Program-made: the position numbers and the translations under genes | Origin: an uncultured Bacilli bacterium | GTDB taxonomy: Bacteria > Bacillota_I > Bacilli_A > RF39 > UBA660 | Reading direction: 5' to 3' | DNA length: 43,721 nt | Assembly: GCA_947600335.1 (NCBI GenBank) | Contig: CANQGB010000008.1 | Location: 1 to 43,721 of the forward strand | Part shown: piece after piece, positions 1 to 43,721 of the stretch | Numbering within the stretch: the stretch's first letter is position 1 | Layout: each line of letters opens with the position of its first letter | The notes under the pieces: model-generated | What the model was told of the DNA's origin: nothing | Seen by the model: only the letters and a program-made list of their open reading frames with translations | Databases searched by the model: none

Positions 1-62
1 TGCGTTGCTGTGCAATAATTTTTTTAATTATTTTAATTTTTTTTCAAATAACTATTGACTTT

Positions 63-809
63 TCATAGTTGGTCTCCGATTAAAGCAAAGAAAGTATCTC
101 GTAAGTTAGTCGTTTTGGTTTTCTTTTTAATATTTTCTGGGGTATCATTTTCGATAATTTGGCCTTTATCGATTAAAATAATGCGGTCACAGATGCCATC
201 AACTTCTTCCATATAATGAGTAGAATAAAGAATGGTTTTACCCCGTTTTTTTTCTTGTTTGATAAAATCTAAAATAATTTGACTAGAAATAATATCTAAA
301 CCACTGGTGGCTTCATCAAAAATATAATATTTAGGATTATGAATTAAACAACGAGCAATATTAACTCTTTGAACTTGGCCCGTAGATAGTTTGGCAATCG
401 GACTGTATAAAAAATCTTGTAAGTTTAAAATCGTCGTTATTTCGGTTAATCTTTTTGGAAAATCACCGGCAACTTCGTAAAAATCCCACCACATTTGTAA
501 TAATTCATAAGGAGTTAAGGTGTTATAAATTTTAGTATTGCCTGATAGATAAGCAAGCTTTTTCTTAATTGCGATTTCGGATTCCGGATATTGTAAATCA
601 TCGATGATTATTTTTCCTTGCGTAGGTGTTAATAAACCGGCAATCATTCTTAAAAGAGTTGTTTTGCCAGCCCCATTGGGACCAATAATGCCGATAATCT
701 CGCCATCTTGAGCTGTGAAACTCATGTTTTCGTTGGCTAGGAATTTTTCTTTTTGGCGTTTATTATTTAATTTAGTAAATTCTTTGGATAAATTTTCGAC
801 TTGTAACAT
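63..809 (-). CDS. ABC transporter ATP-binding protein (NatA-like)
   Basis: This 248-residue protein is a complete ABC nucleotide-binding subunit that would energise a separate membrane permease. Visible motifs are Walker A GPNGAGKT (about residues 43-50), signature LSTGQVQR, Walker B YIFDEATSGLD and the H-loop THYMEE. The overall pattern, with a single domain and a C-terminal tail after the H-loop, resembles NatA-type exporters (Na+/drug). The start is supported by an AAAGGA ribosome binding site just upstream on the minus strand. A permease would be expected immediately downstream, beyond position 1. The remaining 62 bases show no clear start codon with a ribosome binding site, so the partner cannot be identified. 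The substrate is unknown. Confidence 0.9.
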   Translation of the reverse strand: MLQVENLSKEFTKLNNKRQKEKFLANENMSFTAQDGEIIGIIGPNGAGKTTLLRMIAGLLTPTQGKIIIDDLQYPESEIAIKKKLAYLSGNTKIYNTLTPYELLQMWWDFYEVAGDFPKRLTEITTILNLQDFLYSPIAKLSTGQVQRVNIARCLIHNPKYYIFDEATSGLDIISSQIILDFIKQEKKRGKTILYSTHYMEEVDGICDRIILIDKGQIIENDTPENIKKKTKTTNLRDTFFALIGDQL

Positions 810-831
810 AATTGTTTCCTTTCTTTAAGTC

Positions 832-840
832 ATTATATCA
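832..840 (-). promoter_or_regulatory. Extended -10 promoter for the NatA-like gene
   Basis: On the minus strand the sequence reads TGATATAAT, a perfect TATAAT preceded by the TG of an extended -10 element. It lies about 25 bases upstream of the ABC gene start. No good -35 was found. Confidence 0.5.
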
Positions 841-897
841 TATTAGAAAAGTATAAATATATTATTTTTTGTCATACTAAAAAAAGGAGGATTTAAT

Positions 898-1329
898 ATG
901 GAACAAGAAAATATCAATGCCTTAGATGAAATACATAAAGGAGCATGTATGGGTGTCGATGCCATAAATTTAGTTTTAGAAAAAGTGGAGAGTAAAGATT
1001 TAAAAAAATGTTTAGAAAAAGATTTACAAGATTATAAAACCATTGCCACACAAATTGAAAAAATCTATCCGGAATATGATTCGGGCGAACCCCATAAAAC
1101 TTCTGCCTTAAATAAGATAATGACTTGGACGAGTGTTGAAGCTAAAACGATGAATGATAAAAGCGATGCTAAGATTGCCGAGTTATTAGTTCAAGGTGTG
1201 AATATGGGCATTATTGAAGGGAAAAAGATTCTAAATAATAAAAATTTAAATCAAGAAGTCGAAGATATAGTAAATAAATATGTCAATATGCAAGAAAAAA
1301 GTTTAGAAGCTTTAAAAGAATATTTATAA
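898..1329 (+). CDS. Small all-helical protein, possibly ferritin-like fold
   Basis: This 143-residue protein has no signal peptide or membrane segment. Its sequence is almost entirely amphipathic helix, with long Lys/Glu-rich stretches and a central GVNMGIIEGKK segment. The pattern is compatible with a four-helix bundle such as the DUF2383/ferritin-like group, but I see no clear set of metal-binding Glu/His ligands, so that assignment is tentative. Translation start is well supported by AAGGAGG eight bases before ATG. The gene is divergent from the ABC ATPase and appears to be monocistronic. Function is unknown. Confidence 0.75.
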   Translation: MEQENINALDEIHKGACMGVDAINLVLEKVESKDLKKCLEKDLQDYKTIATQIEKIYPEYDSGEPHKTSALNKIMTWTSVEAKTMNDKSDAKIAELLVQGVNMGIIEGKKILNNKNLNQEVEDIVNKYVNMQEKSLEALKEYL

Positions 1330-1348
1330 CGATTTAATTCGTTTTTTT
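1328..1348 (+). terminator. Weak intrinsic terminator
   Basis: A 5-bp stem AACGA/TCGTT with a 6-base loop is followed by a run of T. It starts in the stop codon of the small helical gene. The stem is short, so efficiency is doubtful. Confidence 0.35.
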
Positions 1349-1351
1349 AAT

Positions 1352-1380
1352 TTGACAATTTTTGTTTTAAATGGTAGGAT
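1352..1380 (+). promoter_or_regulatory. Sigma-A type promoter for the sigma-factor gene
   Basis: A perfect -35 TTGACA (1352-1357) and a -10 TAGGAT (1375-1380) are separated by 17 bases. The promoter lies 26 bases upstream of the sigma-factor ATG. Confidence 0.65.
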
Positions 1381-1406
1381 AGCCTCGTTTTTAGGGGTGA
1401 AATATC

Positions 1407-2075
1407 ATGAATTTAGAAAAGTATTTACCAGATGATGAGCTAAGAAAATTATTTAGCCAAATGAAGCAAGGAGATAAAGAAGCAAGACAAGAAATTATGA
1501 AACACAATTTGGTTTTAATTAAATATACAATTAGTTCGAATTTTTATAAGACCGGATATGAGTTAGATGAATTAATGGCGGTGGGTTATTTAGGTTTAAA
1601 TAAAGCAGTAGATACCTTTGATGAGAGTTTAAATTTTAAATTTATTACTTATGCTTATATATGTATTAAAAATGAAATATTAATGTTTCTCCGTAAAAGC
1701 AAAAAATATTATAACCAAATTAGTTTACAAAAAGAACTTTATAATTATAATACGGATGATTCTTATGAATTAGGTGATACAATTGCCAGCAGTGAAGAAA
1801 TCTTTAGTGACCAAATTATTAATGAAGATAATGACAAATATTGTTTAAAATATGCCTTAAATTATATAACTAACTTAAATGAAAGAGATAAATATATTAT
1901 AGAACATTACTTTGGTTTGAATGGGTGTAAGTATACTAAACAAGCTGATTTAGCTGATAAGTTTAATATTTCTCAAAACTATCTTAGTAGAGTTATTAAA
2001 TACCATTTAAAAATTATCCGTTTAATTTTGGCTTTAAGAGGAGTAGAAATAAAAAGTTCTTTAATTAGAAGATAG
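1407..2075 (+). CDS. RNA polymerase sigma factor, sporulation SigE/SigK type
   Basis: This is a 222-residue sigma-70 family protein that would direct RNA polymerase to an alternative promoter set. Region 2 is clear: DELMAVGYLGLNKAVDTFD is followed by FITYAYICIKNEILMFLRK. The CIxNEILMxLR signature is typical of the mother-cell sporulation factors SigE and SigK. Region 4 carries a helix-turn-helix near the C terminus (around QADLADKFNISQNYLSRVIK). Region 1.1 is absent, as in alternative sigma factors. There is no pro-sequence extension like that of SigE/SigK. It has its own consensus promoter and terminator, so it is transcribed alone. Family membership is secure. Which regulon it serves, and whether the cell sporulates, cannot be told from this window. 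Confidence 0.9.
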   Translation: MNLEKYLPDDELRKLFSQMKQGDKEARQEIMKHNLVLIKYTISSNFYKTGYELDELMAVGYLGLNKAVDTFDESLNFKFITYAYICIKNEILMFLRKSKKYYNQISLQKELYNYNTDDSYELGDTIASSEEIFSDQIINEDNDKYCLKYALNYITNLNERDKYIIEHYFGLNGCKYTKQADLADKFNISQNYLSRVIKYHLKIIRLILALRGVEIKSSLIRR

Positions 2076-2104
2076 TATCTTAAAATGGATACTATTTTTC
2101 TTTT
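2072..2104 (+). terminator. Intrinsic terminator after the sigma factor
   Basis: A perfect 8-bp stem ATAGTATC/GATACTAT (2072-2079 with 2088-2095) has an 8-base loop and a T-rich tail. The stop codon lies inside the left arm. Confidence 0.8.
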
Positions 2105-2120
2105 AATACGAAAAATTGTA

Positions 2121-2129
2121 TGCTAAAAT
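2121..2129 (+). promoter_or_regulatory. Extended -10 promoter for the ruv-que operon
   Basis: TGCTAAAAT gives an extended -10 (TG-n-TAAAAT) 18 bases before the ruvA start. No convincing -35 was found. Confidence 0.5.
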
Positions 2130-2147
2130 AGTAACTAGGTGATAAGC

Positions 2148-2699
2148 ATGTTTAATTATATAAAAGGTCAAGTTGTCGAAAATGGTAGTAATTATATAAC
2201 TGTAGATAATCAAGGTATTGGCTATAAAATATTTGTAGCTAATCCTTTTAGTTTTTCTTTAAATGAAGAGATTAAAGTTCATATTTATGCTTATATTCGG
2301 GAAGATGAATTTTCGTTATATGGTTTTAAAGAAGAAAACGAAAAAGATTTATTTTTACGCTTAATCAATGTTAAAGGTTTAGGCCCTAAGATGGCTTTAC
2401 CGATGCTGGCAACTGGAAGTGTCGCGGGAATTATCGATGCCATCGACCGGGAAAATATTTTATACTTAACCAAGTTTCCAAAAATTGGTGAAAAAGTAGC
2501 CAGACAAATTATTCTCGATTTAAAAGGAAAACTAGCCGCGACGTTAGAAGTTACTCCGAGTGCTAATGATGAAGTAGTGGAAGCCTTAATTTCACTAGGC
2601 TATAAAAGTGCTGATGTTAAGAAAGTATTGCCAAAACTTGATACGACTTTAAAATTAGAAGACCAAATTAAAGAAGCTTTGAAATTGCTTTTAAAATAG
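2148..2699 (+). CDS. ruvA: Holliday junction helicase subunit RuvA
   Basis: RuvA binds four-way DNA junctions as a tetramer and loads the RuvB motor for branch migration. The 183-residue protein has the N-terminal OB fold (FNYIKGQ to about residue 60), the helix-hairpin-helix region (VKGLGPKMAL and FPKIGEKVARQIILDLKGK) and the small C-terminal RuvB-binding domain (VVEALISLGYK onward). I chose the ATG at 2148 over an in-frame GTG at 2139 because AGGTGAT at 2137-2143 is the likely ribosome binding site. ruvB follows after 14 bases. No ruvC is visible nearby, which is normal in Firmicutes, where RecU takes that role. Confidence 0.96.
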   Translation: MFNYIKGQVVENGSNYITVDNQGIGYKIFVANPFSFSLNEEIKVHIYAYIREDEFSLYGFKEENEKDLFLRLINVKGLGPKMALPMLATGSVAGIIDAIDRENILYLTKFPKIGEKVARQIILDLKGKLAATLEVTPSANDEVVEALISLGYKSADVKKVLPKLDTTLKLEDQIKEALKLLLK

Positions 2700-2713
2700 A
2701 AAGGAATGGTTAG

Positions 2714-3718
2714 ATGGAAGAGAGAATTGTCGATGAAAATATGCAAGCTGAAGATGTATTTGAGCAAAATATTCGCCCGCAAAGTTTAGATGAATATGTT
2801 GGGCAAACAGAAATCAAAGAAAACTTGCGTGTTTTTATCAAAGCCGCTTTAATGCGAACAGAACCTTTAGACCATGTCTTATTATATGGCCCACCGGGAC
2901 TTGGAAAAACTACTTTAGCACATATTATTGCTAATGAACTCGGTAGTAATTTAAAAACTGCTAGTGGACCTTCATTAGAAAAAACTGGTGATTTAGCGGC
3001 CGTATTATCAACCCTAGAACCCGGCGATGTGTTGTTTATTGATGAAATTCACCGGATGCCAAAATTTATTGAAGAAGTTTTATATCCAGCAATGGAAGAC
3101 TTTGAAATTGATTTAGTTATTGGAAGTGAAGGAAAATCACGCAATATTCGCATCGATTTACCACCATTTACTTTAGTTGGTGCAACCACGAGAGCCGGCG
3201 ATATTTCAGCACCTTTACGCGACCGGTTTGGCATTATTTCCAAGTTAGAATATTACAAAGAAGAAGAATTAGAAGCCATTATTAAAAGAACTAGTCGAGT
3301 TTTAGATATGCCGATTTCTCTTGATGCGGCGAAAGAATTGGGAACGCGATGTCGAAAAACACCGCGAATTGCTAATCGGTTATTTAAAAGAGTTCGGGAC
3401 TTTGCTTTAGTTGAAGGGGAAGCTTGTATTACAAAAGAAACCGCTGAGAAAGCTTTAAATCGCTTAAAAGTCGATGAATATGGTTTAGATAATTTAGATA
3501 TTGAATATTTAAGTTCGTTAATTAAAAAATTTAATGGAGGACCAGTTGGTGTTGAAACTATCGCAACTTCGATTGGTGAAGAAACATCGACGATTGAAGA
3601 TGTCATTGAACCATTTTTATTACAAGAAGGATTTATTAAAAGAACTCCAAGGGGAAGAGTAGCTACCGATAAAGCTTATAATCATTTAAAAATAAGTCAT
3701 AATGAAACATTATTTTAA
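2714..3718 (+). CDS. ruvB: Holliday junction branch migration ATPase RuvB
   Basis: RuvB is the hexameric AAA+ motor that drives branch migration with RuvA. The 334-residue protein is of standard length. Motifs in order are Walker [10 protein letters not shown], Walker [11 protein letters not shown], sensor 1 LVGATTRAG, arginine finger region LRDRFG, and the C-terminal winged helix ending [19 protein letters not shown]. All key residues are present. It is co-transcribed with ruvA, in front of a kinase gene and queA. Confidence 0.97.
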
Positions 3719-3742
3719 TTATATAAATGGAAGGGAAAATAG

Positions 3743-4327
3743 ATGGAAAAAAATAGAATTATTATCATTGAAGGACCACAAGGAACTGGCAAGACAACTT
3801 TAGCAAATTATTTAAGAGAAAATATTGCTTCATCCAATCTTTATCGTTTATCTGGCCAAAAAGATAAAACTATTTCTGGTAAAGAAGTAAGTAAAAAAAT
3901 GTATAATGCTTTGTTATCTTATTTAGAAGCAATGCAAGATGTCGGCATGGATTTAATTTTTGATAGGACCTTTTTTACCGAAGAAGTATACGCCCGGTTA
4001 GGATATAAAGAATATAGTTTTAGCGATGTTTATCAAGATTTATTACAAAAAATTAACAGTTTAAATTATGATATATATTTTTGTTTATTATATTTAAAAA
4101 ATCCTGAATTATATCGGGAAAGATTACAACGAGAAAGTCATCATAACTATCAATCATTTAGTCTAGAAAATAGTGTTAACCAACAAAATGTTTATTTAGA
4201 AATAAGTCAAGAATTAAAAGATACAACGATAAATGTTTTAGAAATACCGATGGATAATTTTGCAGAATCATATCAATTAATTCGCAAAAAATTTAAAATT
4301 AATAGTGAGAATAAGAATGAAAACTGA
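3743..4327 (+). CDS. P-loop nucleoside/nucleotide kinase-like protein
   Basis: This 194-residue cytoplasmic protein begins with a P-loop GPQGTGKTT (residues 11-19) followed by a lid-like helical region. An FDRTFF motif (Asp74-Arg75) resembles the DR motif of deoxynucleoside and thymidylate kinases. The rest matches no exact family that I recognise. It is therefore most likely a small-molecule kinase of the dNK/TMK or AAA_33 type, with unknown substrate. It lies between ruvB and queA, where Bacillus has no such gene, and its end overlaps the queA start by 11 bases, so the two are probably translationally coupled. Confidence 0.75.
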
Positions 4328-5342
4328 AGATTTTGATTATGAATTGCCCGAAGAATTAATTGCTCAAACGCCTTTAAAAGATAGGTCTTCTTCAAAGTTA
4401 ATGGTATTAGATAAAACGAATGGTGAGATTAGTCATAAGAATTTTACCGATATATATGATTTATTAAATAAAGGTGATGTGTTAGTTATTAATGACACGA
4501 AAGTTATCCCGGCTAGATTAATTGGCGAAAAAGAAGAAACTCAAGCCACGATTGAACTATTATTATTAAAAGAATTAGGTAATGATGAATGGGAATGTTT
4601 ATCCAGACCTTTTAAAAGATTACATGTAGGCACAAAAATTAGTTTTGGTAATGGCTTATTAATCGCGGAAGTTACGACTAAAAAAGAAGAAGGCATGGTT
4701 GTTGTTTGTTTTAGTTATGAAGGAATATTTTTAAATATTTTAGATAAATTAGGTGAGATGCCATTGCCTCCTTATATTCATGAAAAACTAGCCGATAAAG
4801 ATCGTTATCAAACTGTTTATGCGAAAAATATTGGTAGTGCAGCAGCTCCAACGGCGGGGTTACATTTTACTAAAGAGTTATTAAAAAAGTTATCGGCTAA
4901 GGGTGTTATTATTACGAATATTACTTTACATGTTGGTTTAGGAACCTTTAGACCTGTCGAAGTCGATGATATTACAAAACATCACATGCATAGTGAATAT
5001 TATGAAATGAGTGAAGAAACGGCCAAGATTTTAAACTTAGCTAAGCAAGAACATCGCCGAATTATCGCGGTGGGCACTACTAGTACTCGAACTTTAGAAA
5101 CTATTATGCAAAAATATGGTGCCTTTACTAAATGTTTTGGCAATACAGATATCTTTATTTATCCTGGCTATGAATTTAAAGCCATCGATTGTTTAATTAC
5201 CAACTTTCATTTACCAAAGTCCACGCTTTTAATGTTAGTTAGTGCTTTTTCCAAAAAAGAATATATCTTAAAAGCCTATCAAGAAGCTGTCGCTAATCAT
5301 TATCGGTTTTTCTCTTTTGGAGATGCCATGTTTATTAAGTAG
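4317..5342 (+). CDS. queA: S-adenosylmethionine:tRNA ribosyltransferase-isomerase QueA
   Basis: QueA transfers the ribosyl part of S-adenosylmethionine to preQ1 in tRNA, forming epoxyqueuosine. The 341-residue protein opens with [17 protein letters not shown] and carries the family motifs [45 protein letters not shown] and [17 protein letters not shown]. The ATG at 4317 fits family N termini better than an in-frame GTG at 4305. It overlaps the preceding kinase gene by 11 bases. tgt follows after 15 bases, so the last steps of tRNA queuosine modification are encoded together. Confidence 0.97.
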
Positions 5343-6780
<1,438 letters not shown>

Positions 6781-6793
6781 GGAAAGGTTAAAA

Positions 6794-7708
6794 ATGAATG
6801 AAAGGCTAAAAAAAGAATTAGAAGTAAAAGAAAAATTTAAATTGAAGTATAATCAAAGTACTGGATTAATTGAATTAAATTTAGAAAATGTTCAAAAAAT
6901 AGAGACAATGTTAAGATGTAATCCCAATTATCCGCAATTTATAGATGTTAATGATTATAATGATGAGAAAGTTATTAATGATATATTTGATAAAATAAAA
7001 ATAGAATATAATAAATATCAAGAAGATTTTAAAAATGAGAAAGATGAAAAAGATTTTAAATTTCAATATGCTTCGGTTTTTTATATTTTAGCTTTAAAGC
7101 AAGATAAAGAAGATGGTAAATTAACTAAAAAGTTATATGAATATTATATAAAAGTAATTTTAAGAAGAATAAATGCCGAAAATCATACGCATACTGCTAT
7201 TAGAGATATTAATGCTATTGCCAAAAAGGTATATACCCAATTTAATTATGAACAATTATTAAAAGCATTAAAAGAACCTTTAAAAAAAGATTGCCAATAT
7301 CAATTAATTAGGTGTATTGCTAGCGAGATTAATAAGAAACATAATTTTTTGTTAGCATCACAATTTTGCCATTATGTAAATTTTTACATTTATTTAGATA
7401 AAGCAGAGGCGGATTTATTTTCGATTTATGATGAAACAGTTAAAGATAACTTACATTTATATTACAATTATTATTGTGGTAACGAAGAATTAGAAGATTT
7501 AAATCAACCAATACCAAATTACCAATATAAGTATAAATTTAAAGATTTAAAAAAATTTTCGGATAGAGAAACGACTGAAAAATTAGTTGGCATATATAAA
7601 GATTATCAAGATATAATTGGACAAATTGTTAAAAAATGTGGTATCAGTCGAAATGAATTTTATCATCTTGTTTGGTATACTAGTAAATTGCCACGAAATG
7701 GTGGATAA
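6794..7708 (+). CDS. Hypothetical helical protein
   Basis: A 304-residue soluble protein rich in Lys, Glu, Tyr and Asn, with no signal peptide, membrane segment or catalytic motif that I recognise. The predicted content is mostly helical, with a possible coiled stretch around residues 65-95. It follows the small membrane protein after 13 bases with a GGAAAGG ribosome binding site, and is probably the last gene of the ruv-que operon. I do not recognise the family. Confidence 0.7.
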   Translation: MNERLKKELEVKEKFKLKYNQSTGLIELNLENVQKIETMLRCNPNYPQFIDVNDYNDEKVINDIFDKIKIEYNKYQEDFKNEKDEKDFKFQYASVFYILALKQDKEDGKLTKKLYEYYIKVILRRINAENHTHTAIRDINAIAKKVYTQFNYEQLLKALKEPLKKDCQYQLIRCIASEINKKHNFLLASQFCHYVNFYIYLDKAEADLFSIYDETVKDNLHLYYNYYCGNEELEDLNQPIPNYQYKYKFKDLKKFSDRETTEKLVGIYKDYQDIIGQIVKKCGISRNEFYHLVWYTSKLPRNGG

Positions 7709-7723
7709 ATATTTTTATTTTTA

Positions 7724-7732
7724 TGTTATGAT
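7724..7732 (+). promoter_or_regulatory. Extended -10 promoter
   Basis: TGTTATGAT (TG-n-TATGAT) lies 18 bases upstream of the gene at 7751, in the short gap after the ruv-que operon. Confidence 0.45.
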
Positions 7733-7750
7733 AAAGATAGGTGGTTAAGC

Positions 7751-8131
7751 ATGTTAAAAACGAAAATAATTCCTATTAGTAATTTAAAATTAACAAAATA
7801 TAATATCGAGGTTAAGGGTATTGAAAACAAATATCGTTTAAATTTTAAGATTGGTAAAACTCTTGATGAACTTAATAAATTACCTTTAAACGAGAAAATA
7901 CTCGGTAATGATTTAGTGGATATAAAGGATCTTTCTTTTGGCAATGATATAGAATACTTTCTTATTCTAACTGAACGAAATTTAAATATTTATTTTACAA
8001 AATTGGATGATAACTGTTTTCAAGTCGAAATTGATATTTTTAGTTTTAAAGATGCTTTTGGTTTTGAAAGTTTTGACTTGGATAATTTAAATATTAATTT
8101 TGAATTAGATTTTAAAAATAAATTGCTTTAG
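7751..8131 (+). CDS. Hypothetical protein, beta-rich
   Basis: A 126-residue soluble protein made of alternating hydrophobic and charged short segments, suggesting mainly beta structure. No known motif is visible. It has an AGGTGG ribosome binding site, an extended -10 promoter and its own terminator, so it is probably monocistronic. It sits between the tgt operon and the yrzE-like gene, where Bacillus has nothing comparable. Function is unknown. Confidence 0.65.
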   Translation: MLKTKIIPISNLKLTKYNIEVKGIENKYRLNFKIGKTLDELNKLPLNEKILGNDLVDIKDLSFGNDIEYFLILTERNLNIYFTKLDDNCFQVEIDIFSFKDAFGFESFDLDNLNINFELDFKNKLL

Positions 8132-8144
8132 ATAACCAAAATTT

Positions 8145-8170
8145 AGTAGAGATAAAACTCTACTTTTTTA
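8145..8170 (+). terminator. Intrinsic terminator between convergent genes
   Basis: A 7-bp stem AGTAGAG/CTCTACT (8145-8151 with 8158-8164) has loop ATAAAA and a T tail. On the other strand the hairpin is followed by a weaker T-rich stretch, so it may also stop the convergent minus-strand gene. Confidence 0.75.
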
Positions 8171-8187
8171 CTTACTCATAATTAATT

Positions 8188-8547
8188 TTAATTCTTTTTG
8201 GCATTTATACCAACCATCGAACCGAGAATGGCTACGGCTAATAAAATAAGATAATATATCAAGGAATTAATGTGAAAATTACGATAAAAGATGATGTTAA
8301 ACATTAATAAGATAAAGATAAATAATGAACCCGTTTTAATACCAGCTATGTAGCCCTGTTTCGCCGCTTTATGGCCTTCTTTAAAACTAAATACAAAGAA
8401 CAAAACAATTAAATAGATTAAGGCTAAAGTTTTAATAAATTTCGTACTTAGAAAGAAATAATAACCGACACTCATTAAAAGCGAACCTAAAAGTAAGAAA
8501 CCAATAAAATAAAGAATAATTTTTCCATAATATTTAATTAAATCCAT
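8188..8547 (-). CDS. TIGR04086-like membrane protein (YrzE-like)
   Basis: This 119-residue protein has four predicted membrane helices (about residues 9-30, 37-55, 72-88 and 95-112). The central FKEGHKAAKQGYIAGIKTG segment matches the TIGR04086/YrzE family, in which a polar Gly-rich loop joins helices 2 and 3. The role of the family is unknown. In Bacillus, yrzE lies next to the DUF421 gene yrbG, and here too the two are adjacent, though divergent rather than in tandem. The ribosome binding site is AGGTGAG. Assignment rests on sequence pattern and gene order together. Confidence 0.75.
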   Translation of the reverse strand: MDLIKYYGKIILYFIGFLLLGSLLMSVGYYFFLSTKFIKTLALIYLIVLFFVFSFKEGHKAAKQGYIAGIKTGSLFIFILLMFNIIFYRNFHINSLIYYLILLAVAILGSMVGINAKKN

Positions 8548-8622
8548 AAACTCACCTAATAATTAATATGAAATTGATTAAAAAATAATGAAAGAAACCA
8601 TAATAAAATTAGAGGTGCTAAT

Positions 8623-9267
8623 ATGGAAATCATAAAAGTTATTGTGCGAACATCATTTTTTTATTTTTTTATTGTTTTAGCTTATCGGATAATGGGCAAA
8701 AGAGAAATAGGCCAACTAGGTATTATTGATTTAATTGTTTCAATTTTGATTGCGGAATTAGTAGCGATTAGTATTGAGAACTTAAATGATTCGATTTTTA
8801 ACACGATTGTACCAATTGCTTTACTGGTTGTTTTAGAACTAGGTTTGGCTTATATAAGCATTAAGTCTCGCAAATTTCGGACAATTTTTGGTGGCAAACC
8901 GGCTTTAATTATTGTAAATGGCAAAGTTAATTATAAAGAAATGATTAAACAACGATATAGTATGGATGATTTGTTATTAAGCCTAAGACAAAACTCAATT
9001 AAAAGTTTAGACCAAGTCGAATATGCCTTTCTAGAACCTAATGGCAAATTATCGATTTTTGAATACAACATTTTTAAAACGAGTAGTAATTATCCTATGC
9101 CTTTAATCTTAGATGGCGAAATCCAAAAAAAGGCTTTAGATTACATAAAAAAAGATGAACGCTGGTTAAAACAAGAACTAGGGAAAAAAGGTTTGAAACC
9201 AAGTGATATCTTTTATGCTTTTAAAAAACAAACGCGCATATTTTTAATAAAGAAAAGTGATTTATAA
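8623..9267 (+). CDS. DUF421 membrane protein (YetF/YrbG-like)
   Basis: A 214-residue protein with three N-terminal membrane helices (about residues 8-25, 33-50 and 61-80) followed by a cytoplasmic DUF421 domain. Family features include YRIMGKREIGQLGIIDLIV near the first helices, the PALIIVNGKVN strand and LLLSLRQNSIKSLDQVEYAFLEPNGKLS. Bacillus homologues (YetF, YrbG and others) are envelope proteins, some linked to spores, with no established biochemical activity. It is at the same position as yrbG in Bacillus, between the yrzE homologue and spoVB, except that accessory block 1 now separates it from spoVB. Confidence 0.93.
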   Translation: MEIIKVIVRTSFFYFFIVLAYRIMGKREIGQLGIIDLIVSILIAELVAISIENLNDSIFNTIVPIALLVVLELGLAYISIKSRKFRTIFGGKPALIIVNGKVNYKEMIKQRYSMDDLLLSLRQNSIKSLDQVEYAFLEPNGKLSIFEYNIFKTSSNYPMPLILDGEIQKKALDYIKKDERWLKQELGKKGLKPSDIFYAFKKQTRIFLIKKSDL

Positions 9268-9285
9268 TGGCCCTTTTCTTTTTTA
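9249..9285 (+). terminator. Probable intrinsic terminator after the DUF421 gene
   Basis: AAAGAAAAG (9249-9257) pairs perfectly with CTTTTCTTT (9273-9281) across a 15-base loop, and T residues follow. The stem is AT-rich and overlaps the end of the gene. Confidence 0.5.
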
Positions 9286-9352
9286 TTTAACTAGTATTTT
9301 AAGATAAAATATTATATAATCGGGTTAGAGTAGATGAAAGTAGTTTGGAAGT

Positions 9353-10672
9353 ATGAAGAAAGTTTTAAAAAGAATATTAACGGGTTTATTTATTGTTCTT
9401 TTTCCTTTTGTAGTTTTCTACATTTTTTTGATATTTAATATTAACCGACATATTACTATTGAATACGGCAATATTTTAACTTGGGAAGATATTCTAAAAA
9501 AAGATTTTAATATTAATTGGCAAAGTAAAACCGATTTAGCAACTATGACGGAAGTGGGAGATTATAAGTTTAAAGTTTCCTACTTTATGTTTAATTATGT
9601 AGTTCATTTACAAATTAAAGATACGACAGCTCCAAAAGTAAATGTTCAAAATGTTGTCAAATATTTAGATGAAGAATTACCAACGATTGATGATTTTTTA
9701 GTAGATATTGAAGATTTAAGTCCTTATGAAATTGCCCCGCTTAATTTAGAAAAAAGGCCAGGAATCCAACAAGTAAAAATTATTGTTACGGATATATATG
9801 GCAATAAAACTGAACAAGAGGCAACATTAAATCTGATTGAATATCAGTCTGTTCCAGTATTTACAGGGCTAGAAGATTTAGTTATCGAATATGGAGATGC
9901 TCCGAATTATCGAAAAAATGTTAGTGTCTATGATAAAAGATATGGGGAGTTGAATTTTGATGTAGATGTTTCCCAAGTAAATTATACCAAAAGTGGAACA
10001 TACACAGTTATATATTCGGCCACAGTTCCAAACGGGCAAAAAATCACGGCTAAGCGTAAAGTTATTATTAAAGAACCACCGAAAACTTATAAAATTGAAG
10101 ACTTTCCAGTATTTAATCAATTTCCCGATTATCCTAATGGCTGTGAAAGTATTGCTTTATATACCTTGTTAAAATTCTATAATATTAATGTATTACCAGA
10201 TGAAATTGTTCATACTTTAAAAAAAGGAAGCGGTCCTTATTGGGAAAATGAAACATTATATGGTGGTGACCCGGAAGTTGAATTTGTTGGTGACCCCCAA
10301 GATAAACATGGTTATGGAGTATATCAAAAGCCGATTATCGAAGTAGCTAATAAATATAAACCCGGCATGATTGATTATACGGGGCATACTCTAGATGATG
10401 TTTTAAAACTTGTTAAAACAGGGATACCAGTTCAAGTCTGGGTATCTATCAATTTACAAGATACCGAAAAATGTGCTTCTTGGATTAATCCCCAAACTGG
10501 TCAAAAAATAGATTGGATTTGTAATCTACATAGTGTAGTCGTAATCGGATACAATAATAAAAATGTTATAGTTTCTGACCCTTATAAGGGTGAGATAGTA
10601 AATTATAGTTTACAGCAATTTGAAAAAATGTATAATCTATTTGGCAAAAGAGCAATATACTATGCAAAATAA
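9353..10672 (+). CDS. Membrane-anchored C39-like cysteine peptidase with Ig-like stalk
   Basis: A 439-residue exported protein. Residues about 8-28 form a membrane anchor. Residues 35-245 form a beta-rich stalk with Ig/DUF5011-like repeats (KDTTAPKV; GIQQVKIIVTDIYGN; SGTYTVIYSAT). Residues 246-439 form a C39_2-type papain-like domain. The likely triad is Cys264 (PNGCES), His393 (NLHSVV) and Asp409 (VSDPYKG), with an upstream Gln in NQFPDYP. The domain would therefore cleave or bind peptides outside the cell. Unlike bacteriocin exporters, no ABC transporter is fused. The partner gene follows after 12 bases. A close paralogue lies at 20381. A TATAAT at 9315-9320 may be its promoter. The peptidase fold call is strong; the substrate is unknown. 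Confidence 0.85.
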   Translation: MKKVLKRILTGLFIVLFPFVVFYIFLIFNINRHITIEYGNILTWEDILKKDFNINWQSKTDLATMTEVGDYKFKVSYFMFNYVVHLQIKDTTAPKVNVQNVVKYLDEELPTIDDFLVDIEDLSPYEIAPLNLEKRPGIQQVKIIVTDIYGNKTEQEATLNLIEYQSVPVFTGLEDLVIEYGDAPNYRKNVSVYDKRYGELNFDVDVSQVNYTKSGTYTVIYSATVPNGQKITAKRKVIIKEPPKTYKIEDFPVFNQFPDYPNGCESIALYTLLKFYNINVLPDEIVHTLKKGSGPYWENETLYGGDPEVEFVGDPQDKHGYGVYQKPIIEVANKYKPGMIDYTGHTLDDVLKLVKTGIPVQVWVSINLQDTEKCASWINPQTGQKIDWICNLHSVVVIGYNNKNVIVSDPYKGEIVNYSLQQFEKMYNLFGKRAIYYAK

Positions 10673-10684
10673 GGAGATAAAACA

Positions 10685-11431
10685 ATGAAAAAACTAAAAT
10701 ATGGATTAATAATTTTATTTTGGATATTAGTGTTAGGTATTTTGTTTAGTGGCTATTATCATAAAAGAATTAATAACTTAGATACAGTAAAAGAATTAGA
10801 TATTAATTCGGAATTGGTGCAAGATTTATACGAAACAATAGTTCCTAATAACAATTCTTATATTTTAAGCCAACTTTATAGTAATGCAGAATTAACTAAT
10901 GAATATAAGTTAAATGTGGCCATTATGAATTATGTCAAGAAAAATCCTACTAGTGACCCATCAGCTGATAATGTTATCAATTATCTTTCGGCCGATGATG
11001 TCTTAGATAGTGCAAAAGAAATTTTTGGCGATGATGTTTCACTAATTAATCAAAGTTTTATGTTTAACATCAATCACGACTACTGTGGTTATAATTATAA
11101 TGAAGAAAAAAATAGATATGAACCTTTTGAGGGCTGTGGAGATATGATGGGGAAATATTTTTATCGTAAACTTTTAAATGCGAAAGAACAAGGGAATCAA
11201 ATTATTTTACAAGAGCAATCATTTTATGTGTATGAAAACTTAGGTACCGATGAAATTTATATTTATGATAATTATGACCAAGATAAAATGCTTGATTTTG
11301 TTCAAAGCAAAGATACTGCTATTAGTGGAGTAAATGAAAATGATTACATAGATAAAGGGTCAATATATGAATATATCTTTCAAAAAGAAAATGATAGATA
11401 TATATTTAAAGAACTAAAAAAAGTCGAATAA
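10685..11431 (+). CDS. Membrane-anchored partner of the C39-like peptidase (copy 1)
   Basis: A 248-residue protein with an N-terminal membrane helix (about residues 5-24) and a soluble extracytoplasmic part. It starts with LDINSELVQDLYE, which is nearly repeated in the paralogue at 21215 (LDINSALVQELYE). Both paralogues carry two cysteines separated by exactly 16 residues (here starting CGYNYNEE and ending EGC), consistent with an extracellular disulfide. Both end with a beta-rich segment. No family is recognised. Position, co-duplication with the C39 gene and matching topology suggest it works with the peptidase, perhaps as substrate, inhibitor or adaptor. That role is inference. AAGGAG precedes the start. 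Confidence 0.75.
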   Translation: MKKLKYGLIILFWILVLGILFSGYYHKRINNLDTVKELDINSELVQDLYETIVPNNNSYILSQLYSNAELTNEYKLNVAIMNYVKKNPTSDPSADNVINYLSADDVLDSAKEIFGDDVSLINQSFMFNINHDYCGYNYNEEKNRYEPFEGCGDMMGKYFYRKLLNAKEQGNQIILQEQSFYVYENLGTDEIYIYDNYDQDKMLDFVQSKDTAISGVNENDYIDKGSIYEYIFQKENDRYIFKELKKVE

Positions 11432-11439
11432 AAATAGTC

Positions 11440-11490
11440 ACTGAAAAAAGTAGTCAAAATATCGAAGTTTTTTCAGTTAAATGAAAAAAC
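11440..11490 (+). repeat. Three-part inverted repeat with two competing hairpins
   Basis: Segment A (11440-11449, ACTGAAAAAA) pairs with segment B (11468-11477, TTTTTTCAGT). The same B region (11467-11475, GTTTTTTCA) also pairs perfectly with segment C (11482-11490, TGAAAAAAC). A-B and B-C pairings exclude each other. The element lies between the C39 partner gene and the AAA_14 ATPase gene and may act as a terminator or attenuator. Confidence 0.55.
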
Positions 11491-11538
11491 TTTAAAAAAT
11501 TACATTTTTAGTTTATAATGAGTATAGGTGATTACAAT

Positions 11539-12735
11539 ATGGTAGAAAGAAAAGAATATTTAGATTTTTTAATTAAGCTAAAAGATAAAAAAATTATTAA
11601 AGTCGTAACTGGTATTAGAAGGTGTGGTAAATCAACTTTATTTACATTATATAAAAATTATTTACGAGAAAATAATATTAGCGAAAAGCAAATAATAAGT
11701 TTTAACTTTGAAAATCCCGAAGACTTAAAGTATGATAATTGGCGAGATTTATATAACGATATTAAGTCTAAACTGGTTGTTGATAAAATGAATTACATAT
11801 TTTTAGATGAAGTTCAAGTAGTCAAAGATTTTGAAAGAATTGTCGATGGTTTATTTATCCAAGATAATGTAGATATATATATAACTGGTTCTAATTCTTA
11901 TATGTTATCAGGAGAATTAGCTACCTTTTTAACTGGAAGATACATGCAAATTCACATGTTGCCCTTGTCATTTAAAGAATATTTAAGTAGTATCGATTCA
12001 CCAAATGAATTAAAAGAATATCAAAATTATATTGAAAATGGTGGATTTCCTTACTTATTAGTGTTAAATAATGATAAAGATTTAATTCGAAATTATTTAG
12101 ATGGTATTTTTAGTACGGTTTTGTTAAAAGATGTTGTCGCAAGAAATAACATTAAAGATGTAATGATACTTGATAGTGTAATTAAATTTATTTTTGACAA
12201 TATAGGACAATTAGTTTCTACTAATAAAATAAGTAATTCTTTAAATGCTAATAATCGAAAAAGTTCCGTAAATACGATTGAATCTTATATATCTAATTTA
12301 TTAGATAGTTATATTATTTATAAAATATCGAGATATGATATAAAAGGAAAAGAATATTTAAAAACGGGTGATAAATACTATGTGGCTGATTTAGGATTGC
12401 GAAATTATTTATTAGGTGAAACAAGAGATTTAGGTAGTATTTTAGAAAATGTGATTTTTCTGGAATTAAAGCGAAGAAATTACGATATAGCTATTGGCAA
12501 AAATGGGGATAGTGAAATTGATTTTGTAGTAAAAAATAATGATGGGTTAAGATATATTCAAGTAGCCTTGTCAGTTCGTAATGAAGAAACTTTAAAAAGA
12601 GAATTAAATTCGTTAAAAACAATAAATGATAATTATCCTAAATATATTATTACTTTAGATTACGATAGAACTAGTTATGATGGTATTAAACAAATTAATG
12701 CCTTAGATTTTTTATTAGGTAAAGAAGAGATATAA
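11539..12735 (+). CDS. AAA_14 / DUF4143 family ATPase
   Basis: A 398-residue cytoplasmic protein with an N-terminal P-loop ATPase domain, Walker A GIRRCGKST (residues 25-33), Walker B YIFLDEVQ and sensor ITGSNSYMLSGE. A C-terminal DUF4143 domain holds a degenerate PD-(D/E)xK-like core (FLELKRRNYD, SEIDFVVKN, YIQVAL). The family is common in bacteria and archaea, and its role is unknown. I start at 11539 because a TATAAT at 11514-11519 overlaps an in-frame upstream ATG, and AGGTGAT precedes 11539. It sits alone between the C39 pair and an ABC exporter. Confidence 0.88.
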   Translation: MVERKEYLDFLIKLKDKKIIKVVTGIRRCGKSTLFTLYKNYLRENNISEKQIISFNFENPEDLKYDNWRDLYNDIKSKLVVDKMNYIFLDEVQVVKDFERIVDGLFIQDNVDIYITGSNSYMLSGELATFLTGRYMQIHMLPLSFKEYLSSIDSPNELKEYQNYIENGGFPYLLVLNNDKDLIRNYLDGIFSTVLLKDVVARNNIKDVMILDSVIKFIFDNIGQLVSTNKISNSLNANNRKSSVNTIESYISNLLDSYIIYKISRYDIKGKEYLKTGDKYYVADLGLRNYLLGETRDLGSILENVIFLELKRRNYDIAIGKNGDSEIDFVVKNNDGLRYIQVALSVRNEETLKRELNSLKTINDNYPKYIITLDYDRTSYDGIKQINALDFLLGKEEI

Positions 12736-12750
12736 AAGTTTTTAATAGTG

Positions 12751-12779
12751 TTGAAAGTTCTTTTAAATGTTTATATAAT
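12751..12779 (+). promoter_or_regulatory. Consensus-like promoter for the ABC exporter
   Basis: TTGAAA (12751-12756) and TATAAT (12774-12779) are separated by 17 bases. The promoter is 24 bases upstream of the start at 12804. Confidence 0.75.
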
Positions 12780-12803
12780 TAATTTAAAGTAGAGGTGTTT
12801 TTA

Positions 12804-15113
12804 ATGTATCAGTTAAAAAATATTAGTAAAGTGATTAATGATAAAACGATTTTAAATAATATTAATTTAGAATTTCCTGATACGGGCTTTGTTGCCTTAA
12901 AAGGTGAAAATGGTGCAGGAAAAAGTAGTCTTTTAAATATAATTGGTTCTTTAGATAAACCAACTACGGGGAATATTATTTTTAATAATCAAGACCTGGC
13001 TACTTTAAAAGAATCTGAATTATTAAAATATCGGGAACAATATATTAGTTTTATTTTTCAAGATGATAATTTATTTTTAAATTCGAATGTTTCAGATAAT
13101 ATCAATATTGTAGGAAAAAATAGAAATATAGATACTTATTTGAATGAGCTTAATATTAGTAAACTATTAAAAGAAAAAGCCAAAAATTTATCGGGTGGTG
13201 AAAAACAAAAGGTTGCTATTTTACGTAGTTTAGCTAAAGATAGTAAAATAGTTCTTGCTGATGAACCGACTTCTTCTTTAGATTATGAGACCAAAAAATT
13301 GGTTTATCAAATATTAAAAGAAATTAGTAAAGAAAGATTAGTAATAGTTGTTTCCCATGATGGAGAGTTAATTAATCAATATGCTGATATGGAAATTAAT
13401 ATGTCTAAAGGCGAGATTGTTGATATAATTTATAATTCGAAAACAACTGATAATAATTCGGGAACTTTATATCATAATCAATTTAATTCAAGAAAGTTTA
13501 CATTAAATAATTTATTTGTGAAGAAAAGAAAAATAATTTTTAGTTCGTTTATTTTAATTCTTACTTTGTTAATTGTAATCTTATCACAATCTTTAGCACA
13601 AATTAATTTTATTGATTTACATACAGATACCATGGCTTTAGAACATGACAATGTTTTGATTTTTCAAACTTCAAATTACAAAATGGATGAATTTTCAATT
13701 AAATATATGATTAGTCAAGATAATTTAGATTATTTAGAAGCTAATAAAATATCGACTAATCCTTTAGAAATAGGTAGAGCCATTGAAGAAGGAAATAATC
13801 TTCGCCATTTTGAAATATATTATCAGCCATATAAAAGTAGTGTGAAATTATATTATGCTTTAATGTTGTCGAAGGAATATTCTTTTTTTGATGTTTCTTG
13901 CTTAGATGGTGTTATTTATGGTCATATACCGACCGAAGAAAATGAATTAGCTATTAGTTCATATTTAGCTGAACAAATAATGGAATACGGAATCAAAGAT
14001 TTTAGGGGTCACCCTTATCAACCAGAAAGTTTTGAAGACTTAGTAAATGATAAACATTTAATAAAATTAGGTGATAGAGCAGTTATAATTTCAGGAATAT
14101 ATGAAACGGATTTTTCGAATTATGACTATTTAAAAAAGGAGTATAGTAAATTACCACAAAGGATTGAAAATTCTTATAACTTTTTAAATGAAAAAATTAG
14201 AAATATCGCAGCCAATATTTATGTTACGCAAGATTTCTTTGATTATTATGAAAATACTAATGAAGTTACGGAAGGGTATAACTATCGCATTGATAAAACA
14301 ATGTTAACGACTGAGCCACAAGTTGATAATACTTTGGGATTAAATGAAATTATAGTCAATGAAGAAATATTAAAGACTTTAAATTTAACTTTAGAAGATT
14401 GTATTAATCAAGAAATAACAATATCGGTGGTAAAATTATATGATAATTCCATTGTTAGTGAATCACAACGCGCTACCATAAATGCTGTAATTAAAGGGGT
14501 ATCAGATGATGGTAATTATTATATGAATAAAGATACTTTAGAAAATGTTATTGCAAGAAGAACTTACGTAAATAAAGTTATGTTAAAGGAAGATAATAAA
14601 GATATAATTCATCAAATTTTTCAAAAGTTTCCAATTGATGAAAGTGAGTATACAATAAAAACAAATTATAGTTTCGCCATTGAAGGTTTGAATGGTATTT
14701 GTAATTTGATAGTAAAAGTATTTCCTGTTGTTGTTTCAATTATGGGACTATTTACCATTTTAATTTTGATTAATTATATTTTAGACAGTGTTGATATTCA
14801 TTTGAAAGATATTGCCATTTTAAAATCCTTAGGAGTTCAAGAAAAAGATATTTGGAAAATATTTATTATGGAAATAGGAATTTTAGTGTTATCATCCTAT
14901 GGGGGAGCAATTCTATTATTTCTTATCTTACGGGTAGTTTTCAATCATTTGGCTAGTAATATCGTCGGCTTTAAATTAAATATGTTTCCGATTAATATTT
15001 TAAATATTATTATAATTTTGATAATACTTATGTTATTTTTGATGGTTGTTTTCTTCCTTATTCAAAGAAAATTAAAAAAACAAGTTCCTTTAGCTGTTTA
15101 TAAAACAAACTAG
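12804..15113 (+). CDS. ABC exporter, fused ATPase-FtsX-type permease
   Basis: A 769-residue single-chain transporter. The N-terminal ATPase domain (residues 1 to about 210) has Walker A GENGAGKS (34-41), signature LSGGEKQK, Walker B IVLADEPTSSLD and H-loop SHD. A permease follows, with one membrane helix (about residues 237-260), a large extracellular domain of roughly 380 residues, and three C-terminal helices in the FtsX/MacB layout. Such proteins move lipoproteins, peptides or antibiotics, or act as mechanotransmitters; no substrate can be assigned. The ATG at 12804 is preferred to an in-frame GTG at 12795, because AGAGGTG at 12791-12797 is the ribosome binding site. A small membrane protein follows and may be co-transcribed. 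Confidence 0.88.
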   Translation: MYQLKNISKVINDKTILNNINLEFPDTGFVALKGENGAGKSSLLNIIGSLDKPTTGNIIFNNQDLATLKESELLKYREQYISFIFQDDNLFLNSNVSDNINIVGKNRNIDTYLNELNISKLLKEKAKNLSGGEKQKVAILRSLAKDSKIVLADEPTSSLDYETKKLVYQILKEISKERLVIVVSHDGELINQYADMEINMSKGEIVDIIYNSKTTDNNSGTLYHNQFNSRKFTLNNLFVKKRKIIFSSFILILTLLIVILSQSLAQINFIDLHTDTMALEHDNVLIFQTSNYKMDEFSIKYMISQDNLDYLEANKISTNPLEIGRAIEEGNNLRHFEIYYQPYKSSVKLYYALMLSKEYSFFDVSCLDGVIYGHIPTEENELAISSYLAEQIMEYGIKDFRGHPYQPESFEDLVNDKHLIKLGDRAVIISGIYETDFSNYDYLKKEYSKLPQRIENSYNFLNEKIRNIAANIYVTQDFFDYYENTNEVTEGYNYRIDKTMLTTEPQVDNTLGLNEIIVNEEILKTLNLTLEDCINQEITISVVKLYDNSIVSESQRATINAVIKGVSDDGNYYMNKDTLENVIARRTYVNKVMLKEDNKDIIHQIFQKFPIDESEYTIKTNYSFAIEGLNGICNLIVKVFPVVVSIMGLFTILILINYILDSVDIHLKDIAILKSLGVQEKDIWKIFIMEIGILVLSSYGGAILLFLILRVVFNHLASNIVGFKLNMFPINILNIIIILIILMLFLMVVFFLIQRKLKKQVPLAVYKTN

Positions 15114-15135
15114 TTAAATATAGGAGGGTACTTAG

Positions 15136-15480
15136 ATGAACAGTGAATTTTCAGTTAAGAAGAACAAAAAATCTATTGTCAAAATTTTGGCTATAGTAAG
15201 TGGAGTAGTTGTCGCGGCCATTATATTATATATGATTATTTCTTATAAAAAGTCCTTACATTATTATGAATTAGAATGTCAATCTAATGAAGGGCATATT
15301 ACTATTATCTACAATAAATCAAAGATTACGGGATATTCGGCTAGTAAAATAAGTTATAATCTGGTTCAACAACAAAATGAAGCTCAAAAAATGGGAATCG
15401 ATAATTATATTTCCCAATTTAGCGACTGGTTTGAAGATACTACAACAGGAACTTGCACGATTGAAGAAAAATATAGATAA
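15136..15480 (+). CDS. Small membrane-anchored protein downstream of the ABC exporter
   Basis: A 114-residue protein with a lysine-rich cytoplasmic start, one membrane helix (about residues 16-38) and a 75-residue extracytoplasmic part. Two cysteines (LECQS and GTCTIEE) could form a disulfide, and WFEDTTTGTC is a striking C-terminal motif. It follows the ABC gene after 22 bases with an AGGAGGG ribosome binding site, and a terminator comes next, so it probably shares the exporter transcript. It could be an accessory or cargo protein. I do not recognise the family with certainty. Confidence 0.7.
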   Translation: MNSEFSVKKNKKSIVKILAIVSGVVVAAIILYMIISYKKSLHYYELECQSNEGHITIIYNKSKITGYSASKISYNLVQQQNEAQKMGIDNYISQFSDWFEDTTTGTCTIEEKYR

Positions 15481-15485
15481 GACTT

Positions 15486-15516
15486 AAAGCATGTATAAAG
15501 CAAGTATATGCTTTTT
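15486..15516 (+). terminator. Intrinsic terminator of the ABC exporter operon
   Basis: AAAGCATGTA (15486-15495) pairs with TATATGCTTT (15505-15514), ten pairs with one G-T. T residues follow. Confidence 0.8.
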
Positions 15517-15580
15517 TAAATTGGAATATTATATTAATAGAAATTGAAACATAGAAAGGGCCATTTTAAACGAAAAAAAT

Positions 15581-15609
15581 TTGACAAGTGGAATTAAATT
15601 TGCTAAAAT
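15581..15609 (+). promoter_or_regulatory. Strong sigma-A type promoter
   Basis: TTGACA (15581-15586), a 17-base spacer and TAAAAT (15604-15609), with a TG one base before the -10. This is among the best promoters in the window and lies 32 bases upstream of the 159-residue protein gene. Confidence 0.8.
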
Positions 15610-15641
15610 TAATAGGCTTGCGCAAAAAAGGAGGACTCTAA

Positions 15642-16121
15642 ATGAGTGAACAAGTAAAAGCTAAGGCAACTGTTTATGGTTTAGGAATTGATAGCCCGGT
15701 GTTTTTTGATGAAGCAGAATTAGATAATATTCCCGAAAAAGGAATGTATCATGGTATATATGTTGATAAAGAATATTTAGTTTCTATTGAATATATTGGT
15801 TATTTCGCTAATAAATACGATGTTTTTAAAACAACAAAGATAAATGGTGAAGAAACCTATTATTATGCTGGTGGCTCCTATAATAGACTCCAAATATATG
15901 AAGGTAATTATCAAGACGATTATTTTAGGTGGCAACCATCTTTTATATCTTACTATGCTGATTTAAACAATTTATATAATGTTTTTCGGGCCCGAGGAAT
16001 TATTTTTCAAAATGACATCTATGCTCAAAAAACATTGGACAATGTGATACTAAATACCAACTTTGGCAATATGACTTATTATCAAAATGCACCGCGCTTA
16101 GTTCGTAGTAAAAGTTGTTAA
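15642..16121 (+). CDS. Hypothetical soluble protein, strongly expressed signals
   Basis: A 159-residue protein without signal peptide or membrane helix. It is rich in Tyr, Phe, Asn and Asp and looks beta-rich. No motif that I recognise is present. Expression signals are strong: a near-consensus promoter and the ribosome binding site AAAAGGAGG. The C terminus ends in SKSC. It is monocistronic and faces the convergent spoVB-like gene with only five bases between them. Function is unknown. Confidence 0.7.
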   Translation: MSEQVKAKATVYGLGIDSPVFFDEAELDNIPEKGMYHGIYVDKEYLVSIEYIGYFANKYDVFKTTKINGEETYYYAGGSYNRLQIYEGNYQDDYFRWQPSFISYYADLNNLYNVFRARGIIFQNDIYAQKTLDNVILNTNFGNMTYYQNAPRLVRSKSC

Positions 16122-16150
16122 AAGTTTTAATAGTTTTTTAAAACTTTTTT
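16120..16150. terminator. Bidirectional terminator between convergent genes
   Basis: AAAAGTTTT (16120-16128) pairs with AAAACTTTT (16140-16148) across an 11-base loop, with T runs on both strands. It spans the stop codons of both flanking genes. Confidence 0.7.
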
Positions 16151-17422
16151 TATTTGGTGATAATTTAAGAAAACAACAAAAATAATATTGACAATTTCGG
16201 AAATAACTAACCCATATATGCCAATTTTTAAGAAGGAAAGAACACCCAAGATAACGGTTTTTAACACAATTCCCCAAAAAGTAATTTTCATCGTAAAATT
16301 GGCTAGACCTAAACCTTGTAAAGTACTGATAATGGGGCTTTCTAAATAAAAAAGAACAAAAAAAGGGGCTAAAACTTTGATGTAATCACTACCACTAGTT
16401 GTATTGTATAAAGTAACTAAAAGTGGTTCCCGAAATAAAAAGATTAAACAAGAAAAAGATAAACCTAAAACAAGGGCAATTATTAAGGCTTGATTAAAAC
16501 GCCGTTTGACCATTTTATAGTTTTTTTGGTAGAAAAACTTACTAATCTCGGGAACTAAAGCCGATGATATCGCCGCGATAAAAAAAGAAGGCATGGATAA
16601 AAGGGCGATGGAGTAAGCATTATAAGCTCCATATTCACGTAAGATAAAACTGTTATCATAGCCAACAAATAATAAAACATTAGTCAAGATAATGGGTTCA
16701 AAGAAAAAGCCAATGTTTCCAATAAGTCTGGAAGAAACTGTCGGTAAACTAACACCTAATACTTCTTTCATAATACTTAAATGAGGTTTTAAATCATTCC
16801 TTTCAATTAAAAAGTTTTTTGGCGCAAAAGCTAATAAAATAATTATCGAAAAGATTTCGGAAATAATATTTAATAAAATAAAAGCACAAACCCCGATTAA
16901 AATACTTTTCTTAACAAAATAGGGAAGCAAGGTAGCAATTAAAATTAACCGAATGACTTGCTCTAAAACATTAGAAACGACATAAGGCATATTTCTTTGT
17001 TTACCAAAATAATAACCTTTAATAATACTTGAAATGCTAATAAATGGTAAAGTTAATGTACAGGCGATAAGTAATACATAGGCTTCCTTATTTTTTAAAA
17101 GTTCAAAAGCAATAAACTTACTTGCCAAAAACATCGTAACGATTATTAAAGTGTTAACTAAAATCATAATCATTAAAGAAGAAAGCAGAATGCGAATACT
17201 GCGAATTTTTCCTTCCGCCACTAACTTAGAAATAGCTAAAGGCATCGCTAAAGTGGCAATGGTAATTAACAGCGAATAAGTAGGCATAACTAATGAATAA
17301 AGGGATACGCCTTCTTCTAAAATAATTCGGGTATAGATAATTTTAATTATAAAACCTAGTATCTTAGTTAAAAAGCCCCCACAAATCAAAATAATGGTGG
17401 CTGAAAGAAATTTATTTTTCAT
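16127..17422 (-). CDS. spoVB: SpoVB/MurJ-type polysaccharide flippase
   Basis: A 431-residue multi-helix membrane protein of the MOP (MviN/Wzx/SpoVB) superfamily that would flip lipid-linked cell-wall or polysaccharide precursors. The N-terminal pattern GGFLTKILGFIIKIIYTRI and the GYYFGKQ segment match SpoVB-like proteins. About 12 helices are visible. At 431 residues it is shorter than Bacillus SpoVB, which is about 520. In Bacillus, spoVB is beside comN, and here it is divergent from a comN homologue. The ribosome binding site is AAAGGAG. The superfamily call is firm. The choice of SpoVB over MurJ or another flippase rests partly on gene order. Confidence 0.82.
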   Translation of the reverse strand: MKNKFLSATIILICGGFLTKILGFIIKIIYTRIILEEGVSLYSLVMPTYSLLITIATLAMPLAISKLVAEGKIRSIRILLSSLMIMILVNTLIIVTMFLASKFIAFELLKNKEAYVLLIACTLTLPFISISSIIKGYYFGKQRNMPYVVSNVLEQVIRLILIATLLPYFVKKSILIGVCAFILLNIISEIFSIIILLAFAPKNFLIERNDLKPHLSIMKEVLGVSLPTVSSRLIGNIGFFFEPIILTNVLLFVGYDNSFILREYGAYNAYSIALLSMPSFFIAAISSALVPEISKFFYQKNYKMVKRRFNQALIIALVLGLSFSCLIFLFREPLLVTLYNTTSGSDYIKVLAPFFVLFYLESPIISTLQGLGLANFTMKITFWGIVLKTVILGVLSFLKIGIYGLVISEIVNIIFVVFLNYHQIKKVLKNY

Positions 17423-17432
17423 GTGCTTCTCC

Positions 17433-17461
17433 TTTAAAAAATATCAAAAGTGCTTTATAAT
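17433..17461 (+). promoter_or_regulatory. Promoter for comN-rel-dtd
   Basis: TTTAAA (17433-17438) and a perfect TATAAT (17456-17461) with a 17-base spacer. This lies 24 bases before the comN start. Confidence 0.55.
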
Positions 17462-17485
17462 ATATATGAAATAGGAGGCTCAAAT

Positions 17486-17737
17486 ATGGCTTTAGATGAA
17501 TTTAAAACCGTTGCCGAACTTTATCAAAAAGTTTTACCAGCATTAAAAAATAAAAAGAAAGAATTCACGATTAATAAAATCTATTTTGTGAAAGAGAAAG
17601 ATATTTGGCAATGTCTTTTAGAAACTAGATGGCAATATGCTTCTAATTTAACTTTATTTGATATTGTCAATGATATTTTAACTTTACGCGAAGAAGATTT
17701 ATTAAATTATTTACAAAAGAAGAGGGAAAATTTATGA
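17486..17737 (+). CDS. comN: ComN-like post-transcriptional regulator
   Basis: An 83-residue soluble protein whose pattern fits the Post_transc_reg (ComN/YrzD) family: an N-terminal helix ending in ALKNKKKEF, a KEKDIWQCLLETRW segment, and LTLFDIVNDILTLREEDLLNYL at the C terminus. In Bacillus subtilis ComN controls comE operon mRNA and lies beside spoVB, as here. I start at ATG 17486 because AGGAGG (17473-17478) is correctly spaced. A longer reading from 17450 would begin inside the -10 region. It overlaps the rel start by four bases (ATGA). Confidence 0.78.
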   Translation: MALDEFKTVAELYQKVLPALKNKKKEFTINKIYFVKEKDIWQCLLETRWQYASNLTLFDIVNDILTLREEDLLNYLQKKRENL

Positions 17738-19878
17738 TTACAGAAACCGTAACATTTGCAACATTAAAAGAAAAATTAGCACCCGTTTTTAACTCTAAGG
17801 AGTTAGGAGAAATCGAAGCTGCGTATAATTATGCTTATCAAGCCCATTTAGGAAAATTTCGGTTAACCAATGAACCATATATTACGCATCCTTTGAATGT
17901 GGCTTTGATTTTAAGTGACTTAAATGTCGATAAAACAACGATTATCGCGGCCTTATTACATGAAACTATCAATAATGGTAATGCCAGTAAAGAAGAATTG
18001 GAAGCTAAGTTTGGGAGTGAAGTTGCTTTAATTGTCCAAAGTGTTAGTACCTTAAATAAATTAGAATTGCCAGATGAAAAAGAATCTTCCAACATTTATT
18101 TACGAAAAGTCTTAGTGGGTTTATCAGATGATGTCCGCGTCTTGTTTGTCAAATTAGCCGACCGCTTACATAATATGCGAACTATCTGGGCCGTTAATCC
18201 CGCCAAACAAAAAAGAAAAGCTCGCGAAACAATGAATGTTTTAATTCCTATTGCCCATCGGTTAGGAATGTATTCCATTAAAAGTGAGTTAGAAGATTTA
18301 TGTTTAAAATACTTAAAACCCGATGTTTACGAAGATATTTTAAAACAACTAGATGCTTCCGTCGAAGAATTAAATGATGTGTTAGAAACTATGCAAGATA
18401 GTATCTCTAATATTTTAATTGAGCATGGGATTAATTTTCACATAAAAAGTCGAGTTAAAAGTGTTTATAGCATTTATAAAAAACTCGAAAAAGGCAAAAA
18501 ATGGAATGAAATATATGATATCTTAGCCTTAAGAGTAATTGTCAAAAAGGTAAGTGATTGTTATTTAGCTATCGGGTTAATTCATTCAAAGTTCCATCCT
18601 TTGCCCAAAAGATTTAAAGATTACATAGCTATGCCCAAAGAAAATATGTATCAATCATTACATACAGGTGTTTTTGGAATTGATGGCCATATTTTTGAAA
18701 TTCAAATCAGAACTGAAGAAATGGACGAGATTGCCGAGAAAGGAATTGCTTCCCATTGGTCATATAAGGAAAAAGGCACGAAAAAGATTCAAAGCATGAT
18801 GGAACAAAAACTCGAAATATTCCGGAATGTCATTGAAACCTATAAAGAAAATGATAATGAATTAGAACTTAATAATACTTTACAAGATGATTTATTAGGT
18901 GAGTTAATTTATGTCTTTACCCCTAAAGGGGATGTTGTCGAACTACCAAAAGGGGCTACTCCCGTCGATTTTGCTTATCGCATTCACTCTAAAGTAGGAG
19001 ATACAACAGTTGGAGCTTTAGTTAATGAGGAGATTGTTCCTTTATCTTATGAATTACACGATAATGATGTTGTTAAAATCAATACTAATAAAAACTCGAC
19101 TCCAAGTAAAGAATGGTTAAACTTTGTTAAAACGACCAGTGCTAAAAGTAAAATTAAAGCCTATTACAGTAAACAAGACCGCAACGAATATATTGAAAAT
19201 GGTAAAATGATTTTAGAAAAAGAATTGCGGAAGCAAAAACTATCTTTCAATGAATGTCTAAGTCCGGAAAAAGTGGCTAAGATTTGTCAAGATTTAAACT
19301 TTAACGATATTTCCGATATTTATATGGCTATCGGTTCATTTCGGTATACCGCGAATTACATTATTAAACTATCAACGGAAGAAAAACACGATGTTCACGA
19401 TGCTTTAATTGAAAAAGTTGTTAAACCGAAAGTACTAGCGAATAATAGTAAAAATGATATTATTGTCGAAGGTAAAACCGATATTTTAGTGTCTTTGGCG
19501 AAATGTTGCCAACCCGTTAAAGGCGATAATATTATTGGGTATGTTACAAAGGGTGAAGGTATTACTGTCCATCGGGCTGATTGTCCAAATGTCAAAAGTA
19601 ATAGTGAAAGATTAATTAGTGTTGCTTGGAACGAATTAAACGAAAATGAATATTTAGCTGAGATATTTATTGAAAGTAATTCGGTAACTAACCAAATCGC
19701 CGAGATTATCAATAAGGCCACTACGAAAAATATTTATGTCGCTGCTTTTAACTCTAATGAATTAGCTGGGGGAACAAATTACAATGTTACGGTTAAAGTT
19801 AAAAATGTAACTATATTAAATGATTTTATCAATAGTTTGTATTCGATATCTAATATTACGAAAGTTGGTAAAAGATGA
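17734..19878 (+). CDS. rel: RelA/SpoT-family (p)ppGpp enzyme with altered hydrolase site
   Basis: A 714-residue long-form Rel that makes (p)ppGpp during starvation. Domain order is HD hydrolase (about 20-180), synthetase (about 230-350), TGS (about 385-450), zinc-finger region KCCQPVKGDN with HRADCPN, and ACT (about 645-714). Synthetase residues look intact (SIYKKL, DILALRVIV, the RFKD motif of bifunctional Gram-positive enzymes, EIQIRT). In the HD domain His52, His76, Asp143 and Asn147 are kept, but the usual HDxxED is HETINN: Asp is Glu77, and the catalytic Glu-Asp pair is Asn80-Asn81. Hydrolysis may therefore be lost. It overlaps comN and dtd by four bases each. Confidence 0.95.
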   Translation: MITETVTFATLKEKLAPVFNSKELGEIEAAYNYAYQAHLGKFRLTNEPYITHPLNVALILSDLNVDKTTIIAALLHETINNGNASKEELEAKFGSEVALIVQSVSTLNKLELPDEKESSNIYLRKVLVGLSDDVRVLFVKLADRLHNMRTIWAVNPAKQKRKARETMNVLIPIAHRLGMYSIKSELEDLCLKYLKPDVYEDILKQLDASVEELNDVLETMQDSISNILIEHGINFHIKSRVKSVYSIYKKLEKGKKWNEIYDILALRVIVKKVSDCYLAIGLIHSKFHPLPKRFKDYIAMPKENMYQSLHTGVFGIDGHIFEIQIRTEEMDEIAEKGIASHWSYKEKGTKKIQSMMEQKLEIFRNVIETYKENDNELELNNTLQDDLLGELIYVFTPKGDVVELPKGATPVDFAYRIHSKVGDTTVGALVNEEIVPLSYELHDNDVVKINTNKNSTPSKEWLNFVKTTSAKSKIKAYYSKQDRNEYIENGKMILEKELRKQKLSFNECLSPEKVAKICQDLNFNDISDIYMAIGSFRYTANYIIKLSTEEKHDVHDALIEKVVKPKVLANNSKNDIIVEGKTDILVSLAKCCQPVKGDNIIGYVTKGEGITVHRADCPNVKSNSERLISVAWNELNENEYLAEIFIESNSVTNQIAEIINKATTKNIYVAAFNSNELAGGTNYNVTVKVKNVTILNDFINSLYSISNITKVGKR

Positions 19879-20318
19879 GAGTCCTTATTCAACGCAGTTT
19901 AAAATCTCAAGTAACTGTCGATGATAAGATAGTTGGTCAAATAACAAAAGGTTTAGTTGTTTTGGTTGGTTTTACTTATAATGACACAGTTGAAGATATG
20001 GATTATTTAGTTAAGAAAATCATCAATTTAAGAGTGTTTGATGATGCAGAACATGTTATGAATAAAAGTATCTTAGATATTAAGGGGGAGATTTTATTAG
20101 TTAGTCAATTTACTTTATATGCCGATACGAAGAAAGGTAATCGTCCAAGTTATATTAATGCTTTAAAAAGTTCGGAAGCCTTACCTTTATATGAACAATT
20201 TATCGCGAAATTACAAGAATATGTTCCCGTTGCTACTGGCATTTTCGGGGCTGACATGCAAGTTGCGATTACCAATGATGGACCCGTAACCATTATGCTC
20301 GATAGTAAAGCTAAATAG
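19875..20318 (+). CDS. dtd: D-aminoacyl-tRNA deacylase Dtd
   Basis: A 147-residue enzyme that hydrolyses D-amino acids from mischarged tRNA. Both active-site motifs are present: SQFTLYADTKKGNRPS and the C-terminal NDGPVT (the family's cross-subunit GP motif). Length is standard. It overlaps rel by four bases (ATGA), the usual rel-dtd arrangement in Firmicutes. In Bacillus the next genes are lytH and hisS; here accessory block 2 is inserted. Confidence 0.96.
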   Translation: MRVLIQRSLKSQVTVDDKIVGQITKGLVVLVGFTYNDTVEDMDYLVKKIINLRVFDDAEHVMNKSILDIKGEILLVSQFTLYADTKKGNRPSYINALKSSEALPLYEQFIAKLQEYVPVATGIFGADMQVAITNDGPVTIMLDSKAK

Positions 20319-20328
20319 GTGAAGAATA

Positions 20329-20357
20329 TTGTTTGTGAACACTTTTAATGCTATACT
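20329..20357 (+). promoter_or_regulatory. Promoter of the second C39 cassette
   Basis: TTGTTT (20329-20334), 17 bases, TATACT (20352-20357) with an extended TG one base upstream. Transcription would begin near 20364. This rules out the in-frame ATG at 20348 as the start of the downstream gene. Confidence 0.65.
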
Positions 20358-20380
20358 TTATGCTAGGGGAAGTGTTGAAA

Positions 20381-21199
20381 ATGCTTGAAGGTTTAAAAAA
20401 GGTATTTACATGGCTATATGGTTTTGGACTACTAGTAATTTTGATGACTTTATTTTGGAGTCTTAAGAATAGTTCAACCAAAAACTTATCTTATTCACCC
20501 AACTTAGAATTATTTTTAAATGCGGTTCATAATGAATATCAAGCGCCTGGGGTTTATAAAATTCAAGACAAATTAGCAGTTAATCTGAATAAAGTTATAG
20601 AATCAGAACCAACTTATTTAATTAATGATTTTCCCACTTTTAATCAATTTCCTGATTATCCTACGGGTTGTGAAAGTATCGCTTTATACAATATGCTAAG
20701 ATATTACGATGTCGAGGTTACTCCTGATGAGATTGTAAACGCATTAAAAAAGGGGGATGACCCTTATTGGAAAAAGAAAAAATTATATGGTGGCAATCCT
20801 GAAATCGAATTTGTCGGGGACCCCAGAGATATTCATAGCTATGGAGTTTACCAAAAACCAATTATCGAGGTTGCTAATAAGTTTAAGCCAGGAATGATCG
20901 ATTATACTGGGCACTCTATAAATGATGTGCTAGAGATAGTTAAAAAAGGAATACCTGTGCAAGTATGGGTATCGGTTGATTTAAAAGATACGGAAGTTTG
21001 TGCTTCTTGGACTCATAAAGAAACGAATCAACAAATTGATTGGATTTGTGGTTTACATAGTGTAGTAATTGTGGGCTTTAATAAGGCTGAGGTTATAGTC
21101 TCTGATTCTACTAATGGCGAGATAGTCCATTATGAAAGAGAACAATTTAAAAAAATTTATAATTTATTTGGCCAAAGAGCCATATACTATCCTGAATAA
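20381..21199 (+). CDS. Membrane-anchored C39-like cysteine peptidase, short form
   Basis: A 272-residue paralogue of the protein at 9353. One membrane helix (about residues 12-31) leads through a 45-residue linker directly to the C39_2-type domain, so the Ig-like stalk of the first copy is missing. The triad is Cys97 (PTGCES), His226 (GLHSVV) and Asp242 (VSDSTNG). The Cys-His and His-Asp spacings (129 and 16) are identical to the first copy, and the domains align end to end without gaps. Start at ATG 20381 follows from the promoter and AGGGGA; TTG 20375 is possible. A partner gene follows after 15 bases. Substrate unknown. Confidence 0.84.
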   Translation: MLEGLKKVFTWLYGFGLLVILMTLFWSLKNSSTKNLSYSPNLELFLNAVHNEYQAPGVYKIQDKLAVNLNKVIESEPTYLINDFPTFNQFPDYPTGCESIALYNMLRYYDVEVTPDEIVNALKKGDDPYWKKKKLYGGNPEIEFVGDPRDIHSYGVYQKPIIEVANKFKPGMIDYTGHSINDVLEIVKKGIPVQVWVSVDLKDTEVCASWTHKETNQQIDWICGLHSVVIVGFNKAEVIVSDSTNGEIVHYEREQFKKIYNLFGQRAIYYPE

Positions 21200-21214
21200 A
21201 AAGGAGGAATTTTA

Positions 21215-21958
21215 ATGAATAAAAAATTAATGATGGGTGTAGGTATCATTGCAATTATAGCAATAGTCTTGCTAATCGGTTTTAATTTACGAAAAGATAA
21301 CAAAGAAGAATTAGATATTAATTCCGCGTTAGTGCAAGAATTATACGAAATGGCTAATCCCAGTAATGATGCGTTTGTCTTAAAGGAATTATATGCTAAT
21401 AATGTAATAACTGATAAATTTAAAATTACGATGGGAATTGTAAAGTATTTAAAAGATAATCCTGATATTGCCAAACATTTTAGAAAAACATCCGATGAAG
21501 AAAAAAAATATCTAAGTAAGGAAATAGTACTAGATGGTGCGCGAAAAGTTTTAGGGGAACAAACTGTTTATCGCGACCAAGATGTATATGTTTTAAATGG
21601 GGATATTTGTAATGCCATTTATCATCAAGATTCAGAACAATACGAAATTATTTCTGGTTGTGATGGTAGTCAATTTGAAAGATTTCATCGTAAGATAACG
21701 AAGGCTTATCAAGAAAACGATACTATTTATATATATGAAAAATCAATTTTTGTATATTATTATTTTGATTTAGATAAAAACCAAACATCAGTTTATAATA
21801 ACTGTATTGAAAATAAATTATTAGATTATATCGAAACAGATATATCAGTAAATTCTGAAGTCTCATTAGAAGATTATATAGATGAAGCAGCAACATATCG
21901 TTATAAATATGTTTTAGAAAATGGTGAGTATGTGTTTGAAGGCCTAGAACTAGTCTAA
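21215..21958 (+). CDS. Membrane-anchored partner of the C39-like peptidase (copy 2)
   Basis: A 247-residue paralogue of the protein at 10685. It has an N-terminal membrane helix (about residues 5-23), then LDINSALVQELYE and a soluble extracytoplasmic domain. The pair CNAIYH...SGC again has exactly 16 residues between the cysteines. The domain ends in a Tyr/Glu-rich segment (DEAATYRYKYVLENGEYVF) that matches the end of copy 1. No family is recognised. The ribosome binding site AAGGAGG is strong. Retention of both genes in both copies argues for a shared task with the peptidase. Confidence 0.75.
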   Translation: MNKKLMMGVGIIAIIAIVLLIGFNLRKDNKEELDINSALVQELYEMANPSNDAFVLKELYANNVITDKFKITMGIVKYLKDNPDIAKHFRKTSDEEKKYLSKEIVLDGARKVLGEQTVYRDQDVYVLNGDICNAIYHQDSEQYEIISGCDGSQFERFHRKITKAYQENDTIYIYEKSIFVYYYFDLDKNQTSVYNNCIENKLLDYIETDISVNSEVSLEDYIDEAATYRYKYVLENGEYVFEGLELV

Positions 21959-21961
21959 TTC

Positions 21962-21990
21962 TTGTAACTTTAAGAAATTTATGCTATAGT
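21962..21990 (+). promoter_or_regulatory. Promoter for the metallopeptidase gene
   Basis: TTGTAA (21962-21967), 17 bases, TATAGT (21985-21990), with an extended TG one base before the -10. Transcription would begin near 21997, inside the adjacent hairpin sequence. Confidence 0.6.
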
Positions 21991-22014
21991 AATCCCCACA
22001 TGAAGGGGATTTTT
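21991..22014 (+). terminator. Terminator hairpin that also carries the next ribosome binding site
   Basis: AATCCCC (21991-21997) pairs with GGGGATT (22005-22011) across 7 bases, and a T run follows. It would stop transcripts from the C39 cassette. AGGGG in the right arm is also correctly placed as ribosome binding site for ATG 22015. Confidence 0.6.
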
Positions 22015-23427
22015 ATGAATTTGGTTAAAATAAGGGTTATGCAAAAACCGAAAGGCGATAAATGTGTCTTTATTAAGTTTAAAAATGGCAATATATTAAA
22101 TATTGATAATATTAAAGAAAAACACTTGCAATATTATTATAAAAAGTTCTGTCAACAAGAAAAAAAGTCTTTAGAAGATTTGATTAATGAACAAAAAATT
22201 ACTTATGAAGCATTTATCCCCAAAGTTTATTATCTTTTAAAAAAAGAGGCTCAAAAAAGAAATAAATATTATAATTGTTTAAATACAGTAAATTATTTTG
22301 AATCTTTAGCCATTTCTTCAAGTTGCATAGAATGGATTAATATGTATTTACGGATTGGAAATAATGAATCTAAGAAGGCCTTGACTAATTTAATCTATCC
22401 TCCAACGTTATTAAATACTATTTTTATTTTGATTACTTCATTTGTGTTATATCGAAAAAATGTTGTAAATATTTCTAAAAAACTCCAACCTAAAAAATAT
22501 CAAAATGCCCAAAAAAGACTTTTTCTAGTATTAATAATGAATGGGTTATCTATATTAAAAGCTGAAGGTTATGATTTAACTTATTTAAAAAATCTCAATT
22601 ATATTCTTAAACAACAAGACATAACTTTAGATAACTTGGTTGATACCGATAATTTATCGGAAGAAGAAATTCGATTAGAAAAAGTCAATTTAGTATTTGA
22701 GGCTTTAGATCAAAATCCCTTTATTAAAGAAGAGTATCACAATTATTTAAATAATTTAAAACCATATCTAATAGATAATGTGTATATCGATTTAGATAAA
22801 ATGTATCAAGATTTTAAAACTTATCGGATTTATGATTTTTATAATTATGATTCAAATATTGCCGCTGTTCATTTTAAGGATGAAAATGTTAGTGTTATTT
22901 ATGAAAATTTAGATAGCCAGGAAGATGATTCTGATTATAAAGCTATGAAAGTAATGCATGAAACCATTCACCATACTGGTACTATCGCAGAATATCCTTT
23001 TTTAAATGAAGGAATAACCTCTTGCTTAGAACGTGAATATAATTATCAAACTTATGAAGATTTATTTGACTACAGAGTGTATAAACCAGAAATTTTGGCT
23101 ACTAGATTTTTAACTTATTTAGTTTCTAAAGATACTATCTTACAAGCTTATAGTGAAGAAAACGTTGAAATATTATTAGAAAAATTAGACCAAATTTATA
23201 AGACACGAAGTAATACTAAACTTTTAATGAATATTTTAAGAATTTATGTTCAGAAATATCCTCATTTAACTGAAGAAGATAAAAATTTAATTAAAGAAAT
23301 CATTGAATTAGGAACATTGACACAAGAACAAAAAGATAATTATGCCTACTATTTAGGGCTTGATAATTGTTATGCTGATGATTATTTATTTAATCAAAAG
23401 TTGAAATTAAGTAAAATAGAAAAATGA
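22015..23427 (+). CDS. Putative membrane-associated zinc metallopeptidase
   Basis: A 470-residue protein of unknown family with a HExxH zinc-binding motif, His315-Glu316-x-x-His319. Glu332 in an NEG context follows 12 residues later, the layout of gluzincin peptidases in which the downstream Glu is the third ligand. One probable membrane helix lies at about residues 126-147. The N-terminal 100 residues are basic and Lys/Tyr-rich; the C-terminal part is helical. There is no signal peptide, so topology is uncertain. I use ATG 22015 with AGGGG upstream. An ATG at 22000 would be almost leaderless. It lies directly after the second C39 cassette but has its own promoter. Confidence 0.68.
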   Translation: MNLVKIRVMQKPKGDKCVFIKFKNGNILNIDNIKEKHLQYYYKKFCQQEKKSLEDLINEQKITYEAFIPKVYYLLKKEAQKRNKYYNCLNTVNYFESLAISSSCIEWINMYLRIGNNESKKALTNLIYPPTLLNTIFILITSFVLYRKNVVNISKKLQPKKYQNAQKRLFLVLIMNGLSILKAEGYDLTYLKNLNYILKQQDITLDNLVDTDNLSEEEIRLEKVNLVFEALDQNPFIKEEYHNYLNNLKPYLIDNVYIDLDKMYQDFKTYRIYDFYNYDSNIAAVHFKDENVSVIYENLDSQEDDSDYKAMKVMHETIHHTGTIAEYPFLNEGITSCLEREYNYQTYEDLFDYRVYKPEILATRFLTYLVSKDTILQAYSEENVEILLEKLDQIYKTRSNTKLLMNILRIYVQKYPHLTEEDKNLIKEIIELGTLTQEQKDNYAYYLGLDNCYADDYLFNQKLKLSKIEK

Positions 23428-23466
23428 TAAAATAGGAATTTGCATATTTGTTCTAAAATTTTTGGC

Positions 23467-23495
23467 TTGTTATCTATGACATGTTGTTTTAAAAT
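23467..23495 (+). promoter_or_regulatory. Promoter for the TPR-like gene
   Basis: TTGTTA (23467-23472) and TAAAAT (23490-23495) with a 17-base spacer, 26 bases before the start at 23522. Confidence 0.5.
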
Positions 23496-23521
23496 ATTAC
23501 CAAAAGAAAAGGTGATATGAA

Positions 23522-24364
23522 ATGGCAAAGCCAAAATATAAAAATTCTATATATAGCACTGCTTACATTGAGAAAATAAATAATATGATTGGAAGACAAC
23601 AATATTCGCAAGCTTTAATAGAATTTCAAAAATATTTTCAAACATATCCTAATGACCCAGTAATATATTATAGATATAGCAATTTTTTAATGACACTTGG
23701 TGATTTTAAACAAGCCAAAGAGTTTATAGAAAAAATGGAGCATAAATATTTATCTATGAAAAGTAATTTTTACTTGAATAAAGTTAAGTTCCGGCTTTTA
23801 ATTTTAGAAGAAAAATACTTTGAAGCTTTAGAACTTTTGAATAAATATCCCGAAATAATTGATTATCGAAATTTAGAATTAAAGGCTTTTGTCTATAAAA
23901 TGACGGGTCGAGATATGGAATTCGCTAGTGAAAAAGATTCTTATACTATGCATCAAATTTTGGATTATCAAGAAGAAGCCTTTTTAGATCATCTTCAAAA
24001 ACATTTGGATATTGAGCTAAATGAAAGTGATTGTATTTTTACACCGAAATTTCCTTTAAATGAGATTATTGAATATATAAAGACTATTTTACCAACAGAT
24101 AGTTGCAAGTATCAAACTACCTTAAGCATTTATAATTTTAAATATCAAGAATGTGGCCATGTTGGTAAATATTATACAGATTTTTTTCAAGTTGCCGCTT
24201 TGAATAATGTCACTCATGATATATTAACTATGTATCCTTGCTTTCAACCGGAGTATTTTAGTTATACTGATTTAGATCCAATTTTTAGAAAAGAGGAAGA
24301 AGGACCTAAATTAAAAAGAGTTAGCCAAATAGATAAATTTAATCAAAGGTATGGCTTAAAGTAA
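23522..24364 (+). CDS. TPR-like repeat protein
   Basis: A 280-residue soluble protein. Residues about 15-140 show helix pairs with TPR-like spacing (RQQYSQALIEFQKYFQTYPNDPVIYYRYSN continues into LGDFKQAKEFIEKM and LEEKYFEALELLNKYPE). The second half is a separate domain with several cysteines (DCIFTP, DSCKYQ, YQECGHVG, YPCF), ending RVSQIDKFNQRYGLK. TPR units usually mediate protein contacts, so this is probably an adaptor; its partner is unknown. The ribosome binding site is AAAGGTGAT. Confidence 0.7.
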   Translation: MAKPKYKNSIYSTAYIEKINNMIGRQQYSQALIEFQKYFQTYPNDPVIYYRYSNFLMTLGDFKQAKEFIEKMEHKYLSMKSNFYLNKVKFRLLILEEKYFEALELLNKYPEIIDYRNLELKAFVYKMTGRDMEFASEKDSYTMHQILDYQEEAFLDHLQKHLDIELNESDCIFTPKFPLNEIIEYIKTILPTDSCKYQTTLSIYNFKYQECGHVGKYYTDFFQVAALNNVTHDILTMYPCFQPEYFSYTDLDPIFRKEEEGPKLKRVSQIDKFNQRYGLK

Positions 24365-24394
24365 TATTGAGTATAAAAGAAAAGAGGTTAGAAA

Positions 24395-24910
24395 ATGGAA
24401 AAAATAATTATTAATAAGGATAATATAATTGATGAAGATATAACCGAAGTAGTACAAAGGGCTAAAGTTTTAATTGTCAATTCGCAAGATGAAATTCTTT
24501 TGGGGCATTGCTATAATAATTATCAATTTCCCGGAGGACATGTTGAAGATGGGGAAAGTTTAATTGAAGCCGTTAATAGAGAAATAACAGAAGAAACAGG
24601 CATGGTATTAAATTTAAAAGATATAGAACCTTTCGCCCAAATTGTTGGCTATTATAAAGATTGGCCCCAAGTGGGTAAAAATCGCAAAAACGAAATTTAT
24701 TATTATGCCGTTAAAACAGATGAATTACCAAACTTAGCTAATACCCTTTATACGGCCGAAGAACTAGCAGGCAATTTTGAATTAAAGTATGTTCCTTTAG
24801 AAAATGTATTAACGGTTTTACAAGATAATGCTTTAAAACATGGTGATACTGAAGGGATTGCTCAAGAAATGATAGATATTTTAAGAATCTATTTAAACAA
24901 AAATGCCTAA
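24395..24910 (+). CDS. NUDIX hydrolase
   Basis: A 171-residue NUDIX protein with a complete box: GHVEDGE, then seven residues, then REITEETGM. This box binds the divalent metal used to cleave nucleoside diphosphate derivatives. The substrate cannot be assigned; candidates are oxidised nucleotides, sugar nucleotides or RNA caps. It follows the TPR-like gene after 30 bases and lies directly upstream of the hisS T-box leader. Confidence 0.9.
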   Translation: MEKIIINKDNIIDEDITEVVQRAKVLIVNSQDEILLGHCYNNYQFPGGHVEDGESLIEAVNREITEETGMVLNLKDIEPFAQIVGYYKDWPQVGKNRKNEIYYYAVKTDELPNLANTLYTAEELAGNFELKYVPLENVLTVLQDNALKHGDTEGIAQEMIDILRIYLNKNA

Positions 24911-24936
24911 AAGCGTTAAGATGACATTAAAATTGT

Positions 24937-24966
24937 TTGACTAACCATGAGGTTTTGTACTAAAAT
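24937..24966 (+). promoter_or_regulatory. Promoter of the hisS T-box transcript
   Basis: TTGACT (24937-24942) and TAAAAT (24961-24966) separated by 18 bases. Transcription would begin just before the T-box Stem I. Confidence 0.65.
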
Positions 24967-24981
24967 AAGGTTATGTAAATT

Positions 24982-25180
24982 TTTATGGCAAAGAAAAAGT
25001 AATGTTTTAATTCTTTTATAGAGAGGGCTAAATGGTGCAAATGCCTAAAGAAAAAACATGAAATAGACACCTTTAATAGTCCATAAACGCGGGTGACCGT
25101 GATAAAAATAATGAGAGTACCTAGTAAAGTAAGGTGGCACCGCGGATTTTAATTCGTCCTTACATTTATTAGGTTTTTTT
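24982..25180 (+). promoter_or_regulatory. T-box riboswitch (histidine specifier)
   Basis: A tRNA-sensing leader upstream of hisS. Stem I is closed by TTTATGG (24982-24988) with CCATAAA (25081-25087), and an upper stem is formed by ATGTTTT (25002-25008) with AAAACAT (25053-25059). The specifier loop between them carries AGTA (24998-25001) and GAA (25060-25062), the loop E pattern, and a CAC codon at 25068-25070, which specifies His. The T-box core GGTGGCACCGCGG is at 25133-25145. The terminator stem pairs 25120-25134 with 25158-25173 (15 pairs including one G-T, one bulge), followed by seven T. Uncharged tRNA-His should favour the antiterminator and so expression of hisS and downstream genes. 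Confidence 0.93.
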
Positions 25181-25201
25181 ATTTAAAAAGGAGAGATAAA
25201 A

Positions 25202-26446
25202 ATGATTTTAAAACCAAAAGGAACTTATGATGTTTGGGGTAATGATGCCATTAAATTAGAAAGAATTAATCGTTTAATCGAGTATTTTTGTGAATTTTAT
25301 AATTATGACTATATTAGAACCCCAATTTTTGAAGCTAAAGATTTATTTCACCGCAGTGTCGGGGATGAAACTGATATTGTCCAAAAAGAAACCTATGACT
25401 TTAAAGATAGAAGTGATAGAGAATTAACTTTACGACCTGAAGGAACCGCCGGAGTAGTTCGCAGTTTTATCGAAAATAAAATGTATGGGGAATCTTTACC
25501 AAAAAAACTATTCTATAATGGAACCATGTATCGTTATGAACGACCAGGTAATGGCCGAAATCGGGAATTTACGCAATTTGGAGTAGAAATTTTAGGTTCG
25601 AATGACCCAGCAATTGATGCCGAGATTATTTCCATGCCTTATCGGTTATTTGAAGAATTAGGTATTAAAGATTTAAATGTTAAAATTAATAATTTAGGTT
25701 CTAAAGAAGATCGAGAAAATTATAAAAAAGCTCTAGTTGAATATTTAAAACCTCATTTAGATGATTTATGTGAAGATTGTAAACGGCGGTTTGAAGTTAA
25801 TCCTTTAAGAATATTAGATTGCAAAGTTGATGCAGATAGTGACATATTAAAAAATGTACCGAGTATTTTAGACTATCAAAGTGCCGAATCGACAGCGCGT
25901 TTTAAAAAAGTTATCGAATACTTAGATTACTTAGATATAGATTATGAAATTGATGATAAAATTGTTCGCGGTTTAGATTATTATGATTATACAGTTTTTG
26001 AAATTGTTAGTGAAAATGAAGCTTTAGGTGGTGCGGCCACCATCGCGGCTGGTGGAAGATATAATGATTTAGTTGAAAAACTAGGTGGTCCAAGTACACC
26101 ATGTATGGGTTTCGCTAGTGGTCTTGAACGCGTAATGCTTGCTATGGAGGATGTGGAAAAAAATCCTTTAGAGGTTTATATCATGTATGTTAATGAAGAA
26201 GAAAAATTAAAAGCCATTACTTTAGCCCAAGATTTAAGAATAAGTGGTGTATCTTGTGATTATGATACCACTGGTCGGAGTTTAAAAAGTCAATTTAAGG
26301 AAGCTGACCGCAACAATGCGCGAGAATTGGTTATTCTAAATAGTGAAGATTTAAAATTAGGTTTAATTACGGTTAAAGATAATATAACCAAAGAAGAAAC
26401 CAAAGTTGATGAAAATGAAATAATTGATTATTTAGTATCAAGATAG
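25202..26446 (+). CDS. hisS: Histidyl-tRNA synthetase
   Basis: A 414-residue class II synthetase that charges tRNA-His. Visible motifs are motif 2 (RPEGTAGVVRSF, MYRYERPGNGRNREFTQFG), the histidine-binding motif RGLDYYDYTVFE, and GGRYNDLVEKLGGP with motif 3 GFASGLERVML. The C-terminal anticodon-binding domain follows. The ribosome binding site is AAGGAGA. The T-box leader with a His specifier supports the assignment independently. asnS follows after 10 bases. Confidence 0.97.
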   Translation: MILKPKGTYDVWGNDAIKLERINRLIEYFCEFYNYDYIRTPIFEAKDLFHRSVGDETDIVQKETYDFKDRSDRELTLRPEGTAGVVRSFIENKMYGESLPKKLFYNGTMYRYERPGNGRNREFTQFGVEILGSNDPAIDAEIISMPYRLFEELGIKDLNVKINNLGSKEDRENYKKALVEYLKPHLDDLCEDCKRRFEVNPLRILDCKVDADSDILKNVPSILDYQSAESTARFKKVIEYLDYLDIDYEIDDKIVRGLDYYDYTVFEIVSENEALGGAATIAAGGRYNDLVEKLGGPSTPCMGFASGLERVMLAMEDVEKNPLEVYIMYVNEEEKLKAITLAQDLRISGVSCDYDTTGRSLKSQFKEADRNNARELVILNSEDLKLGLITVKDNITKEETKVDENEIIDYLVSR

Positions 26447-26456
26447 GAGAATATTA

Positions 26457-27824
26457 ATGGATTTAAGAGAAATTTGGGAAAATAAAGAGAAATACTTACA
26501 ACAAGAGATTGTGCTTAATGGTTGGGTGAGAAGTCGTCGTCCGCAAAAAGAATTTGGCTTTATTGATTTTAGTGATGGAACTTGTTTTAAACATCTTCAA
26601 ATCGTGTATGATAACCAAATGCCTAATTTTGAAGAAGTAAGTAAAATTTTAGTTGGCAGCGCTATAAGCGTTAAGGGTACACTAGTTAAGTCCGAAGGGG
26701 GAAATCAAGATATTGAAGTTAAAGCTTCGGAAATTACACTTTTAGGTGCTTGCCCCGAAGATTATCCGATTCAACCTAAAAAACACACCCGCGAATTTTT
26801 ACGAGAAGAAGCCTACTTACGTCCTCGAACTAATTTATTTCAAGCAGTATTTAGGGTAAGAAGCATCGCCGCTTTTGCTATTCATAAATACTTTCAAGAA
26901 AATGGTTATGTTTATTTTCATGCTCCTTTAATTACCGCGAGTGATTGTGAAGGAGCCGGTGAAATGTTTCAAGTAACAACTTTACCGATTGATAAAATCA
27001 AAGGAACTCCTGATTATAAGCAAGACTTCTTTGGGAAAATGACTAATCTGACGGTAAGTGGCCAATTAGAGGCTGAAACTTTTGCTATGGCTTATAAGAA
27101 GACTTATACTTTTGGTCCGACTTTTAGAGCCGAAAATTCTAATACGAAAACCCATGCAGCCGAGTTTTGGATGATTGAACCTGAGATTGCTTTCTGTGAT
27201 TTAGAAGGCGACATGGATATCATGGAAGATATGTTAAAGTATATTGTTAAATACACTTTAGATAATTGCCCTGATGAAATTAATTTCTTTGATAGTTTTG
27301 TCGAAAAAGGTTTAAAAGCCAAATTAGAAAAATTAGTTCAAAGTAAATTTACCAGAATTGACCATGAAGAAGCTATTACCTTATTAAAGAAAGCGCCAGT
27401 TAAATTTGAATTTACGCCCGAATATGGGGAAGATATTGCAAAAGAACATGAAAAATATTTAACTGAATACTATGATGGTCCTGTCTTTATTAAAAATTGG
27501 CCCAAAGATATTAAAGCCTTCTATATGAAACAAAATCCTGATGGTAAAACCGTGGCCGCGGTAGACTTAGAAGTTCCAGGTGCTGGAGAGTTAATGGGTG
27601 GTTCTCAACGCGAAGAAGATTACGATAAATTACTAAAAAGAATGCAAGAATTAAATATGGATAGTGCTTCTTTAGATTGGTATTTAAATTTAAGAAAATA
27701 CGGAACATGTGTTCATTCTGGTTTTGGAATGGGCTTTGAAAGATTGTTAATTTATTTAACCGGTGTCGAAAATATTCGGGATGTTATTCCTTATCCACGG
27801 ACTCCTGGTAATTGTGAATATTAA
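26457..27824 (+). CDS. asnS: Asparaginyl-tRNA synthetase
   Basis: A 455-residue class IIb synthetase. The N-terminal OB fold (LNGWVRSRRPQKEFGFIDFSDG) binds the anticodon. The catalytic core has ASDCEGAGEMFQV, typical of AsnRS rather than AspRS, the motif 2 region FGPTFRAENSNTKTHAAEFW, and motif 3 GFGMGFERLLIYLTG. Because AsnRS is present, the GatCAB amidotransferase encoded downstream is likely needed for Gln-tRNA rather than Asn-tRNA. Bacillus does not have asnS at this position, between hisS and aspS. Confidence 0.96.
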   Translation: MDLREIWENKEKYLQQEIVLNGWVRSRRPQKEFGFIDFSDGTCFKHLQIVYDNQMPNFEEVSKILVGSAISVKGTLVKSEGGNQDIEVKASEITLLGACPEDYPIQPKKHTREFLREEAYLRPRTNLFQAVFRVRSIAAFAIHKYFQENGYVYFHAPLITASDCEGAGEMFQVTTLPIDKIKGTPDYKQDFFGKMTNLTVSGQLEAETFAMAYKKTYTFGPTFRAENSNTKTHAAEFWMIEPEIAFCDLEGDMDIMEDMLKYIVKYTLDNCPDEINFFDSFVEKGLKAKLEKLVQSKFTRIDHEEAITLLKKAPVKFEFTPEYGEDIAKEHEKYLTEYYDGPVFIKNWPKDIKAFYMKQNPDGKTVAAVDLEVPGAGELMGGSQREEDYDKLLKRMQELNMDSASLDWYLNLRKYGTCVHSGFGMGFERLLIYLTGVENIRDVIPYPRTPGNCEY

Positions 27825-27845
27825 AAATAGATGGAAGAAAATTAA

Positions 27846-28658
27846 ATGGATTTAGTAAATATTAGTTACAAATACCTAAATTGGTTCATCAATGGTGAAG
27901 AATTGTTAGAACTATTAGAAAATAGAGATGCTAAGCAATTTAAAGATTCTGAAAATAAAGAAATCGAAGAATTAATTGATAAAATTAAAGAAATTATAAA
28001 GACTATTCCCAATGAAATAGACGAAATTGAAATTCAAAGAAGACTAACCTTGAACAGAATTATATCTAATGTCGAGCAAACTTTAAAAGCCAACAAATTA
28101 GATGAAAAAGGGTATGCTTTTTTAAAAGAGCGCTACGAAAGTTTACTAAAAGAAAAAGATGTTATAAGAGATGGTGGCAAGCGCTACGAAATGATATTAA
28201 GCTTGCTAATTAATAGTCAAACTTATAAAACTTCTTGGAAAGCAATGAGTGATTTAGAATTACTCGAATTTATTACACAATATATAAGAGCTCCAAGACC
28301 ACCTAAAATTAGTCAAGAAACATTTGATAATTTAGTGCAAGTGGGTATTAAAGAAGATAAAAGAGAAGCTTTGTGGCGTTTAGCGGCTAATTATGATGCT
28401 TTTAATCAAGATATATCGTTAATCGAAGACTATTTTATTGAAAAAAGGGATGTCTATTATTTAACTGAACTAATTAGTATTATGGGTGTAGCCTTAGATA
28501 AAGACCGAATAATTGAAAAAATTGGTCAAACTCATGATTTAAATTTTTATAAAGAAATCTTGCATAAAGGCGAATATTTAAAAGATTGTTTTAATGAAGA
28601 ACAAAAGAAAAGAATTAATGAAATTGTTAGAAAGGAAGAAAAAAATGAAACAATATAA
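27846..28658 (+). CDS. Hypothetical helical protein in the synthetase operon
   Basis: A 270-residue soluble, highly charged, mostly helical protein (Lys/Glu-rich, probable coiled coil around residues 30-110) with no known motif. It follows asnS after 21 bases and its end overlaps the aspS start by 14 bases, so translation of the two is probably coupled. That position implies co-expression with the synthetases. I do not recognise the family, and no enzymatic signature is visible. Confidence 0.7.
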   Translation: MDLVNISYKYLNWFINGEELLELLENRDAKQFKDSENKEIEELIDKIKEIIKTIPNEIDEIEIQRRLTLNRIISNVEQTLKANKLDEKGYAFLKERYESLLKEKDVIRDGGKRYEMILSLLINSQTYKTSWKAMSDLELLEFITQYIRAPRPPKISQETFDNLVQVGIKEDKREALWRLAANYDAFNQDISLIEDYFIEKRDVYYLTELISIMGVALDKDRIIEKIGQTHDLNFYKEILHKGEYLKDCFNEEQKKRINEIVRKEEKNETI

Positions 28659-30402
28659 TAATGGTGAATTTCGTAAAAAAGATATCAATAAAACTTATAC
28701 CGTTTATGGTTGGGTAAATAAAAGAAGAGATATGGGAGGCGTAATTTTTGTTGACTTGCGGGACCGTTCCGGTTTCTTACAAGTTGTCTTTAATCGGAGC
28801 TTCTTACAAAATGATTTTGCTTTAGCCGAAAGTTTAAAAAATGAATACTGTATTAAAGTAACTGGAGAATTAATTGCCAGAACTCCTGAGATGATTAATC
28901 CGAAAATTCCAACGGGCGAAGTCGAGTTAATGGTGCAAGAATTAGAAATATTAAGTGAAGCCGAAGCCGTACCTTTTAATATCTATGAAGATAAGGAAAT
29001 TAACGAAACTATCGGCCTTAAATATCGTTACTTAGATTTAAGAAGAGAAAAATTACAAAATACCATTAAAACTAGACATTTAATTACAACTAGTGTTCGG
29101 GAATTTTTAAATAATGAAGGTTTTTTAGAAATAGAAACACCTATTCTTTGTAAATCAACTCCGGAAGGTGCCAGAGATTACATCGTTCCTTCGCGGGTAA
29201 ACAAAGGCACATTTTATGCTTTACCTCAAAGCCCGCAAATATTTAAGCAATTATTAATGGTTAGTGGTTTTGAAAAGTATTATCAAGTAGCTAGATGTTT
29301 TCGCGATGAAGATTTAAGAGCTGATAGACAACCAGAATTTACCCAAATCGATATGGAAATGAGTTTTGCTAGTCAAGAAGATGTCATTGACTTAGTGGAA
29401 AAAATGATTAAGCATGTCGTTAAAAAAGTTAAAAATATTGATTTACCAGAATTTCCAAGAATGCCTTATAAAGAAGCTATGGACCGTTTTGGCAGCGATA
29501 AACCTGATACCCGTTTTGGCATGGAACTACTAGATTTAACCGAAATCTTAAGAGGTACTAAAATGAATGTCTTTGGTAATGTTATCGAAAATGGAGGAAT
29601 TATCAAGTGTTTAATTGTTAAAAATAATGGCGATAAATATTCTCGGAGTGATGTTGAACATTTAACTGATTTTGTTAAAATCTATGGCGCGAAAGGTCTT
29701 GCTTGGTTGAAGTACGATAATGATACCTTTAATGGGGTCATTGCTAAAAACTTAGAAGATGAAAAACTAGCCTTAATGCAAGAAACATATAATATCGAAA
29801 ATAATGATTTAATCTTAATTGTGGCCGATAAAAAGAAAATCGTTTATGATGCCTTAGGAGCCCTACGCTTAAAAATTGCGAATGAATTAAACTTAATTCC
29901 GCAAGATAAATTTAATTTCCTATGGGTTGTTGATTTCCCAATGTTTGAATATTCCGAAACTGAAGGAAGATACAAAGCAACACATCATCCCTTTACGATG
30001 CCTAGTGATATAAATAAAGTTAATGATCCGGAAAACTGTTTGAGCGTTGCTTATGACATTGTGTTAAATGGTTATGAATTAGGTGGTGGTTCAGTTCGGA
30101 TTCACAATCCTAAAACCCAAAAGATTGTCTTTGATGCTTTAGGTTTAACCGAAGAAGATATTAAACGGAAATTTGGTTTCTTTATTGATGCCTTTAAATA
30201 TGGGGCACCTCCTCATGCCGGTTTAGCTATTGGTTTAGAGAGATTCACTATGCTTTTAAGTGGTACGGATAATATCAAAGATGTTATTGCTTTCCCTAAA
30301 ACTCAAAGTGCTAGCGATTTAATGAGTGAAGCTCCAACTCAAGTTAGCGATGAACAATTAAAAGAATTAGGAATTGCAGTAGTTGTTGAAGAACAAGAAT
30401 AA
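28645..30402 (+). CDS. aspS: Aspartyl-tRNA synthetase, bacterial type
   Basis: A 585-residue class IIb synthetase with N-terminal OB fold (YGWVNKRRDMGGVIFVDLRD), motif 2 (YYQVARCFRDEDLRADRQPEFTQ), a bacterial GAD insertion domain (about residues 280-420) and motif 3 (GLAIGLERFTMLLSG). ATG 28645 with AAAGGA at 28631-28636 is the natural start; a longer reading from 28594 lacks support. It overlaps the preceding gene by 14 bases. With AsnRS present, AspRS need not mischarge tRNA-Asn. Confidence 0.97.
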   Translation: MKQYNNGEFRKKDINKTYTVYGWVNKRRDMGGVIFVDLRDRSGFLQVVFNRSFLQNDFALAESLKNEYCIKVTGELIARTPEMINPKIPTGEVELMVQELEILSEAEAVPFNIYEDKEINETIGLKYRYLDLRREKLQNTIKTRHLITTSVREFLNNEGFLEIETPILCKSTPEGARDYIVPSRVNKGTFYALPQSPQIFKQLLMVSGFEKYYQVARCFRDEDLRADRQPEFTQIDMEMSFASQEDVIDLVEKMIKHVVKKVKNIDLPEFPRMPYKEAMDRFGSDKPDTRFGMELLDLTEILRGTKMNVFGNVIENGGIIKCLIVKNNGDKYSRSDVEHLTDFVKIYGAKGLAWLKYDNDTFNGVIAKNLEDEKLALMQETYNIENNDLILIVADKKKIVYDALGALRLKIANELNLIPQDKFNFLWVVDFPMFEYSETEGRYKATHHPFTMPSDINKVNDPENCLSVAYDIVLNGYELGGGSVRIHNPKTQKIVFDALGLTEEDIKRKFGFFIDAFKYGAPPHAGLAIGLERFTMLLSGTDNIKDVIAFPKTQSASDLMSEAPTQVSDEQLKELGIAVVVEEQE

Positions 30403-30436
30403 ACATTTCTAGTTATATAAGAAAAGAGAGTTTGAT

Positions 30437-31003
30437 ATGGATTTAGAAGAGTTATTAAATAAAATGAAAATGCCAATTAAAGCGGAAGAAGTATTTTTAA
30501 GTAAAATTGTCATGCCTAATTCGGAAAATCCTGGTGAAATACTAAATTCTCGGCACATTTTATATCGCGATAGTTTAACTAATGGTAAAGAAGATTTATT
30601 GTATAATACGATATTGGCTCACTATTTTAGCCATCCGCAAGATAAAGATTATGATTATATTAAATGGGAATATATTATAAACTTACATGAATTATTAAAA
30701 TTTTTTGGCTTCAATAGCAACTTATATGGTCAAGATATTCAAAATATGTTGGCAACAGTTTTAAATGGTAATTTTGTCAAAAAATATTGCAATTATTTTG
30801 GTTATATTTATAATCCCCAAGTGATTTTTAAAAATGGTAAATGTCATTATGCGAAAAAAACCAAATCATCTATTGCTTTATATCGCCGTTTTGAGAATAA
30901 TAACTTGTCCCTTTATTTTCCTTATTTATTTGATTTAAATCCTAATAGTTCCTTTGAACCATTTCGAGAAGAAGGACCAATCAAAGCTCGAAAATTATTA
31001 TAG
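30437..31003 (+). CDS. Hypothetical protein between aspS and gatC
   Basis: A 188-residue soluble protein without signal peptide or membrane helix. It is rich in Tyr, Asn and Phe (LAHYFSHPQDKDYDY; NYFGYIYNPQ; SLYFPYLFDLNPN). No catalytic motif is recognised. The ribosome binding site AGAGAG precedes the start, and gatC follows after 14 bases, so it belongs to the translation operon. Function unknown. Confidence 0.65.
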   Translation: MDLEELLNKMKMPIKAEEVFLSKIVMPNSENPGEILNSRHILYRDSLTNGKEDLLYNTILAHYFSHPQDKDYDYIKWEYIINLHELLKFFGFNSNLYGQDIQNMLATVLNGNFVKKYCNYFGYIYNPQVIFKNGKCHYAKKTKSSIALYRRFENNNLSLYFPYLFDLNPNSSFEPFREEGPIKARKLL

Positions 31004-31017
31004 AAAAGAGGTTAATT

Positions 31018-31323
31018 ATGAGTAAATTTACAAAAGAATTAGTTGATTCTTTGGCCGATAAATTATTAATCGGTTTAAGTGCCGAAGAAAACCAAATGAT
31101 TATCGATGAATTTGATGTTATTGAAGAAAATATAAGTAAAGTAGATAATTTTGCAAATATTAAAGAAGTTGAACCGATGACCCATTGCTTAGATGATTTT
31201 GTTTTTGAATTAAGAAGTGATGTGGCAGAAGACTCCGTACCAATCGAAGATTTATTAAAAAATTGTGAAAAAACTGAAGGTCGAGAAGTTGAAGTACCAA
31301 AGGTAGTAGGAGGGGAAAATTAA
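31018..31323 (+). CDS. gatC: Glu-tRNA(Gln) amidotransferase subunit C
   Basis: A 101-residue GatC, the small subunit that clamps GatA to GatB. The family pattern is visible in LADKLLIGLSAEENQMI and NIKEVEPMTHCLD (usually VxPMxHxxD), with a short acidic tail and a LRSDVAEDS segment. Its stop codon overlaps the gatA ATG (TAATG). Order gatC-gatA-gatB is standard. Confidence 0.93.
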   Translation: MSKFTKELVDSLADKLLIGLSAEENQMIIDEFDVIEENISKVDNFANIKEVEPMTHCLDDFVFELRSDVAEDSVPIEDLLKNCEKTEGREVEVPKVVGGEN

Positions 31324-32777
31324 TGGATAAAACAATCGAAGAATTACATGAACTTTTACAAACTAAAAAAGTAACTAGTGCTGAATTAATTCAAGAATCT
31401 TTACAAAAATCTCATGAAGTAGAAGAAAAATACAATGCTTTTGCTACCATTTTAGATGAGGCAGGACCAACTGAAGTAACCGCTAACTTACTATCGGGAA
31501 TTCCTTTTGGTATAAAAGATAATTATTCGACGAAAGGTATTTTATCGACTGGTTCATCAAATACCTTAAAAAATTATATTCCTTTTTTTAATGCAACCGC
31601 GGTGGAAAAACTATTACAAGCTGGGGCCGTACCGGTAAATAAAACTGCTTTGGATGAATTTGGGATGGGCGGAACAGGAACGACCGCGAATACCGGAATT
31701 ATTAAAAACCCATGGGACCCAACTCGGATGTGTGCTGGTTCTTCGGCCGGTAGTGCTTGTGCGGTAGCTAGTGGTGTTTATCCTTATGCTTTAGGTAGTG
31801 ATACCGGAGACTCAATTCGTAAACCCGCGGCTTACTGTGGAATTGTCGGTTACAAACCAACTTATGGCATGATTTCCCGTTATGGTTTATTTCCTTTTGC
31901 TTCTAGTTTAGACCACTGTGGAGTTTTAACGCGTAGTGTTAAGGATGCTGCGATTGTTGTCGATGCTATGAAAGGCCTTGATGAAAAAGACATGACTTCG
32001 TGGGATTCTAGTCATATACATCTATATAATAGTTTAAATGGCAATGTTCAAGGTAAAAAGTTATGCTATATCAAAGAATTATGTGATATTGCCAACTACC
32101 CAAATGCTAATCCCGAATTAAAAGAACATTTAGCAAATTTTCATCAAGTTATCGAAAATTTTAAAAAGTGCGGAGTAACTATCGAAGAAGTTTCGGTTGA
32201 CCAAAAATTATTAGATGCCTTGCCAAGTGTTTATGTTATTCTTTCTTGTGCCGAAGCAACGAGTAATATGTCTAATTTAACCGGCATTATCTTTGGCCCA
32301 AGAGGTGAGGGTAAAAATGTCAATGAAATGATGAAAGACCACCGAACTAAAGGTTTCTCCCCATTAATTAAAAGAAGATTTGTCATTGGTTCTTATGTGT
32401 TACAAAAAGAAAATCAAGAAAGATACTTTAAAAATGCGGCCCGGGTTCGGCGTTTATTAGTTGATACGTGGAAGAATTTATATAAAATATATGATGCCGT
32501 GATTTTACCTGTTGCCAGTGGGCCAGCTCGTCATTTAGATAGCGATAAAGATATTTTAACGAAAGATACCGCGGTGTTAGAAGAACATTTACAAATTGGC
32601 AATTTTGGTGGTTTTCCTTCAATTACTCTCCCTGATGGTTTTGTGAGCAATTTACCAGTAGGTATTAATATTACCGGCAATGTTTATGATGATGCCAATG
32701 TGTTAAATATCGCTTATGCTTTAGAAAGTACAATGAACTATAAAAATCAAATTGCTAAGGAGGTAACTCATGAATAA
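31323..32777 (+). CDS. gatA: Glu-tRNA(Gln) amidotransferase subunit A
   Basis: GatA is the amidase that releases ammonia from glutamine for conversion of Glu-tRNA(Gln) to Gln-tRNA(Gln). The 484-residue protein has the amidase-signature Lys in GIPFGIKDN, the cis-Ser in CAGSSAGSA and the catalytic Ser in GSDTGDSIRKPAAYCG. The usual GG before that Ser is GD here, a mild departure. gatB starts 8 bases before the gatA stop, so subunit synthesis is coupled. Confidence 0.96.
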   Translation: MDKTIEELHELLQTKKVTSAELIQESLQKSHEVEEKYNAFATILDEAGPTEVTANLLSGIPFGIKDNYSTKGILSTGSSNTLKNYIPFFNATAVEKLLQAGAVPVNKTALDEFGMGGTGTTANTGIIKNPWDPTRMCAGSSAGSACAVASGVYPYALGSDTGDSIRKPAAYCGIVGYKPTYGMISRYGLFPFASSLDHCGVLTRSVKDAAIVVDAMKGLDEKDMTSWDSSHIHLYNSLNGNVQGKKLCYIKELCDIANYPNANPELKEHLANFHQVIENFKKCGVTIEEVSVDQKLLDALPSVYVILSCAEATSNMSNLTGIIFGPRGEGKNVNEMMKDHRTKGFSPLIKRRFVIGSYVLQKENQERYFKNAARVRRLLVDTWKNLYKIYDAVILPVASGPARHLDSDKDILTKDTAVLEEHLQIGNFGGFPSITLPDGFVSNLPVGINITGNVYDDANVLNIAYALESTMNYKNQIAKEVTHE

Positions 32778-34197
32778 ATATAAAGCAGTTATTGGTCTCG
32801 AAATGCACTGTGAACTAAAAAGTAATTCGAAAGTTTTTTCTAGTGGCCGGAATTCTTATAATGAAATTCCTAATGATAACATTTCTCCAGTAGATATGGC
32901 TTTTCCCGGTATTTTACCTGTCGTTAATAAAAAATGTGTCCATGATGCCTTAATGATGAGCATGATTTTAAACTGTAAACAACCTGAATATATGTATTTT
33001 GACCGAAAAAATTATTATTATCCTGACTTACCTAAAGGTTATCAAATTACCCAAAATACTGAACCAGTGGGTGTTGATGGTGAAATAACGATTGAAGTTG
33101 GCGAAAAACTAATTCCCGTTAAAATTCATGACATTCACTTAGAAGAAGATGCGGCAAGCCTAGACCATTATTATGATACATCTTGTATTGATTACAATCG
33201 GGCAGGAGTTCCCCTTTTAGAATTAGTAACGGAACCTTGCTTGCATAGTGCCGAGGAAGCTGTCGCCTTTTTGGAACACATGCGCAGTATCTATAAATAT
33301 TGTGGCATTTCCGAAGCCGATACAAAAAAAGGTCAAATTAGATGCGATGTTAATGTTTCCATCATGGATGAAGATGTGACTGAATTAGGTACTAAAGTTG
33401 AAGTTAAAAATATCAATTCTTTTGGTAATGTTTTTGACGCTATTAACTATGAAATTAAAAGACAAAGTGAATTAAAAGACCAAGGTCGATACGATGAGGT
33501 GGAACAAGAAACCAGAAGATTTGATGAAGAAAGTGGTACAACTATTCGCATGCGGAGTAAAGTTGATGCTTTAGATTACAAATACTTTGTGGACCCTAAT
33601 TTACCTAAATATAAAATAACTCCCGAATGGTTAGCAGAAATTAAAAGAGAGATTCCGGCTTTAGCTTTAGAAAGGAAACAAAAATATATTAACGAATATA
33701 ATTTAAGTAGTTATGATGCTTCAGTTATTGTGAAAGAAAAAGAATATGCGGAATATTTTGAAGAATTAGTCAATTTAGGAATCGATGTGAAAACAGCTTC
33801 AAACTGGTTAACGACCCAAGTACTAGGCGAAATCAATCGTGAAAACATTAGTTTAGCAGAGTTCTATTTAACTCCTAGCTTAATGAAACAAATTATTGAT
33901 GCGCAAAGCAGGGGAACTATTTCTTCGAAACAAGCCAAAGAAATATTCTATAAAGCCGTGGAAGAAAAAAAGGAACCTAAAACTTATCTTAACAGTGATA
34001 ATGCCCAACTATCTGATAGAGATGAACTTACCAAACTTATTACAGAGATAATTAATAATAATCCGGAACAAGTTAGCCAATATAAAAGCGGTAAAACTAA
34101 TTTATTTGATTACTTTGTCGGTCAAGTTATGAAAAATACGCGAGGCAAAGCTAATCCCGTCATAACTAAAGAAATATTAAATGATTTATTAAAATAA
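32770..34197 (+). CDS. gatB: Asp/Glu-tRNA amidotransferase subunit B
   Basis: GatB phosphorylates the Glu on tRNA and transfers ammonia to it. The 475-residue protein shows GLEMHCELKSNSKVFS, FDRKNYYYPDLPKGYQ, HLEEDAAS, YNRAGVPLLELVTEP and the C-terminal YqeY-like tRNA-binding tail ending GKANPVITKEILNDLLK. Length is standard. It overlaps gatA by 8 bases and has AAGGAGG inside the gatA end. Confidence 0.97.
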   Translation: MNKYKAVIGLEMHCELKSNSKVFSSGRNSYNEIPNDNISPVDMAFPGILPVVNKKCVHDALMMSMILNCKQPEYMYFDRKNYYYPDLPKGYQITQNTEPVGVDGEITIEVGEKLIPVKIHDIHLEEDAASLDHYYDTSCIDYNRAGVPLLELVTEPCLHSAEEAVAFLEHMRSIYKYCGISEADTKKGQIRCDVNVSIMDEDVTELGTKVEVKNINSFGNVFDAINYEIKRQSELKDQGRYDEVEQETRRFDEESGTTIRMRSKVDALDYKYFVDPNLPKYKITPEWLAEIKREIPALALERKQKYINEYNLSSYDASVIVKEKEYAEYFEELVNLGIDVKTASNWLTTQVLGEINRENISLAEFYLTPSLMKQIIDAQSRGTISSKQAKEIFYKAVEEKKEPKTYLNSDNAQLSDRDELTKLITEIINNNPEQVSQYKSGKTNLFDYFVGQVMKNTRGKANPVITKEILNDLLK

Positions 34198-34220
34198 AAC
34201 AAAAAGGAAAGTGATGCAAC

Positions 34221-35009
34221 ATGTTTAACAAAAAGAAACAAAATAAAGAGTTTATCCAAAAAAATAATTCCAAAACTAAAACTAATGAAGAGTTAAAATT
34301 CTTAGTAGAATTAAAACATCCGGATGATGTGTACTATCTTGATGAAACTAATGCTATTTTAATTTATCGTGGGGATTTATTAAAAGAACCTTATGTTTTT
34401 ATTCATTATCGTTTAATTGATAATCGTTTGCAAGAAATAGTGCGTTGGAAAGCTAATAATTATTACTTTGGCTATGATGAAGAAGACACCATTATCCCAA
34501 AATATCATGTCTTTAAAATGCGGGAAGGCCGTAGAACTGTTGGCTTATATAGTTATAATGATGGTAAAATTATTATTGAACCTGGGACTTGGGATAATTT
34601 ATACTTTGGGACTTTAGAAAAATATGATAGTATTTTAGCTGAATTTAATGTTGCTTCCGATTATGAAGAAGGCGATACTTTTACTTATATTAATCCAGTT
34701 ACCAATGAACAACTGGTTAATTCTTTTACTATTAAAGATGGTAAATATTTTGGCATTTTAAATTATGCTGGTCAAATTAAAGGTCATAAATTATTTCGGG
34801 GTAAAGAGTTTTCAAAAATCGAAGAAACGATTGATTTAAACGATTATGATATTAATAGTATCAATGATTTTAAAGCTCAAAGAAGATATGTTTGCAATGA
34901 ATTAAAAAACATGCAAAAAAGAGAATATCTAGAACAATTAAAAACTCGGAATTGTCAAAATAATTCCCCTTACTTGGATGAAGAGGTTTTGGAAATTGTC
35001 AAAAAATAA
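34221..35009 (+). CDS. Hypothetical beta-rich protein ending the translation operon
   Basis: A 262-residue soluble protein with a Lys/Asn-rich start and a beta-rich middle. Segments such as GLYSYNDGKIIIEPGTWDNL are reminiscent of WG (KWG) repeats, but I do not see regular repetition, so this is only a hint. The C terminus is helical. It follows gatB after 23 bases with AAAGGAAAG, and a good terminator comes after it, so it is the last gene of the hisS-gat transcript. Function unknown. Confidence 0.65.
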   Translation: MFNKKKQNKEFIQKNNSKTKTNEELKFLVELKHPDDVYYLDETNAILIYRGDLLKEPYVFIHYRLIDNRLQEIVRWKANNYYFGYDEEDTIIPKYHVFKMREGRRTVGLYSYNDGKIIIEPGTWDNLYFGTLEKYDSILAEFNVASDYEEGDTFTYINPVTNEQLVNSFTIKDGKYFGILNYAGQIKGHKLFRGKEFSKIEETIDLNDYDINSINDFKAQRRYVCNELKNMQKREYLEQLKTRNCQNNSPYLDEEVLEIVKK

Positions 35010-35028
35010 GTAAGAAACTTAGTAATTT

Positions 35029-35055
35029 AAGAATGAAACACCATTCTTTTTTATT
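35029..35055 (+). terminator. Intrinsic terminator of the hisS-gat operon
   Basis: AAGAATG (35029-35035) pairs with CATTCTT (35042-35048), loop of six, long T-rich tail. It is the first clear terminator after the T-box hairpin at 25173. Confidence 0.8.
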
Positions 35056-35101
35056 TTCTTACAATCTAAATAAAAATTCTATACCAATAATCTTGAGTTT
35101 A

Positions 35102-35110
35102 TGATATACT
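35102..35110 (+). promoter_or_regulatory. Extended -10 promoter for the HerA-like gene
   Basis: TGATATACT (TG-n-TATACT) 28 bases upstream of the HerA-like start. The -35 region is weak. Confidence 0.5.
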
Positions 35111-35138
35111 TTTAATATACATAAAGAGGTGTTGATGA

Positions 35139-36908
35139 ATGTTTGGAAAAATAAAATATATTAATGAAAGTAATGCTTATGTAGAGAATTTAGGAACTAC
35201 TAATAGTACTACCGATTTAATGAATGTTAATGTTATATTTGAAGCTCCCGACCAAAGAATTTTAGGGGAAATAACGGAGATTAATAAAGAAGAAATCAAA
35301 ATAAGATTTTTAGGGGAATACATTAATGATAAATATGTTAATGGGGTAATTAGAAAACCTTTATTATCTTCGACGATTCGGGTAATCAATAGTGCTGAAT
35401 TAATGGAACTAGTTGGAAAACAAAGTAATAAAGCCTTCTTATTAGGTAACAGTGCTATTTATAAAAATTATCAAGTATGTATTGATATTAATTCGCTTTT
35501 ATCTAATCACTTAGGTATTTTTGGCAACAGTGGTAGTGGTAAATCATGTGGTGTTGCGCGTATTGTTCAAAATTTATTCTCTAATCCTCATATGTTATCT
35601 TATAATGCCAATATCTTTGTTTTTGATGCTTATGGTGAATATAAATCAGCCTTTGGTAATATTAATCAAATTAATCCTAACTACAATTACAAATTTATTA
35701 CAACCAATCCAATTGATAATGATGATTATTTATTACAAATTCCTATTAATTTGCTTACGTTAGATGATTATGCCCTTTTATTACAAGCAACAAACCATTC
35801 CCAATTACCAATTATTGAAAGAACAATTCGGTTAGCTAAAATTTTCTCTCAAAATTCTGAAGAATCAATTAAATATAAAAACCACTTAATTGCTAAAGCT
35901 TTATTGGCTATTTTGTTCAGTAATCAAACAACAGCTCGCAAGAAAAATGAAGTGTTCCAAATCATTGAAGTTTGTCATACTCATGAATTTAATTTTGATA
36001 GTACTATCGCTGGTCTTGGTTATACGAGAACCTTTAGTGAATGTTTCGAAATTGATTCCAATGGTAATTTTGGCGAAAGTGTCTTAATTACCGAATATAT
36101 TTTAAAACACATTGAAGATTCGTATGAAGAAATGCCAGAACCAACAGAATATAATTATTCTTTAGTGGACTTTGCTAAAGCTTTAGAGTTTACAATGATT
36201 AGTGAAGGATTCCAAAACAATTCAAATCTATATAATGATGCCATTATCTTAAAAGTTCGCTTAAATACAATTTTGAATACAAAAGTCGGCAAGTATTTTT
36301 CAAGTACCGGTTATATTCCACTTGATAAATATGTTAGTTCATTAGTCGTAAAAAATAATAAGAAAGCTCAAATTATTAATATCAATCTCGAGGATATTGA
36401 TGATACTTATGCCAAAGTTATTGTTAAAATTATGTCACGGTTATTCTTTGATTTTACCAAGAGTTTAAAACAAAGAGCGACTATTCCATTTCATATATTC
36501 CTAGAAGAAGCCCATCGTTATATTCAACATGATAATGATACTTATTTAATTGGTTATAATATCTTTGACCGAATTGCTAAAGAAGGGCGTAAATATGGTA
36601 TATTGCTAGGTATTATTAGTCAACGACCTGTGGAAATATCTGATACTGTTATTTCGCAAGTATCAAATTTCTTAATCTTTAAAATGACCCATCCAAAAGA
36701 TATAAAATATATTGAAGAAATGCTTCCTAATATTTCAGCCGATGTTATCGAAAAACAAAAAACATTACAACCTGGTAGTTGTGTAGGATTTGGTAGTGCT
36801 TTTAAAATACCAATGATTATTCGGTTAGAGTTACCTAATCCATTGCCATACAGTTCAAACTGTGATGTTTCAGCAAGATGGAATGTAAAAAAAGAAAAAG
36901 CAGAGTAA
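35139..36908 (+). CDS. HerA-like (DUF87) hexameric ATPase
   Basis: A 589-residue FtsK/HerA-superfamily ATPase. It has an N-terminal HAS-barrel-like domain (about residues 1-95), Walker A GNSGSGKS (129-136), Walker B FHIFLEEAHRY, the conserved Gln strand GIISQRP and an Arg-finger-like region FDRIAKEGRKYG. HerA proteins pump or translocate DNA, classically with the nuclease NurA, and several act in phage defence with Sir2 or nuclease partners. No nurA, SIR2 or nuclease gene is visible beside it, so it is either a solitary housekeeping HerA or its partner is encoded elsewhere. The ribosome binding site is AAAGAGGTG. Confidence 0.88.
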   Translation: MFGKIKYINESNAYVENLGTTNSTTDLMNVNVIFEAPDQRILGEITEINKEEIKIRFLGEYINDKYVNGVIRKPLLSSTIRVINSAELMELVGKQSNKAFLLGNSAIYKNYQVCIDINSLLSNHLGIFGNSGSGKSCGVARIVQNLFSNPHMLSYNANIFVFDAYGEYKSAFGNINQINPNYNYKFITTNPIDNDDYLLQIPINLLTLDDYALLLQATNHSQLPIIERTIRLAKIFSQNSEESIKYKNHLIAKALLAILFSNQTTARKKNEVFQIIEVCHTHEFNFDSTIAGLGYTRTFSECFEIDSNGNFGESVLITEYILKHIEDSYEEMPEPTEYNYSLVDFAKALEFTMISEGFQNNSNLYNDAIILKVRLNTILNTKVGKYFSSTGYIPLDKYVSSLVVKNNKKAQIININLEDIDDTYAKVIVKIMSRLFFDFTKSLKQRATIPFHIFLEEAHRYIQHDNDTYLIGYNIFDRIAKEGRKYGILLGIISQRPVEISDTVISQVSNFLIFKMTHPKDIKYIEEMLPNISADVIEKQKTLQPGSCVGFGSAFKIPMIIRLELPNPLPYSSNCDVSARWNVKKEKAE

Positions 36909-36970
36909 AAGATAATTATTCTGTTTTTTTAAATTTTAATAATGGATAATTAGAAATAGAGAGAAATCTT

Positions 36971-37621
36971 ATGAAAAATAAATATAATATGACGCAAGCC
37001 GATAATATTTTCTTTGCCAAAAGAAAGTTAGTTGATAATATATATAAAAGCGCTAATTTAGAGGGAATAGCAGTAACCTTTGCAGATACATATTCTTTTA
37101 TGAATAATGTAAATACAGGCAATATTTCAATTGATGATATGTTAAAATTAAAAGGCTTAAAGAATAGCTAGGAGTTTGTTTTTAATACGATAAATGATGA
37201 ACTGACAATTGATTATCTTAAAAAAATTCATTTTCAAGTATGTAAGGGGCAAAATATCACTCCTTTAGGAGAATTTAGAGATAAAGGTGTGGGAATTACT
37301 GGAACTTCATGGCGACCTAAATTACCAAGCGAATGTGATTATGAAAAAGAATTAAGCGAATTATTGTTAATTCCTAATGATTTAGAGAGATGTATTAGTA
37401 TATTTTGTTGGATTCAAAGAAGTCAAATGTTCTTAGACGGTAATAAAAGAGTGGCTAATTTAGTAGCTAATAAAGAGATGATTAAATATGGGCAAGGTAT
37501 TCTTTAGGTGCCAGTCGATAAAATCAGCGAATATTTTACAAAGTTAATTAATTACTATGAAACTAATGATATGACTGAGTTAAAAGAATGGATATACAAT
37601 AACTGCCTTGATGGAATTTAG
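36971..37621 (+). pseudogene. Fic-domain protein broken by two in-frame amber codons
   Basis: One continuous frame of 216 codons encodes a Fic-like protein but is cut by TAG at 37169-37171 and 37505-37507. The first falls before EFVFNTIND, where relatives usually have Trp (TGG to TAG is one change). The second falls between GIL and VPVDKISEYF. Visible features are an N-terminal inhibitory-type motif SANLEG, PLGEFRDKGVGI and the Fic-loop DGNKR. In that loop the usual HPF is QMF, so the catalytic His is already absent. TAG is a normal stop for many genes here, so readthrough is not expected. It is probably a decaying toxin-like or regulatory Fic gene. Final stop is 37619-37621. Confidence 0.82.
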
Positions 37622-37630
37622 AAAAAATTA

Positions 37631-37669
37631 AGCATCCATCCTATTATTTAAGTAATTGGATGTTTTTTA
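37631..37669 (+). terminator. Intrinsic terminator after the Fic pseudogene
   Basis: CATCCA (37633-37638) pairs with TGGATG (37657-37662), extendable by two outer pairs including G-T. The loop is 18 bases and six T follow. Confidence 0.6.
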
Positions 37670-37722
37670 TATAATAGTGTTTTACAACCCCCAAATAAAT
37701 TAAAATAATTGAAAAATATATA

Positions 37723-37751
37723 TTGTCAAACAAATGTTCTTATTGTATAAT
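37723..37751 (+). promoter_or_regulatory. Promoter for the Bro-N gene
   Basis: TTGTCA (37723-37728), exactly 17 bases, TATAAT (37746-37751). This lies inside a possible longer reading frame and so fixes the start downstream at 37774. Confidence 0.75.
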
Positions 37752-37773
37752 GCTATTATCGAGGAGGTTTTGG

Positions 37774-38631
37774 ATGAATCAAGATAAAATGCATTTAATA
37801 AATAAAATATTTAATAATGAAACAATTAGAACGGTGTGGGATAAAGAAAGGGAAAAATATTATATTAGTGTAGTTGATATAGTAGGTATTATTTCAGAAA
37901 GTGTTAATCCCCAAACATATTGGAGAGTACTTAAAAAAAGACTAAAAGATGAAGGAAATGAAACCGTTACAAATTGTAACGCTTTGAAACTTAAAGCCCA
38001 AGATGGCAAATATCGTTTAACTGACGTTGTTGACATTGAAGGAATGTTTAGAATAATTGAATCAATTCCCAGTAAAAATGCTCAACCTATAAAACAATGG
38101 TTAGCAAAATTAGGTAATGAAAGGATTGATGAAGTATTTGACCCTTCAATAGCGGCTCAAAGGTCAATCGATTTATATAGAGCTAAAGGCTATGATGAAA
38201 AATGGATTACTAAAAGAATACAAAGCATTCAAGATAGAAAAGAACTTACAGATATCTGGCAAGAAAATGGCATTACGGAAAGTAAAGAATTTGCTATATT
38301 AACTAATGAAATTTATAAAACTTGGTCGGGTATGACTGCTAAAGAATATAAAGAGTATAAAGGGCTTCGCAAAGAATCACTTCGTGATAACATGGATAAT
38401 CTAGAAGTATCTCTAACTGATATAAGTGAAGAAGTAACAAAAAGGTTAGCTAAAAAAACGAAACCTCAAGGCTTAAAAGAAAATATAAAAGTTGCTCATG
38501 CCGGCGGACAAGTTGCCAAAAACACAAGAGATGAAATTGAGAATTTACTTGGTGAATTAGTTGCTACTAAAGAAAATAAATTGAACTATCAATATATAGA
38601 TGAAAATGAAAAAATAGACAATAAAAAATAA
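37774..38631 (+). CDS. Bro-N antirepressor / DinD-like protein
   Basis: A 285-residue protein. The N-terminal 110 residues match the Bro-N/antirepressor fold: FNNETIRTVWDKEREKYYISVVDIVGII, then NPQTYWRVLKKRLKDEG and YRLTDVVDIEGMFRIIESIPS. The C-terminal part is helical and charged, as in DNA-damage-inducible protein D relatives (ITKRIQSIQDRKELTDIW; KEYKEYKGLRKESLRDNM). Such proteins occur in phages, mobile elements and bacterial chromosomes and probably bind DNA. The start is fixed by GAGGAGG at 37761-37767 and the promoter at 37723. Together with the Fic pseudogene it marks a small accessory region, although no phage genes are present. Confidence 0.83.
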   Translation: MNQDKMHLINKIFNNETIRTVWDKEREKYYISVVDIVGIISESVNPQTYWRVLKKRLKDEGNETVTNCNALKLKAQDGKYRLTDVVDIEGMFRIIESIPSKNAQPIKQWLAKLGNERIDEVFDPSIAAQRSIDLYRAKGYDEKWITKRIQSIQDRKELTDIWQENGITESKEFAILTNEIYKTWSGMTAKEYKEYKGLRKESLRDNMDNLEVSLTDISEEVTKRLAKKTKPQGLKENIKVAHAGGQVAKNTRDEIENLLGELVATKENKLNYQYIDENEKIDNKK

Positions 38632-38654
38632 ATTTAATCAAATATTTTATACGA

Positions 38655-38682
38655 GCAAACTCTATGTGGGATTTGTTTTTTT
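38655..38682 (+). terminator. Imperfect intrinsic terminator
   Basis: CAAACTC (38656-38662) can pair with GGATTTG (38669-38675), with one mismatch and one G-T pair. A run of T follows. Confidence 0.35.
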
Positions 38683-38698
38683 GTGATACAATTATATT

Positions 38699-38736
38699 GC
38701 GTTTTTAAGGTTTCTTTAATTTTTAAAGTATATAAT
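38699..38736 (+). promoter_or_regulatory. Promoter with response-regulator-type direct repeats
   Basis: GCGTTTTTAAG (38699-38709) and GTTTCTTTAAT (38710-38720) are adjacent 11-bp repeats, matching at 8 of 11 positions against the pair at 40685. A perfect -10 TATAAT (38731-38736) lies 10 bases downstream. No separate -35 is evident, as in promoters activated by OmpR-family regulators. Transcription would begin near 38743. Confidence 0.6.
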
Positions 38737-38759
38737 TTTAAATGTTGAAGGTGATATTA

Positions 38760-39437
38760 TTGCGAATTTTAGTTGTGGAAGATGAAGAGACAATAGCTGA
38801 TATTATTGCAGTGAAACTACGAGATGAAAAATATGAGGTTGATACGAGTTATGATGGCGAAGATGGGTTATACAAAGCTCTCTCCAATATCTATGATTTA
38901 ATTATTCTGGATATAATGCTGCCTAAAATGAATGGTTTAGAAATACTAAAAGAGATAAAAGAAAATGATGTAAATTCCAAAGTTATCATGTTGACTGCCA
39001 AATCAGAATTAGAAGATAAACTAAAAGGTTTTGATGCTGGAGCCGATGATTATGTAACTAAACCATTTCATATTGAAGAATTAATCGCTCGAGTAAATGT
39101 TCAGTTAAGAAACAAGGGTAATAGTAAAGTTAAGGATATATTAGAATACAGTGATTTATCTTTAAATATTAGAACTTCTACTTTAACTTGCTTAAGTACT
39201 AATGAGTCAATAAATATCCCTTATCGTGAATTTTTATTACTGGAGTATTTTATGAATAATAAAGAACAAATTATATCAAAGGAACAAATTTATGATAAAG
39301 TTTGGGGAATTGATACCGATTATGAATCTAACAATTTAGAGGCATATTTATCTTTTTTAAGAAAGAAAATAAAGATTATTGGTTCCAAAGTAAGTATTAA
39401 AGCTGTTCGTAATTTAGGTTATAAAATGGAGGAATAA
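38760..39437 (+). CDS. OmpR-family response regulator
   Basis: A 225-residue two-domain regulator. The receiver domain has the acidic pair Glu7-Asp8, phospho-acceptor Asp51 (LIILDIMLP), Thr in MLTAKS and Lys in VTKPF. A winged-helix DNA-binding domain follows (YREFLLLEYFMNN; KVWGID; NLEAYLSFLRKKI; VRNLGYKM). I choose the TTG at 38760, spaced behind AAGGTGAT (38748-38755). The upstream ATG at 38742 coincides with the predicted transcription start. The histidine kinase gene follows after 6 bases. Confidence 0.93.
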   Translation: MRILVVEDEETIADIIAVKLRDEKYEVDTSYDGEDGLYKALSNIYDLIILDIMLPKMNGLEILKEIKENDVNSKVIMLTAKSELEDKLKGFDAGADDYVTKPFHIEELIARVNVQLRNKGNSKVKDILEYSDLSLNIRTSTLTCLSTNESINIPYREFLLLEYFMNNKEQIISKEQIYDKVWGIDTDYESNNLEAYLSFLRKKIKIIGSKVSIKAVRNLGYKMEE

Positions 39438-39443
39438 AGGGTT

Positions 39444-40670
39444 ATGGAAAATTTAAAGAAAAAAACATTTTTGACTATTTTTATTATAATCTCTTTATTC
39501 GCCGTGTTTTTTGCTACTTTCTTTAATGTTCAAACATACCATCGAGAATATGTCGGAATATTAAATAATTTAACAAGAATGCGAAACTTAACTATACAAA
39601 GACATGAATTATTTAATAAAGAAATCCAACCAATGAATGATGACCTGCGAAATAGAAAAGTTATGGATTATGAAATATATACCTTTATTTTAAATGAAAA
39701 CAAGGAAATCGTCGAACAAATCAGTCATAGTGATAACGATATTAGTGAAGAAATTATCACTAAAGCTAAAAATATTATTAATAATAGCCCAAGTAAAATA
39801 AAAATAGGTTGTTTATATTGGAATAAATATGCTTACAATTATGAAGAAAGTAATTCTTTAACTATTGTCAATATTTCTAATACGAGGAACTTACTACTCA
39901 CTAATCTCTTAATCTCGTTATTACTAGTGGGAATTGGGGAATTAATTATCTATATCTTAACGCGAAAAATCACAGAATGGATTACGAAACCGGTTGAAAT
40001 GAGTTTTAATAGAGAAAAGGAGTTTGTCGCTAATGCTTCCCATGAACTTAAAACTCCACTGGCTGTGATGATGGCTAATATTGATTGTTTAGATGTAAAT
40101 AAAAAAAATGAAAAATGGATTAATAACTTAAAAAATGAGTCTGATAGAATGAGTAATTTGATAACAAGATTACTTGATTTATCTAAAACCGAATATTTGA
40201 AATGTGAAAATTTTAGTAAAAATGATATTTCACTTATTATCGAAAAAAGAGCTTTAATATTTGAAAGTTTAGCCTATGAAAAAAATATAACTATTGAAAC
40301 AAATATAACAGAAAAAATAAACTTTCTTTGCCATAAAGAAAGCATAGATGAATTAGTATCTATTTTAATTGATAACGCTATCAGTCATGGAAAAGAAAAT
40401 AGTAATATTTATGTGAATCTTACAAATGATAAATCTGGAATAAAATTGGAAGTAATTAATGAAGGTGATTCTATACCACCTGATGAATATGAAAAGATAT
40501 TTGAAAGATTTTATCGAAATGATAAAAGTCATAATCGCAAAAGTGGAAGATATGGGTTAGGCCTAGCTATTGCTAAAAATATTGTATTGGCTCATAAAGG
40601 TAATATTCGCGCTTATTCTAAAGATGGATATACTACTTTTGAAGTGAAATTTAAAATAATGGAACATTAA
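39444..40670 (+). CDS. Sensor histidine kinase
   Basis: A 408-residue membrane kinase. Helix 1 (about residues 8-28) and helix 2 (150-172) enclose an extracytoplasmic sensor of about 120 residues. The HisKA domain carries His200 in NASHELKTPL. The ATPase domain has the N box IDNAISHG, F box FERFYR and G box GRYGLGLAIAK. The large sensor loop separates it from the Bce-type kinases, whose loops are only a few residues. No clear HAMP domain separates helix 2 from HisKA, where the linker is short. The signal is unknown. The downstream exporter genes suggest an envelope stress or antimicrobial compound. Confidence 0.93.
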   Translation: MENLKKKTFLTIFIIISLFAVFFATFFNVQTYHREYVGILNNLTRMRNLTIQRHELFNKEIQPMNDDLRNRKVMDYEIYTFILNENKEIVEQISHSDNDISEEIITKAKNIINNSPSKIKIGCLYWNKYAYNYEESNSLTIVNISNTRNLLLTNLLISLLLVGIGELIIYILTRKITEWITKPVEMSFNREKEFVANASHELKTPLAVMMANIDCLDVNKKNEKWINNLKNESDRMSNLITRLLDLSKTEYLKCENFSKNDISLIIEKRALIFESLAYEKNITIETNITEKINFLCHKESIDELVSILIDNAISHGKENSNIYVNLTNDKSGIKLEVINEGDSIPPDEYEKIFERFYRNDKSHNRKSGRYGLGLAIAKNIVLAHKGNIRAYSKDGYTTFEVKFKIMEH

Positions 40671-40684
40671 CAAAAAAAGTTAGT

Positions 40685-40722
40685 GTTTTTTTAATGTTTC
40701 TTTAATATTTACATAATAAAAT
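40685..40722 (+). promoter_or_regulatory. Promoter with tandem 11-bp operator repeats
   Basis: GTTTTTTTAAT (40685-40695) and GTTTCTTTAAT (40696-40706) are directly adjacent and differ at one base. The second is identical to 38710-38720. The -10 TAAAAT (40717-40722) lies 10 bases downstream, the same gap as at the regulator's own promoter. This is a likely binding site for the encoded response regulator. Confidence 0.65.
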
Positions 40723-40747
40723 GATATTGTTTTTAAGGAGGAAAATT

Positions 40748-42214
40748 ATGTTTATATTAAAAAACGCTTGGATTTCAATTAAAAGAAATAAAGGAAGGAA
40801 CATTTTAATAGGAATAATTATTTTAATTATTGCTTGTGCTTGTACTATAACCTTAGCAATTAAAAACACTGCTAGTTATTTGATTGATTCCTATAAGAGT
40901 GCTTATGACAAAGAAGTAACTATTAGTTTTGATAGGACTAATATGATGAAAGGCTTTGATTCTTCTGGAACTGAAGGAAGAGAATGTGCTCGTGAAAAAT
41001 TCGATAATATTGCTAGTTTTACCGTTAGCGATGTTGAGTCTTTTGCGGATAGCAATTATATCGAAAGTTATTACTATACTTACAGTGTAGGACTTGATGG
41101 CAATAATATTGAAAAAGCCGAGATTGAGTTAAATAATAATATGCCCAATGGTTTTGGCCGTGGTAAAGAAAATAATATAGCATCTACTGATTTTACTTTA
41201 ACGGGTTATAGTTCATTAGATGCTATGAGTGAATTTATAAATGGTACTTATACGATGAATGAAATAACAGATAATGCTTGGGAGATTGCTTTTGATGGTA
41301 ACTATGTATTTATTAATCAAGAGCTTGCCGATTATAATGGCCTAAATTTGAATGATAAAATTAAATTAGAAGATGAAGATGGCAATACTTATGAATTTGA
41401 AATTATTGGTATTTTTAAAGAAAATGAAGAAGAAGGTACTGATACAATGTCTATGTTTTCCAATTCAGCCAATATACTTGTAACTAATGCCACAGCTGTA
41501 GCAAACATAACTACAAACAACGAAGATTTACAAGCTACGGTTAATCCAACTTTTATAATTGATTCTTATGATAATGTAGAAAAGCTCCAAAATGAATTTT
41601 ATGAAAAAGGTTTAGATGAGAATTTCATTTTACAAACAAATGAGGAAGAAGCCAGTAGTGGTGTTTCAAGTATTGAAAACATTAACTCATTTGCAACTAC
41701 CTTTTTAAGTTTAACACTTATTATCGGGGGAATTGTCTTATTTGTAATTAATATGATAAATATTCGAGAAAGAAAGTATGAAATAGGAGTTTTAAGAACA
41801 ATTGGGATTAGTAAGTTTAAATTAACAATGCAATTTGTATCAGAACTGGCTATTGTTTCGGTTGTGGCGCTTATTCTGGGGGCTAGTATCGGGGCCGTTA
41901 GTTCGAAAGGAGTAAGTAATTCGTTACTAGCAAACGAAATAAATAGTAGTAATGAAAAAACCGAAGAAATTGGGAAAAACTTTGGTGGTGAAAATATGAA
42001 TGGTGGTATACCAAATCGAGGAAATAAAGGCGAAATACGTGGTAAAGGTATGCCAGTCGTCGAAGCTTATGATTCTATTGATGCCGTAGTAGATATGAAA
42101 GTTTTACTAGAATTGCTCGGTATAGGACTTTCCCTTGTCTTAGTAAGTTCAATAGCCTCAATGGTTAGTATAGAGAGATTTTCACCCCTTACAATATTGA
42201 AAGAGAGGTCTTAA
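40748..42214 (+). CDS. ABC transporter permease, MacB/FtsX type
   Basis: A 488-residue permease with the four-helix MacB layout. Helix 1 is at about residues 17-38, followed by an extracellular MacB_PCD-like domain to about residue 325, then three helices (TFLSLTLIIGGIVLFVINMI; VSELAIVSVVALILGASIG; ELLGIGLSLVLVSSIASMV). The coupling motif RKYEIGVLRTIGISK lies after helix 2. Between helices 3 and 4 is a Gly/Asn-rich stretch (NFGGENMNGG; NRGNKGEIRGKG) longer than is typical. Start ATG 40748 has AAGGAGG at 40735-40741. It works with the ATPase gene 2 bases downstream. Confidence 0.92.
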   Translation: MFILKNAWISIKRNKGRNILIGIIILIIACACTITLAIKNTASYLIDSYKSAYDKEVTISFDRTNMMKGFDSSGTEGRECAREKFDNIASFTVSDVESFADSNYIESYYYTYSVGLDGNNIEKAEIELNNNMPNGFGRGKENNIASTDFTLTGYSSLDAMSEFINGTYTMNEITDNAWEIAFDGNYVFINQELADYNGLNLNDKIKLEDEDGNTYEFEIIGIFKENEEEGTDTMSMFSNSANILVTNATAVANITTNNEDLQATVNPTFIIDSYDNVEKLQNEFYEKGLDENFILQTNEEEASSGVSSIENINSFATTFLSLTLIIGGIVLFVINMINIRERKYEIGVLRTIGISKFKLTMQFVSELAIVSVVALILGASIGAVSSKGVSNSLLANEINSSNEKTEEIGKNFGGENMNGGIPNRGNKGEIRGKGMPVVEAYDSIDAVVDMKVLLELLGIGLSLVLVSSIASMVSIERFSPLTILKERS

Positions 42215-42216
42215 TA

Positions 42217-43035
42217 ATGACAAATAAGAAAAAAAGTAACTATATTCCCAAAGATAAAATAGGTAATAATTCAGTTTCTAAAAAACAAATAACTAAAAAT
42301 AATATGGAAAAAGATATTAAAGATAAAAAAGTGCTTAAAGAAAAAAATACTTCGCCCAAGAATATTATTTTAAGTATTAAAAATGCCAGTTATAGATATA
42401 GTGATGCCGAAGAAGATGATTATGCTTTAAGAGATGTTAGTTATGAGTTTGAAAGTGGCAAAGTGTACGCGATAAGAGGCCGAAGTGGGACTGGAAAAAC
42501 CACATTATTATCTTTAATAAGTGGACTTGAAAGATGTACGGAAGGGGAAATTATCTTTGATGGTAAAAGTCTAAATAATATGAATTTAGATAAATATCGT
42601 AATAGTGATATTGGTATTGTCTTTCAAAGTTATAATCTGTTACCTTTTATGACAGCTAGTGAAAATATAATTCTTTCGATGGATGTAAATGGGCTAAAAA
42701 TTAAAAACAAAAAAGAAAAAGCCATAGAACTTATGGAAAAAGTTGGATTAAAAGAATCTTATGCTGACCGTAAAGTGTTAAGATTATCCGGCGGAGAACA
42801 ACAAAGAGTGGCGATTGCTCGAAGTTTATCTTATAATCCTAAAATGATAATTGCTGATGAACCAACAGGAAATCTTGATAAACAAACTGAAACGGAAATC
42901 TTAGAAATATTTAAAAAATTAGCTCATGAAGAAAATAAGTGCGTTATTATTGTAACTCATTCTCCAAATGTTTGTGATACTGTTGATGTAATATATGACT
43001 TAAAGAAAGTTAAAGATGTAAGTGCAAGTAAATAG
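42217..43035 (+). CDS. ABC transporter ATP-binding protein, MacB/LolD type
   Basis: A 272-residue ATPase with Walker A GRSGTGKT, Q-loop VFQSYNLLPFMTA, signature LSGGEQQRVAIARSL, Walker B MIIADEPTGNLD and H-loop THS. It is the energy subunit for the adjacent permease, and the two form a tripartite-type or peptide exporter. An N-terminal extension of about 50 residues is rich in Lys and Asn and not part of the fold. An internal ATG at 42304 could give a shorter form, but AGAGAGG before 42217 supports the long one. A terminator follows. Confidence 0.93.
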   Translation: MTNKKKSNYIPKDKIGNNSVSKKQITKNNMEKDIKDKKVLKEKNTSPKNIILSIKNASYRYSDAEEDDYALRDVSYEFESGKVYAIRGRSGTGKTTLLSLISGLERCTEGEIIFDGKSLNNMNLDKYRNSDIGIVFQSYNLLPFMTASENIILSMDVNGLKIKNKKEKAIELMEKVGLKESYADRKVLRLSGGEQQRVAIARSLSYNPKMIIADEPTGNLDKQTETEILEIFKKLAHEENKCVIIVTHSPNVCDTVDVIYDLKKVKDVSASK

Positions 43036-43040
43036 ATAAT

Positions 43041-43067
43041 AGCAAACAATATAAAGTTTGCTTTTTT
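43041..43067 (+). terminator. Intrinsic terminator of the two-component/ABC operon
   Basis: AGCAAAC (43041-43047) pairs with GTTTGCT (43056-43062), eight-base loop, T tail. Confidence 0.85.
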
Positions 43068-43125
43068 CTATGTCATAATATTTTGTGAAAAATAAAATAA
43101 TCATATAAAAGTATACAAAAAACTA

Positions 43126-43154
43126 TTGAAAAATGTAAATATGTATCGTAGAAT
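43126..43154 (+). promoter_or_regulatory. Promoter for the right-end Fic gene
   Basis: TTGAAA (43126-43131), 17 bases, TAGAAT (43149-43154), about 70 bases before the ATG. A TATAAT at 43205-43210 just before the gene is an alternative -10 without a good -35. Confidence 0.5.
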
Positions 43155-43226
43155 ACACAGTAATTTGCAAAATAATGTGTATTTTTAATAAAAATGTGAT
43201 ATCTTATAATAGAGAAGAGTGATAAA

Positions 43227-43721
43227 ATGGAACCATACAAAGCAAAAATGTTGCCAATTTCATATAAACTTGATAAAGAAACAATTAAACTTTTAGGTCA
43301 AGCAAACGATAAATATGGTCAATATAAGTCTTTATTAAAAATGTTTAAATTTGACCAAAAGTATTTTCTTGATTCTTTAGTATTGGGTGAAAGTATTAGA
43401 TCTTCAAGAATTGAAGGTATTCAAATATCTCAAGATGATATGTATTACATGAATTATAAAGAATCTAATGATAGCATTAAAGAAGTTAAAAATTTAAAAC
43501 AAATGTTAGAATATGCCAACGAAAAATTAAAAGACAGAAATTTTAGTATTAATATGATTAATTCTATGCACAAAATATTATTATCTGGAGTTAGAGGAAA
43601 AGATAAGTCTCCTGGAGAAATTAGAGATATTCAAAATTATATTGGTCCAAAAGGCCTTGGAAAAGAAGGAGCTACATTTGTTCCACCTATTCCAGAAGAA
43701 GTTCCAGAACTTTTAGATAAT
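43227..43721 (+). CDS. Fic-family protein, N-terminal part (cut by window end)
   Basis: The first 165 residues of a Fic-family protein. The Fic_N domain pattern is clear: MLPISYKLDKETIKLLGQAN, then SLVLGESIRSSRIEGIQIS, where the SSRIEG segment is the inhibitory (S/T)xxxE(G/N) motif of class II Fic enzymes. It continues through NMINSMHKILLSGVRGKDKSPGEIRDIQNYIG and FVPPIPEEV. The catalytic HPFxxGNGR loop would lie beyond the edge. Intact family members transfer AMP to target proteins. The start ATG 43227 follows AGAAGAGTGAT. No nonsense codon appears in the visible part. Confidence 0.9.
   Translation, partial: MEPYKAKMLPISYKLDKETIKLLGQANDKYGQYKSLLKMFKFDQKYFLDSLVLGESIRSSRIEGIQISQDDMYYMNYKESNDSIKEVKNLKQMLEYANEKLKDRNFSINMINSMHKILLSGVRGKDKSPGEIRDIQNYIGPKGLGKEGATFVPPIPEEVPELLDN

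Follow-up and report, generated by a model that had tools for sequence, protein, structure and literature searches.

The product of an open reading frame on the forward strand of the window, by which we mean the whole stretch of 43,721 nucleotides from an uncultured Bacilli bacterium that was analysed, is probably a zinc peptidase of the gluzincin type (clan MA) that is anchored in the membrane and faces outward. It belongs to a large, fast-changing and undescribed family that is, as far as sampled, limited to one lineage. Zinc binding, activity and orientation of this protein are predictions. A sequence-only reading of the same DNA had described a protein of no recognised family that carries a gluzincin-like site. 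This description is supported by the conservation of the site among relatives, by the predicted fold, and by the lack of any Pfam or NCBIfam match. Judged by the libraries searched, the kind of enzyme is known but the family is new. A probable surface protease without a name in these libraries is present in a sizeable share of one group of gut bacteria with small genomes. With the family and its active-site residues defined, annotators can build a profile, and a target is at hand for experiments on extracellular cutting by uncultured bacteria.

The gene and its putative zinc site

The reading frame (22000-23427) is open over 475 codons. The ATG at 22015 is the likelier start, since an AAGGGG sits just 5' of it; the gene then covers 22015-23427 and encodes 470 amino acids. 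Residues are numbered here according to the longer frame of 475 residues, in which Glu316 of the sequence-only reading becomes Glu321. The ribosome-binding site and the start codon lie within a weak stem-loop (21985-22017, forward strand; -12.7 kcal/mol, z -1.78), which was equalled by 10 of 200 shuffled sequences and is absent from the terminator listing. It could be the terminator of the upstream gene or serve in translational control. A search of positions 14000-32000 of the window against Rfam returned nothing at the gathering score.

The translation agrees with the site as described before: HETIH occupies residues 320-324 (22957-22971), with His320, Glu321 and His324, and is followed after 12 residues by Glu337, the presumed third zinc ligand, in an NEG motif (23005-23013). 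Both motifs are conserved in alignment A1. In 20,000 composition-preserving shuffles of the protein, HExxH arose in 147 and HExxH-x(11-19)-EG in 2. Conservation among relatives is the stronger test of the site. A profile search without a motif filter collected 78 ORFs, from which 79 segments were aligned; 75 of the segments cover all six columns, and 71 of these 75 retain His, Glu, His, Glu and a Tyr. Many of the 78 ORFs are rows of alignments A1 or A10 or near relatives of such rows. The loci behind them are a non-random choice from the A1 matches, taken strongest first and spread across genera. Invariance inside A1 is partly built in, because its 22 rows were picked by motif from 25 matched loci (L003, L022 and L023 were dropped); the rows of A10 were likewise mostly selected among motif-bearing members.

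The fifth conserved residue, which the sequence-only reading had missed, is Tyr361 (23080-23082), presumed to stabilise the transition state. It stands in a Y-x14-S arrangement in the window protein and in Y-x14-G in most relatives, Gly being found at Tyr+15 in 52 of 71. The four exceptional segments read R-G-H-E-H, H-E-E-N-Q, H-G-H-E-Y and H-Q-H-E-F at the five positions. Among the 75 segments, the Gly following the Glu is less strictly kept than the other residues of the site, and the linker from the second His to the Glu is 11 to 31 residues long in the 71 segments. An HExxH motif with a conserved downstream Glu as the putative third ligand, the hallmark of gluzincins, is thus present in these 71 of 75 segments.

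An excerpt of PMC12190285 describes the oxyanion hole of E. coli PepN as formed by the zinc and the side chain of Tyr381; by analogy, Tyr361 may play a comparable part. In the mechanism that we propose, zinc would be held by His320, His324 and Glu337, Glu321 would be the base that activates the water, and Tyr361 would act on the oxyanion and stabilise the transition state.

Predicted fold and relation to named peptidase families

A model of the full-length protein reached a pLDDT of 61.0 and a pTM of 0.49, with a good catalytic part. Modelled by itself from 14 rows, the catalytic domain of about 223 residues (208-430; 22621-23289), which contains the HETIHH/NEG region singled out by the sequence-only reading, gave a confident prediction (pLDDT 86.2, pTM 0.84). 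Its elements are a strand (90-96), the HExxH helix (103-119), the Glu helix (126-140) and the Tyr helix (155-168), to which 207 has to be added for the numbering of the 475-residue frame. In this model, the strand, the HExxH helix and the Glu helix run in gluzincin order. The best match of the domain model in VIA-align 2 was E. coli aminopeptidase N (Z 9.0, rmsd 4.3, 178 residues). Since models without a clear match often receive a Z of 7-8 in VIA-align 2, and 9.0 is little higher, the argument for the fold rests as much on unanimity and coverage as on the score itself: 47 of the best 50 rows were M1 proteins, the others being Lugdulysin, collagenase H and 3cmn (rank 50 at Z 6.5), and the matches extend across most of the domain. 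The absence of a family from these rows does not count against it. Foldseek returned no match with E <= 0.001 for the domain model, and neither did the viral fold library; the best Foldseek hits were to collagenase G (E 0.021 and 0.061). Taken together, the domain model and the VIA-align 2 matches point to a gluzincin-type catalytic fold, with Foldseek by itself non-significant. From the order of the helices and the resemblance to catalytic domains of M1 enzymes, we infer that His320, His324 and Glu337 converge in the predicted structure.

Neither Pfam, searched up to an E of 10, nor NCBIfam, searched up to an E of 1, has a model that matches the window protein, and on this sequence evidence the family is without a name in both libraries. 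It is linked to a sister subfamily, for which a profile comparison gave 97.0% (E 8.8e-11, 146 columns) with the site and Tyr361 paired; in the sister proteins, the insert that separates the second His from the Glu is longer. The likeness to M1 enzymes (PepN, LTA4H, ERAP) consists of an HExxH helix, a Glu helix and a Tyr 15 residues ahead of a Gly, kept in this order, and M1 proteins are the best structural matches of the domain, with Z values between 9.0 and 6.5 and aligned lengths of 152-182 residues. The same Tyr-x14-Gly is seen in L154, which is an M1-type protein from the same class. In contrast, the M1 motif is given as HEXXH-x18-E in the excerpt of PMC12190285, whereas the window protein has x12, and x18 occurs in only 1 of 71 relatives. 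The GXMEN exopeptidase motif is present in none of the 78 family ORFs, and, in a further difference, the catalytic domain of the window protein sits behind a membrane anchor. Lacking both GxMEN and the x18 spacing, the protein was not assigned to Peptidase M1.

A profile comparison with M1-like proteins gave 35.0%, and comparisons with Peptidase_MA_2-like proteins of the same lineage gave 64.3% and 88.8%, all of them local and weak. In the latter proteins, HExxH and EG align with the site, and in one comparison the Tyr does so as well. Neither PF01433 (M1) nor PF05299 (M61) matched the window protein (E up to 10), and both are absent from the families that a scan of the 22 A1 rows listed (E up to 1); a sister-type protein (L003) scored just under the M61 cut-off, with 20.9 versus 22 bits. 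PF13485 (Peptidase_MA_2) did not match the window protein, and its matches in 8 of 20 genomes sit elsewhere, in other proteins. The x12 spacing fits the pattern HEXXHX(8,28)E, which an excerpt of PMC3267712 gives for the M60-like/enhancin proteins, host-associated metallopeptidases; PF13402 (M60-like) did not match the window protein, with E values up to 10 allowed. The peptidase domain of clostridial collagenases (M9) was the top Foldseek match and appeared at Z 6.5 in VIA-align 2, but the Foldseek match is non-significant and a sequence match is lacking. Because the links to Peptidase_MA_2, M1 and M61 are local, weak or below cut-off, we place the family in the gluzincins and in no named family.

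Further searches gave no named relative. PDB sequences matched profiles A1, A10 and A8 with best E values of 0.066, 0.039 and 0.12, and none of them was a peptidase. Viral contigs searched with the single protein yielded 22 pattern matches, none of which was confirmed. Over 22 members, PHROGs, PADLOC and NCBIfam produced scattered matches in one or two members only, the best being phrog_10499 (1.3e-6, two members) and PRK00118 (1.1e-5, one member).

Probable membrane anchor, orientation and alternative readings

The single membrane helix of the sequence-only reading is probably an undercount. A clear hydrophobic stretch at residues 132-150 (22393-22449; mean hydropathy 1.69) is followed by a weaker one at residues 175-193 (22522-22578; 1.13), with four Lys/Arg in the 12 residues ahead of it. 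The full-length model has helices at these stretches (136-151 and 164-188), at low confidence. The second segment is the probable anchor before the catalytic domain, and its only modest hydrophobicity counts against our preferred reading. The N-terminal region up to residue 130 (22015-22389), also of low model confidence, is absent from short family members in A1 and is predicted to be cytoplasmic.

By hydropathy count, used here in place of a trained topology predictor, a hydrophobic segment precedes the domain in 66 of 72 scored members. Lys and Arg within 12 residues are more frequent on its N side than on its C side in 55 of the 66, less frequent in 3 and equal in 8, and the mean net charge is +2.95 on the N side versus +0.24 on the C side. 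According to the positive-inside rule, this bias indicates that the catalytic domain probably faces outward.

A catalytic domain on the cytoplasmic side of the membrane is a reading that we regard as unlikely. The two hydrophobic stretches of the window protein could by themselves bring the chain back inside, and some relatives have no evident anchor, such as four sister-subfamily zincin genes in a row in the window's own genome (L153:189-4686, contig C18); however, the last segment has more Lys and Arg on its N side in most members, and many relatives have a single N-terminal anchor, both of which argue for the outside. We give similarly little credit to a very divergent member of M1, M61 or Peptidase_MA_2. 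The prevalence of M1 among the best structural rows, the sister-type protein near the M61 cut-off and the local profile matches to Peptidase_MA_2-like proteins would fit such a membership, but the x12 spacing, the missing GxMEN and the complete lack of Pfam matches with E <= 10 to the window protein do not.

The protein could also be a non-cutting receptor or regulator that uses a zincin fold to bind a ligand or a metal, as pseudoproteases do, although we regard this as improbable. In its favour, at least one of the five residues is missing in 4 of 75 segments, and two of the three segments with a broken HE have lost the Tyr as well. One of the broken genes (L070:7944-9518), in which RG stands in place of the HE of HExxH and His in place of the Tyr, lies in tandem with an intact copy at 11755-12915 and is likely a pseudoenzyme, as judged from its sequence. 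Yet the window copy, like 71 of the 75 segments, has all five residues, and a site kept at an overall identity of about 20-25% among family members (A1) would be hard to explain without catalysis. Two further copies (L066:8001-9400 and L071:7030-8588) are interrupted by stops, so that each falls into two or three ORFs, and are either decayed genes or assembly errors; together with the broken L070 copy, they would show that the family also decays.

For the anchored, outward-facing peptidase that we prefer, the absence of GxMEN would favour endopeptidase over aminopeptidase action, and the likeliest substrates are peptides outside the cytoplasm or proteins of the envelope. More tentatively, the family may represent a new group of lineage-restricted, fast-diversifying surface gluzincins, which could take part in envelope remodelling or have peptides or proteins from the gut or from neighbouring microbes as substrates. 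A cytoplasmic N-terminal domain in some members, tandem and broken copies, and glucosaminidase neighbours in one group are the features gathered under this reading.

Spread of the family and genomic neighbourhood

With the window protein as a single query, relatives were found in 2 other genomes of 60. An order-wide search (E up to 0.01) found them in 21 other genomes out of 385; two of these 21 (L022 and L023) are weak matches that leave the active site uncovered. Within the same taxonomic family, profile A1 detected relatives in 134 of 386 genomes and 74 of 150 genera, and the wider profile A10 did so in 54 of 116 genomes. In a class-wide sample, A1 matched 6 of 296 genomes, five of them from the same taxonomic family; the sixth match (G643, E 3.7e-4) contains four stops, ends short of the active site and was rejected as a chance match. 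Domain profile A5 matched 4 of 295 genomes in a phylum sample, all from the same taxonomic family. Six close relatives used as queries on genome contigs recovered 10 loci in MAGs titled Bacilli, Bacillales or bacterium, one of them being Candidatus Scybalousia intestinigallinarum, now Alloscybalousia (Bacilli). As far as sampled by these sequence searches, the family appears to be confined to gut Bacilli of a single taxonomic family. Profile A10 has five matches altogether in the window's own genome, and the row of four zincin genes mentioned above is located near genes that we take to encode an Obg-like GTPase and a PolC-like protein.

The sequence-only reading had placed the gene behind a second C39 cassette, with two protease types side by side. 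The cassette is indeed there: the product of 20348-21199 matches Peptidase_C39_2 (2.7e-25) and is 69% identical over about 200 residues to that of 9353-10672. In the window, a two-gene cassette of a C39_2-type protein and a short, N-terminally hydrophobic protein thus occurs twice (9353-11431 and 20348-21958), the copies being 69% and 33% identical. The adjacency holds for this window, but no relatives of its C39, anchored and TPR neighbours were found in the other 30 loci compared, and an operon or functional unit with the C39 or the TPR gene was rejected on these grounds. Five window ORFs (15136-15480, 15642-16121, 27846-28658, 30437-31003 and 34221-35009) have no Pfam match above the curated cut-off.

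Neighbours upstream on the same strand and within 400 bp were collected for 61 members, and 60 of them were scanned with Pfam, a fragment of the family gene itself at L071 being omitted. Among the best 25 of 70 families, Radical_SAM (8 of 60) and Glucosaminidase (7 of 60) were the most frequent, and the others occurred once or twice. Seven of the eight Radical_SAM matches are pflA-type genes at L064-L070, and the family gene is located 3' of pflA in all eight loci L064-L071. A functional link to pfl-pflA was rejected, since these species are related to each other and the neighbours differ in other genera. The remaining contexts consist of varied housekeeping genes. Because contexts vary and the neighbours of the window gene are unmatched in the other loci, the family gene looks like a stand-alone accessory gene. 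At L072, L083, L087 and L091, the gene directly upstream encodes an N-terminally hydrophobic protein of the Glucosaminidase type (below the curated cut-off at L083), and several of the loci L064-L071 carry genes for collagen-like GPTGPT repeat proteins a short way upstream of the pfl genes.
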